From NCBI GenBank assembly GCA_016201695.1, contig JACQCK010000026.1, positions 1-43,794 on the forward strand: DNA of 43,794 bases, given 5' to 3'. Positions within the stretch are counted from its first letter, which is position 1; the number at the start of each line of letters is the position of its first letter. The notes under the pieces were generated by a model, which ran no database searches, was not told the DNA's origin, and worked only from the letters and a program-made list of their open reading frames with translations. The position numbers and the translations under genes were made by a program. Origin of the DNA: Candidatus Roizmanbacteria bacterium. GTDB taxonomy: Bacteria > Patescibacteriota > Microgenomatia > UBA1406 > GWC2-37-13. Shown here in pieces: positions 1 to 43,794 of this stretch.

Positions 1-285
1 ACGGCTCTTCACCATGGACAGCTCCAGAGATACCTTCAACTACACGATATATTTTATCCCCCCAACTCATCAGACGAGAGCGACAAGAGTCAATTTAACC
101 TAAGAGTAGACGCAGAAAGCCATGTTATCGGCGAGTATACAACTGTTTGGTCAATCATTAGTGCCGGTTTCCGCGGCTTAATGGGGGTGACCGGTCAAGG
201 AGACATCCATGCCGGTATGCAACAAATTCAACACAAAAAAGGCTATACTCCTCACCCGCTTAAACAAGTGATTTACCAAAGATAA
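1..285 (+). CDS. C-terminal end of an unrecognised protein (5' truncated by window edge)
   Basis: An open frame runs from base 1 to a TAA at 283-285, followed by a second TAA, giving the last 94 residues of a protein. The fragment is polar, with no clear membrane segment. It has a mid-region (VWSIISAGFRGLMGV) and ends in a basic tail KQVIYQR. I do not recognise the family. It is read in the same direction as the M16 peptidase that follows, whose own -10 box lies 26 bases downstream. That it is coding is likely from the uninterrupted frame. No function is proposed. Confidence 0.55.
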   Translation, partial: TALHHGQLQRYLQLHDIFYPPNSSDESDKSQFNLRVDAESHVIGEYTTVWSIISAGFRGLMGVTGQGDIHAGMQQIQHKKGYTPHPLKQVIYQR

Positions 286-311
286 TAACTCGATAATAAC
301 TTCTTTTGCGC

Positions 312-317
312 TATAAT
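312..317 (+). promoter_or_regulatory. -10 box TATAAT for the M16 peptidase
   Basis: A perfect TATAAT lies 6 nt before ATG 324, so transcription would begin at or next to the start codon. No good -35 is seen. Confidence 0.65.
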
Positions 318-323
318 TGGGGG

Positions 324-1601
324 ATGAAACCCCAATTTTTTACCCTGGCCAACGGTCTTCGGATAATGCTGATTGATACCAAAACTTTCCCGACGATGAC
401 AACCCTCCTTCTTGTCGGGGCCGGATCCCGTTACGAAGATACTAAAAATAACGGCCTTGCCCATTTTCTGGAGCACATGTTTTTTAAGGGTAGCCGGAAC
501 TATCCCGATCCGTATACTATTTCTTCAACCATCGAAGGCATGGGTGGGGTGTGGAACGCGTTTACCGCCAAAGACTACACTGGTTACTGGATCAAGTCGG
601 CTAACTATCATTTTGACAAGGTGATCGATGTCATCGCCGACATGTTGCTTCACCCGCTACTCCTTAAGAAAGAGATTGAGAAAGAAAAAGGCGTCATCGT
701 CGAAGAAATCAACATGTATGAGGATATGCCGCAAAACAAAGTTGAGGAAATTTTTGAAAACCTTATTTTTAAAGGGACTCCTTTGGGGCACGATATTATT
801 GGCAGCAAGGAGACGGTGACTTCTTTTCAGCGCCGGGATTTTTTAAATTACCTGCAGCGCTTGTATCACCCGAAAAACGCCCTTCTGGTCGTAGCCGGAG
901 GCATGGAAAAAGGTAAGGACTATGGCGGTATTATCGGCGAAAAGTTTAGTAACTGGGTAGTGGGAAAGTCTGCGACCGTGTCAATAATTAAGAAAAATCA
1001 GACGGCGCCGGCCCTTCATGTATATGAAAAAAAAACCGAACAGGTACATTTTTGCCTTGGTTTTCCCACGTTTTCATTTTTCGACGCCAGAAAATATGCT
1101 TTATCTGTCCTGTCTACCGTCCTTGGCGGCGGCGCCTCGTCAAAGTTATTTACCGAAGTCAGGGAAAAGCGCGGTCTCTGCTACTACATCGGCACCGGGC
1201 GCCAACACTATCATGACGTTGGTAATATCGTGACTCAAGCCGGCGTACCCAAAGATATCGGTAAAGTAAAAGAGGCGATCAGGGCGACGTTTGAGGAACA
1301 CCGCAAGATAGTCAGCGGCCAGATTAGCGCGGAAGAACTGCAGCGGGCCAAAGAAATCATCAAAGGCCGATTTTTGCTGTCGATGGAAGACTCATTTAAC
1401 GTCGCCCATTATTACGGCCGGAAAATGCTTCTTGAAACCAGTCAGCAGACTCCCGAAGAAGTGACTGCCGAGATCGGAAAAGTAACGCGCGATCAGGTAG
1501 TCGGCCTGGCTTCCGATCTATTCTCGCCGGAAAAATTGAACGTGTCACTAGTCGGGCCGCTTTCCGCAAAAGATATCACCGTTGACGATCTTGAATTATA
1601 A
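324..1601 (+). CDS. M16-family zinc metallopeptidase (processing-protease-like)
   Basis: A 425-residue single-module M16 (pitrilysin/insulinase clan) peptidase. The inverted zinc motif HFLEH is at residues 47-51 (zinc-binding His47 and His51, catalytic Glu50). The downstream acidic ligand lies in VEEIN near residue 128. The C-terminal half has the M16 inactive-domain pattern, including GGGASSKLFTEVREKRGLCY. Family members cleave peptides and act as homo- or heterodimers. This one has no signal peptide, so it is probably cytosolic. The frame is open to TTG 306, but that codon would place the start inside the TATAAT promoter. ATG 324 fits both the family N-terminus (FFTLANGLRIM) and the promoter. 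Its stop codon is embedded in the -10 box of the next gene. The substrate is unknown. Confidence 0.9.
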   Translation: MKPQFFTLANGLRIMLIDTKTFPTMTTLLLVGAGSRYEDTKNNGLAHFLEHMFFKGSRNYPDPYTISSTIEGMGGVWNAFTAKDYTGYWIKSANYHFDKVIDVIADMLLHPLLLKKEIEKEKGVIVEEINMYEDMPQNKVEEIFENLIFKGTPLGHDIIGSKETVTSFQRRDFLNYLQRLYHPKNALLVVAGGMEKGKDYGGIIGEKFSNWVVGKSATVSIIKKNQTAPALHVYEKKTEQVHFCLGFPTFSFFDARKYALSVLSTVLGGGASSKLFTEVREKRGLCYYIGTGRQHYHDVGNIVTQAGVPKDIGKVKEAIRATFEEHRKIVSGQISAEELQRAKEIIKGRFLLSMEDSFNVAHYYGRKMLLETSQQTPEEVTAEIGKVTRDQVVGLASDLFSPEKLNVSLVGPLSAKDITVDDLEL

Positions 1602-1602
1602 T
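1597..1602 (+). promoter_or_regulatory. -10 box TATAAT overlapping a stop codon
   Basis: TATAAT contains the TAA stop (1599-1601) of the M16 gene and lies 6 nt before ATG 1609 of the prepilin peptidase. Confidence 0.6.
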
Positions 1603-1608
1603 AATCAG

Positions 1609-2370
1609 ATGAACTTCCTTCTCTTACTGTTTATCCTCGGCTGCGCCATCGGATCGTTCCTGAACGTTCTTATCGGCCGTTTGCCAAACCAGCAGTCGAT
1701 TCTTGGCCGTTCTCACTGCGATCACTGCCAAAAAATCCTGACTCCGGTCGATCTTGTCCCCGTTTTGTCATTTTTCTGGCTCAAGCGCCGTTGCCGTCGT
1801 TGCCAAGTACCGTTATCATGGCAGTATCCATTGGTTGAACTGTTGACCGGTTTGACATTTGTGTTTATCGGAACGCGGCCGGGGCTAAACCTTGCCTACT
1901 TCGGCATTTTTTCGGTGTTGATCGTCATTTTCTTTGCCGACCTGAAGTACCAGATCATTCCCGACTCAATGCAGTTCTTACTGTTACTTTTTTCCGTTAT
2001 TTATCTGGCAACGACTTACTCTGCCGGGCAACTCCCGGTTGTTTTTTTCGGCCAGACCGTCGCCGGGACAGTAATTATGCTGCCGATATTATTTCTTTTT
2101 CTTATAACAAAAGGGGGCGGCATGGGATTTGGCGACGTGAAGCTTAGCTTTATCATCGGCTTTATGTTTGGGCTTCTGCAGGGAGTAGTTGTTTTATATC
2201 TGGCTTTCATAAGCGGGGCGCTCATCGGTATTATTCTTCTTCTTTCCGGCCGGAAGAAACCGAGTAGTCACATTGCCTTTGGCCCATTTTTAGTCTTTGG
2301 AATAATTGCTACAATTCTCTGGGGAGATGTCCTGTCGTTATTGCTTCGCCGAATTATCGGGCTGATTTGA
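1609..2370 (+). CDS. pilD: Type 4 prepilin peptidase / N-methyltransferase (PilD/GspO family)
   Basis: A 253-residue polytopic membrane aspartyl protease that removes the short leader of type IV prepilins and, in the bifunctional form, N-methylates the new N-terminus. The N-terminal DiS_P_DiS domain follows TM1 and has two CxxC pairs, Cys37/Cys40 and Cys62/Cys65, typical of the methylating, zinc-binding form. The two catalytic aspartates are Asp111 (FFADLKYQIIPD) and Asp176 in the GxGD motif (GMGFGDVKL). An in-frame start exists at 1582, but ATG 1609 gives the standard MNFLLLLFILGCAIGSFLN start and follows a -10 box. No pilin or assembly ATPase gene lies in this window, so its substrates are encoded elsewhere. 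Confidence 0.95.
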   Translation: MNFLLLLFILGCAIGSFLNVLIGRLPNQQSILGRSHCDHCQKILTPVDLVPVLSFFWLKRRCRRCQVPLSWQYPLVELLTGLTFVFIGTRPGLNLAYFGIFSVLIVIFFADLKYQIIPDSMQFLLLLFSVIYLATTYSAGQLPVVFFGQTVAGTVIMLPILFLFLITKGGGMGFGDVKLSFIIGFMFGLLQGVVVLYLAFISGALIGIILLLSGRKKPSSHIAFGPFLVFGIIATILWGDVLSLLLRRIIGLI

Positions 2371-2382
2371 GCGGTTCTCTGC

Positions 2383-2388
2383 TAGAAT
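2383..2388 (+). promoter_or_regulatory. -10 box TAGAAT for the 684-aa membrane protein
   Basis: TAGAAT is 9 nt before ATG 2398, in the 27-bp gap after the prepilin peptidase. Confidence 0.5.
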
Positions 2389-2397
2389 AAAATTGCC

Positions 2398-4452
2398 ATG
2401 AAGTATGTCGGACTGGGAGTAATTTTGCTTGTTTTTTTAGCCTCACTTATGAGTTTGAGATGGTACGGCATGAGAGCCGAAAATCCTTTTTTATTTCTTC
2501 GCGGTCAGTCGTTTTTGCACGCCGTCACTAGCGGTCAGGGGGGTTTTGTCCAACCGCGTCTGCCGTCACCGGTATTTTTCGTCCCGGGCCAACGGATCAG
2601 CAGTTATAACTTCCACGAAAAAGAAGCTCGTCTTGCCGGCAAAAAGCTAATCGTTGAAATCAGGGACTACCCATCGCTGCAGAATCTTTTTAAAGAGTAC
2701 GAAAAAAAGACAGGCAGGCAAAGCCTGTACAAGCACAATGCCTGGTCGCTTGATTTCTTTCTTTTGGAAAAAGCGAATAGCCGTTTTGGCCCGGTTAATG
2801 ATGTTTTTTCGAGCGGGTTAAATAAAATTTTCTATGAAAAATTGGGGTTAGTCGGCGACACCGAAGCTTATTTTTTGGCCGGCGTCATCTTTTTTACCCT
2901 GACCGCGCTTGTTATATTTACCTTCGCCCTAAAAATATTTGGGCGACTGGCGGCTTTGTTGAGCCTGACTTCTTTTGTACTAGGCCCGGTGGTCTTTGCC
3001 GAATCTCACTATAATATTCCGGACGTAAGTTTTATGTTCTTTTTGACCGCCGCTCTCCTCGCTTTTTATTTTTACTACCTCAATCCGACCCGGAAACGAA
3101 CGGTATTTTTTATCGTCTTATCTTTATTAGCCCTTGCCAGTAATTCGGCCGCGATACTGATCTTTCCGATTACGGTAATCACTGTTCTGGCCGGTGGTCC
3201 CGGCGGTTCGCCTCATAGCCGTTCTGTAAAAAAAAGATTAGTTCTCGTTGCGGCGGCCGGTTTATTGCAGGTCACGTTGTTTGTTTTTTTTTGGTCGGAC
3301 AGTTTGAAAGGAATAGTCGGTATTTTCAATAACATTCTTCATATTACCATTGGTTCGCCGGTCTATTTATTCCAGGGAGTGAGCCAATTGTCCTCAAAAA
3401 AAACCCATTATCAGGGTATTGGCCCGGTGATATATCTTCTGACTCAAGTACCGGTCGTAACCATTCTGGCGGCGGGTGTTGGCTTAGCGCTACTTTTTAA
3501 CCGGTCAAAGAGTCTTTTTGCGCTGTTTTTTGCCTGGATCACACTGTCGGTTTCAAAAGCTTATTTTATCCTAACGCCAAGCGACAGTATCCGGGACATT
3601 TTTGAACTCCTGCCGGTAGTTGCTATCGGCGCCGGATATGGAATCGCGAACGTAATCAAGTCAGTCAGGGCAAAGACTGTTGTCGTTTTAGTCTATAGCG
3701 TGGCGCTTCTCATTATTTTTTTAAACTATTTGCCAAACGGCAATGTCTATTTTAATTTTTTGGCCGGCGGGCCAAAAGGCGCGGCGATAAGCAATCTGCT
3801 GACCTGGCAGACGGCCGGCGAGAGCAGTTTCCGTCAGGCCGTCGACTGGCTGAATACTCATGCCGAGCCCCGATCTCGTCTGGCCTATCTTGACGGCACC
3901 ATGCTCGCCATCTCTCCCCGTTGGTTACGGAACGATATAGCCATGGGTTCCTATTTTTCCGGGTTTGCCGCCAAAGGCGAGTATGTTATTTCCCATGAAT
4001 ACAGAAGTCCGCCGCAGGTATTTGAGTATTTGTATCTTAAGCGGTATTTAAAGCCGGTGTACACGGTGAGCATACAGGGAGTGCCGTTGACGATCGTGTG
4101 GAAGAACGCCAAAGAATTTTACCGGCCCGGCTTTGAGGGGATTAAAACGGTAACGGACGGATATGAGTTGGAAAGGTCGCGCGACAGGATCGGCGAGTAT
4201 CTTGAAATAAAGTTTTCACGGACGAATAGAATACGTTCAGTTACTTTTTATGTCGGCAATTGGGCCAACTGCGATAACCGCCAGGGAGTGTTTTTGCTGA
4301 AAAGTTACTTTATCCCTCAAGAAGAGGTTGGCAGTACCGAAGTCAAGTATTACTTTCCGGCCGAGACGACCGACCGCATTCGTTATTACGCCTTTTCTTC
4401 GCAGTCGTGCGTCCTCAAAAGCAGAGTTGAGTCGTTTGAAACTCTCAATTAG
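2398..4452 (+). CDS. Large polytopic membrane protein, GT-C glycosyltransferase-like
   Basis: A 684-residue protein. It has one N-terminal TM segment (about residues 5-22), a roughly 130-residue loop, then a block of about ten hydrophobic segments (about 155-460), and ends in a roughly 220-residue soluble domain. The layout, an extracytoplasmic loop after TM1 followed by many TM helices, resembles polyprenol-phosphate-sugar-dependent GT-C enzymes (PMT/ArnT/GT39-like), which are common in CPR genomes. I cannot identify the catalytic acidic motif with certainty, so the assignment rests on architecture. The C-terminal domain is unrecognised and could bind the acceptor glycan. Start ATG 2398 follows a -10 box. 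It stands alone between the prepilin peptidase and Ndk. Confidence 0.5.
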   Translation: MKYVGLGVILLVFLASLMSLRWYGMRAENPFLFLRGQSFLHAVTSGQGGFVQPRLPSPVFFVPGQRISSYNFHEKEARLAGKKLIVEIRDYPSLQNLFKEYEKKTGRQSLYKHNAWSLDFFLLEKANSRFGPVNDVFSSGLNKIFYEKLGLVGDTEAYFLAGVIFFTLTALVIFTFALKIFGRLAALLSLTSFVLGPVVFAESHYNIPDVSFMFFLTAALLAFYFYYLNPTRKRTVFFIVLSLLALASNSAAILIFPITVITVLAGGPGGSPHSRSVKKRLVLVAAAGLLQVTLFVFFWSDSLKGIVGIFNNILHITIGSPVYLFQGVSQLSSKKTHYQGIGPVIYLLTQVPVVTILAAGVGLALLFNRSKSLFALFFAWITLSVSKAYFILTPSDSIRDIFELLPVVAIGAGYGIANVIKSVRAKTVVVLVYSVALLIIFLNYLPNGNVYFNFLAGGPKGAAISNLLTWQTAGESSFRQAVDWLNTHAEPRSRLAYLDGTMLAISPRWLRNDIAMGSYFSGFAAKGEYVISHEYRSPPQVFEYLYLKRYLKPVYTVSIQGVPLTIVWKNAKEFYRPGFEGIKTVTDGYELERSRDRIGEYLEIKFSRTNRIRSVTFYVGNWANCDNRQGVFLLKSYFIPQEEVGSTEVKYYFPAETTDRIRYYAFSSQSCVLKSRVESFETLN

Positions 4453-4505
4453 TAATTAACGAAAGCGTAAGCAAAAAATACCTATGCAAGCAAACGGTTC
4501 TCTGG

Positions 4506-4511
4506 TATTAT
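4506..4511 (+). promoter_or_regulatory. Extended -10 (TGGTATTAT) upstream of ndk
   Basis: TG-n-TATTAT at 4503-4511 would start transcription about 20 nt before ATG 4538. The leader shows a T run and no Shine-Dalgarno sequence. Tentative. Confidence 0.35.
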
Positions 4512-4537
4512 TAGCTTGTTACTAATTTTTTTTTAGC

Positions 4538-5116
4538 ATGGAACAGACTTTAATTATTTTAAAACCAGACGCGGTGAGCCGCGGCTTAAGCGGAGAGATT
4601 ATCAAGCGTTTTGAGCAGGCCGGTCTCAAGATTGTTGCCGGCCGTTTCCAAAAAGTTGATCGCGAACTTGCCGGCAAACATTATCCGGCCGATCGGGAAT
4701 CGTTTTTGCGGGGTATGGGTCAAAAAACACTAGAGAACTACGAAAAAATGGGCGCCGATCCGGTAAAAATGCTTGGCAGCAAAGACACTCTTGAAATCGG
4801 AAAAATGATCAGAGAGTGGCTGATCGATTATATTACGTCCGCGCCTGTTTTAGCACTTGTCCTTGAGGCGCCTCACGCCGTTGAACTGGTGAGAAAGATC
4901 GGCGGGCATACTTTACCTCTGCTGTCGCCTCCCGGGACGATCCGCGGCGATTTTGCCTACGACTCTTCCTTTTTAGCCAATACCGCCAAACGGGCGATCA
5001 AAAACCTCGTCCACGCCTCCGGTTCGGTCGAGGAGGCCAAGTACGAGATACCGTTGTGGTTTAAGGCTTCAGAAATCCATGCATACGAGCGGGTGGAGGA
5101 AAAAGTGATGCGCTGA
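4538..5116 (+). CDS. ndk: Nucleoside diphosphate kinase, long form
   Basis: Transfers the gamma-phosphate of ATP to NDPs through a phospho-histidine. The N-terminus has the family start (TLIILKPDAVSRGLSGEII). The catalytic His is His159 in NLVHAS, and GTIRGDFA (133-140) is the conserved nucleotide-site loop. At 192 residues it is longer than the usual 140-150. The extra residues are mainly an insertion around 58-100 (from LRGMGQKTLENY to the end of the inserted helix) before SAPVLALVLE, plus a C-terminal extension. Such long Ndk forms are known outside the common bacterial type. It is followed directly by tRNA-Arg(CCT). Confidence 0.93.
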   Translation: MEQTLIILKPDAVSRGLSGEIIKRFEQAGLKIVAGRFQKVDRELAGKHYPADRESFLRGMGQKTLENYEKMGADPVKMLGSKDTLEIGKMIREWLIDYITSAPVLALVLEAPHAVELVRKIGGHTLPLLSPPGTIRGDFAYDSSFLANTAKRAIKNLVHASGSVEEAKYEIPLWFKASEIHAYERVEEKVMR

Positions 5117-5130
5117 TTGCTTCTTCATGG

Positions 5131-5136
5131 TAGAAT
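5131..5136 (+). promoter_or_regulatory. Extended -10 (TGGTAGAAT) for tRNA-Arg(CCT)
   Basis: TG-G-TAGAAT (TG at 5128-5129) lies 13 nt before the mature 5' end of the tRNA at 5150. Confidence 0.5.
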
Positions 5137-5149
5137 TAGTCTGCGACCC

Positions 5150-5221
5150 GCTCTTGTAGTTCAACGGATAGAACAAGCCCGTCCTAAGGGTTAAATAGAG
5201 GTTCAATTCCTCTCGAGAGCA
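5150..5221 (+). tRNA. tRNA-Arg(CCT)
   Basis: All four arms fold. The acceptor is GCTCTTG/CGAGAGC with discriminator A5221. The D-stem is GTTC/GAAC. The anticodon stem is AGCCC/GGGTT around the loop GTCCTAA, giving anticodon CCT (reads AGG). The T-arm is AGAGG-TTCAATT-CCTCT. CCA is not encoded (CACC follows). The sortase frame begins four bases later, so the two may share a transcript. Confidence 0.93.
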
Positions 5222-5225
5222 CACC

Positions 5226-5945
5226 GTGATCAGGCTTAATCATCTCAAACACATTAAAACAAAAGACTATCGGCGGGTACTGTTTCTTCGTACCGTTGGC
5301 AACTTTCTCCTCTTTTCGTCCCTGTTTATGATCGGAAAAACATTTTATCAGCCGGTTCGGGAAGAAGCGCGTTTTTTCATCGAACGGCTGGTTCAAAAAA
5401 AATATCTCGTCGCCGAGAACGAAACCTATAAAATCAGCACTGCTTATCAGCCGGCCAATCAACTCGCCAAGGTACTCAATATTAAGCCGGTTGAGGTTCT
5501 GGCTCCGGTCGATGCCGAATACAGCATTATTATTCCTAAGATCGGGGCGAAGGCCAAAATCCTGGCTAATATTGACAGTGCCCGCGCGCCAATCTATCTT
5601 GAGGCTTTAAAAAAGGGCGTCGCTCATGCCGCCGGGACGGCTTTTCCCGGTGAAGGCGGACATATCTACCTGTTCGCTCACTCGACTGATTATTTTTGGA
5701 ACGTCGGAAGTTATAATGCCATTTTTTATCTTCTCACCAAGCTTGAGCGCAGTGACGAAATTGATCTTTTCTATCAGGGTAAACGCTATACCTACAAAGT
5801 AATTGATCGCACTATTGTTGATCCCGCCCAAGTCGAGTACCTGACGCGAAAAACGAATAAAGAATTTCTTACCCTGCAGACCTGTTGGCCGCCCGGTACG
5901 ACACTCAAAAGACTACTGGTTTTTGCCGTCAGAAAAGCCGAGTAA
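5226..5945 (+). CDS. Sortase-family cysteine transpeptidase
   Basis: A 239-residue sortase that would join surface proteins bearing a sorting signal to an acceptor amine on the cell surface. The N-terminal membrane anchor is at about residues 20-42. The catalytic triad is His152 (FAHSTDYFW), Cys220 (LTLQTCWPPG) and Arg229 (TLKRLL). The order and spacing match class D/E-like sortases seen in CPR. The earliest start is GTG 5226, five bases after tRNA-Arg. No -10 box precedes it, so it may be read through from the tRNA promoter, or the true start may be another non-ATG codon. No LPxTG-type substrate was recognised in the window. Confidence 0.85.
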   Translation: MIRLNHLKHIKTKDYRRVLFLRTVGNFLLFSSLFMIGKTFYQPVREEARFFIERLVQKKYLVAENETYKISTAYQPANQLAKVLNIKPVEVLAPVDAEYSIIIPKIGAKAKILANIDSARAPIYLEALKKGVAHAAGTAFPGEGGHIYLFAHSTDYFWNVGSYNAIFYLLTKLERSDEIDLFYQGKRYTYKVIDRTIVDPAQVEYLTRKTNKEFLTLQTCWPPGTTLKRLLVFAVRKAE

Positions 5946-5950
5946 ACAGA

Positions 5951-7171
5951 CTATTTTATGCCAGTTCCGACAACGTACAGGTCAGGCAGCGGGTTATTTT
6001 CCGGATTGAGGTTGGCCAGGATGACGAGCTTTCCGTCCGCTACCGGCAGGAAGAATGAGTCTTGCAGCGGTCCGGAGTAAAGTGTTTGCTTATTTTCTCC
6101 ATCATAATCTACGACCGTTATTTTTTTATCTTCGTTCATTACTAAGTGTTTGGAATCAGAGTGCCAATAAATTGTGTTGATTCCGCGGCGAAATTTTTTC
6201 ATCCAGTTCTGGTCAGTCGTCAGCCAGAAATTCTTATCCTCTTTCTTGTCATAGACATAGAGACGGTTGAGTTCGAGGCTGCGGTTTTCCCGGGTTTGAT
6301 TCGAACCAATCAACGCGCGGTCAGGAACAAAGGCTAAGGTTATTTTTTCCAGAGGCTCGTAGAGAACTTTTGTTTCGTCCGGCGAAAAAGCGATGATATG
6401 GAAAGAGTCGGAAGCGACTTTATTGAACTCTTTTGGAAAGGTCTCCAGGATTTTCGCGGTGTCTTTTTGTTTCTTCTCTTGCCAGGCCGAGAGTAAGGTG
6501 TCTTTTGATTTAGTTAACTCAAACGGATGACTCAATTCCTCATCCAGTGAAAGGAAATAACTGAAGTAGTCGTTCTTACCGACGGGAAAGGTAAAGATAG
6601 CCTGTTTCAAGTCGGGGGAGATTTCCACCGTCGTATTTTTAAAACTGACGCTTTCCGGCAGGTCTTTTTTGAGGATTATTTTTTTCAAAGGCGGTAAGAA
6701 CGACAGCGGGCTGCGGCTCGGTTCAAATAATAAAATTCCGTCTTTTTCGTCGTTGCCGGTAGCAGAGAAAAGAATAATTTTTTCCGAGTTGGGGATAGCG
6801 GTGGCTTTGGTGACGCCGAGATTGGTAAGGGGGGATAGAGACGGGTTGTTGGGAAAAAGAAGCACGTCTAGGGTCAAGACGACTTCGCCGCGCAAAGTCA
6901 CCGTCTTGCTCCAGCTGCTGTAGCCGTCTTTTTTGACCTCGATTTTGTAGTGACCGGGCGATAAGGTGAGGTTAAGGTCGGTGACGCCTTTCAACAGTCC
7001 GTCGACATAGACGTTAGCCGCCCGCGGGGCGGCGCTTACGGCAATGATCCCGGTCGGTTGGACCGATTTTTTTTCCAGGTCCAATCGGTATCCGCGTGCG
7101 TAGGCGACCAGTCCGATCAGACATAAAATAAAAATAATCACTAGCCCGAATCGATAACTTAATCGTATCAT
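5951..7171 (-). CDS. PEGA-domain surface protein with a single membrane anchor
   Basis: A 406-residue protein with an N-terminal TM helix (about 8-26) and an extracytoplasmic remainder. Residues about 40-95 form a PEGA domain (NVYVDGLLKG...LSPGHYKIEVKKDGY), a beta-sandwich module found in S-layer-like and cell-surface proteins. Residues about 110-400 contain repeated beta-strand-rich blocks of the type seen in WD40/TolB-like propellers (for example SFSPDETKVLYEP-like and YWHSDSKHLVMN). Known homologues of this layout in CPR are uncharacterised. It converges on the sortase gene with a 5-bp gap. A weak -10 (TAAAAC, 7181-7186) lies 9 nt before the start. Confidence 0.75.
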   Translation of the reverse strand: MIRLSYRFGLVIIFILCLIGLVAYARGYRLDLEKKSVQPTGIIAVSAAPRAANVYVDGLLKGVTDLNLTLSPGHYKIEVKKDGYSSWSKTVTLRGEVVLTLDVLLFPNNPSLSPLTNLGVTKATAIPNSEKIILFSATGNDEKDGILLFEPSRSPLSFLPPLKKIILKKDLPESVSFKNTTVEISPDLKQAIFTFPVGKNDYFSYFLSLDEELSHPFELTKSKDTLLSAWQEKKQKDTAKILETFPKEFNKVASDSFHIIAFSPDETKVLYEPLEKITLAFVPDRALIGSNQTRENRSLELNRLYVYDKKEDKNFWLTTDQNWMKKFRRGINTIYWHSDSKHLVMNEDKKITVVDYDGENKQTLYSGPLQDSFFLPVADGKLVILANLNPENNPLPDLYVVGTGIK

Positions 7172-7237
7172 ATTGATCCAGTTTTAAGGTATTTTAATAG
7201 AGTTTTGGCGACTTTTTCTCAAACAATAAATATATTA

Positions 7238-7243
7238 TACAAT
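7238..7243 (+). promoter_or_regulatory. -10 box TACAAT for mreB
   Basis: TACAAT lies 7 nt before ATG 7251 within a very AT-rich 40-bp stretch. A second hexamer, TATAGT (7243-7248), is too close to the ATG to be used for a leaderless start. Confidence 0.5.
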
Positions 7244-7250
7244 ATAGTAT

Positions 7251-8258
7251 ATGTTCTTCCGGAAAAAAGTCGGGATTGATCTTGGTACGGCCAATACTCT
7301 GGTATACGTGGCCGGTGAAGGAATCGTCCTCAACGAACCGACCGTTGTTGCCTATTCAATTGAAGACCGGCGGATTCTGGCGGTGGGAGACGATGCGCGC
7401 GAGATGCTCGGCCGTACTCCCGGTAATATTCTTGCCTCGCGCCCAATGAAAGAAGGCGTGATCGCGGACTATACGACGACTTCGGCCATGATTACTTACT
7501 TTTTAAAAAAGGCGCTGAAAGGCCGGATTCTTTGGCCTGAAGTCATGATTTCCATCCCCGGAGGGTCAAGCCAGGTGGAAAAGAGGGCCGTTGTCGCTGC
7601 CTGTAAACAGGCCGGGGCGTCAGATGTCTATCTTATCGAAGAACCGCTGGCTGCGGCGATTGGCGCCCGGATTCCCATCGCGCAGGCGTCAGGCCACATG
7701 ATCGTTAATCTGGGCGGAGGGACAAGTGAAGTCGCCATTATTTCGTTAGGCCAGTTGGTTGTTTACAAAACAGTCCGGGTTGCCGGCACCAAGCTTGATG
7801 AAGCGATCACAACGCAGCTTCGTAAAAAACACAACCTCATTATCGGGGAAAGAACAGCCGAAGACATTAAGATCAAAATCGGAAACGCCTTGTTTAACGA
7901 AAAAGAAACCAAAGAGGCCGTAATCGAAGTCAAGGGGCGTGATTTTCAAACCGGCCTGCCTAAAATTTTGGCGTTGGGAGAAGCGAGCATTAACGAAGCC
8001 CTGCAAAAACCGTTAAAGGCGATCCTCGAAGGCATGAAGGAAGTGCTGTCGCAGACTCCGCCGGAGTTGGCCTCCGACATTGTCGACAAAGGGATCGTAC
8101 TTTCCGGCGGGACGGCCCTTCTTAAAAATATTGACCGGTATACGACTTACTACACCGGCGTTGCCTCGTTTGTGGTCGAGGACCCGCTATTCTGTGTTAT
8201 TCGTGGAGTCGGTATGGCCATTGAAAATTTAGATAGCTTTAAGGAGGCTATCCGATAG
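7251..8258 (+). CDS. mreB: Rod-shape-determining actin homologue MreB/Mbl
   Basis: A 335-residue bacterial actin that forms membrane-associated filaments guiding wall synthesis. Visible ATPase-fold motifs are phosphate-1 (VGIDLGTANTLVYV, residues 7-20), phosphate-2 (NLGGGTSEVAII, about 153-164) and the adenosine motif (VLSGGTALLKNI, about 282-293). Length is normal for MreB. No mreC or mreD follows. Instead there is a 275-bp AT-rich gap and then a GT26 gene. Assignment as MreB rather than the Mbl paralogue cannot be settled from sequence alone. Confidence 0.95.
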   Translation: MFFRKKVGIDLGTANTLVYVAGEGIVLNEPTVVAYSIEDRRILAVGDDAREMLGRTPGNILASRPMKEGVIADYTTTSAMITYFLKKALKGRILWPEVMISIPGGSSQVEKRAVVAACKQAGASDVYLIEEPLAAAIGARIPIAQASGHMIVNLGGGTSEVAIISLGQLVVYKTVRVAGTKLDEAITTQLRKKHNLIIGERTAEDIKIKIGNALFNEKETKEAVIEVKGRDFQTGLPKILALGEASINEALQKPLKAILEGMKEVLSQTPPELASDIVDKGIVLSGGTALLKNIDRYTTYYTGVASFVVEDPLFCVIRGVGMAIENLDSFKEAIR

Positions 8259-8533
8259 AAAATAGCCGGAATCAGCCTCATGATAAAAAGTAATAAACCT
8301 ATATTTATAACTATTAGAACGATTTTTTTATTGTAACGAAGAAGAAAATAAATAAATACTTTTTCCAATAAAATATAATATATTCACTTATAAAAAATAA
8401 TAAAAAGTTTTTAATTAAGGTTCTAGACTTTAACAATAGTATAAATATATGTATAAATATTTTGAACAAAGGAGTCATAAATTTAGAATTTGCAACTATA
8501 TTTTATTCTTAGAATATTTTACTATATAAATAT
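8259..8533. other. AT-rich intergenic stretch (about 80% A+T)
   Basis: 275 bp without a credible gene, far richer in A+T than the flanking genes. It has many A- and T-tracts and TATA-like hexamers, so promoter calls are ambiguous here. An AAAGGAG string at about 8468-8474 is not followed by a usable start codon. I see no DnaA boxes, tRNA or strong terminator hairpin. Confidence 0.6.
8520..8525 (+). promoter_or_regulatory. Possible -10 box TACTAT for the GT26 gene
   Basis: TACTAT lies 8 nt before ATG 8534. The surrounding TATA-rich sequence makes the exact hexamer uncertain. Confidence 0.35.
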
Positions 8534-9307
8534 ATGATAAAGCTTTTTTATCTACCGGTGGAAAATTTTGGAATAGATAAGATCCTAGAAGATATTGTAA
8601 AGTTATGGAGCGGCCCGACCGGTTTCTTTCACATTGTATCCATCAACCCGGAAAACGTCATTCTGTCAAGAAAGAACCTTGAGTTCAGAAAGGTTATACT
8701 GTCGGCCCAAATGCATATTACCGACGGCATAGGGACTGTTCTGGCAGCCCAAATACTAACCGGCAGGCACCTGACCCGCCTGACCGGCGCCGACCTGATG
8801 GGTCACCTCCTCACTGCCGCCGGAAAAGAGCGCTTAGACGTGCTGTTGATTGGAGGTAGGCCAAATTTAGCAGCTGATTTAGCCAAGTGCTATCAACGAA
8901 GCTATCCAAAGGCCAATTTTCAAGGAATCACCGGCTTTGCCAATATTATTCATCCTTCAGAAAGTGAGGAACAGATGGTCTTCGCTATAGTCGCCAGTCT
9001 AAAGCCCCGTTTGATCCTGGCGGCTTTTGGCTCTCCCTGGCAAGAACTCTGGTTCGCCAAAAACAGCAAGCGATTTGGTAACGCCGTTTGCATGGGAGTA
9101 GGTGGAGGATTTGATTATGCCGGCGGCCTAATCCCTAGAGCCCCCCGCTTCATGAGACAGACAGGGCTCGAGTGGTTGTTCCGCCTTATTGTTCAGCCGC
9201 GGCGCCTAAAGAGACAAATTAGCTTGGTCGAGTTTGTTTTTTTGGTAATTTTGGAGAAAATAAGACGCTTGCGAAAAAAATACTATAGTGAGACAATAGG
9301 TGAGTGA
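8534..9307 (+). CDS. WecG/TagA/CpsF family (GT26) glycosyltransferase
   Basis: A 257-residue glycosyltransferase that in characterised relatives transfers a sugar (for example ManNAc) onto a lipid-linked GlcNAc in teichoic-acid or polysaccharide synthesis. Family signatures are present in order: HIVSINPENVILSRKN, the catalytic-region ITDGIG (about 62-67), RLTGADLMGHLL, LLIGG, GSPWQELW, the GVGGGFDYAGG block, and the C-terminal RAPRFMRQTGLEWLFRL followed by a basic membrane-binding tail. Start ATG 8534 is the only reasonable one. The stop overlaps the next gene by GTGA, indicating translational coupling. The donor sugar cannot be told. Confidence 0.92.
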   Translation: MIKLFYLPVENFGIDKILEDIVKLWSGPTGFFHIVSINPENVILSRKNLEFRKVILSAQMHITDGIGTVLAAQILTGRHLTRLTGADLMGHLLTAAGKERLDVLLIGGRPNLAADLAKCYQRSYPKANFQGITGFANIIHPSESEEQMVFAIVASLKPRLILAAFGSPWQELWFAKNSKRFGNAVCMGVGGGFDYAGGLIPRAPRFMRQTGLEWLFRLIVQPRRLKRQISLVEFVFLVILEKIRRLRKKYYSETIGE

Positions 9308-10179
9308 AAAAAAACTCGTTGACTGTCATACGCTACTTTCTTCAGTTTGGTTATCCGCCTACTTTTAAGGAACTGCATACCTTTTACCCCGGAAAAATCA
9401 GCCGCTTCCAGCTCGCGCGAGAATTAACGACGTTAGAGAGGGAAAATAAAGTAATCTCTTCAGATACAGATCGTAATAACAGTGTAAAGATATATACTCT
9501 AGAGGGGTATACTATTCTTTTCCAAGAAATAAAAGCAAAAATTGTCTGTAGTGAAGACAAAAAAACCAAAGCGGCCGGATACTTAAAGCGGTTAAGTTAT
9601 ATCCCAGAGATAATTCTTATAGGAATATCGGGAACGGTAGCGATGAATAACGCCAAGGAAAAGGACGACATTGACTTATTTATTATTTCACGAGCGGGAA
9701 GGTTATGGACGGCAAGAATAAAAAGCTTATTTTTAGCCGAGCTGATGGGGGTACGCCGCAAAAGAGATCAAGTAGTAGCGGTCAAGGATAAGGTCTGTCT
9801 CAATTTATTCTTCGACGGGTCCGATCTCCAGGTTCCGCCTCACAAACAGAACGAGTATGTCGCTCATGAAATTCTGCAGATGAAGCCGGTCATTAGTAAG
9901 GAAAGAGCGTATGAACGACTCTTGCAGGCAAATAAATGGGTACTAAAGTATTTTCCCAATTCCATTCCGGCGTTACTGCCTCGGTCTGTAAGCGGGGAGA
10001 AAGGATCGGGATTGTTCACTCGTGCTCGGAAAGACAAAGGCGCGGTGGGTTACCGACTGGAAAAACTGGCGAAGAAAATTCAGCTGTTTTTTATCAGCCG
10101 ACATCGAACGAGAGAGTATGTCAGTGCGACCCAACTGTGGTTTCATCCGGAGGACTTTGCCAAAAAAGTCAAAACTTAA
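9304..10179 (+). CDS. Nucleotidyltransferase-fold protein with an N-terminal winged-helix-like region
   Basis: A 291-residue protein starting at GTG 9304, inside the stop of the GT26 gene (4-nt overlap). Residues about 1-75 look like a winged helix-turn-helix (FKELHTFYPGKISRFQLARELTTLERENKVI). Residues about 100-125 carry a minimal nucleotidyltransferase signature: a Gly/Ser loop (LIGISGTVAM) followed by DDIDLFIIS, with the two metal-binding aspartates in DxD spacing. The C-terminus is basic and helical. Proteins of this kind are common in CPR but uncharacterised. They could modify a nucleic acid or a small molecule, or act as a toxin/antitoxin-like MNT enzyme. No HEPN partner is adjacent. 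Function unknown. Confidence 0.7.
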   Translation: MKKNSLTVIRYFLQFGYPPTFKELHTFYPGKISRFQLARELTTLERENKVISSDTDRNNSVKIYTLEGYTILFQEIKAKIVCSEDKKTKAAGYLKRLSYIPEIILIGISGTVAMNNAKEKDDIDLFIISRAGRLWTARIKSLFLAELMGVRRKRDQVVAVKDKVCLNLFFDGSDLQVPPHKQNEYVAHEILQMKPVISKERAYERLLQANKWVLKYFPNSIPALLPRSVSGEKGSGLFTRARKDKGAVGYRLEKLAKKIQLFFISRHRTREYVSATQLWFHPEDFAKKVKT

Positions 10180-10189
10180 TGCGGCCCGT

Positions 10190-11545
10190 TTACTTGTGCT
10201 GGCCGGTTGTAATAATCAGAAAGAGGGAGGACGACTTGACGCAGGCGTGGGTGTAGGCCGGGTTGGCGACGACACTCTTGGCGGGATTAAACGTTTTGGC
10301 GTTGACTTCGGCATTCAGGACTTCGCTCCCGCTGGTAAGCGAGTTTGTAAGGGTCCAAACACGTTCGCCAATCAAACCGAAGTCGGCAAAATAGGCCTTC
10401 ACGATTTGGGGGTTGGCGATGGCTTCATAAAAGCCCTTATAACTGTCAAACGAACCGCGCTGCGTCAATTCATCAAGGCGACGTTGGGCAAAAGCACACA
10501 GGCTGGAATCTTCTTCGTAGGGTTTGAGACGGCGGTTGGTCCGGTAGGCGTTCATTTTGTCCATAAATTCCTGCGCCAGAGTGTCACTTTTTTGGAAAGA
10601 TGACACTCGAGTATTAAGAAGCGGTTGCATGCGGCGTTTGGAACTGCGGTCAAAGAGCCGCCCGGCCCGGCTGCCGATAGTTTTAGTCAGAAGTCCGACT
10701 ATAAGAAAAAACATAAGCCAACCGATCACAGCGATAATTACCGGGCCAGTCAGCGACAGGCGTTCGTCTTTCGGGGTCGCGGCTTTAGCCTGTTTGTACA
10801 AGGTAATGTTGAAGGCGAGTGCAAACCAGCCGATACAAAGATATACAATAAAAGAGTAAAAACCGATGAGAGCGGCAGCGTTTGGCAAAAGCTGTTTCAG
10901 CAAGTTGGGGATGGCTAAAACCATAATAAAATAAAAGAAGATAAAAACAATAAAGCGGACAAAAATATCGCCGAAATGTTTTTTTACGACAGCTGCGCCG
11001 GAAGAAAAAGCTTCAGGCCACGATCGATTTCCCAGAATGATTTCATACTTAACGAAGGTAAAAAGAAAGCTAAACAAAATCCCGGGAATGAGAAAAAGTG
11101 TCATACCGCCAAAGATTAATAAGGCAACGACTAAATCGGCGATCGTGACCGGGACGACAAGACGAAACCCTTTTTTTAAGGCCGGCAAAGCGGATAATGT
11201 TTTTTGTTCATCAGCGAGAATAAGCACATCGGCAATGACCGTCGCCGTCAGAAAATAAATAAGAATTATGATTGTCATCAGAAAGAAAATAACCAAGCCG
11301 ACAGCGCTTAAAGGGTGTTGGCCGTAATAGGCGGCGGCGTTGGCCGCTTGCGGACCTTTGGCCAACAGGCCGCTAAGTCCAAAAACGAGTCCAACCAAGA
11401 CGGCGACAGCAACAATAAGGACCAGTCCGGCCACCTCAACCAGGGCGAGCATGAAAAGATTGTAAATGGATCTTTTGAAAGCGGTCCAAGCGTCCTGAAA
11501 CAGATTTTTAAGCGGAGGGAGTGAGGCAGATTGAGGTATATCCAT
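10190..11545 (-). CDS. Six-TM membrane protein fused to a CAP/SCP-like C-terminal domain
   Basis: A 451-residue protein. Residues about 25-290 hold six hydrophobic segments (near 27-53, 79-108, 130-160, 190-216, 222-246, 265-287), resembling the membrane domain of glycerophosphodiester phosphodiesterase-type and YciC-like proteins. Residues about 315-451 resemble the CAP/SCP (cysteine-rich secretory protein, PR-1) fold: FMDKMNAYRTNRRLKPYEEDSSLCAFAQRRLDEL matches the first CAP helices, and NPAYTHACVKSSSLFLIITTG the final strands. The usual CAP histidines are not obvious, so metal binding is doubtful. It converges on the preceding gene (10-bp gap). Its TATAAT (11558-11563) is 12 nt before ATG 11545. 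Confidence 0.6.
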   Translation of the reverse strand: MDIPQSASLPPLKNLFQDAWTAFKRSIYNLFMLALVEVAGLVLIVAVAVLVGLVFGLSGLLAKGPQAANAAAYYGQHPLSAVGLVIFFLMTIIILIYFLTATVIADVLILADEQKTLSALPALKKGFRLVVPVTIADLVVALLIFGGMTLFLIPGILFSFLFTFVKYEIILGNRSWPEAFSSGAAVVKKHFGDIFVRFIVFIFFYFIMVLAIPNLLKQLLPNAAALIGFYSFIVYLCIGWFALAFNITLYKQAKAATPKDERLSLTGPVIIAVIGWLMFFLIVGLLTKTIGSRAGRLFDRSSKRRMQPLLNTRVSSFQKSDTLAQEFMDKMNAYRTNRRLKPYEEDSSLCAFAQRRLDELTQRGSFDSYKGFYEAIANPQIVKAYFADFGLIGERVWTLTNSLTSGSEVLNAEVNAKTFNPAKSVVANPAYTHACVKSSSLFLIITTGQHK

Positions 11546-11557
11546 GTAGTTAAGGGG

Positions 11558-11565
11558 ATTATAAG
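11558..11565. promoter_or_regulatory. Shared divergent -10 region (ATTATAAG)
   Basis: The minus strand reads TATAAT (11563-11558) toward the six-TM protein. The plus strand reads TATAAG (11560-11565), 6 nt before ATG 11572. The two hexamers overlap by four bases, so only one RNA polymerase could melt this site at a time. Confidence 0.5.
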
Positions 11566-11571
11566 AGAGCG

Positions 11572-11823
11572 ATGGTTGCTTGTCAAGGGATAGATCTGCC
11601 TACATATCTGAAACGTGATCACACGACAGGACAAATACGTCGCTGTCAGTTTTCGCTAAGACCAGGCCCACATAACTCAATTGTTCATGACCGTCTTAAT
11701 GTTCGTTGGATATGCGTTCGTTTGCGAAGCGAAACTGAAGCAGATCTATCCCAAGAATTAAAGTCTATTATACCACAGATTCAAAAAAAAGCAAGCGAAT
11801 TTCCGATGACTCTGATGATATAA
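11572..11823 (+). CDS. Small unrecognised protein (83 aa)
   Basis: A short frame filling the gap before tRNA-Leu. It starts at ATG 11572, 6 nt after TATAAG, and its TAA stop (11821-11823) lies inside the TATAAT of tRNA-Leu. Both ends therefore follow the pattern of the other genes here, which is the main reason to believe it. The product is basic in the first half (LKRDHTTGQIRRCQFSLR) and ends in a charged helix (EADLSQELKSIIPQIQKKAS). I recognise no family, and it may be a decayed remnant. Confidence 0.4.
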   Translation: MVACQGIDLPTYLKRDHTTGQIRRCQFSLRPGPHNSIVHDRLNVRWICVRLRSETEADLSQELKSIIPQIQKKASEFPMTLMI

Positions 11824-11824
11824 T
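11819..11824 (+). promoter_or_regulatory. Extended -10 (TGATATAAT) for tRNA-Leu(CAG)
   Basis: TATAAT preceded by TGA lies 10 nt before the tRNA 5' end and contains the TAA stop of the 83-aa frame. Confidence 0.6.
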
Positions 11825-11834
11825 TATCAAGTCT

Positions 11835-11919
11835 GCCCCGATGCTGGAATTGGTAGACAGGCACGCTTCAGAAGCGTGTGCCCTTCAAAGGCGTGGGGGT
11901 TCGAATCCCTCTCGGGGCA
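11835..11919 (+). tRNA. tRNA-Leu(CAG)
   Basis: A class II tRNA. The acceptor is GCCCCGA/TCGGGGC with discriminator A. The anticodon stem CACGC/GCGTG surrounds the loop TTCAGAA, giving anticodon CAG (reads CUG). It has a long variable arm and a T-arm GGGGG-TTCGAAT-CCCTC. CCA is not encoded (CACA follows). Confidence 0.95.
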
Positions 11920-11927
11920 CAAAAAGG

Positions 11928-11933
11928 TATAAT
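11928..11933 (+). promoter_or_regulatory. -10 box TATAAT for tRNA-Ser(GCT)
   Basis: A perfect hexamer, 14 nt before the mature 5' end at 11948 and only 9 nt after tRNA-Leu. Confidence 0.6.
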
Positions 11934-11947
11934 ACGACATACAGTCT

Positions 11948-12034
11948 GGAGAGGTGGCTGAGTGGTCCATAGCGAGGGTTTGCTAAACCCTTGCGCTGTT
12001 GAGGCGCACGTGGGTTCGAATCCCACCCTCTCCG
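11948..12034 (+). tRNA. tRNA-Ser(GCT)
   Basis: A class II tRNA. The acceptor is GGAGAGG/CCTCTCC with discriminator G. The anticodon stem AGGGT/ACCCT surrounds TTGCTAA, giving anticodon GCT (reads AGC/AGU). The variable arm is TTGCGCTGTTGAGGCGCA and the T-arm is GTGGG-TTCGAAT-CCCAC. CCA is not encoded. The last 16 bases are repeated about 120 bp downstream. Confidence 0.95.
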
Positions 12035-12035
12035 C
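12019..12035 (+). repeat. 17-nt direct repeat, copy 1 (tRNA-Ser 3' end)
   Basis: AATCCCACCCTCTCCGC spans the T-stem and acceptor of tRNA-Ser and is identical to 12141-12157. The arrangement looks like an attachment-site pair. Confidence 0.85.
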
Positions 12036-12036
12036 A

Positions 12037-12075
12037 CTTCGACAACTCAGTGCTTTAGCACTGGAGTTGGTGAAG
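12037..12075. other. Strong hairpin in the tRNA-Ser downstream stretch
   Basis: CTTC (12037-12040), CAACTC (12043-12048) and AGTGC pair in order with GCACT, GAGTTG (12064-12069) and GAAG (12072-12075) around a TTTA loop. No T run follows, so it is not a classic terminator. It may be a processing or structural element. Confidence 0.6.
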
Positions 12076-12140
12076 AATCGGTTGGGATGAGAAGTTGAGT
12101 CCGTAAGGACGAAATCCTGAGGAACAAAGTGACGAATGGA

Positions 12141-12157
12141 AATCCCACCCTCTCCGC
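12141..12157 (+). repeat. 17-nt direct repeat, copy 2 (orphan tRNA-Ser 3' end)
   Basis: Exact copy of 12019-12035 without the rest of a tRNA. It closes a roughly 105-bp hairpin-rich non-coding segment. Confidence 0.85.
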
Positions 12158-12198
12158 CTTCGCCTCGACGAAGTCCCCCCAAAAAGGGACGAAGGCGG
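12154..12198. terminator. Possible hairpin terminator
   Basis: CCGCCTTCG (12154-12162) pairs with CGAAGGCGG (12190-12198), with an inner TCCC/GGGA pairing. Only a short TTT follows, so termination activity is uncertain. The bases from here to 12261 hold another short inverted repeat (GTCCG...CGGAC near 12212-12233) and no gene. Confidence 0.35.
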
Positions 12199-12261
12199 GA
12201 TTTATCCTTATAGTCCGGCTCGGCTACGGCGGACGAGAGTCTTTAGGGTGATTTCCGTTTG

Positions 12262-13128
12262 TTATAACTTCATCAAAATTACGCCGGTGAGCATAATAAC
12301 CGAGGCAATTAACGTATGTTTCGTTAATTTGTCTCCAAAAAAGATAGAGCTTAGCAAGAGTACAAAAATGACTTCAATTCTTTTGATGCCGGATACTAAA
12401 GCGACCGGCCCGGATGAAAAACCGAGGAAAACGAAAAGGCCCAGTACCATATAGACCAAAGACGCAGCCAATAAAGGTAAAAAATTATTTTTCAGCTCAT
12501 TTATCCAGTTTCTATCTTTATGTGTCATATAACTCGTTAACAATAGTGACATTAAAAAATTCTCGACAAGAAGGGTAAAGGCAGGACTGGCGGGCGAAGA
12601 GCTACTTAAAGCGACTTTATCTAAAATAGCGCTTAGACTCGACAAAACCATCGCGATCAGGTAAATGAATGACGTCGAGTTGGTAAATAGCAACTTGAAC
12701 GGCTTGAATACGTCTTCTTTCATTTCTTCGGCGTTAAGAATATATGCGCCAAATACAGTGATTACCAGGCCCGCGATCCCGGTAAGACCAATTCTTTCTG
12801 ATAGAAAAATTAGGCCGAAAATATAGGTAAACAGAGCGCTAAATGATGTCAGTGGATAAATATTTGATAAAAAACTTTTTTTGAAGGAACTAAGGCTCAT
12901 CGTTTTACTGAAAGCAAAAAATATTGATGAACCGCCCGCGCCAACAAAAAAAAGTGTACTGATTTTAGGTATTCCTGACTTGATAGAAATGACTATTAGA
13001 AAAGGAATAGACAGGGCAAATAATGACCAGGTAACCAACGGGGCACTTACATGGTGAAGTACTTTTTTTAGAGTGATTATTGAAATGGCGGAAAAAATCG
13101 AAGAGAGCAAAGCATACCAAAACCACAT
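12262..13128 (-). CDS. EamA/DMT-superfamily transporter
   Basis: A 288-residue integral membrane protein with about ten hydrophobic helices in two EamA halves (about 1-132 and 150-288). Characteristic ends are YPLTSFSALFTYIFGLIFLSERIGLTGIAGLVITVFGAYIL-like in the first half and KRIEVIFVLLLSSIFFGDKLT...MLTGVILMKL in the second. Members export or exchange small metabolites. The substrate cannot be predicted. Transcription from a TGATATAAT element (hexamer 13138-13143) 9 nt before ATG predicts a leaderless mRNA. Confidence 0.85.
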   Translation of the reverse strand: MWFWYALLSSIFSAISIITLKKVLHHVSAPLVTWSLFALSIPFLIVISIKSGIPKISTLFFVGAGGSSIFFAFSKTMSLSSFKKSFLSNIYPLTSFSALFTYIFGLIFLSERIGLTGIAGLVITVFGAYILNAEEMKEDVFKPFKLLFTNSTSFIYLIAMVLSSLSAILDKVALSSSSPASPAFTLLVENFLMSLLLTSYMTHKDRNWINELKNNFLPLLAASLVYMVLGLFVFLGFSSGPVALVSGIKRIEVIFVLLLSSIFFGDKLTKHTLIASVIMLTGVILMKL

Positions 13129-13137
13129 ATTTCCAAT

Positions 13138-13143
13138 ATTATA
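13138..13143 (-). promoter_or_regulatory. Extended -10 (TGATATAAT) for the EamA transporter
   Basis: Minus-strand TATAAT, 9 nt before ATG 13128. The remaining intergenic bases to 13267 show no gene. Confidence 0.6.
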
Positions 13144-13267
13144 TCACTATTATGTCTAATTATTATTCCTAATTGGACAATCTCAATGGTCTGTCGGAAT
13201 GTTTCGCTGGCGAGTTGGTTCCCGAGAACGTATAATTACTCTTGGGCGTTAGGCAAGATGACTCCTG

Positions 13268-14122
13268 TTATTGGAATTCCTGGTGGAAAATTACCATATC
13301 GAGCAGTAAGTTCATGTCGTATTTTTTGATCAGCCGGCGGATGAGACCGTTCAGTTTTTCCCGGTAATCGGCCGACTGTGACGAATAGAATTTTTGAAGT
13401 ATGTCCCGATCGACATCCTTCGTCTCGGCAACAAGCCGGCCTTTGATGTAAGGGGCAAGGTTTAGGTGTTCGATAAAAAGATTGCGGGTGCCGGTGGCTT
13501 TGAGCGCCTTTATCAATTTTTCTAATTCCTGGGGGGCGGCGACAAAATGGGGGAGAAGCGGGCCGATAAAGGCATAGGTCGCCAAGCCGTTTTGATTGAG
13601 GGCGGTTAAGGTCTTCAGGCGTTCGGAAACCGGAGGCGCGTATTTTTCAAAATAGCGGGAGATCGAGTCGTCGGTCGAGGTGACCGTCAGGCCAACGACC
13701 GCGCGCTTGAATTTTTTCAAAACATCGAGGTCGCGGGTGACGAGGCCGGACTTAGTCAGAATTGAGAGCGTGCCTTGAAAGCCGAAATCGACGAGTGCTT
13801 CCAGACAGCCGCGGGTCAAGCGGTACTTTACTTCCAGTCCCTGGTAAGGATCGGTGACCGAGCTTAGAAAAATTTCTTTCCCCCGGCCGTGGCGGGTCAG
13901 TTTCCTTGGCAGCTCTTTTCTTAAAAGTTCCGGTGCGTTTTTTTTGGCAAAGACATACTCACCCCAGTCACTGACTTTCTTGCCGACAAACCGGCCCATG
14001 AAGCTGGCGTAACAGTATTTGCAGGCAAAGCGGCAGCCGACGTAAGGGTTAATGACAAAGTCGATCCCGGGAATGCCGCACTTATTAAGAATTGATTTGG
14101 CGACAATTTCCTGAAAGTCCAT
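13268..14122 (-). CDS. SPL-family radical SAM protein
   Basis: A 284-residue radical S-adenosylmethionine protein of the spore-photoproduct-lyase-like group (Rv2578c-type). The [4Fe-4S] motif is Cys30-x3-Cys34-x2-Cys37 (GCRFACKYCYASF). FLSSVTDPYQGLEVKYRLTRGCLEAL and SILTKSGLVTRDLDVL are the conserved barrel blocks of this group. It is shorter than true spore photoproduct lyase and has no phage or spore context, so a DNA-repair role is not established. Reaction and substrate unknown. Start ATG 14122 follows TATACT by 6 nt. Confidence 0.88.
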   Translation of the reverse strand: MDFQEIVAKSILNKCGIPGIDFVINPYVGCRFACKYCYASFMGRFVGKKVSDWGEYVFAKKNAPELLRKELPRKLTRHGRGKEIFLSSVTDPYQGLEVKYRLTRGCLEALVDFGFQGTLSILTKSGLVTRDLDVLKKFKRAVVGLTVTSTDDSISRYFEKYAPPVSERLKTLTALNQNGLATYAFIGPLLPHFVAAPQELEKLIKALKATGTRNLFIEHLNLAPYIKGRLVAETKDVDRDILQKFYSSQSADYREKLNGLIRRLIKKYDMNLLLDMVIFHQEFQ

Positions 14123-14128
14123 GCCTGA

Positions 14129-14134
14129 AGTATA
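14129..14134 (-). promoter_or_regulatory. -10 box TATACT for the radical SAM gene
   Basis: Minus-strand TATACT, 6 nt before ATG 14122, in a 29-bp gap. Confidence 0.55.
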
Positions 14135-14151
14135 TACCCCTTTTTAATGAA

Positions 14152-14529
14152 TTACTTTTGGCCGACGAACTGTAGTATATTGCCTTCCGGGTCGGCGATA
14201 GTCATACACCAAAAACCACCAGGCGGAGCTTCAAACGGTTTTGCGATAATCGTGACTTTCTTCTCGTTTAATTCTTGATATGTTTTGGTCACACTGGCGA
14301 CGTTAAACCCAATCATAGTCCGGTAAGGGTCTTTACTCTTACCGTGAACTTTACTGTGATGGCCAATAAAAAAGAAACAGTTACCAAAGTCAAAGTCAAT
14401 ACACTGTTCGTTGGGGAGGTCGATGACTGTTTTTACTTTAAAGTTGAGAACGTTTTCGTACCACTTTGCCAGTCTCCGGTGATCTTCGCTCCAGATACCG
14501 ATGGAAAGGAATTTATCGGCGAGTTGCAT
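14152..14529 (-). CDS. VOC-superfamily (glyoxalase/bleomycin-resistance fold) protein
   Basis: A 125-residue vicinal-oxygen-chelate fold protein. The first beta-alpha-beta module is KFLSIGIWSEDHRRLAKWYENVLNFKV and the second ends in PPGGFWCMTIADPEGNILQFVGQK, with the usual DPEGN turn and a Glu/Gln-type metal position at the end. Families include glyoxalase I, dioxygenases and antibiotic-binding proteins. Which one applies cannot be decided. The frame stays open upstream to 14565, but the TATAAT (14537-14542) sits inside that extension, so ATG 14529 is chosen. A second ATG (14538) overlaps the hexamer itself. Confidence 0.8.
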   Translation of the reverse strand: MQLADKFLSIGIWSEDHRRLAKWYENVLNFKVKTVIDLPNEQCIDFDFGNCFFFIGHHSKVHGKSKDPYRTMIGFNVASVTKTYQELNEKKVTIIAKPFEAPPGGFWCMTIADPEGNILQFVGQK

Positions 14530-14536
14530 AGGAGCC

Positions 14537-14542
14537 ATTATA
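14537..14542 (-). promoter_or_regulatory. -10 box TATAAT for the VOC gene
   Basis: Minus-strand TATAAT, 7 nt before ATG 14529. It decides the start choice. Confidence 0.6.
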
Positions 14543-14603
14543 CCTTTTTTATCCTTTAAGCACAACTAAGCAATAGTAATATTCTACCGTGTATCTGTAT
14601 TGT

Positions 14604-15731
14604 CTATTGTTTGTTTATCTTTACTGGTCCGGTTGTTGTTGGCGCCGGCGTTGGGATAATACCGACAAACGCGTTGGTAATCGCTTTTTTTACCGAGTCC
14701 CATTTGTCTGTGCCGTCGGCGGCGATGAGAATGTATTGTTTGTCCGGCGAAAAGGCACTGACGAGATAATTTTTGTCGGTCAGTACCAAACGCCATAATC
14801 CGTATGATTTAGCCTGCGGCAGTTCGATAAGAAATTTTTTAACCTCATCGGGCGATATATCCATCCTGACGTATTTTTGCAACTCATCCATAAGCGGAAT
14901 GACTTTCGGCAAAAAAGAGACCGCTAAGACTTTTTCGCGAACGGCTTCCAAAAGCCGCTGCTGGCGGGCGGCCCGGCCAAAATCACCACCGTCTTGAGAA
15001 GAGTGGCGGGAGCGGACGTATTTTAGGGCGGTAGCTCCATCCATGTGCGTTGGGCCGCGGTTAAAGTGAATTTTTTCGTAACGGCAGGGGAAGGCCAGTT
15101 TGGCGTCGGTCGTCGCCATTTTTTCCGCTTCAGCCAACTCGTCGCCGGTTTTGCCGCACGGATCGTCTTTTTTGATATCTTCATTCGGATACTCATCATC
15201 GTCAAAGGTTTTTTCAACGTCAATATCGACTCCTCCCAACAGGTCGATTGCTTTTCGAAAAGAGCCGAAGTCGAGCCCGACGTAATTATCAATAAACTGG
15301 CCGGTGACCTGACCGACGAGATACTTGACCAGCGCGGCATCATCGGCCGTGCCCAGATATTTAGGATCAAGATCAGGAAAATCACCGCTGAAAAGCTCCA
15401 TCTCATAGAGGGCGTTTATTTTTGCGTGGAAGTCTTGGCCTGATTTAGTTGGGATCTTGACCCACAGATCGCGGGGAAGCGAAATGAGGGTGGCTTTTTT
15501 CGTCTGTAAATCAAAGTGGAGCACCATCATGGTGTCGGTCAGGTAGGCGCCTTCGTGGCCGCCGCCGCCATAACCCAAAAGCAGGATATTGTAAGCGGTC
15601 TTTTCCGCAGACGGGCCGACCGACCGACCGGTTGGAGTATAGACTTTGCTATAAAATTGCTTAACTTTCAAAAAAAAGAAAATAGCGATGACGACAGAAA
15701 TCCCAAGCAGGATAGCGCCGATTTTTCTCAT
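14604..15731 (-). CDS. LytR-CpsA-Psr (LCP) family wall-polymer ligase
   Basis: A 375-residue membrane-anchored LCP protein. These phosphotransferases attach undecaprenyl-pyrophosphate-linked glycopolymers to the wall or to other acceptors. The N-terminal TM is at residues 4-22. The LCP core runs from NILLLGYGGGGHEGAYLTDTMMV (48-70) through SLPRDLWV with Arg87/Asp88 to the YVRSRHSS...GRAARQQRLLEA block, with the conserved arginines that hold the pyrophosphate. A roughly 100-residue C-terminal LytR_C-like tail follows. The frame extends upstream to TTG 15809, but TATAAT (15742-15747) lies inside that extension, and ATG 15731 gives a clean anchor MRKIGAILLGISVV. Confidence 0.92.
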   Translation of the reverse strand: MRKIGAILLGISVVIAIFFFLKVKQFYSKVYTPTGRSVGPSAEKTAYNILLLGYGGGGHEGAYLTDTMMVLHFDLQTKKATLISLPRDLWVKIPTKSGQDFHAKINALYEMELFSGDFPDLDPKYLGTADDAALVKYLVGQVTGQFIDNYVGLDFGSFRKAIDLLGGVDIDVEKTFDDDEYPNEDIKKDDPCGKTGDELAEAEKMATTDAKLAFPCRYEKIHFNRGPTHMDGATALKYVRSRHSSQDGGDFGRAARQQRLLEAVREKVLAVSFLPKVIPLMDELQKYVRMDISPDEVKKFLIELPQAKSYGLWRLVLTDKNYLVSAFSPDKQYILIAADGTDKWDSVKKAITNAFVGIIPTPAPTTTGPVKINKQ

Positions 15732-15741
15732 GTTAACGATA

Positions 15742-15747
15742 ATTATA
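15742..15747 (-). promoter_or_regulatory. -10 box TATAAT for the LCP gene
   Basis: Minus-strand TATAAT, 10 nt before ATG 15731. Confidence 0.55.
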
Positions 15748-15835
15748 TCGGTAAGATTCTTGTTTTTGATGCCGATCTTACTAAGGATCTTCTTTTTATT
15801 TCTGATCAAAATATTTGAAAAGTAATAATTAAAAA

Positions 15836-16219
15836 CTATAAGTAATTTTTTTCCTCTAAATTCCGGATAATTTTTTCGACCTCCCGGTCATTGATACGGT
15901 GGTGCGGACCGCGGTGGGAAAGGAGTGAGCCGGAGAAGGTTTTCGGGATATGCATCAATTCATGGACAAGCGTCTTGATTTTCTCGCGTTCAGGCAGTTT
16001 GTCAAAACGGCGCGCATTGACTTCAATAATGTAGTTGGGTTCGAGGCCGACGACTTCTTTAAATAATTTAGCCATACCCCAGATACGGGCGTAGGCGCGG
16101 GTTTTGGCGTCGAAGCTACGGATGCAATGAATATTTTTGGCGACGATGTGATGGAAGCCGAACCGGTCAATAAGCACATCAACCTGTCGTTTTATTTCCG
16201 GCGCCCTTTCATACTTCAT
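15836..16219 (-). CDS. Small putative zinc metallopeptidase (HExxH)
   Basis: A 127-residue single-domain protein with HELMH at residues 86-90 and additional histidines in SHRGPHHR (His102, His106, His107) that could supply the third ligand. It matches the group of small putative metallopeptidases found in archaea, phages and CPR, whose substrates are unknown. There is no signal peptide, so it is probably cytosolic. The open frame runs upstream to 16312 inside the divergent DUF2207 gene. ATG 16219 is chosen because only it leaves room for promoters between the two genes. The ATGs of the two divergent genes are 22 bp apart. Confidence 0.75.
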   Translation of the reverse strand: MKYERAPEIKRQVDVLIDRFGFHHIVAKNIHCIRSFDAKTRAYARIWGMAKLFKEVVGLEPNYIIEVNARRFDKLPEREKIKTLVHELMHIPKTFSGSLLSHRGPHHRINDREVEKIIRNLEEKNYL

Positions 16220-16226
16220 GAATATG

Positions 16227-16234
16227 CTATTATC
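16227..16234. promoter_or_regulatory. Overlapping divergent -10 boxes (CTATTATC)
   Basis: The plus strand reads TATTAT (16228-16233), 8 nt before ATG 16242. The minus strand reads GATAAT (16234-16229) or TAATAG (16232-16227), 9 or 7 nt before ATG 16219. Both genes appear to use the same few base pairs. Confidence 0.5.
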
Positions 16235-16241
16235 TAAGATA

Positions 16242-17981
16242 ATGAAGCGGATCGCAATCGGAATTTGGCTGTTTCTGATAATGGCGGCCAGACTGCCGGT
16301 CGAAGGCGCCAAGGCGTCTTTTCAACTCAACTCCTCGTCCGCGGTGACGACATCGCAGAACTCGTATACCGTAATCACCGGCGAACATATCCGCTCTTTT
16401 AACTCTTTCATTAGAGTACTTACCGATGGGAGAATTGAGGTGTCGGAAAGGATTGTCTACGATTTTTATGCCAATAGCCGGCACGGGATTTACCGCGATA
16501 TTCCGTATGTGAAGTACACGGCCGACAGAAAAAAAGCGCGGATGACAATAGTCATCGGGGGAGTGACCGAGCCGGGGACGAAGGCAGTCTATCCATTCAC
16601 GACCGAAGACGACGGCGAGCGTCTTAGGCTAAAAATCGGCGACCCGAACACATTGATCACCGGAGTTCACGCTTACGTTATCGCCTATACCGTGTCCGGT
16701 GGGCTGACTTACTTTAACGATCACGACGAGCTGTACTGGAATAGTACCGGCACCGGCTGGCAGATTCCGATGGAAAAAGCCACTTCGGAGGTGGCACTTC
16801 CGGAGGGGATAGTCCCGGCCGAAATACGGGCCGCCTGTTATACCGGCAGTTACGGGAGTATGCAACAGAGCTGTCGACATAGTGCCATACGACAGACGGT
16901 AAATTTTGAAACTGATTCTTATCTTTTACCCGGTCAGGGGCTGTCGACCGTCGTTGGTTTTTCAAAAGGGATCGTACAAGTGGTTCGCCCAACGGTGATA
17001 ATTCCCTTTTATGAACGGCCGGTTGGTCGGGTTGTTATCGCGGTAATTTTTGTGGCGGCGCTTTGGTGGTACGTCGGTTATCCGATCTGGATTGCGGTCA
17101 AGTGGTGGCGGTGTGGCCGCGATCCGAAACCGACAACCGGCGAGGTACGCGCCTGGTTTGAGCCGCCGCGGTTAGCCAGCGGCCGAAGCCTGACTCCGTC
17201 TGAAGCGGGAGTATTGATTGACGAAACAGCCGATCAGGCCGATGTTTTTGCCCTGATTATTCACTTGGCCTCACGCGGTTATTTTAAAATTGTTGAAAAG
17301 AAAGAAGGCGATTTTTATTTTATAAAACGAAAAGGCTACGACCGTGACCAGAGCCTGTTGCCGTTTGAACTCACCTTTTTGTCAGAAATGTTTTCTGCGG
17401 AAGATGAAGTGCGCATCAAAGACAAGGCATTGTATCTGACGGTGGCGCAAGTAAAAAAAGAAATATACCAGGGTTTGGTTGATGCGGAATTATTTCTGAA
17501 AAACCCAAACACCATCCGTCTTTTTTACACCGTCATCGCCGGTTTCTCATTATTTACCGGCAATCTGCCGCTTCTTGTCTCTTCGCTTGTTTTTGGTCTT
17601 CGCCTGCCGCGAAAAACGCAGAAAGGCGCCGATGCCAATGCGGTTGTCAAGTCGCTACGTAACTTCCTGAAAAGCCAGGAGCGCCAGCTAAATTTTCAGG
17701 GAAAACACCAGCTGCTTTTTGAAAAACTGTTGGCCTATGCGGTGGCGTTTGGCATCGAGCGGGAATGGGTAAAACGGTTTGAAAGCCTCGATTTAACTTA
17801 TCCAGTCTGGTATCAAGCGTACGGTGGGGGTCGTTTTTCTTCGCTGTATTTTATAAATAGCATGCAGTCATCATTCTCGAGTATTCAGGCGGCCAGTTAT
17901 CCGCCCGCGGCGAGCAGTTCCGGTTTTGCCGGCGGGTTTTCCGGTGGAGGAGGCGGTGGGGGCGGTGGGGGAAGTTGGTAA
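16242..17981 (+). CDS. DUF2207-family membrane protein
   Basis: A 579-residue predicted membrane protein. Layout: signal peptide (MKRIAIGIWLFLIMAARLPVEGAKA), an extracytoplasmic beta-rich DUF2207 domain (about 45-265, RVLTDGRIEVSERIVYDF and NSRHGIYRDIPY are typical), a TM at about 258-280, a cytoplasmic segment beginning WRCGRDPKP and including LTPSEAGVLIDE, a second hydrophobic pair at about 425-455, and a Ser/Gly tail ending in ten glycines and SW, typical of the family. Function unknown. ATG 16242 is preferred over an upstream ATG at 16218 because of the signal peptide and promoter. It carries a 17-nt match to the 135-bp repeat end at 16779-16795. Confidence 0.88.
   Translation: MKRIAIGIWLFLIMAARLPVEGAKASFQLNSSSAVTTSQNSYTVITGEHIRSFNSFIRVLTDGRIEVSERIVYDFYANSRHGIYRDIPYVKYTADRKKARMTIVIGGVTEPGTKAVYPFTTEDDGERLRLKIGDPNTLITGVHAYVIAYTVSGGLTYFNDHDELYWNSTGTGWQIPMEKATSEVALPEGIVPAEIRAACYTGSYGSMQQSCRHSAIRQTVNFETDSYLLPGQGLSTVVGFSKGIVQVVRPTVIIPFYERPVGRVVIAVIFVAALWWYVGYPIWIAVKWWRCGRDPKPTTGEVRAWFEPPRLASGRSLTPSEAGVLIDETADQADVFALIIHLASRGYFKIVEKKEGDFYFIKRKGYDRDQSLLPFELTFLSEMFSAEDEVRIKDKALYLTVAQVKKEIYQGLVDAELFLKNPNTIRLFYTVIAGFSLFTGNLPLLVSSLVFGLRLPRKTQKGADANAVVKSLRNFLKSQERQLNFQGKHQLLFEKLLAYAVAFGIEREWVKRFESLDLTYPVWYQAYGGGRFSSLYFINSMQSSFSSIQAASYPPAASSSGFAGGFSGGGGGGGGGGSW
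16779..16795. repeat. 17-nt exact match to the end of the 135-bp repeat, inside the DUF2207 gene
   Basis: GCCACTTCGGAGGTGGC here is identical to 20156-20172, the right-hand near-palindrome of the 135-bp repeat. It is read in frame as part of KATSEVALP. Confidence 0.7.
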
Positions 17982-18004
17982 TTGACATTTTTCCCGGCCG
18001 GGTA

Positions 18005-18010
18005 TATTAT
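18005..18010 (+). promoter_or_regulatory. -10 box TATTAT for the 267-aa unknown
   Basis: TATTAT, 9 nt before ATG 18020, in the 38-bp gap after the DUF2207 gene. Confidence 0.5.
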
Positions 18011-18019
18011 TATCTTGAA

Positions 18020-18823
18020 ATGCCGGGTCCTACAGTAGATGCAAGAAATATTATCGCGCCTTATCAAGACAGAATGAGTCTGCCGGTAAAGGCTGATTTA
18101 AAAACTACTTTGGTAGCGATACGGGTGGCCCCGGGAAATTTATTGCTTAAGGGTCTTGACCACATGCCTTATGTTGTCGATAATCTGTCGAATAAACAGG
18201 GCATGTCATATCTGTCAAAGGAAGACGTCTTAGCTTCAGGCAAGTCCCCGGAATCTTTTGCCCCCATTGTCGCCCAAAGACCGGCCGGCGGCGACCCGGC
18301 CGAGTTCAATAAAATTGTCGCCGGGCAAATACGCGCCGGACAGGCTCTTTGTACCAGTACCCCGGTAGAAATAGGTGTGATTTCTGCTGGTGGTTATAAT
18401 AAATTTAAAATAGTTGGCGCGAACGGTGACACGACGTGGTTGACTTTTACCGAAAGCGGCCAAATGGGCGTACCCAGTCACGTTGGTATCATGGTTACCC
18501 AAGCCAACGGACAACCCTTATATCCTTTGAGCGATCGCTTTGATATGGGCTATGATGTTGGCGTTTTGGGCTCGAAAAGCGAGCGGGGTCAGGCGATGGA
18601 AGGGCAGATACGACAATTTATGGAAATGTATTTTCGTTTGGTGATGAATAAAGCGACCACCAGCCCGGACATTGCCTGGGATCAGGGTCAGGAAACAAAA
18701 CTGCAGACTTCTTTGGCAAATTTGCAGGGAAGCATGAACATAAGATTTCTTCAGTTGGACCGTAATTACAGTCAGGCGATGGAAAGAGCGGCGGGCCAAA
18801 TTAGCGACCTCCAGCTGTTTTGA
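18020..18823 (+). CDS. Unrecognised soluble protein (267 aa)
   Basis: No family recognised. The frame is open from 17975, but ATG 18020 follows a -10 box and gives MPGPTVDARNIIAPYQD. There is no signal peptide or TM. The middle (about 105-175) is Gly-rich and beta-predicted (VEIGVISAGGYNKFKIVG, PSHVGIMVTQANGQPLYPLSDRFD). The C-terminal 90 residues look helical with Met and Gln (MEGQIRQFMEMYFRLVMNKA), suggesting an oligomerisation region. It converges with the next gene on the opposite strand (26-bp gap). Function unknown. Confidence 0.65.
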   Translation: MPGPTVDARNIIAPYQDRMSLPVKADLKTTLVAIRVAPGNLLLKGLDHMPYVVDNLSNKQGMSYLSKEDVLASGKSPESFAPIVAQRPAGGDPAEFNKIVAGQIRAGQALCTSTPVEIGVISAGGYNKFKIVGANGDTTWLTFTESGQMGVPSHVGIMVTQANGQPLYPLSDRFDMGYDVGVLGSKSERGQAMEGQIRQFMEMYFRLVMNKATTSPDIAWDQGQETKLQTSLANLQGSMNIRFLQLDRNYSQAMERAAGQISDLQLF

Positions 18824-18849
18824 CGGCAATTATTTTTGCAATTGTTCTT

Positions 18850-19236
18850 TCAAGTTTTTCTGGTCGTTTTTTTGGGAGAAGAGGGGGTGACCGCAGTTGG
18901 CGAAACGTCTCTCCGGCGGTGGAAAATTACGGCCGTTGGCGCGACTAAATCTGTATGTTTTGGGTAGACTGGTATTCCGCCTAAACTTACACCCATGCTG
19001 TTTGCATCGAAAGGGTTAAGCAGCAAACTACCCGTTGGCGTCTGGCTCATATCAACGTCGGTAACCCTTAACCGCGTATATTGTCCAATAGTTCCGACGG
19101 TTGTAGTAGAAATGTTTGTCCCGGGCGGCACTACTCCCGACTCAACGTCGCCGGCGGTGGGAACGCCGTCATAGACCACGTCTCCCGGCTTTAAGGTCAC
19201 ATTATACGGATGTCTTACCTTTGCTCTCTCCGCCAT
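18850..19236 (-). CDS. Unrecognised small protein, possibly beta-rich (128 aa)
   Basis: A polar protein without TM or signal peptide. The N-terminal about 100 residues contain turns and short strands (VTLKPGDVVYDGVPTAGDV, YTRLRVTDVDMS, GVSLGGIPVYP), and the end is basic and Ser/Thr/Pro-rich (SPKKTTRKT). TATACT lies 9 nt upstream of ATG 19236, which supports it as a real gene. No function is proposed. Confidence 0.55.
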   Translation of the reverse strand: MAERAKVRHPYNVTLKPGDVVYDGVPTAGDVESGVVPPGTNISTTTVGTIGQYTRLRVTDVDMSQTPTGSLLLNPFDANSMGVSLGGIPVYPKHTDLVAPTAVIFHRRRDVSPTAVTPSSPKKTTRKT

Positions 19237-19245
19237 TTACCGGCA

Positions 19246-19251
19246 AGTATA
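19246..19251 (-). promoter_or_regulatory. -10 box TATACT for the 128-aa unknown
   Basis: Minus-strand TATACT, 9 nt before ATG 19236. Confidence 0.5.
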
Positions 19252-19272
19252 CCAAAATGGTGTTTTTAGTGA

Positions 19273-19278
19273 TACAAT
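19273..19278 (+). promoter_or_regulatory. Extended -10 (TGATACAAT) for tRNA-Arg(GCG)
   Basis: TGA-TACAAT (19270-19278) lies 12 nt before the mature tRNA end. Confidence 0.55.
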
Positions 19279-19290
19279 AGTAGGCAAAAC

Positions 19291-19362
19291 GCTCCTGTAG
19301 TTTAACGGATAGAATAAGGGCTTGCGGAGCCTTTGATGGCAGTTCAATTCTGCCCGGGAGCA
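19291..19362 (+). tRNA. tRNA-Arg(GCG)
   Basis: The acceptor is GCTCCTG/CGGGAGC with discriminator A. The D-stem is GTTT/GAAT. The anticodon stem AGGGC/GCCTT surrounds the loop TTGCGGA, giving anticodon GCG with G37. The T-arm is GGCAG-TTCAATT-CTGCC. CCA is not encoded (CCC follows). Most bacteria read CGU/CGC/CGA with an ACG (inosine) tRNA, so GCG is unusual. Confidence 0.92.
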
Positions 19363-19370
19363 CCCAGGTT

Positions 19371-19444
19371 AGGGGTATAGTTCAATGGTAGAATAGAGGT
19401 CTCCAAAACCTTTGATGGGGGTTCGATTCCCTCTACCCCTGCCA
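19371..19444 (+). tRNA. tRNA-Trp(CCA)
   Basis: The acceptor is AGGGGTA/TACCCCT with discriminator G and an encoded CCA end (19442-19444), unlike the other four tRNAs here. The anticodon stem GAGGT/ACCTT surrounds CTCCAAA, giving anticodon CCA. The T-arm is GGGGG-TTCGATT-CCCTC. It lies 8 bp after tRNA-Arg(GCG) with no promoter between, so they are probably co-transcribed. Confidence 0.95.
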
Positions 19445-19455
19445 CGTTCAGTTCA

Positions 19456-19473
19456 CTACGTTCATGAACGTAG
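19456..19473. repeat. Perfect 18-bp palindrome
   Basis: CTACGTTCATGAACGTAG sits 11 bp after tRNA-Trp. It could form a hairpin at the end of the tRNA transcript or serve as a dimeric protein site. There is no T run after it. Confidence 0.6.
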
Positions 19474-19526
19474 ACAGCGAATAAAAGAGCTGTGTTAATT
19501 GCGAGAAATACTTCAAAACAACAGCA

Positions 19527-19568
19527 GGTTGGAAAAATTCATATGTTTATAGATAAGAATTTCCAACC
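19527..19568. repeat. Inverted repeat GGTTGGAAA / TTTCCAACC
   Basis: Nine-bp arms (19527-19535, 19560-19568) surround a 24-nt AT-rich loop in the 248-bp gap between tRNA-Trp and the next CDS. No gene is seen in that gap. Confidence 0.5.
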
Positions 19569-19670
19569 GGCGGGGTGAATTAAGTAATGATCCGTAACTC
19601 AAAGTCAATGCATTTCCAGTAATCTGGCGAAGTCTTCGAAGCTAATAAACCATTGATTTTCGGCTGTCGA

Positions 19671-19681
19671 TATAATATTAT
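19671..19681 (+). promoter_or_regulatory. Overlapping -10 candidates (TATAATATTAT)
   Basis: TATAAT (19671-19676) and TATTAT (19676-19681) precede ATG 19693 by 16 and 11 nt. Confidence 0.4.
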
Positions 19682-19692
19682 CAGCATGCTTG

Positions 19693-20034
19693 ATGAAAAA
19701 ACCGATAGAAATACAAGGGAAGGCTTTTTGTCATGACTGCAACGCGCCGGTTGATGGTACTTTTACCGTCTGCCGGGTATTTCGTGATACGTTTCAGGCA
19801 GCGGGCGAGCTTGTTGAACGCGTAAATTGGCACCATTTACAATTCGGACCCCAAAATAGGCAAAGCACCGCGCCTCAACACTTAAGTTTCTCAATAAGAG
19901 TAAGAGATAACTTCGTTGGAACGGTCCGCGCGGCTTCCCAATTGTTGATTATACCTTTTGAAATCACCGACCCATTATTTAAAAGTCAAATACTGGCCGA
20001 AGTTGACCGGCCGAGAATAGTCCGGGAAAAATAA
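19693..20034 (+). CDS. Unrecognised small protein with a CxxC motif (113 aa)
   Basis: ATG 19693 gives MKKPIEIQGKAFCHDCNAPVDG. A TTG one codon earlier is possible. One CxxC (FCHDC, residues 13-16) and a later Cys (TVCRVF) hint at a zinc or redox site, but a full zinc-ribbon is not seen. The C-terminus is beta-like (LSFSIRVRDNFVGTVRAASQ). Its stop is followed 7 nt later by the first 135-bp repeat. Function unknown. Confidence 0.55.
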   Translation: MKKPIEIQGKAFCHDCNAPVDGTFTVCRVFRDTFQAAGELVERVNWHHLQFGPQNRQSTAPQHLSFSIRVRDNFVGTVRAASQLLIIPFEITDPLFKSQILAEVDRPRIVREK

Positions 20035-20041
20035 CTTGTCC

Positions 20042-20176
20042 GCCACTTCCGAAGTGGCGTTTAGCCCACTGTTCCGTTATTTATAGCAAGTAGGCGGACT
20101 TCAGACATACAGAGTAAAATTTGATTACCTTGTCATGTCGGCCCTAAAATGATTTGCCACTTCGGAGGTGGCGGTG
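20042..20176. repeat. 135-bp direct repeat, copy 1
   Basis: Matches 22890-23024 at 134 of 135 positions (C at 20157 against T at 23005). The left end is a near-perfect hairpin GCCACTTC-C-GAAGTGGC and the right end a related palindrome GCCACTTCGGAGGTGGC. No ORF of note is inside. It holds a promoter-like pair, TTGATT and TAAAAT, 18 bp apart (about 20121-20150). It starts 7 nt after a forward stop codon. Confidence 0.9.
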
Positions 20177-20232
20177 TTGTGCCGACGGGTCTTACTGAAG
20201 CGATTCTAATGAATAAGATGCCAAGAATATGA

Positions 20233-20238
20233 TAGAAT
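20233..20238 (+). promoter_or_regulatory. Extended -10 (TGATAGAAT) for the MBL-fold gene
   Basis: TAGAAT preceded by TGA, 6 nt before ATG 20245. Confidence 0.6.
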
Positions 20239-20244
20239 GCCGTT

Positions 20245-20913
20245 ATGAAAGTCAAGGCAGCCGTTATCGTCATCAGACCCGGCTATGCCGTTTGGGAAAA
20301 CGGTCGAAGAAGACAACGGGCCAACGGGACGATTACTCTCATCAAATCAGAGAAAAATATAGTTGTTGACACCGGGTTACCCCAGGACAAAGCACATATT
20401 TTAAAAATCATTAAGAAGCATCACCTAAGAACCTCCGATATCGACTACGTTATATGTACACACGGTGATGCCGATCATATAAGCAATAATAATCTTTTCC
20501 CTAGGGCGAAATTGATCGTTGGCTTTGATATTTATGATCGGGACATGGCTTCTTTTTTCCAAAAAAACTTAAAAATTGACGGCAACGTTATGGTCACCGA
20601 AATGACCGGCCACGACGACCGGAGTATCGGCGTACTCGTCGATACGGAAAAAGGACTGGTGGCGATCACCGGAGATCTTTTTGAACGAGAGGGCGATTGG
20701 AAAAAAGTGTCTGACTGGATCTCCTTTAGCAAAAAACCAAAAGATCAGATTAAGAACCGTGCTAAAGTTTGGGAACTCGCCGATTTTATCGTTCCCGGCC
20801 ACGGCGATATCTTTAAAGTCGACAAATCAATTAACATACTGTCTTTTGAAACAAAACAATTTAAAAACCTGATACAGAAAACGGCGAACATATACGGCGA
20901 TATCGAAATCTGA
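20245..20913 (+). CDS. Metallo-beta-lactamase-fold hydrolase with a variant metal motif
   Basis: A 222-residue cytosolic MBL-superfamily protein, in size and pattern nearest the MBLAC1/lactonase-like hydrolases. VVDTGLP (40-46) is the first strand-turn. The metal motif reads His73-x-Asp75-x-Asp77-His78 (THGDADH), so the second His of the usual HxHxDH is Asp. His123, Asp144 (ITGDLF) and His186 (VPGHGD) are the remaining ligands. The His-to-Asp change may alter metal choice or leave one site weak. It is the first gene of the block between the two 135-bp repeats. Confidence 0.88.
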   Translation: MKVKAAVIVIRPGYAVWENGRRRQRANGTITLIKSEKNIVVDTGLPQDKAHILKIIKKHHLRTSDIDYVICTHGDADHISNNNLFPRAKLIVGFDIYDRDMASFFQKNLKIDGNVMVTEMTGHDDRSIGVLVDTEKGLVAITGDLFEREGDWKKVSDWISFSKKPKDQIKNRAKVWELADFIVPGHGDIFKVDKSINILSFETKQFKNLIQKTANIYGDIEI

Positions 20914-20970
20914 CTTCTTAGAATTTCAAAATAATGAGGGGAATATTTCTTAAATTTAAACGCCATATAC

Positions 20971-20976
20971 TATAAT
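20971..20976 (+). promoter_or_regulatory. -10 box TATAAT for the deacetylase gene
   Basis: A perfect hexamer, 6 nt before ATG 20983. Confidence 0.6.
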
Positions 20977-20982
20977 TCAAAC

Positions 20983-21909
20983 ATGAATGAAGAATGGTTT
21001 AGGGCTCTGCCGTTTGGAGAGCAGCGTAGACTATTTGCCAGTGGCCTATTGGCCTTACCTTTTTGGTTAAAAACCACATTGAATAAAGAAGCGGAAATCG
21101 CTGTTCCCGACTTTAATTGTCTTATTACCTATTCACATCAATCTATTCCAACGGCAATGTTCGAGGAGATTTTACGCGCCGGTTTTGAGCCGCTGACCCT
21201 GCGGGAGATTGTCGCTCATAACCGCGGTGAAGAAATAATCCCGGCGGACATAAATCATGTGCTTTTTACCTTTGACGACGGTTTTGCTACCCAGGGAGTG
21301 CGACTGGAAAGATATCTGCAGGGACTGAATAGTCAGCGTCAGACGGCCGGATTAAAGCCGGTCAGGCCGATCGTTTTTGTGAGTCTTGGTTTTGGACAAC
21401 CGCAGATACCGCGACTCGATCTCACCCGGGTTGATGGCAATACTCCTTCATTCCAGGACGGGTCAACAAATAAATATCTTACTCTTACCGAGATTCTTCA
21501 TTTAGTCCGGTCCAATGAGGTGGATATTCAAAGTCATGGGCTGACTCACTCTTCTTTGGCCGCTATTCCCGCTCAACAGGCCCGGTTGGAAGTCGTTGAG
21601 AGCAGGCGACGGTTGGATATGGTCTACGGTTTGGTCGGTGTGCCTCATGATCTAAGTGTTTTTGCCTATCCGTACGGACAAATAAGCGAACAAGATCTTG
21701 TCGCCGCGACCTATGACCTGGCCTTTGGAACAAAGGAGACAATTAATTCACTGCTTCAGACTCATCGGCAACGATTTAATATGCCGCGGGTTCCCGACTG
21801 GAGTTACCTAAGTAATCAAACGGTTCGCAACTTCATCCTGACGGCCAATCAACGACAAAAAGAACCAGATGTGGGGAGGCCGAGATTCGGTTGGCGAAGA
21901 ATGTGGTAA
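20983..21909 (+). CDS. Polysaccharide deacetylase-like (NodB/CE4) protein
   Basis: A 308-residue NodB-homology enzyme that would remove N-acetyl groups from a glycan. Motif 1 is FTFDDG (Asp98 base, Asp99 metal). Motif 2 is SHGLTH (metal ligands His185 and His189). Motif 3 is the FAYPYG block, followed by GTKET and RFNMPRV. There is no convincing signal peptide: residues 15-30 are only mildly hydrophobic. The enzyme may therefore be cytosolic or peripheral, which is unusual for wall deacetylases. A roughly 40-residue insertion lies between motifs 1 and 2. Own promoter; second gene of the repeat-bracketed block. Confidence 0.87.
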   Translation: MNEEWFRALPFGEQRRLFASGLLALPFWLKTTLNKEAEIAVPDFNCLITYSHQSIPTAMFEEILRAGFEPLTLREIVAHNRGEEIIPADINHVLFTFDDGFATQGVRLERYLQGLNSQRQTAGLKPVRPIVFVSLGFGQPQIPRLDLTRVDGNTPSFQDGSTNKYLTLTEILHLVRSNEVDIQSHGLTHSSLAAIPAQQARLEVVESRRRLDMVYGLVGVPHDLSVFAYPYGQISEQDLVAATYDLAFGTKETINSLLQTHRQRFNMPRVPDWSYLSNQTVRNFILTANQRQKEPDVGRPRFGWRRMW

Positions 21910-21945
21910 AATGGTCGGACGGAATAATTTTATCCAATAGTTCGT

Positions 21946-22881
21946 ATGACTGTCAACAGTGAACTAACGGCAGCAGAAGAGAGATATCAAAAGGGAATTA
22001 CTTATTGGCACAACCAAATTCCCGGTCTCGCTTCACTATTCCAACTTTGTTCAGAGGGAAAAGGATTACCACCCGAGCTGACCGGCGGAGTCGATGAACT
22101 GGAGTTTACTTTAGGATTAGGGTTGCTTGCCTGTCATACTCCACATGACTGGGGAGGATCGATTTTGCCAGTTGGGGTTAATTACTCTCTTATGGGTAAA
22201 GCAGTAGCGAGACTGGAAGGTCCGCAAGACAAATCTGCACAAATGTTCGGGATTATAAGCACGGCAATGAGAGGACTTGAGCCAGTTGAACCCCTTGAAC
22301 AAAGATTGGGCAAGGTGGAGCGGGCGTTTACGGTAGTTGGTCAACGCGCCGCCGGAAAAGGTACGGTTTTGCAGTTGATGGAAGAAGAAGGAGTCTGTAC
22401 GGCGCCGTCGAGTCGGGGACTGCGCGAAGTCGCCCGGGTAATTTTACAACGCGACGCAACTACACCCGAGCTTGTCGCCATGGGTCAGCGTTTTAAGGAG
22501 CAGTTCGGCTACGACGTATTTACGAGAATGGTGTTGTGGCAGATGACCAGTCTACCGCCCGATCTTTGGAGACAGATTGCCATTGACGGACTGCGGACAA
22601 AGGAAGAAATCATTAGTTTCCGGGTGCTTTTTGGCGAGCGGGCTCATGTAATTGCGGTAGTTAGAGCGAATGTCAGAGACGACGAAAAGGCTTGGGAGGT
22701 CGTCAACGCGCGCCAACAAGCCAGCGGCACGAGAGAGTATGCCAGTTACGAGGATTTTGTGAGGACGCAACAAATTGAAAGGGAACGAATCGCAGGATTG
22801 ATGGAACAAGCTGACGACGTTATCGTCAATGACGCCAGTCTTGACGACCTGCGAATACAAGTACAAAATATTCTGCAATAA
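21946..22881 (+). CDS. P-loop nucleotide-kinase-like protein with a unique N-terminal domain
   Basis: A 311-residue protein in two parts. Residues 1-125 are unrecognised (TYWHNQIPGLASLFQLC, GLLACHTPHDWGG). Residues about 126-311 form a P-loop kinase. Walker A is VGQRAAGKGT (131-140). A lid-like stretch includes LREVARVILQRDATTPEL. IAIDGLRTKEEIISFRVLFG, AVVRANVRDD and the terminal VNDASLDDLRIQV follow. This order matches the archaeal UPF0200 / dephospho-CoA-kinase-like group. A nucleotide or coenzyme phosphoryl transfer is plausible and the substrate is unknown. The -10 is weak (TATCCA, 21931-21936). The second 135-bp repeat begins 8 nt after its stop. Confidence 0.65.
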   Translation: MTVNSELTAAEERYQKGITYWHNQIPGLASLFQLCSEGKGLPPELTGGVDELEFTLGLGLLACHTPHDWGGSILPVGVNYSLMGKAVARLEGPQDKSAQMFGIISTAMRGLEPVEPLEQRLGKVERAFTVVGQRAAGKGTVLQLMEEEGVCTAPSSRGLREVARVILQRDATTPELVAMGQRFKEQFGYDVFTRMVLWQMTSLPPDLWRQIAIDGLRTKEEIISFRVLFGERAHVIAVVRANVRDDEKAWEVVNARQQASGTREYASYEDFVRTQQIERERIAGLMEQADDVIVNDASLDDLRIQVQNILQ

Positions 22882-22889
22882 ATTTAAGT

Positions 22890-23024
22890 GCCACTTCCGA
22901 AGTGGCGTTTAGCCCACTGTTCCGTTATTTATAGCAAGTAGGCGGACTTCAGACATACAGAGTAAAATTTGATTACCTTGTCATGTCGGCCCTAAAATGA
23001 TTTGTCACTTCGGAGGTGGCGGTG
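22890..23024. repeat. 135-bp direct repeat, copy 2
   Basis: Second copy of 20042-20176 in the same orientation, 2848 bp away, again placed just after a forward stop codon. The single change (T23005) breaks one base of the right palindrome. Confidence 0.9.
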
Positions 23025-23042
23025 GAAAGTTAAGAGGCGGTT

Positions 23043-23753
23043 TTAACCATTAAAGTTCGGGTCGGGGATGTTGGGTAGGGAGGTTGGAGGGGTGCTGGTG
23101 GGTGGCGCTGGTGGTATAGATGGTGTTGGTGAAGTTGGGGTGGTTGGTAAGTCGTTGGTTGGGGTCGGAGCGGTCGGTTGAGCAGGAGGCGGCATCGGGT
23201 CATCGGCGGTTGGCGATTTGGCCGGCCAGTCATTGAGAACGGCCTTTAACGGATGGTCAACGGGTGCAGGGGCGGTCGGTTCAGCCGGCGGTGCCACGAT
23301 GACGGCTTCGGCGGCTGTAGTCGGTAAAGACGGGATGACACTTGGGGGTTCGGGCTCGGCTGGCGCTGATGGAGTTGGCGGCGGCGAGCTAACAGGTTCG
23401 GGTATTGGCGTTGGCGTGGTTGGGGTTGGAGCATCCATTGTCGCCGGCGCCGTCTGCATCATCGGTTCGGAAGCAACCGGCGTAGAAGGCGCGGTAGTCT
23501 CGGCCGGCAGGCCCAAAGCGGTAGCAAACTCTTCCTTGGTAAACCCTTTAAGAACGGTAATCTGGCCATCATCTTTTTCAATTTTGGTGACCGGCGTGCC
23601 GGCAAAGTTATTCGAAACAGCCAGCATCTCGGTCAGAAAGTCGCGGTTACTCTCAAGATTTTTTTCCTCGTAGGGAATATTATGAGCAGCCAAATAGTTT
23701 TTTTCGTCCGTTGAAAACTGACAGGAAGCGGTAGTATAGATAGTAGTTTTCAT
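23043..23753 (-). CDS. Glutaredoxin-like protein with a long Pro/Thr-rich tail
   Basis: A 236-residue protein. Residues 1-80 are a glutaredoxin/thioredoxin-fold domain: MKTTIYTTASCQFS (active-site Cys11 with Ser14, the CxxS form), the cis-Pro region AGTPVTKI, and LKGFTKEEFATALG. Residues 81-236 are a low-complexity Pro/Thr/Ala/Ser tail, probably disordered. There is no signal peptide or TM. Start ATG 23753 is favoured, and an ATG four codons earlier (23765) is also in frame. AATAAT, 10 nt upstream, is a fair -10. Likely a monothiol reductase or iron-sulfur-related protein, while the role of the tail is unknown. Confidence 0.75.
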   Translation of the reverse strand: MKTTIYTTASCQFSTDEKNYLAAHNIPYEEKNLESNRDFLTEMLAVSNNFAGTPVTKIEKDDGQITVLKGFTKEEFATALGLPAETTAPSTPVASEPMMQTAPATMDAPTPTTPTPIPEPVSSPPPTPSAPAEPEPPSVIPSLPTTAAEAVIVAPPAEPTAPAPVDHPLKAVLNDWPAKSPTADDPMPPPAQPTAPTPTNDLPTTPTSPTPSIPPAPPTSTPPTSLPNIPDPNFNG

Positions 23754-23813
23754 GCAATAGTCCATTATTCATAATTAAAAAATATTTGTCAAGTAGGAAT
23801 GTGAGGACTGTGT

Positions 23814-23819
23814 TAAACT
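23814..23819 (+). promoter_or_regulatory. -10 box TAAACT for the GH18-like gene
   Basis: TAAACT, 8 nt before ATG 23828. Confidence 0.4.
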
Positions 23820-23827
23820 GGTAATCC

Positions 23828-24955
23828 ATGAAAAAAATTATCATCCCCTTATTAATAATACTGGGAGTAATGGGCGCTTATTATTGGGTTACAGTCAGGC
23901 CCAGCGATTCCTCTGTTTTGCGCTCGCCGGTGGTTCTGCCGAAAGTAACCGTTTCCGTCAAGCCGACAGCGCCGCCGGCCAGTCAGTTGAACAAGGCTAT
24001 TTTTTTTCCCTCCTGGGCCGGGCTGGATAAAGCCGACCTGTCTTCTTATGACCGTGTTTACTACTTCTCCGCCACCGCCGATGAAAGTGGCATAAAAGAA
24101 ATATCTAAAGTTGAAAAGGAACTGCAGTCAGTCGCCTTTCTTTTTCCGCAAAAGGAAAAGTATCTGACGCTGAAGATGACCGACTCCGAAAGCAATTTCT
24201 CCGTCCTAAAAAACCCGGCGATCGAGGAAAAAATAAGACGGGAAGCGATTAGATTACTAAAAAACTATAGGTTTAAAGGTGTGCTCATAGACCTGGAATT
24301 ATTCAGTATATTTAACGATGATATAAAGACCCAAATTAGTGACTTCGTTTACAATTTTTATACAGAGGCAAAAAAGGAAAATCTACAGACTTTAGTCGTA
24401 CTTTACGGCGATGTTTTTTTTAGAAAACGGCCGTATGATGTCAAGTATCTTGGCGACAATTCTGACGGAATTCTCGTCATGGCCTATGACTTTCACAAAG
24501 CAAACGGCGAGCCAGGCCCGAATTTCGGATTGTCAGGAAAAGGCATTTGGGGATATGACTTCAAAACAATGATTGCTGATTATCGGGCAGTGGTCCCGGT
24601 TGAGAAGCTGACGGTATTATTTGGCATGTACGGTTATGACTGGTCGGTCGATGAAAAGAGACGGCCGATTAGGCCGGCGAAAGCCTTAAGTCTCAAAGAA
24701 ATTAAAAGCCGGTTCATCGAAAAATGTGAATGGAAAAATTGTTTATCCCGTCGGGACGACGCTTCGGCAGAGACGGAAATAGAGTACGTCAAAGACTATT
24801 TCGATCCGAATCCGGTAACCAATCCGGATAAACTCGTCAGTCTGGACTATCACATCATCTGGTTTGAAGACGAACAGTCGGTCGCCAAAAAAGTTGAGTA
24901 CCTTCGCGGGCAGGGGATTTCGCAGATAGGCTACTGGGTTTACGGCTATTTTTAA
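23828..24955 (+). CDS. Membrane-anchored GH18-like glycoside hydrolase
   Basis: A 375-residue protein with an N-terminal TM/signal anchor (3-20), a Pro/Ser-rich spacer to about 50, and a (beta/alpha)8 GH18-type domain resembling the YaaH/YdhD spore-wall glycosidases. The catalytic region reads FKGVLIDLELF. The final D-x-E of the GH18 DxxDxDxE motif is kept but the earlier aspartates are not. VMAYDFH and LFGMYGYDW are the usual downstream substrate-binding blocks. It could hydrolyse or only bind a beta-1,4 aminosugar polymer. Its TAA stop shares the TTAA at 24952-24955 with the convergent gene. Confidence 0.8.
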   Translation: MKKIIIPLLIILGVMGAYYWVTVRPSDSSVLRSPVVLPKVTVSVKPTAPPASQLNKAIFFPSWAGLDKADLSSYDRVYYFSATADESGIKEISKVEKELQSVAFLFPQKEKYLTLKMTDSESNFSVLKNPAIEEKIRREAIRLLKNYRFKGVLIDLELFSIFNDDIKTQISDFVYNFYTEAKKENLQTLVVLYGDVFFRKRPYDVKYLGDNSDGILVMAYDFHKANGEPGPNFGLSGKGIWGYDFKTMIADYRAVVPVEKLTVLFGMYGYDWSVDEKRRPIRPAKALSLKEIKSRFIEKCEWKNCLSRRDDASAETEIEYVKDYFDPNPVTNPDKLVSLDYHIIWFEDEQSVAKKVEYLRGQGISQIGYWVYGYF

Positions 24956-25227
24956 GACTTGACTTTGGCGCTGGCAAAAACACCCAACTGTTTCAACTTC
25001 CACATAAACAGCGCGCCTTTGTTTTTCGCCCGGGAGTCAACGACAAAGCGATAAGCTTTTTCAAGGACCGGCCGGGGAATATTCTTGGCAAGCTTCATGT
25101 AGAGACTTTTATGACGTTCGTCCTCCAGTTTTTTGGCCAGAAACACTGCAAACGTCTGAAACTCCCGCGAGACATATTTATCCTCGAGAGGATTAAATTT
25201 TTTTAAGATGTCTTTTACCGTCTGCAT
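24952..25227 (-). CDS. Small unrecognised helical protein (91 aa)
   Basis: A mostly helical basic protein (KLEDERHKSLYMKLAKNIPRPVLEKAYRFVVDSRAKNKGALFMWKLKQL), without TM or signal. It begins 3 bp after the stop of the GT4 gene, so it is likely the last gene of that operon. It overlaps the GH18-like gene tail-to-tail by 4 bp. Function unknown; the composition would suit a nucleic-acid or protein-binding role, which is a guess. Confidence 0.65.
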   Translation of the reverse strand: MQTVKDILKKFNPLEDKYVSREFQTFAVFLAKKLEDERHKSLYMKLAKNIPRPVLEKAYRFVVDSRAKNKGALFMWKLKQLGVFASAKVKS

Positions 25228-25230
25228 GGA

Positions 25231-26364
25231 TTATGAAATAATTTGTTTAAACAAAGCCAGATATTCGGCGGCTTTATTATCCCACGATAAAGTGGTTCCG
25301 AGAGCAATCGTTTTTTGCTGTTGGGCCAGGTAATAATTGCGGTCGGTGGCCAGTTTTAATATCTCCTTGCCGATCGCCCGACTATCGCGGTAGGGGACAA
25401 AGACACCAACGTTTTTCAACAGTTCCACCGCAAATGGGTAAGGAGTAGTGATAATCGGGATGCCGGCTGCGATAGAAAAAGCCAGGACGCCGCTTGAGGT
25501 TTGGTTGGTGCTTAAATATGGCGTCAAGATAATGTCCGAAGCGACAATATAGCGGAATAAATCGATTTGAAAAAAATATTTTTGGATAAACTCTACCGTA
25601 TCGTCTAATTTTAGCGTACTTATCTTTTCTTTAATCATCTCGACGTAAGGCAGGTCTTTAGCGCCAAGAGGCGTGCCGATAACGAGGACCTTAAGATTGT
25701 TTAATTTATTTTTGATTTCAGCGGCTGCGTCAAGTAAGTATTCAATGCCTTTTTGTTTGTTCAGTAACCCGAACATGATTAAAGTAAAAAAACCGGTCAG
25801 GCCGAGGGCCTTTTTTAAGGCCGGTGCTTCAGCAAGAGGCGGAAGACGGGGGGCGCCATGGATGATAACCTTAACTCTGTCGGGCGTGATTCCCAGAGCG
25901 ATCAGTCCGTCTTTACCTACCTGTGACATGGTAATAAAATAAGCGGTTTTTTTAGCCAGCCTAAGCAGATGGTCTTTGTGAAAGTTGAATGATGGATAGT
26001 TAGGGTCAACGGGCACGGAGTGAACGACAACAACAATCGGTACTTTAATCGAATCAACGAAATCAAATAGATACTCTTTGTTTTCGCCGCCGAACAAGCC
26101 AAATTCGTGCTGGATGACGCAGATGTCGGCCCCGTCTTGATTAATAAGTTGCGCCGTTTTCGAGTATGAATCTTTATCCTGATAAAAAAAATGATCAACA
26201 ACGATCGCCTGATCGTAGGCATAGCCGTCCGGAATATCATCGATGGCATAGACCTGAGCTTCAAGCGTACTATCTATTTTTTTGAGGCTGGCAATAAGGT
26301 CAAAACAGAACTGGCCGACGCCGCAGCTTTTGGGCGGAAAACTTGAAAGAAATGAGAGTTTCAT
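25231..26364 (-). CDS. GT4-family glycosyltransferase
   Basis: A 377-residue GT-B fold enzyme transferring a sugar from a nucleotide donor in surface glycan synthesis. The N-terminal half has SFPPKSCGVGQFCFDL and HEFGLFGG. The donor half has IMFGLLNKQKGIEYLLDAA (about 208-226). In place of the EX7E motif it has SSGVLAFSIAAGIPIITT, a known GT4 variant without the first Glu. It starts within the stop of the next upstream gene (4-nt overlap, 26361-26364), so the two are translationally coupled. Donor and acceptor are unknown. Confidence 0.9.
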   Translation of the reverse strand: MKLSFLSSFPPKSCGVGQFCFDLIASLKKIDSTLEAQVYAIDDIPDGYAYDQAIVVDHFFYQDKDSYSKTAQLINQDGADICVIQHEFGLFGGENKEYLFDFVDSIKVPIVVVVHSVPVDPNYPSFNFHKDHLLRLAKKTAYFITMSQVGKDGLIALGITPDRVKVIIHGAPRLPPLAEAPALKKALGLTGFFTLIMFGLLNKQKGIEYLLDAAAEIKNKLNNLKVLVIGTPLGAKDLPYVEMIKEKISTLKLDDTVEFIQKYFFQIDLFRYIVASDIILTPYLSTNQTSSGVLAFSIAAGIPIITTPYPFAVELLKNVGVFVPYRDSRAIGKEILKLATDRNYYLAQQQKTIALGTTLSWDNKAAEYLALFKQIIS

Positions 26365-27509
26365 ATTAAATTCTCAAATACTTTTTGATAAACTTTAGCG
26401 GTTTCGGCAAAGGTGTGTGTTTTATTGTATTCCTGTATGTTGGCAACGTAGGCAGTTATTTCTTCTTTGTGGTTAAAAAAAACCCGGATTGTGTCGGCCA
26501 GATCTTGCGGATTGTGCGTTTTGGCCACGAGCCCCATACTCTTGTCAACCAAATCTTTTTCGGCAAAAACATCGGTGATAATCATCGGTTTTTCAAAGGC
26601 AAAGGCCAGATTTAATATGCCGCTTTGCGAAACATCAGTATAGGGGAGAACAACCAAATCGGCCGCCTGAAATTGGGTTTCAATATCTTTTGAGTGAATG
26701 TAGTCTTTTATGAAAATTTTGACACTGTTTCGCAGACCAAACCGATCAATAAGCGCCTGATATTGGTCGAAGTCGGACGCCTCTTTTATCGATACGGCAA
26801 CGGTTAAATGAAAGTTATCGTTTTGTTGGATTAGTATTTTTAGCGCTTTCAGCAAATCTGCGAGGCCTTTATTATCCCTTAAGGCGCCGAAGAATAACAG
26901 GCGGTTTTTATCGGGGGGTATTTGCAAAATCTGAAGAGCAGTGGTTTGGGATAGGCGGTGAGAGTTAAAAAGATCGTAAATCCCGTGGGTGGCAACGGCA
27001 GTATCGTTTTGAAAATGAAAATAGTCGGCCAGATTCTGTCTTTCTTTGTCGTTGCCGACGATGGCCGCGTCGGCTAGATTATAAAAATAGGTAAGATAAG
27101 GCGTGATTATTTCTTTTTCGGGGAACGGCAGGACGTCGTGCATGGTGTAGACGATCCGTAGAGCCTGTTTTTTAAAGTACTCGATGAGCGGTATAAAAAG
27201 AAAAGACGTGTATCTGACATAGGTACTGATATGCAAGTTGAAAACGTCAAATTTTTCCCGGGCAAATAAATCGAATAGATTATTGGCACTGCGATAGCTT
27301 GCGGCCCAACCGTGCGGGTTGATAAGCTGCCGATATTTTTTGACGTTTTGGGTAATAATCTCGTCGTTGACGGTCAACGGTTCACCGGTTGAGGCGTGGG
27401 TATAACTGACGACGGTCAGGTCAAATTGCGAAGCGAGATGGGGATAAAGATGGGCGATATAATGACCGACGCCAAATTTGAGAAATCCTACCTGACACAC
27501 CTTCTTCAT
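26361..27509 (-). CDS. GT4-family glycosyltransferase
   Basis: A 382-residue GT-B fold glycosyltransferase. YTMHDVLPFPEKE is the acceptor-domain block, FFGALRDNKGLADLLKAL (about 208-225) the donor-domain start, and QSGILNLAFAFEKPMIITD the variant of the EX7E region, like its coupled partner downstream. Start ATG 27509 lies 6 nt after a TATAAT that includes the stop codon of the upstream gene. The two GT4 genes and the 91-aa gene form one likely transcript. Confidence 0.9.
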   Translation of the reverse strand: MKKVCQVGFLKFGVGHYIAHLYPHLASQFDLTVVSYTHASTGEPLTVNDEIITQNVKKYRQLINPHGWAASYRSANNLFDLFAREKFDVFNLHISTYVRYTSFLFIPLIEYFKKQALRIVYTMHDVLPFPEKEIITPYLTYFYNLADAAIVGNDKERQNLADYFHFQNDTAVATHGIYDLFNSHRLSQTTALQILQIPPDKNRLLFFGALRDNKGLADLLKALKILIQQNDNFHLTVAVSIKEASDFDQYQALIDRFGLRNSVKIFIKDYIHSKDIETQFQAADLVVLPYTDVSQSGILNLAFAFEKPMIITDVFAEKDLVDKSMGLVAKTHNPQDLADTIRVFFNHKEEITAYVANIQEYNKTHTFAETAKVYQKVFENLI

Positions 27510-27515
27510 ATCTCT

Positions 27516-27521
27516 ATTATA
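27516..27521 (-). promoter_or_regulatory. -10 box TATAAT overlapping a stop codon
   Basis: Minus-strand TATAAT contains the TAA (27519-27517) of the HIT-like gene and lies 6 nt before ATG 27509. Confidence 0.6.
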
Positions 27522-28725
27522 TAGATTTAGGAATCAGATCTCCTTGGCAATAATCAGTCAGCCAGCGATTAATTTTGCCCGCGCCGATTGCGGATGCGGC
27601 CCGGTCAATCTGTTCGGCGGTAAGCGGTTTTATCCTGTCCCATTGAGAAATAATCTCTTCGTACTTCTGCGCTTCTTCGGCATCGCCGATTTTTAACGCA
27701 GCGTCTCTTTTTTCTACGGCTTCAGGACGGGAGAAGGCCGGTAGATTAACTTGCGAAGCTTCCGGCGGAAAGTAGCCATGAATATGCATATTGGTGCCAA
27801 AATCGTTTTTTTCGCGATCAGCTGCGGCTTTTTCTGAAAGCCGAGCATGTCTCCTTTTTTCGGCTTTTCTTTGCGGCGAATATTCTCCGGGGTTACTACT
27901 CGATGAGCGAAGATAATCAAGCGAGAGCGCGCCGCCTTGATCTTCTATTTGAAGACCCTTGGCCCAGTTACCGCTGTTGTGGATTTCTCCGGGTGCGGTG
28001 ATAACGTTAGCTTGCATAAGTAAGTTTTCGATTGCCATGACGACGGCGGTCGCTTCTGTCGTGGCCAGAATATATTTTTGGACCATTGTCTGATTGGCAA
28101 TTTCGCCGGGACTTTCCATTACTGTCTGCCACTGCCGTTGGAAAAAATTCTTGAGCTCTCCAATTGGACTGACCATGAAGTGATATCCGGTAAGGTGACC
28201 CTGTTTCCATAAAGCTACCTCGTATTTATCGTTTGTCCACAGCCGCAGTCCGTTGTCTTCGATTTCCGTTTTTTCGTCTTTACCGTTGACTCCTTTTACA
28301 AAAAGAGCCATATGTTTTGTTAATTTTTCCCATTGAGGAATATACAGATCGAACAGTCTTTTTAATTTATTTCTATCATAATAACGATCAATCGGTTCAT
28401 TTGGGCCGCCTGGAGAATCTTCTAAATGAGGAACCGGTTGCCTCCATGAGTTTTTCTCGTCCGGGACTCTGCCTATCGCCCAGATGTCGCCCCGCTGATC
28501 GCGGCGGGTATTGGCCCACACGTCTCTGGTATAACCGCTTTCGGCAATAGCTTTGGCAGTACCTAGTGCGGTAACAATTTTTCTTAAGGTTGCTTTAGGA
28601 GTGGCAGGAGACTTATCTTTTTCCGTTATTTTAATATTGAGACCATGTTGAAGCGGTTGTTGACCGGCGACTTTCAGTTCTTGGCCAGTATTATTGTGGA
28701 GAATGATTTCTGACGATTCTGACAT
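27517..28725 (-). CDS. Divergent HIT-superfamily-like protein (402 aa)
   Basis: I suggest a distant relative of the HIT/GalT fold. YHFMVSPIGELKNFF (181-195) resembles the strand and helix before the HIT core, HNSGNWAKG (249-257) the conserved N-x-G strand, and NMHIHGYFP (312-320) the His-x-His strand. The third His of the triad is Tyr here (HIHGY). A roughly 50-residue charged insertion (Ser-rich, then RKAEKRRHARL) separates the two strands. The N-terminal 120 residues (DVWANTRRDQRGDIWAIGRVPD) are unrecognised. Ap4A phosphorylase-like or nucleotide-sugar activity is possible. It sits between GT4 genes with its own -10. Confidence 0.5.
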   Translation of the reverse strand: MSESSEIILHNNTGQELKVAGQQPLQHGLNIKITEKDKSPATPKATLRKIVTALGTAKAIAESGYTRDVWANTRRDQRGDIWAIGRVPDEKNSWRQPVPHLEDSPGGPNEPIDRYYDRNKLKRLFDLYIPQWEKLTKHMALFVKGVNGKDEKTEIEDNGLRLWTNDKYEVALWKQGHLTGYHFMVSPIGELKNFFQRQWQTVMESPGEIANQTMVQKYILATTEATAVVMAIENLLMQANVITAPGEIHNSGNWAKGLQIEDQGGALSLDYLRSSSSNPGEYSPQRKAEKRRHARLSEKAAADREKNDFGTNMHIHGYFPPEASQVNLPAFSRPEAVEKRDAALKIGDAEEAQKYEEIISQWDRIKPLTAEQIDRAASAIGAGKINRWLTDYCQGDLIPKSI

Positions 28726-28734
28726 ACTGCCTTC

Positions 28735-28740
28735 ATTTTA
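28735..28740 (-). promoter_or_regulatory. -10 box TAAAAT beginning at a stop codon
   Basis: The TAA stop of the upstream GT4 gene (28740-28738) is the first half of this hexamer, 9 nt before ATG 28725. Confidence 0.5.
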
Positions 28741-29916
28741 CTTTATGAGAGCGAATTTCTCGTAGATATTTTCAAAGCGGTGGGCGATGATTTCCCAAGA
28801 AAATTTGGAGACGGCGATTTCGCGGGCCATTTTGGCCATTTTTTTCCTGGTCTCATCGTCGGTCAACAGCATATTTATTTTTTCGGCAATGTCTTTGGAG
28901 TTTCGCGGCCGGATAAAGAGCCCGTTTTTTCCCTCTTTGACCGCCAAAGGAATGCCGCCTTTTCTCGTGACGACGACCGGCGTCTCACAGGCCATCGACT
29001 CCAAGATCACGAGTCCCAAGGGTTCGTCCCAGACGCTTGGCGCAACAAAGACTTGGGCGCGGCTGTAGAACTTGACCAGGAAGTCGGTGTCGATACCGAG
29101 GTAGCCTAAAAATTTGACGTTGGTGATTTTTTCTTCTTTGACGATTTTTTCAAGATTTTTCCGCTCCGAACCGTCACCGAGGATAAAGACCTCGCCTTTG
29201 ATTTTTGGGGCGGCCCGAACAAGATACTTAACTCCCTTATACGGGGTGAGTTTACCGGCAAAAACGACCAGTTTTTTACCGGCAATATCAAACTGTTTGT
29301 CAATGTCGTCGGTATTGACTTTATGAAATTTTTTGATATCGACGCCGCCGGGAATCGTCCGGATCTGCTTACGATATTCGTCACCAAAGACTTTGAGCAT
29401 CCAGTCTTTGGTATAAAAAGAGTTCGGGATAATGCGCCGCGCCCGCCGGAGAGCATCGGTCGTCAGGGCGATATAACGGCGGTCTTTCTGGGCGGTTGGG
29501 AGTTCAGAGCCATGGACGGTGATAATATATGGAATTTGATAAGTTGATTTGATAAATCGGGCGGCCCAGGAGAACGGGAAGGCGTGATGAACGTGAATAA
29601 TATTCGGCTTGAAGTCTTCGACCGCCTCAACGGCGTGATTTAAAAAACATTTATAAATGGTCAGAATTTCGCGGTGGGAAATATCTTTGTAGAGCCGGCA
29701 GTTTTTCCACTCGGGGTGGCCGGTAAAGGCGACATTGAAAGGAAGTTTAATCGGGTAGATTTTGACTCCGTTGACCGGCCGAGTGTCCGGACAGACAATT
29801 CCAACGTGATGATGCTTATTTACTTCACGGGCTAAATAACGGGCGTATGTTCCCGAGCCGGAACCGTAGAGGGGAAAGGTCAGGAAATAGAGAATTCGCA
29901 GTCGCTTATCAGCCAT
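28738..29916 (-). CDS. GT4-family glycosyltransferase with canonical EX7E
   Basis: A 392-residue GT-B glycosyltransferase. FPLYGSGSGTYARYLA is the Gly-rich acceptor loop near the N-terminus, followed by HVHHAFPFSW and TVHGSELP. IPGGVDIKKF (about 187-196) leads into the donor domain. FAGKLTPYKGVKYLV binds donor phosphates. DEPLGLVILESMACETPVV carries the complete EX7E pair, unlike the two other GT4 enzymes here. Start ATG 29916 lies 9 nt after TACAAT. Likely a surface polysaccharide or glycolipid mannosyl/glucosyl-type transferase, with unknown substrate. Confidence 0.92.
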   Translation of the reverse strand: MADKRLRILYFLTFPLYGSGSGTYARYLAREVNKHHHVGIVCPDTRPVNGVKIYPIKLPFNVAFTGHPEWKNCRLYKDISHREILTIYKCFLNHAVEAVEDFKPNIIHVHHAFPFSWAARFIKSTYQIPYIITVHGSELPTAQKDRRYIALTTDALRRARRIIPNSFYTKDWMLKVFGDEYRKQIRTIPGGVDIKKFHKVNTDDIDKQFDIAGKKLVVFAGKLTPYKGVKYLVRAAPKIKGEVFILGDGSERKNLEKIVKEEKITNVKFLGYLGIDTDFLVKFYSRAQVFVAPSVWDEPLGLVILESMACETPVVVTRKGGIPLAVKEGKNGLFIRPRNSKDIAEKINMLLTDDETRKKMAKMAREIAVSKFSWEIIAHRFENIYEKFALIK

Positions 29917-29925
29917 GATTATCGT

Positions 29926-29934
29926 ATTGTATCA
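29926..29934 (-). promoter_or_regulatory. Extended -10 TGATACAAT formed with a stop codon
   Basis: The TGA stop of pth (29934-29932) supplies the TG of this extended -10. TACAAT is 29931-29926, 9 nt before ATG 29916. Confidence 0.6.
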
Positions 29935-30429
29935 TAAGGGTCGTGACGGGGAAAGAAAAAAGAGTCGTTTGATTACGCGGTCAAAAATTTCCGGCAGCCG
30001 CTGTTTTTCAAACGGCGTAAAATCGGTTAAAACATATGTCTCGCCGTCCGGCCGGTTGAGCGGTGTGCGGTTTTCAACGCCGATCCGGATCCGCCAAAAA
30101 TCTTTTGTGTCCAGTTCCTTTTCGATTGAGGAAATACCGTTATGAAGCCGGGGGCCTCTTGCCATCGCGATCTTAAATTTTCCGAAGGGAATATCAAGGT
30201 CGTCGTGGGCGATGAGCAGGTTAGCGCTTGGTAGCGGGTAGTCGGCAGTCAATTTCTTAATCGTTCTTCCGGATTCGTTCATAAAACCGCCTGTTTTTAC
30301 CAGCTTTATTTCGCTGATCTTTGCCTTCTTTAACTGTTTACCCAGATAATCAATAAACATCTGTCCGACATTGTGCCGGTTGTGCCGATACTTTATTCCC
30401 TGATTGCCCAGTCCGACGATAAGCCGCAT
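29932..30429 (-). CDS. pth: Peptidyl-tRNA hydrolase
   Basis: A 165-residue enzyme that frees tRNAs from stalled peptidyl-tRNA. It has the IVGLGNQG start, the catalytic His in RHNRHNVG (about residue 20), an Asn in GGFMNESG (the usual TYMNxSG region, here altered), the Asp in HDDLDIPFGKFK, and LHNGISSIEKEL. It is somewhat shorter than the usual 185-195 residues, with the C-terminal lid trimmed, as often in CPR. The frame is open to 30462, but ATG 30429 gives the family N-terminus and follows TATAAT by 7 nt. Confidence 0.93.
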   Translation of the reverse strand: MRLIVGLGNQGIKYRHNRHNVGQMFIDYLGKQLKKAKISEIKLVKTGGFMNESGRTIKKLTADYPLPSANLLIAHDDLDIPFGKFKIAMARGPRLHNGISSIEKELDTKDFWRIRIGVENRTPLNRPDGETYVLTDFTPFEKQRLPEIFDRVIKRLFFLSPSRPL

Positions 30430-30436
30430 GAGTTGA

Positions 30437-30442
30437 ATTATA
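30437..30442 (-). promoter_or_regulatory. -10 box TATAAT for pth
   Basis: Minus-strand TATAAT, 7 nt before ATG 30429. Confidence 0.6.
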
Positions 30443-30534
30443 CATTGATTTGTTAACTCCATATATGTAGGATTAAATTTAGAATCTTAATAGTAAAATT
30501 CAGGCTCCGAAATTATTAATTTGCGCTTATTACC

Positions 30535-31422
30535 TTGTCAAAATACGTTCCTGACATCATGTCAAGGCGGTGGGTTGTCATCTCCCCAACCCGTACCAAA
30601 AGGCCTAACGGAGATTTTCCGAAAAAAAGTCATCTCGTCTGTCCGTTCTGCCCCGGCAACGAAAAAGAAACTCCGCCCGAACTGCTTAGGTTCGGCGGCG
30701 GCGAGGCTAACCGGCCGGGCTGGAAAGTCAGAGTGGTGCCCAATAAATTTCCGATTACCGATATCCATGAAGTAATCATTCACTCCCCAAGCTGTGAACA
30801 TGATATCGGCGATCTTAGCGAAAGCCAGATCGAACTGATTTTTCAAGCCTACCGGCTCCGTTACAATTTTTTCCGGGACAAAGGACAGGTGATGATTTTC
30901 TGTAACCACGGTGAACACGCCGGCGCGTCGCTTAGACATCCGCACTCCCAGCTGGTCGTTATTCCTTCCCAGATCAACCTCGATACCTTATCCCGCGAAC
31001 CGTTGAATAATCGTCTGGAGAGCAACCAGTTTTTCGACGTCTACTGTCCGGATTTTTCCCAGTGGCCGTACGAGTTGTGGATTGCCCCGAAGAAAGAGAA
31101 AACTTTTTTCGGTGACATCACCGACAGTGCCATCAAGGATCTTGCGGTTATCATGAAAAACTCACTGAAATCAATCCGCAAAATCTACGATGATTCGCAT
31201 GACTTCGGATCGATTCCCTTCGGTTACAACTACTATATTCATCCGAAGGAAAATTGGTACATCCGCATCGTCCCCCGTTTTGTCCACCGCGCCGGGTTTG
31301 AGTTGGGGACGGGCCTTTCGGTCAACGTGATTGACCCGTACGAAGCGTCGCTACGTATACGTGATCTGGAAGGAAAGTTGACCGGCGTCATGAAAAAGCT
31401 GAAAAGATACCGTAGAGCCTGA
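30535..31422 (+). CDS. Galactose-1-phosphate uridylyltransferase-like protein
   Basis: A 295-residue HIT-superfamily nucleotidylyltransferase of the GalT type, which moves a nucleotide between sugar phosphates. The zinc motif CPFCPGNE lies at about residues 36-43. The active-site block is NHGEHAGASLRHPHSQLVV, with the HPHSQ catalytic His. FGYNYYIHPKENWYIRIVPR is the second half-site. It is shorter than E. coli GalT (about 348), similar to the archaeal/bacterial DUF4931-like group. The start is uncertain: TTG 30535 gives MSKYVPDIMSRRWVVISP, while ATG 30559 would begin at MSRRWVV. TATTAA (30514-30519) is a weak -10. Confidence 0.88.
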   Translation: MSKYVPDIMSRRWVVISPTRTKRPNGDFPKKSHLVCPFCPGNEKETPPELLRFGGGEANRPGWKVRVVPNKFPITDIHEVIIHSPSCEHDIGDLSESQIELIFQAYRLRYNFFRDKGQVMIFCNHGEHAGASLRHPHSQLVVIPSQINLDTLSREPLNNRLESNQFFDVYCPDFSQWPYELWIAPKKEKTFFGDITDSAIKDLAVIMKNSLKSIRKIYDDSHDFGSIPFGYNYYIHPKENWYIRIVPRFVHRAGFELGTGLSVNVIDPYEASLRIRDLEGKLTGVMKKLKRYRRA

Positions 31423-31455
31423 AGGTTTACCGGCGTTGATAGAAAAAAGACAGCG

Positions 31456-32202
31456 CTATTTAATAGTCAGCGGCATAATTTTGGAGTGGACTTCTTTTCC
31501 GGTGGAGTCAATGATGACGATTTCATATTGGTAGGTCTCACTTGAGCTAAGATCGGAAACGGTCAGGGTATGAATTTTTTTTGGGGTGAGGCTGACCGCT
31601 TTTTCCGTCACCGTGCCGTTGTTGATGTTATAAAAAACGGCTTTGGCCCGAAAAGCGGCGTCGGTTTTAAACGAAAAAAAAAGGTAGCGCCCGGACGAAG
31701 TCACCAGTATCTGTTTGATAACTTCATCGGCTTTGGTCGTCGTGAAGTTCTGTTTTTCCAGGAAAAACGACTTGGAAAATAAAGAAACCGAGATTACGGC
31801 GACAAAAAGGAAGACCAAGACCGAGGCGATGGAAGCAAACGGGATTCGCCAAAGCGTTAAAAAGTTGACTTTGGCATCCTGGGCTTTTTTGAAGTTGGTA
31901 AGATCATCCGGATAGGCAAAAATTCCGTGGCAGGTTTGGCATTGAAGAAGAGTCACCGGCGCGGGGACGGCCGGGTGGTCCTTAAGTATTTTTAAAACCA
32001 TTCCGTCTTTCGGGCAGCGTTTGTCTTCGGCTGATATTTCGTCGGTCTTTTTGTCTTCGGCGAGCCGGAAAGCATTTTCTGTTTTTATCCGGTTAATGCC
32101 GTTTTCCTCAAAAAAGGTCGCGCCGCAGTTCTGGCAGTGAAAAACCGGCTGGTTGTCAACAGTCAGAGATTGGAAAGTCGTATGACAGTTCGGGCACGAC
32201 AT
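31456..32202 (-). CDS. Zinc-ribbon membrane protein with a beta-sandwich-like C-terminus
   Basis: A 248-residue protein. Two zinc-binding modules stand at the N-terminus: CPNCHTTFQ...FHCQNCGATFF (3-29) and CPKDGMVL...LQCQTCHGIFAYPDDL (about 62-100), the latter like the TFIIB-type zinc finger found in short bacterial proteins. A TM helix follows at about 122-145. The C-terminal about 100 residues resemble a fibronectin-III-like sandwich (TVSDLSSSETYQYEIVIIDSTGKEV). Topology would put the zinc modules in the cytoplasm and the sandwich outside. The frame is open far upstream (to 32580, across the HD gene start), but ATG 32202 follows TATACT by 6 nt. Confidence 0.75.
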   Translation of the reverse strand: MSCPNCHTTFQSLTVDNQPVFHCQNCGATFFEENGINRIKTENAFRLAEDKKTDEISAEDKRCPKDGMVLKILKDHPAVPAPVTLLQCQTCHGIFAYPDDLTNFKKAQDAKVNFLTLWRIPFASIASVLVFLFVAVISVSLFSKSFFLEKQNFTTTKADEVIKQILVTSSGRYLFFSFKTDAAFRAKAVFYNINNGTVTEKAVSLTPKKIHTLTVSDLSSSETYQYEIVIIDSTGKEVHSKIMPLTIK

Positions 32203-32208
32203 GCAATT

Positions 32209-32214
32209 AGTATA
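32209..32214 (-). promoter_or_regulatory. -10 box TATACT for the zinc-ribbon gene
   Basis: Minus-strand TATACT, 6 nt before ATG 32202. It decides the start choice. Confidence 0.6.
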
Positions 32215-32238
32215 GCAAAAACGGAAATAAAGATATGA

Positions 32239-32244
32239 TATAGT
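32239..32244 (+). promoter_or_regulatory. Extended -10 (TGATATAGT) for the HD-domain gene
   Basis: TGA-TATAGT (32236-32244) lies 12 nt before ATG 32257, predicting a leader of about 5 nt. Confidence 0.5.
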
Positions 32245-32256
32245 AAAAAATACCGT

Positions 32257-34257
32257 ATGCCAGATCCGATCGCCCCCCAGGATGTCAGGGCCGAGATCAA
32301 ACCGATCAGCCCGCCGGTAAAAACCAGCGTTCCGCCAAAACCAAATTATTCCCGGGCCGACTTTATCGGGTCCAAAGTGCCGGGTACCGCCCGGGATAAT
32401 CTCGTCCGGGTGGCGGCGGCGCAGAGCGCCGATCGCCCTGAAACACATATTAGGACTAGTCACTCCGTTGCCGAACTGCAAGCGCTGCGTGATGAAACGA
32501 GGGTCGGGAGAGAAGCATATGGCGAAGGTCTGGTCAACCGGTTTCATAAAAAAACCATGACCGTTCCCGAACATGAACAAGCGCAGGAGCAGGCTTACGC
32601 CGCTTTATCGGAAAAAATAGACAGAGGCGTCGTGTCGCCCGCCTCCATCGGAGCGGACGTCTTACATAAGCTGGGGGTGACGGCGGAATTGGGGACTGTT
32701 CCAACGACCCAAGAGGGAGTGGTGGCGACGGTGACGGCCGAAGTCAGAGCGCTGGTTGACAGGGGACATATCACTCCCGAGGAAGCCGGTGATATAACGG
32801 GCGAGATGGCCAAGTTTGTTAAAGCATATCAGGCCGCCTACCCCGACAAAGATATCGCGACCGTTTTTGAGCTAACCCGTGACAACGCCCGTAAACTCGC
32901 CTATCAGATCAAGATGGATAAAAATATGTTTTCCGGATCCGACCATGGCAACCTGCATCTTTTGCGGGGCAATGTTCGCTTTGCCGAACAGATGATTGCC
33001 GACTTAAAAAAACTTGGCCTTGCCGTTTCGGCAAAAGACGAGGTTTTGATCAGGCAAAATATGTATGACCACGACTTAGGCTACGCGCAAGGCGCCGCTC
33101 AATCAAAAGAAGCCTTCGACGCGATGAAGGATCACCCGCTTTTGAGTGCAAAGTTTATCGAAGAGAATAAGGCCTATTACGTTGCCAAATTCGGTGAGGC
33201 AGAGTATGATGCGTTGAGGTATGTCGTTCTCAATCACAGTTATCCGACATCGGAGTACGATAACGGGCTGCGAAACAGTGCCGGCATTAATACCAAACTG
33301 ATCCGCTCAATTACCTCAACCGTTGATTCTTTGGGAGTGACCGCCGAGACGAAAGTGCCTGATTTTTTTCGAAAGCGGGAAACGGTAAAGTCGCTTATGA
33401 AGATAAGGTTGGCGATGGAAGTTAGGGGTACCGATGACGGTAAGGGAAATAAGGTCCTGCCTGCCGAGCTTATGGATAAATACAAAGAGGAGCTTCGCGC
33501 GATTGCCCGTTCGTCAGGCGAAAGCGAAGAGCGTGTCCGCGGCTACCTCACTTCAATTGATAACTTTATGAATGAAATGACGGTTGACCTGACGCTTGGT
33601 CAGTTTGCCGGCGTTGTTAAGGAGGTCGGGGCGGTCAAAAACAAGGACGGAAAAGTTGTCCCCCGTATTACCATGCAACTGTCTGATGTCCAAGCGCTGC
33701 TTGGCAATATGTTCGGCGGCAAGGTCGAAACGCAGGCGTTTGTCAAAGTGATGTCGGACTTCGGCATGGACGAGTTTACTCTGCAACGGTTGGTGCAGTA
33801 TGTGGGCTGGCGCTCGTGTGGCGTTATTCCGGCTACTACTGACGACGATTTGGTATTCAATTCGCCGGAGGCGCATTTTACCATCAACGATCATATTGCC
33901 GGCGACGGCCCGCAGGAAGAGTTCGGCGAGTTACGCGGGGTGATGAAGGGCGTTGCGGCGCTGTCTGCCCGAAGCGAAATAAACGAGCTCCTGCGTTATT
34001 TCGGCGAAGGGATTTCCGCTGAAAAAAGGTATATGATCCCACGGATTATCGGCGCCTTTATCGGTCGTATAAACGACAAAACGAGCCCCGCGGAGGTAAA
34101 AGAACTGGGTGAACTCGCGGATATGTTGGCGTATGACGGGCCAACGGACATGACGGATGAGGGCGGTTTTGGCATGACCCGGGCCCAGTATGCCAATAAA
34201 AGACTGCAAAGCTATCTGACCCAAAATGAACGCGATTTTTTGGGAATTAGCGAATAA
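32257..34257 (+). CDS. Large HD-domain phosphohydrolase-like protein
   Basis: A 666-residue soluble protein. Residues about 225-340 carry an HD-superfamily metal site: a leading His (SDHGNLH, His230/His234), the HD pair His272-Asp273 (YDHDLGY), His293 (DHPLLSAKFI) and His327 (VLNHSYPTSEYD), in the HD/HD-GYP order. Such enzymes hydrolyse nucleotides or cyclic dinucleotides. No GYP signature is present. The flanks (1-220 and 340-666) are helical and unrecognised. Two helix-turn segments, DRGVVSPASIGADVL and DRGHITPEEAGDIT, look like a short internal repeat. Four small forward genes follow closely or overlap, suggesting one operon. Confidence 0.7.
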   Translation: MPDPIAPQDVRAEIKPISPPVKTSVPPKPNYSRADFIGSKVPGTARDNLVRVAAAQSADRPETHIRTSHSVAELQALRDETRVGREAYGEGLVNRFHKKTMTVPEHEQAQEQAYAALSEKIDRGVVSPASIGADVLHKLGVTAELGTVPTTQEGVVATVTAEVRALVDRGHITPEEAGDITGEMAKFVKAYQAAYPDKDIATVFELTRDNARKLAYQIKMDKNMFSGSDHGNLHLLRGNVRFAEQMIADLKKLGLAVSAKDEVLIRQNMYDHDLGYAQGAAQSKEAFDAMKDHPLLSAKFIEENKAYYVAKFGEAEYDALRYVVLNHSYPTSEYDNGLRNSAGINTKLIRSITSTVDSLGVTAETKVPDFFRKRETVKSLMKIRLAMEVRGTDDGKGNKVLPAELMDKYKEELRAIARSSGESEERVRGYLTSIDNFMNEMTVDLTLGQFAGVVKEVGAVKNKDGKVVPRITMQLSDVQALLGNMFGGKVETQAFVKVMSDFGMDEFTLQRLVQYVGWRSCGVIPATTDDDLVFNSPEAHFTINDHIAGDGPQEEFGELRGVMKGVAALSARSEINELLRYFGEGISAEKRYMIPRIIGAFIGRINDKTSPAEVKELGELADMLAYDGPTDMTDEGGFGMTRAQYANKRLQSYLTQNERDFLGISE

Positions 34258-34261
34258 AAAT

Positions 34262-34714
34262 ATGAGTCAAGAAGTAAACGAGCAAAAGATAGTAAATGAT
34301 TTCTTCAACGCCTATATGGCGGTGTTGACGCAAAAAATCGGCCGGACGCTTGACGCCGTTGAGGCGGCCGCAGTTTCTTACGTCATTGCCCGGACCTGGA
34401 GCGGACAGCCGGCGAGTGAAGCCGAAAAAGTTCTTGGCGAACAGATCGGTCTTGTCCCGACCGACGGACCGCTTGATATCCAGTGGAAAATGCATACAGT
34501 CATCAATAGGGAAACGGAAAAAAATATTGAGACCGGTCTGGCGACGACATCAGGTCAGCCGGCCGAGTTACTGAAAATTACGGCAGAAATATTAAGTAGA
34601 AATCACGCGAGGACACAGGCGGTTTACGAGCAGGCGAAGCGGGGAAATAAGCCGGTGCCGATTTTTCTTGGAGCGGTGCCCGACCTTCTGAAGTTGCATC
34701 GGCCGGCTGTTTGA
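34262..34714 (+). CDS. Unrecognised small protein (150 aa)
   Basis: Starts at ATG 34262, four bases after the HD gene stop. An in-frame ATG at 34226 inside the HD gene is less likely. The product is helical and soluble (EQKIVNDFFNAYMAVLTQKIGRTLDAVEAAAVSYVIAR), with no metal motif. Close coupling to the HD gene suggests shared expression. Function unknown. Confidence 0.6.
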   Translation: MSQEVNEQKIVNDFFNAYMAVLTQKIGRTLDAVEAAAVSYVIARTWSGQPASEAEKVLGEQIGLVPTDGPLDIQWKMHTVINRETEKNIETGLATTSGQPAELLKITAEILSRNHARTQAVYEQAKRGNKPVPIFLGAVPDLLKLHRPAV

Positions 34715-34722
34715 TATACAGT
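34712..34722 (+). promoter_or_regulatory. Stop codon fused to an extended -10 (TGATATACA/TACAGT)
   Basis: The TGA stop of the 150-aa gene (34712-34714) precedes TATACA (34715-34720) and the overlapping TACAGT (34717-34722). ATG 34729 is 6-8 nt further on. Confidence 0.5.
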
Positions 34723-34728
34723 TGATGT

Positions 34729-35082
34729 ATGAATCCGCAAGCGGAAGAGTTTCGGAAATTTATCGAAACTCAAGTACTTGGGATAATCCAGCAACTGGCC
34801 GAAAAAGGTAATACGCCGCAGGAACAGATTCAGAAACTTGCCCAGCTGACAATTGACCTTATCAAGCCGGGGATGACGCTTGAGGAGCTCTTCCAAAACG
34901 CCGTCAAACTCGACGACCGGCACTCGGAACTGGCGCCGGTCGTTTATCAAGTGATGAAAGAGTACGAAAAGAAGTATGAGCAGAAGGCGGTGGCGCAGGT
35001 CTCGCAGCTTGTCAAGATGGGTCGTTATGACGATGCGGCGTCCGTTGTCAAAAAAGTACTACAATTTAAATTCGCCAACTGA
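34729..35082 (+). CDS. Unrecognised small helical protein (117 aa)
   Basis: An entirely helical, charged protein (EEFRKFIETQVLGIIQQLAEKGNTPQEQIQKLAQLTIDLIKPGMTLEEL, then a coiled-coil-like YQVMKEYEKKYEQKAVAQVSQLVKMGRYDDAA). The final GRYDDAASVVKKVLQF resembles one TPR-like helix pair. The stop is one base before the next ATG, so it is coupled to the following gene. Function unknown. Confidence 0.65.
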   Translation: MNPQAEEFRKFIETQVLGIIQQLAEKGNTPQEQIQKLAQLTIDLIKPGMTLEELFQNAVKLDDRHSELAPVVYQVMKEYEKKYEQKAVAQVSQLVKMGRYDDAASVVKKVLQFKFAN

Positions 35083-35083
35083 T

Positions 35084-36025
35084 ATGGTACCAGGCATAAG
35101 ACCGGGGGAAAGCGCGGGCGCCGGTATGGCGGCACAAAGACCTACCACTCCCGAACAACAAAGGCAACCGCCATCGTTGGCGGAAAGAGTTAAGGCAAAA
35201 TTTGCCGGGCCGAGCGAGGCGAGACTGGCCGAGCAGGGAAGACAGTCGCCCGCCCACGCCGCCGAGATCCTGACCTTATTCGCCGGAAAGCACGTCCAGA
35301 TGGTAGTTGCCGGTCGGCTAAACGAAATTCAAGACAGTGTACAAACGGGTAGATTAACCGAGAGCAAGGCGAAGTCACGTTCGAACGAAGAGAGAAAGCT
35401 ATATGTCCGCGCCCAGGGACTGGCGCAGCAAACCGATGAGAAAATTAGAGCGTTGAAAGGGAGCGATAATCAACAAGATAAAGAATTGGGCTATGATATG
35501 GATCGGGGATTTTTACGGATGCGGCAGGCAGAGATCCAGCAACAACTTCAAGAAATTACGCTTAGTTTAACAAACGATCCGGCTAATCAGGAGCTTTTGA
35601 AGAGCCAAAAGACTCTGAAGGAGATGTCACAAAAGGTGACAGGTGAAATTGCCGGATTGGACAAAGAGATGAGCGCCGCCGGCCTGGATCCGGCCGCCGA
35701 GGGGCCGGTAACCGCTCTTGCGGCGACAATCAAGGGAGGGACGCTCACTCCAGAAGAAAAGAAAAACCCGATGGCCGTCATTGAGTCGGCGATCGGCGGT
35801 TCACTCGGAAGCGCTAAAGCAATTAACGCAAAAACGAAGGAGCTGGTAAGTAAGGGGATTATTAGCGCCGCCGAAGCGGAGCAATTTAAGGAGAATGTTC
35901 TGATTGAGGGCCCGAGTACAACCGATAGAGTTTCCCGTTTTGGCCTAAATATAATGGGGTTGCTGGCCCTTTTTGCTTATATTGCCTCGCAACGGGATAA
36001 ACAACAAGCAATGGCTGGCCACTAG
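35084..36025 (+). CDS. Coiled-coil protein with a C-terminal membrane anchor (313 aa)
   Basis: ATG 35084 follows the previous TGA by one base. The frame extends upstream to 34976 only by overlapping the 117-aa gene. Residues 1-45 are Pro/Gln-rich and disordered. About 45-230 are charged helices with heptad-like patterns (AEIQQQLQEITLSL, LLKSQKTLKEMSQKVTGEIAGLDKEM). About 285-305 is a single TM (FGLNIMGLLALFAYIAS) with a short tail, as in tail-anchored proteins. ELVSKGIISAAEAEQF echoes the helix-turn repeats of the HD protein. It could tether the HD-operon products to the membrane, which is an inference. Its stop shares CTAG with the convergent PBP-like gene. Confidence 0.65.
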   Translation: MVPGIRPGESAGAGMAAQRPTTPEQQRQPPSLAERVKAKFAGPSEARLAEQGRQSPAHAAEILTLFAGKHVQMVVAGRLNEIQDSVQTGRLTESKAKSRSNEERKLYVRAQGLAQQTDEKIRALKGSDNQQDKELGYDMDRGFLRMRQAEIQQQLQEITLSLTNDPANQELLKSQKTLKEMSQKVTGEIAGLDKEMSAAGLDPAAEGPVTALAATIKGGTLTPEEKKNPMAVIESAIGGSLGSAKAINAKTKELVSKGIISAAEAEQFKENVLIEGPSTTDRVSRFGLNIMGLLALFAYIASQRDKQQAMAGH

Positions 36026-39000
36026 GTAAGCAAACGCAGCAGTTCTTCGGCGATGCGGCCGCTGGTTACCGGCGCGGTCGCCTCAAGAGTCGTTGTTCCT
36101 TCTGCTACTTCATTGCCGGTTGTGACATAAACCAGATACTCCCTGTTCCCGCCGATCGAACTGCTGCCGAACTGGCCGTTACGCAAGTTGCCGAAAGAAA
36201 GGAGGTCGTGTTTTAAGAAGTAGCTTCGGCCCGGAGTAGTCAGAGCCCGGCGAAGGGAGTCGGCGACGGCCGGATCCAGAACCGGGACAGACGGCGTTGA
36301 TGGAGAATTGTAGATATTTTGATTGCCATGGTTTTTGATATCATGGACGATTTTTATCGGGACTTTTTTTCCGCCGGTTACTAAGGCGCCGTAACTTTTT
36401 AAAATTTTAAGGGGAGTTGAGAGGGCGGAGGTACCAAGCGGTGTTTCCCACCCGGAGCGGTCGATGCGAAACCGGTCCGACAAGCCGAGCCGTTGCCAGA
36501 AGTCGCTGACGGTGATGAGGCCGAGGTCTCGCTGCAGCCTGGCGGTGGCGTTGACGGCCGACCTGGCAAAGGCTTTGGTAAACGGCACCGGCCCGTTCGC
36601 GTTGGCGCGGTCGCCGAAATTCTGTGGCCGCCAGCGATCGCCAAACGCCGTTGTCGTCAGGGTCAGCGTCGAGTTGTCGACGGTTTCGTCGGGATTGACG
36701 GTCCCTTTTTCCAAAGCGGCGGCGTAGGTCGGCAGTTCGGCTAAAAGAAAAGGAAAATGTTCGACTGTCGGCGTCCCGGTCAGGGCGACGATTTCACCGG
36801 TCTGCGGTTTTTTGATGCAGACCGAGACGTGATTGACGTGGTATTTTTGTTTGAGTTCCTGGCGATATTTATCAATGACGGCCTGGACTTTTCGTTGAAG
36901 GTCGATATCGAGAGTTGATCTTATCTGTAGGCCCTGTTTCATCAGTTCCGGGTCAAGGGTCAGTGCGTTTCTAAAAAAACGGAAGAAATCGGAGGTATTA
37001 TTAAGCGACTGAATATGAAGGATAATCCCTTTTTTCCAGATCGTCTCCGCATTGATGGACGGATCATGCTCGGCCATCAGGCGAAGAACGGTGAGCTGCC
37101 GTTGTCGGGCGGGGTGACTGTCGGCTAGTTTGATCTGGCCGGTTGGGGCTTCGTCTTTGGCGCCGGTCATGTACGGGTCGGTAAGCGGATTGTACTTGAC
37201 CGGATTTTGCGGCAGCCCGGCCAGGAAAGCGGCTTCCTCAAGAGTGAGATCCTTCAGGTTCTTATTGAAGTAAACCCGGCCGGCGGCTTTAAAACCCTCA
37301 ATATTGTTGCCGCAGGAGGCGATGTTGGCGTAGTTGGTAAGAATCAGTTCTTTGGCTTTACGCTTGCCGTACCTTGCTTCAAGGTAGGATTGATAGGCAG
37401 TCGACAGCGCCGTTTCCATAATTTTCCGGTTGAGGCCGGATAGTGAGCCTTCGTTATATTCTCCCGCGCGTTCGGCAAAAGAAAAACAGGTATTTTTGAT
37501 AAGCTGCTGGGTGATCGTTGAGCCGCCCTGTCTGCCGTCGCCGGCGGCCGTATTTTTAAAAGCCCGGGCCAGAGCGCTGACTTCAACGCCGGGATTTTCC
37601 CAGAAGGTTTTGTCTTCGGTCGCAACAACGGCATTTTGGAGATAGGCGGGAATTTCATCAAGCGCGGCAATGAGGTCGCGGCGCTCATCAAAAACCTCGC
37701 CAAGTAGGGTTACGCCGTCTGAAGCGTAAACTTTGGTAGTTTTCTGGATATTCGGCCGGTCGCGCTGTTCAAATGGCAGCAGTTTGGCAAAGCGGCCAAG
37801 GAAATTTTCCTGAAACTCGGAATAAGAGCGTTTACCGGCGAGCTCCCAGGCCAAATAAATCGGGGCGACGGCGCCAAATTTGACAAAAAATTGCAGAAAC
37901 TGACGCCGGGAAAGAGCCGGAGCCGTCGGTTGTTCGTTAAAAGTGAGGTGGGGATACTGTTTCCGTAACCGGGCGGCCGCGTCGGTCGGTTTTTTCCCAA
38001 ATAACAGTCCGGCCGCGCCGGTTAAACGAAAGTCATAAGTTTTTTGCTTGCTAAGCTCGGTCAGAAGCCACTCCAGGTCCTGGTCGTTGGCCGCCATGAG
38101 GGGAAGATCAATCGCGCCTCGCCGGTCCAGGTCACTCGCGACAGCGAGAAAACGGTCCGGATCGATTTCATATCTTTTTAAAAGCAGTCCGGTCACCGTG
38201 TCCAGTTTTTGCGGCGGATCCGCGCCGGCGGCAGGATTTGGTCGATGTTCTTCGTGACTGGCTTCACTCATCCGGTAATAGGCAATGGCCGTTTCATAAC
38301 CGTGCAGGGCTCTTCGCCGGATGGCGGCCGTTCTTTGCGGGTCATAGTCAAGCTCGATCTGTGCGTTTATCCGCCGTTTCGCGTAAGGCGGTACAAAAAC
38401 CAAAGGCAGGCGCGCAGTTTTTTCGCGCGCTTCGATATAGTCAAGCAGTTCGTTCACGATCTGGCGGTTGGTCAGAAGAACACCGTCGACCTGATGATCA
38501 AGCGCCTTATTTAAAGCGGAAATTTGAATGTTGGGATTGGGAAAATAGTCCTTGAGCAAGCCAAGTAAAACGGTGACGGCGGCATCAGTTTTTTGGCGTA
38601 CTTCATTTGCAAGCAACCGGTTGTTGTCTTTTTGGGACGGAAAAGTAATCAGGCCGTCATAATATACATCGGTCAGGCCATCGGTCAGCCGGTCCCGGTT
38701 TTCCTTGGAAGTAAGATAGTCTTTCAAATTCTGGGGCGGGCGTTCGGCCGGCCGCATTGAGTCCAACGGTTGGACTTCGGTCAGCCGGGTTAGGGGAGTC
38801 TCTTGCGGTTGCAAAGCGTCAAGATTGGGTTTGACCAGGTTGCCGTAAAGAGTTTCACCCATGTGTTCCAGGCCGCTGTCGCCAAGCTGCTGCAGTAGGT
38901 CAAGCGCCCGGTCCTGATTTTCTTTTTTACCGGCCGCTTCCTTGGCCGCCCAGGCGCCGGCGACAGCGGCGGCGCCGAAAACAAACTGGCGCCGGGTCAA

Positions 39001-39126
39001 AAAACGGGCCAGGCGAACGGCTTTTTCTTTAGGACGGGCGGCGGCAACCGTTTCGGCAAGTTTTTCTGAAAGCGGTTTCGGCGGCGTCGGCCGGTAGCGG
39101 ACAAGGTTATCAAAATTACGGTCCAT
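36022..39126 (-). CDS. Class A PBP-like protein: intact GT51 glycosyltransferase, degenerate transpeptidase
   Basis: A 1034-residue protein. Residues about 465-690 are a GT51 peptidoglycan glycosyltransferase, which polymerises lipid II: VVATEDKTFWENPGV with catalytic Glu504, GRQGGSTITQQLIKN (531-545), and EEAAFLAGLPQNP. Residues about 730-1034 are fold-related to the PBP transpeptidase, but the PGSxFKPF region reads FLLAELPTYAAALE, so the SxxK Ser and Lys are Leu and Glu. The KTG region reads NGQFGSSS (984-991). Residues 1-460 are an extension with two RR-plus-hydrophobic segments, TRRQFVFG (44-51) and SRRQFLQF (406-413), and an unrecognised 340-residue region between them. TATACT precedes ATG 39126 by 6 nt. 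Confidence 0.88.
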   Translation of the reverse strand: MDRNFDNLVRYRPTPPKPLSEKLAETVAAARPKEKAVRLARFLTRRQFVFGAAAVAGAWAAKEAAGKKENQDRALDLLQQLGDSGLEHMGETLYGNLVKPNLDALQPQETPLTRLTEVQPLDSMRPAERPPQNLKDYLTSKENRDRLTDGLTDVYYDGLITFPSQKDNNRLLANEVRQKTDAAVTVLLGLLKDYFPNPNIQISALNKALDHQVDGVLLTNRQIVNELLDYIEAREKTARLPLVFVPPYAKRRINAQIELDYDPQRTAAIRRRALHGYETAIAYYRMSEASHEEHRPNPAAGADPPQKLDTVTGLLLKRYEIDPDRFLAVASDLDRRGAIDLPLMAANDQDLEWLLTELSKQKTYDFRLTGAAGLLFGKKPTDAAARLRKQYPHLTFNEQPTAPALSRRQFLQFFVKFGAVAPIYLAWELAGKRSYSEFQENFLGRFAKLLPFEQRDRPNIQKTTKVYASDGVTLLGEVFDERRDLIAALDEIPAYLQNAVVATEDKTFWENPGVEVSALARAFKNTAAGDGRQGGSTITQQLIKNTCFSFAERAGEYNEGSLSGLNRKIMETALSTAYQSYLEARYGKRKAKELILTNYANIASCGNNIEGFKAAGRVYFNKNLKDLTLEEAAFLAGLPQNPVKYNPLTDPYMTGAKDEAPTGQIKLADSHPARQRQLTVLRLMAEHDPSINAETIWKKGIILHIQSLNNTSDFFRFFRNALTLDPELMKQGLQIRSTLDIDLQRKVQAVIDKYRQELKQKYHVNHVSVCIKKPQTGEIVALTGTPTVEHFPFLLAELPTYAAALEKGTVNPDETVDNSTLTLTTTAFGDRWRPQNFGDRANANGPVPFTKAFARSAVNATARLQRDLGLITVSDFWQRLGLSDRFRIDRSGWETPLGTSALSTPLKILKSYGALVTGGKKVPIKIVHDIKNHGNQNIYNSPSTPSVPVLDPAVADSLRRALTTPGRSYFLKHDLLSFGNLRNGQFGSSSIGGNREYLVYVTTGNEVAEGTTTLEATAPVTSGRIAEELLRLLT

Positions 39127-39132
39127 ACTTTG

Positions 39133-39138
39133 AGTATA
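39133..39138 (-). promoter_or_regulatory. -10 box TATACT for the PBP-like gene
   Basis: Minus-strand TATACT, 6 nt before ATG 39126. Confidence 0.6.
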
Positions 39139-39147
39139 TCACCGCGG

Positions 39148-42100
39148 TTAGCTTAGACTTTCAGAGAGTAGGGCAAAAGCTCTTGTATATATCTCAAGTT
39201 TATCTGGACTAGTCTTTAATTCCAAAATAAATCCGTCGATACCGTCGGGGCCGGCATATGCCGCCATCATCGGCGTAAGAACGGCGATTTTTTCCTTCTT
39301 GACCGTCTCGTCAACCGAAGAGTTTTGGAAGTATCGGGTGAGAAACTTTTCCGCCTTATGATAGGTGGCCGTCTCTTTATTTCCCCGCGCAAACGGATTG
39401 GTCAGGCTGCGCTTGGCCGGTTGCGCCCGGTAGCCGTCTTGTTGTTTTAGATTGTCAAGATGAAGGAGTAAATTATGAAAAGCCTCGTTTATTAGAGAAA
39501 AAGGGAGTCGAGGATTGCTATAATCATTTCCGGCGAGCGGATCCAAAAATTCTTGCCACCAGGCTGATCTGAATTGGTCTGTGTCTTGTATTCCTAACTT
39601 ACTGGCAAGAAATGTTAAGGCCTCGTTCGATTGCCACTCTAAATCAAAGCCGGGAACTGGGTCGGCTTCGTGGGTATCGGGAGCGGTAGGTGATGCCGTT
39701 GTTACCGGCGGACTGATTCTTTCCGACAGGAAAGCGGCCCGAAGCTGTCGCTGTAGCTCCTGATTCAGCTCTTTATCTTCGGGGATGGTGAGAGTAGCTC
39801 GAGAGTCAATCAAGTCTCTCTCGATTTTTTTAAAAATGTTTCCAAAACTGTCAATAATTTGTTGTCGAGTCGGTGATGGTCTGTACTCCTCATCATATAG
39901 TTCCTGCGGGGTTGGTGGTTCAACGTTAGGATAAGCTTGTTGGAATTCTTGGCGGGCTTGTTCTGTTCTACGTATCCAAAAAATAATTTCTTTGACAAAA
40001 TGATCGGCTAGAATTTGTCTCACGGCGGTTTCCGGATCAGAGTTGTTTGATTCGGGTGGTTCAGAGTCGAATTGACTTTTAAATTCATCAGGCGATAATT
40101 GCATGGCACGTCTAACGTTACGATATGAATTTGAGCCTTGTTCAAATTGATAAAGCAACAGGGCCGGCGTTTGTCCGGCGGTTTTTAGGCTTTGAGGAAG
40201 ATTCCAGAACAACCAATCTTCGGCTTTTTTTTGGATTTCAGCGGCTTTTTGTTCTTTTGTTTTCGGTATCGCGTCTATTAGCCGTTTTTTTAATCGCTGC
40301 ATCCGTCCTTCAGACGGTTGGACAGGGGCGTTAACTGTCGCTGCCGTATTGGTTGCAGAAGTCGTTGTTTGTGGGTTGACTGATCCGCGTTGTTGTTCAA
40401 GGTAATCATCAAGCTTCTTCTGGTGTTTTGGTGTTAATTGTATGCCTTGATTGAGCAACTCCGCGAGAGCGATTGGAGTGAGATTACGATTGCTAAGACC
40501 GGCGTTGTAACTTTGCTGAAGGTTGATTGGTTGGGGGAGACGAGCGCCAACCGGAGCCGGGTTGACCGGAGCGGAATTATTCGGCAGTACCGTTGTGGGG
40601 TTTATGGGAGTCGTTGGTGGTGGTAATCTTTGTTTTTTCCGAGCGAGGTAGTCGTCAAGTTTTTGTCGGTCTTCCGGTGTCAGTTGCACACCGAGGTTTG
40701 ACATATGCTCCAACAGAGTGAGAGAAAAAAGCTTTTGAAGACTGGCATCATACATATTCTGATAGTTTGCCCGATCGGCGGCAAGAGCGTCAACCGGAGC
40801 GGGGTTGGCTGGAGCGGTTGTTGGGGGAGTTGTGGTGGAAGCGACGGGCGGGGTTTTTTTATCTAAAATACTTTGGTCGGTCAACTCGATTCTAAGTTTG
40901 CCGTTTTCAATATGAACTTTGACCTGGGTAAGGTTAATGCCCTTTCCGGCGAACTGTTTATTGAGGTGAGGCAAAATAAACTTATTAATGTCGAAGTTGG
41001 GATCAGCTAAAATCGCGTCTATTTTTCTTTGGGTATCCTCTAGTTCGCCATTAACCAAGGCGTTATCCGAACGAAGCGCGAAGTCAGTTACTTTTACTGA
41101 ATCGGCGCCATTATTGGCGAAGTCGGCAGCAAATCTGATATCTGTATCTACTACACCACCAGCAGCAGTAATATGAATACTACCGGTCAACGAACCGTTG
41201 TTTTTATTTAAAGTCGGTTCGACTGATCTAAGCGTAGCCTTATTTACTTTGGGGGGCGGGTGGTCGGCGAGATAAGGAGTAAGAAAGGCGGAAACTATGC
41301 TTTGTATAGACTGGGCATCAAGCTCACCGACAAACTGGCCTTTGGCGGCGATAGCGTTTTCTATCTGGCCGAGAATGGGTTGATTGACATCGATGGCGTC
41401 GACCGATGGCGGCCGGCCCGGAGACGGCCGATTAGGGCGGGTTGTTGGGGGAGTTGTGGTAGTAGGCGGGTTGGAGACGGGTTGCGGCCGGGCCGGCCGC
41501 TGGAGAAGCAGACGATTAAAATTGTCCAAAAGTTCTTCCTCGCTGTTTGGGCCTTGAGTCAACCGGTCCACCCGGGCGGCCTGACCGGCGCCCGGCGCCG
41601 TAAATAACTGCTTTACCTGATTTTTTCCGGTTGGAGTTTTTAGTTTATGCAAAACGTCAATTCCCTGGGCAATCATCTGTCCGGTGACTTCGGGCCCGTA
41701 GAGTTGTTTGGCCGTCCAGAGGACATTATTTAAAGTTTCCTGATCCTGAAGATTGAGGCCCGGGATAGACATGACAGTGTTGATGAAACGGACCGGATCA
41801 ATGGTCTGCCCCCGGTTATCCTGGACAAAAACAGAGTAAAGTTTGTTGGCGTCTTCGGCGTTAAATTGGTAGTTGGCGGGAAGGGGGCGGGCGAGATTGA
41901 GGGCATGGGTGGTAAATTGCCGCATAAAATCGGTCCGGGTGCCGCGGCTTGAGTTGGTAACAAAGTTGTCTGCCCAGACGGCAAAGTCGCTGTAAGAGCG
42001 GGGCGTATAAGTGCGGCCTTCGGTCTGCGCCTGTTGCTGCCGGCGGCTTTCCTCTTCCTGCCACTGGCGCTTGAGGCGGGTGCGGTTGTTGGCATAAAAA

Positions 42101-42345
42101 TTGTCACGTTCGGCCAAAGAAGCCTCGCCGAAAGCGGCGGTTGGCAGTTTGGGATGATTGGTCAGCTGGTCGATATGATTGGGAGGAAGCGGGGTCATTC
42201 TTTGATTCTTATCAAGCGGTTTTTCGCCGAGTCCCAGCTGGTTGACCGCGATGAGGCGGCCCTGGACCCCTTCAAGCGGCGAAAAAACAGCCGCTCCTTC
42301 TTTGGGTACGGTTGCCTCGACGACACCAGCTGCGGCTTCAGTCAT
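39148..42345 (-). CDS. Giant unrecognised multidomain protein (1065 aa)
   Basis: No family recognised, and no signal peptide or TM is visible. Order: a helical N-terminal region (1-280), a Pro/Thr linker (about 283-315), a beta-rich domain (about 318-495, SLTGSIHITAAGGVVDTDI, VKVHIENGKLRIEL), a Pro/Ala linker, a 45-residue unit twice (about 527-571 and 608-652), each with a QLTP turn followed by KLDDYL, separated by a Pro/Asn linker, then a basic stretch (MQRLKKRLIDAIPKTKEQKAAE) and a long helical C-terminal region. Such linker-separated modules suggest a scaffold. It lies 21 bp upstream of the PBP-like gene, with its own -10. Confidence 0.7.
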   Translation of the reverse strand: MTEAAAGVVEATVPKEGAAVFSPLEGVQGRLIAVNQLGLGEKPLDKNQRMTPLPPNHIDQLTNHPKLPTAAFGEASLAERDNFYANNRTRLKRQWQEEESRRQQQAQTEGRTYTPRSYSDFAVWADNFVTNSSRGTRTDFMRQFTTHALNLARPLPANYQFNAEDANKLYSVFVQDNRGQTIDPVRFINTVMSIPGLNLQDQETLNNVLWTAKQLYGPEVTGQMIAQGIDVLHKLKTPTGKNQVKQLFTAPGAGQAARVDRLTQGPNSEEELLDNFNRLLLQRPARPQPVSNPPTTTTPPTTRPNRPSPGRPPSVDAIDVNQPILGQIENAIAAKGQFVGELDAQSIQSIVSAFLTPYLADHPPPKVNKATLRSVEPTLNKNNGSLTGSIHITAAGGVVDTDIRFAADFANNGADSVKVTDFALRSDNALVNGELEDTQRKIDAILADPNFDINKFILPHLNKQFAGKGINLTQVKVHIENGKLRIELTDQSILDKKTPPVASTTTPPTTAPANPAPVDALAADRANYQNMYDASLQKLFSLTLLEHMSNLGVQLTPEDRQKLDDYLARKKQRLPPPTTPINPTTVLPNNSAPVNPAPVGARLPQPINLQQSYNAGLSNRNLTPIALAELLNQGIQLTPKHQKKLDDYLEQQRGSVNPQTTTSATNTAATVNAPVQPSEGRMQRLKKRLIDAIPKTKEQKAAEIQKKAEDWLFWNLPQSLKTAGQTPALLLYQFEQGSNSYRNVRRAMQLSPDEFKSQFDSEPPESNNSDPETAVRQILADHFVKEIIFWIRRTEQARQEFQQAYPNVEPPTPQELYDEEYRPSPTRQQIIDSFGNIFKKIERDLIDSRATLTIPEDKELNQELQRQLRAAFLSERISPPVTTASPTAPDTHEADPVPGFDLEWQSNEALTFLASKLGIQDTDQFRSAWWQEFLDPLAGNDYSNPRLPFSLINEAFHNLLLHLDNLKQQDGYRAQPAKRSLTNPFARGNKETATYHKAEKFLTRYFQNSSVDETVKKEKIAVLTPMMAAYAGPDGIDGFILELKTSPDKLEIYTRAFALLSESLS

Positions 42346-42351
42346 ATTTTT

Positions 42352-43755
42352 TTATTCTAACACATTAGCGGTTTTAACGTTATCGTCGTTTGTCCTTGCT
42401 TCATCCAAACAGGTAAGATAGGTGCAAAGGGCCCAGAGTTGGTTGGCCGGCATCTTGGCGTAATCAAGCTCTCGATATGAGGTCAGTTGTCGGGCGAGAT
42501 TTTTAAGATGTAGATCAAACGTCAGTTGATCAGTACTGTCGGGTTTCACCAGTATTTCTTCGTTGACCAACCGGCGGTAGACGGTTGACAGTCTGGGAAC
42601 AAAAAATTTGGCCGGCGGGCGTGAGCGATTGTTAATAAACCCGATAAGTTCATACAAAGCCGTTAATGTTACTCCGTCTCCGAAAGGAGGCGAAAAAGCC
42701 AGAATCCGTTCGGCGACTAACGATCGCAGCCGCCGGGTTTGTTCTTCAGTAAGCGGTAAGCGGGTAAAAAGTTCGTGAGGGGCAGTGACGTTTAGAATCG
42801 TCTCGCGCACAAGCGGAGCCAGCGGGGTTTGGGGAACGGTCAGCGTGTCGTCACCGACGCCTTCGACGATATCAAAGGCAGACAGGAGGTCAAAATCAGC
42901 CGGCAGCGGCTCGTCAGCCGATAGTCCGTAAGCTGTCTTTATCTTGTCAACGACAGCCGGCCGCTGCGCTTTGATGGTCCCGGCGATAGCTTCACGGCAG
43001 GCGGCAAACGCTTGAGTTGCTGCCGGGGTGGCCGGGTGCGGGATAAGGCCGTTGGCAAAAAGCAGGGCGTCGACCCGGGTGATACCCAGTCCGCTTTCCC
43101 GCGCCGGTTGAGTCAGGCCAAGAAGCAGCAGTTCGCCCATCGGCCCGAGTTTTTCTATCACTGTCCGTTCGTTGAGCCAGGCGGACGGTTGGGGAGCGGG
43201 TAGCGCCGTTGTGACTTCGGCAGAACGAGTCGTAAGGTTGCCGGGAAAATCAGATTGTTTTTCCTGATAAAAGGCGGCGCCCTGCTTTTTGAGCCAGTCC
43301 GCGACTCGTTTGACAACCAGTTCGACCGCAGTCTGCGGTAGGTCGTCCGCGTCTGCTTCGCCGATTCGCTCGACGACGTCTAAGGCTTTACACCAGTCAA
43401 AATCGTCCGGCACGCGGCCGCCGTTGGCGGCTTGTACCTGTCTCACAATGTCGGGCCTTTCTTCTTGGATGATGGTATTGATGGTTGACCGCGCCAGTTG
43501 AAAACTTTCCCACAGTGACGGGTCGCCGGGCATGGGGAGAAGCCCTGCTTGAACAAGAAAGGCGTCGACCCGGGTGATCACCCGATTGTCAGGCGAGATA
43601 CCGGTCAGAAGAAGCTTGCCTAGCGGCCCCATGTCGCTGATTGATTTTTTTCGCCGTTCCCACGCCCACGGTTCCCGGCGGTTAATAAGCGGCAAAATGT
43701 CGCTAACGGACAACGAGTCGGCGATACCTAGAGAGTCGGGATTTTCGTTTGACAT
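42352..43755 (-). CDS. Unrecognised protein with a tandem duplicated about 110-residue module (467 aa)
   Basis: Residues about 41-149 and 202-319 are clearly related copies. Both run MGPLGKLLLTG / LGPMGELLLLG, then ITRVDAFL / ITRVDALL, GLLPMP / GLIPHP, a helix ending in ERPDIVRQV / QRPAVVDKI, PDDFDWCKALDVVERIG / PADFDLLSAFDIVEGVG, and LPQTAVELVVKR / VPQTPLAPLVRE. The C-terminal about 140 residues are helical and unrelated. There is no TM or signal peptide. It is first of three closely spaced minus-strand genes. No clear -10 is seen before ATG 43755. Function unknown. Confidence 0.7.
   Translation of the reverse strand: MSNENPDSLGIADSLSVSDILPLINRREPWAWERRKKSISDMGPLGKLLLTGISPDNRVITRVDAFLVQAGLLPMPGDPSLWESFQLARSTINTIIQEERPDIVRQVQAANGGRVPDDFDWCKALDVVERIGEADADDLPQTAVELVVKRVADWLKKQGAAFYQEKQSDFPGNLTTRSAEVTTALPAPQPSAWLNERTVIEKLGPMGELLLLGLTQPARESGLGITRVDALLFANGLIPHPATPAATQAFAACREAIAGTIKAQRPAVVDKIKTAYGLSADEPLPADFDLLSAFDIVEGVGDDTLTVPQTPLAPLVRETILNVTAPHELFTRLPLTEEQTRRLRSLVAERILAFSPPFGDGVTLTALYELIGFINNRSRPPAKFFVPRLSTVYRRLVNEEILVKPDSTDQLTFDLHLKNLARQLTSYRELDYAKMPANQLWALCTYLTCLDEARTNDDNVKTANVLE
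42354..42359 (-). promoter_or_regulatory. -10 box TAGAAT overlapping a stop codon
   Basis: The last T of TAGAAT (42354) is the first base of the upstream TAA stop (42354-42352). ATG 42345 is 8 nt away. Confidence 0.5.
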
Positions 43756-43794
43756 TTCATTGTGGTTATTTTTTACTAAATAAACCGCGCGCCA

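Follow-up and report, generated by a model that had tools for sequence, protein, structure and literature searches.

An intact-looking glycosyltransferase domain joined to a putative pseudo-transpeptidase in a natural class A PBP of Candidatus Roizmanbacteria

The protein of 1034 residues that Candidatus Roizmanbacteria encodes at positions 36022-39126 of the window (the whole 43,794-nucleotide stretch of DNA analyzed here) is very probably descended from a class A PBP and would now work as a lipid II polymerase only, with a pseudo-transpeptidase as its C-terminal domain. A sequence-only reading had proposed a live glycosyltransferase (GT) joined to a dead transpeptidase (TP), and this proposal is supported by the motif analysis, by a fold search, and by live homologues of the same architecture in two relatives, G015 and G030. 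The GT51 domain is predicted to polymerize lipid II into glycan strands. The C-terminal domain would keep the TP fold, and formation of an acyl-enzyme would be impossible because the nucleophilic serine and the lysine of SxxK, the asparagine of SxN, and KTG are gone. Such a domain is predicted neither to cross-link nor to bind beta-lactams covalently, and cross-links would be supplied by other enzymes. That the GT domain is active and the TP domain inactive is inferred here, and the pseudo-domain may have a scaffold or regulatory role.

The gene is an open reading frame on the reverse strand with an ATG start and no internal stops, and the codon usage of every part of it falls inside the range of the other genes of the window. 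Its features are the following.

36022-39126, reverse strand: class A PBP-like protein with GT51, a putative pseudo-transpeptidase, and a long N-terminal region (Pfam, codon usage)
37912-39126, reverse strand: N-terminal region, residues 1-405, fold unassigned (clear similarity in G015, weaker in G030)
38935-38997, reverse strand: first twin-arginine and weakly hydrophobic segment (TRRQFVFGAAAVAGAWAAKEA), residues 44-64 (hydropathy below 1.2)
37834-37911, reverse strand: second twin-arginine and hydrophobic segment, directly before GT51 (SRRQFLQFFVKFGAVAPIYLAWELAG), residues 406-431 (sequence, hydropathy)
37171-37698, reverse strand: GT51 glycosyltransferase domain, about residues 477-652 (PF00912, 147-151 bits)
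37615-37617, reverse strand: codon of the catalytic Glu504 (motif I, TEDKTF, residues 503-508; by motif position)
36025-36834, reverse strand: putative pseudo-transpeptidase domain, residues 765-1034 (Pfam, profile alignment, structure model)
36736-36747, reverse strand: LLAE (residues 794-797) replacing SxxK (gapless alignment to live homologues)
36553-36561, reverse strand: SAV (residues 856-858) replacing SxN (alignment)
36151-36234, reverse strand: stretch expected to carry the KTG strand, residues 965-992, without KTG (insecure alignment, low model confidence)

The N-terminal region gave a structure model with a pLDDT of only 45. The segment directly before GT51 is likely the membrane anchor, and two membrane passes in this protein would place GT51 on the wrong side. 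Both twin-arginine segments are also found in G015, and in G030 the first is less clear. Despite the two RRxF segments, no TatC match was found in the source genome, G015, or G030, drafts that may be incomplete, and this speaks against Tat export. The neighboring genes (32257-36025 and 39148-43755) encode large proteins, and Pfam gave no match over cut-off for 32257-36025, 39148-42345, or 42352-43755. The contig also carries genes for envelope glycans (14604-15809, 23828-24955, and 25231-29916), with products that include a LytR-CpsA-Psr protein, a protein of family GH18, and group 1 glycosyltransferases encoded in a row.

The GT51 domain has the features expected of a class A PBP. It matches the Pfam Transgly profile over residues 477-652 (147 bits), and the retention of Glu504 and GGSTITQQL, noted in the sequence-only reading, is confirmed, with the latter at residues 534-542. 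The RKxxE motif is also present (R567, K568, and E571, of which Glu571 is catalytic). Of the 22 GT columns that are invariant among 29 live-motif class A PBPs (alignment A2), 21 are kept, and the sole change is E579Q. This change speaks against a working polymerase, as does the replacement of the motif I histidine by asparagine (H511N), although the live homologue of G015 has the asparagine too. The domain is intact looking and is probably an active polymerase.

The TP domain turned out to be very different, as 8 of its 15 invariant columns are lost, against the single one of the GT domain. The Pfam Transpeptidase profile (PF00905) is matched at residues 799-963 with 43.5 bits (cut-off, 22.1), and the match covers profile positions 49-216 alone, so that it begins just past SxxK and ends before KTG. 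The replacement of PGSxFKPF by FLLAELP was seen correctly from the letters. FPFLLAELP occupies residues 791-799, and in a gapless alignment of HFPFLLAELPTYAAALEKG from this protein with HPPGSSVKPATYAKALELG from G015 and NFPGSTVKPFTYARALAED from G030, the serine of SxxK falls on L794 and the lysine on E797 (L794-L-A-E797). No SxxK is present anywhere past residue 651, so the motif was not relocated within the domain and the finding that would have spoken most directly against a dead domain was not made. Nor do other reading frames hide an SxxK, and stops interrupt two of the three stretches read, which rules out a frameshift or compensating shifts. The blocks YAAALEKG, WRPQNF, and SAVNATARLQRDLG, which had been listed as survivors, are all there, but the last of them contains the second lost motif, as the SxN position reads S856-A-V858, with the serine kept and the asparagine changed to valine. 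The third motif is absent as well, since no K[TS]G[TS] was found and residues 652-1034 contain no KTG. The equation of the KTG region with NGQFGSSS (residues 983-990) is less secure, because this stretch cannot be aligned. The alignment to the profile of live TP domains ends at about residue 963, and NGQFGSSS is one candidate of several; the candidate triplets for the KTG place are SFG (977-979), RNG (982-984), and QFG (985-987), none of which is KTG. Judged by its motifs, the TP domain looks dead. The protein has none of the three TP motifs of a class A PBP, and a TP-fold domain persists in it, which is not the case in monofunctional GT51 enzymes of the MtgA type.

The structure prediction that had been suggested as a check gave the expected answer. 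AlphaFold2 was run on residues 448-1034 with 30 sequences in the alignment (pLDDT, 76.5; pTM, 0.66), and the model fell below a pLDDT of 50 in the stretch after about residue 963, which includes the KTG region. A Foldseek search of the PDB with this model retrieved class A PBPs, namely Staphylococcus aureus PBP2 (E value of 1.7e-23), Escherichia coli PBP1b, and Acinetobacter baumannii PBP1a, with E values of about 1e-22 to 1e-23 for the first two. Because of these matches, and together with the PF00905 match, the C-terminal domain of the model is assigned the class A PBP fold, with a TP fold C-terminal to GT51. The global TM-scores were modest (0.43-0.51), and therefore the model is used at the level of domains and not of residues. 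The closest family is PBP1A (PF00912 plus PF00905, TIGR02074), with which the protein shares the domain order, the fold, the GT51 motifs, and the overall TP blocks. It differs from this family in the loss of SxxK, SxN, and KTG and in the approximately 450 residues that precede GT51, and its best NCBIfam match, PBP_1a_fam, reaches 213 bits, far under the family cut-off of 509.

Long class A PBPs with a similar N-terminal region are present in G030 (1450 residues) and G015 (977 residues), which belong to two genera of the same family. They share with the protein the long N-terminal region and the two twin-arginine hydrophobic segments, and the G015 protein also has the short segment before SxxK. 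In contrast to the protein of the window, they are live by motif (PGSTVKP/PGSSVKP and KSGT/KTGT). G030 is syntenic with the window over a GalP/Ap4A-type transferase (67% identity), a zinc-ribbon protein, and the convergent PBP gene, and also over a tail-anchored coiled-coil-like protein whose similarity is marginal. A neighboring open reading frame of 349 codons ends in a hydrophobic anchor, and so does its G030 equivalent. In the tree the three long PBPs are grouped with 100/99 support, but all three branches are very long, and the grouping therefore leans on the N-terminal region and the synteny. The N-terminal region had no further matches in the samples of the family, order, and class beyond G015 and G030. 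When genome contigs were searched with the TP domain, no close relative sharing the motif loss was found, and there was none in viral contigs; a query with the whole protein retrieved distant PBPs alone, matched across the GT and TP parts. Among the 91 distinct class A genes of the source genome and 56 relatives, this is the only one without SxxK, and in one of the 91 the KTG is masked by a run of N. The comparison of homologues, which had been suggested to see whether the loss is conserved, showed that it is not. As those of G015 and G030 keep SxxK and KTG/KSG, the motif loss is, by sequence, specific to this lineage within the sample and was seen in one genome. The live homologues and the 91-gene sample fit the proposal that the TP domain was inherited and then lost its catalytic serine and lysine.

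The other class A PBPs of the genome are also of interest, as both readable TP domains carry in-frame deletions. The C29 protein (L049, 12730-15195) is an ordinary class A PBP whose TP domain is without 34 profile positions just past the SxN helix. This deletion takes out the conserved LGGGEVT block and is unseen in relatives. The C44 protein (L047, 17251-18234, at the contig end) has SxxK and SxN intact, and the 10 positions gone are exactly the KTG strand; judged from relatives, the deletion is of 30 bp, in frame, and flanked by a 4-bp repeat. A k-mer assembler would not easily create a false junction at so short a repeat. Internal TP gaps in the relatives surveyed are at most 1 position, except in the two long homologues (13 and 10 positions), and no comparable gaps occur in the GT domains of the genome, the TP domain of the C48 class B PBP, or ten housekeeping proteins. 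Each recoverable class A PBP, including that of the window (C37), combines an intact-looking GT51 domain with a TP domain damaged by motif loss or deletion. It is possible that the organism abandoned class A transpeptidation and that its class A PBPs (C37, C29, and C44) are glycan polymerases only, with all cross-linking left to class B PBPs. We hold this genome-wide reading tentatively and consider it the less probable one, because the genome is a draft in which contig ends cut several PBP genes and the C-terminal half of one is absent, and because a guaA-like gene on C44 (L047, 3517 to about 5090) has two apparent frameshifts, which may be real decay or draft error. In addition, the ends of C10 and C46 (L045 and L046) carry different GT51 genes that share an exact 141-bp end, as is typical of k-mer assembly where a repeat is common to both paralogues.

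These deletions and the guaA frameshifts would also fit a gene that is in early decay as a whole, with GT function going too; the TP lesions would then simply be the earliest signs of damage to a paralogue that is redundant. The very long branch and E579Q point in the same direction. We consider this unlikely, as all 1034 codons are open with ordinary codon usage and the losses are so unevenly divided between the GT and TP columns. Moreover, the branches of the live homologues of G015 and G030 are also very long, and fast evolution is therefore a property of the subfamily. It is very improbable that the TP domain still performs acyl transfer with a rearranged nucleophile; the fold signal and S856 are kept, but the domain has no SxxK to offer, the lysine has become glutamate, the SxN asparagine has become valine, and KTG is missing. 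An assembly or sequencing artifact, for which the 57 contigs, the end-cut PBP genes, the 141-bp overlap, and the guaA frameshifts could be cited, is hardly credible at all, as the lesions are substitutions and leave the alignment without gaps, no other frame brings the motifs back, and the gene is internal to a contig of 43.8 kb and syntenic with G030.

If the protein is a polymerase with a pseudo-transpeptidase, another enzyme would be needed for cross-linking, as the sequence-only reading had pointed out, and the inventory of the genome (a 0.985-Mb draft in 57 contigs, estimated to be 96% complete) fits this. Besides the class A PBPs, there are two class B PBPs, of which that on C48 is complete and live by motif and that on C22 is truncated by a contig end, and two SEDS genes. 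No match to the YkuD L,D-transpeptidase profile (PF03734) was found in the draft, which argues against an L,D-transpeptidase as the substitute cross-linker. Cross-linking would most simply be left to the class B PBPs and the SEDS proteins that partner them. There is a functional model for such a division of labor. The TP-inactivated S510A variant of E. coli PBP1b polymerizes lipid II, and growth is supported if a separate transpeptidase cross-links (PMC5089857; also PMC8135044). However, that variant is an engineered point mutant, whereas here the loss is natural and extends over three motifs. The predicted job, lipid II polymerization without transpeptidation, is also that of the monofunctional glycosyltransferases MtgA and SgtB, although these have no TP-fold domain and the present protein retains one.

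Targeted literature searches, which left subscription journals mostly outside their coverage, found no natural class A PBP with a TP domain that is retained but catalytically erased. Going by its motifs, the protein described here is a natural class A PBP with such a putative pseudo-transpeptidase. If this is real, polymerization has been parted from cross-linking by evolution and not by mutagenesis, a class A PBP insensitive to beta-lactams is predicted, and the question arises of how a noncatalytic TP fold serves the GT domain. In its genome-wide form, the reading would put to the test whether class B PBPs alone can cross-link a cell wall.
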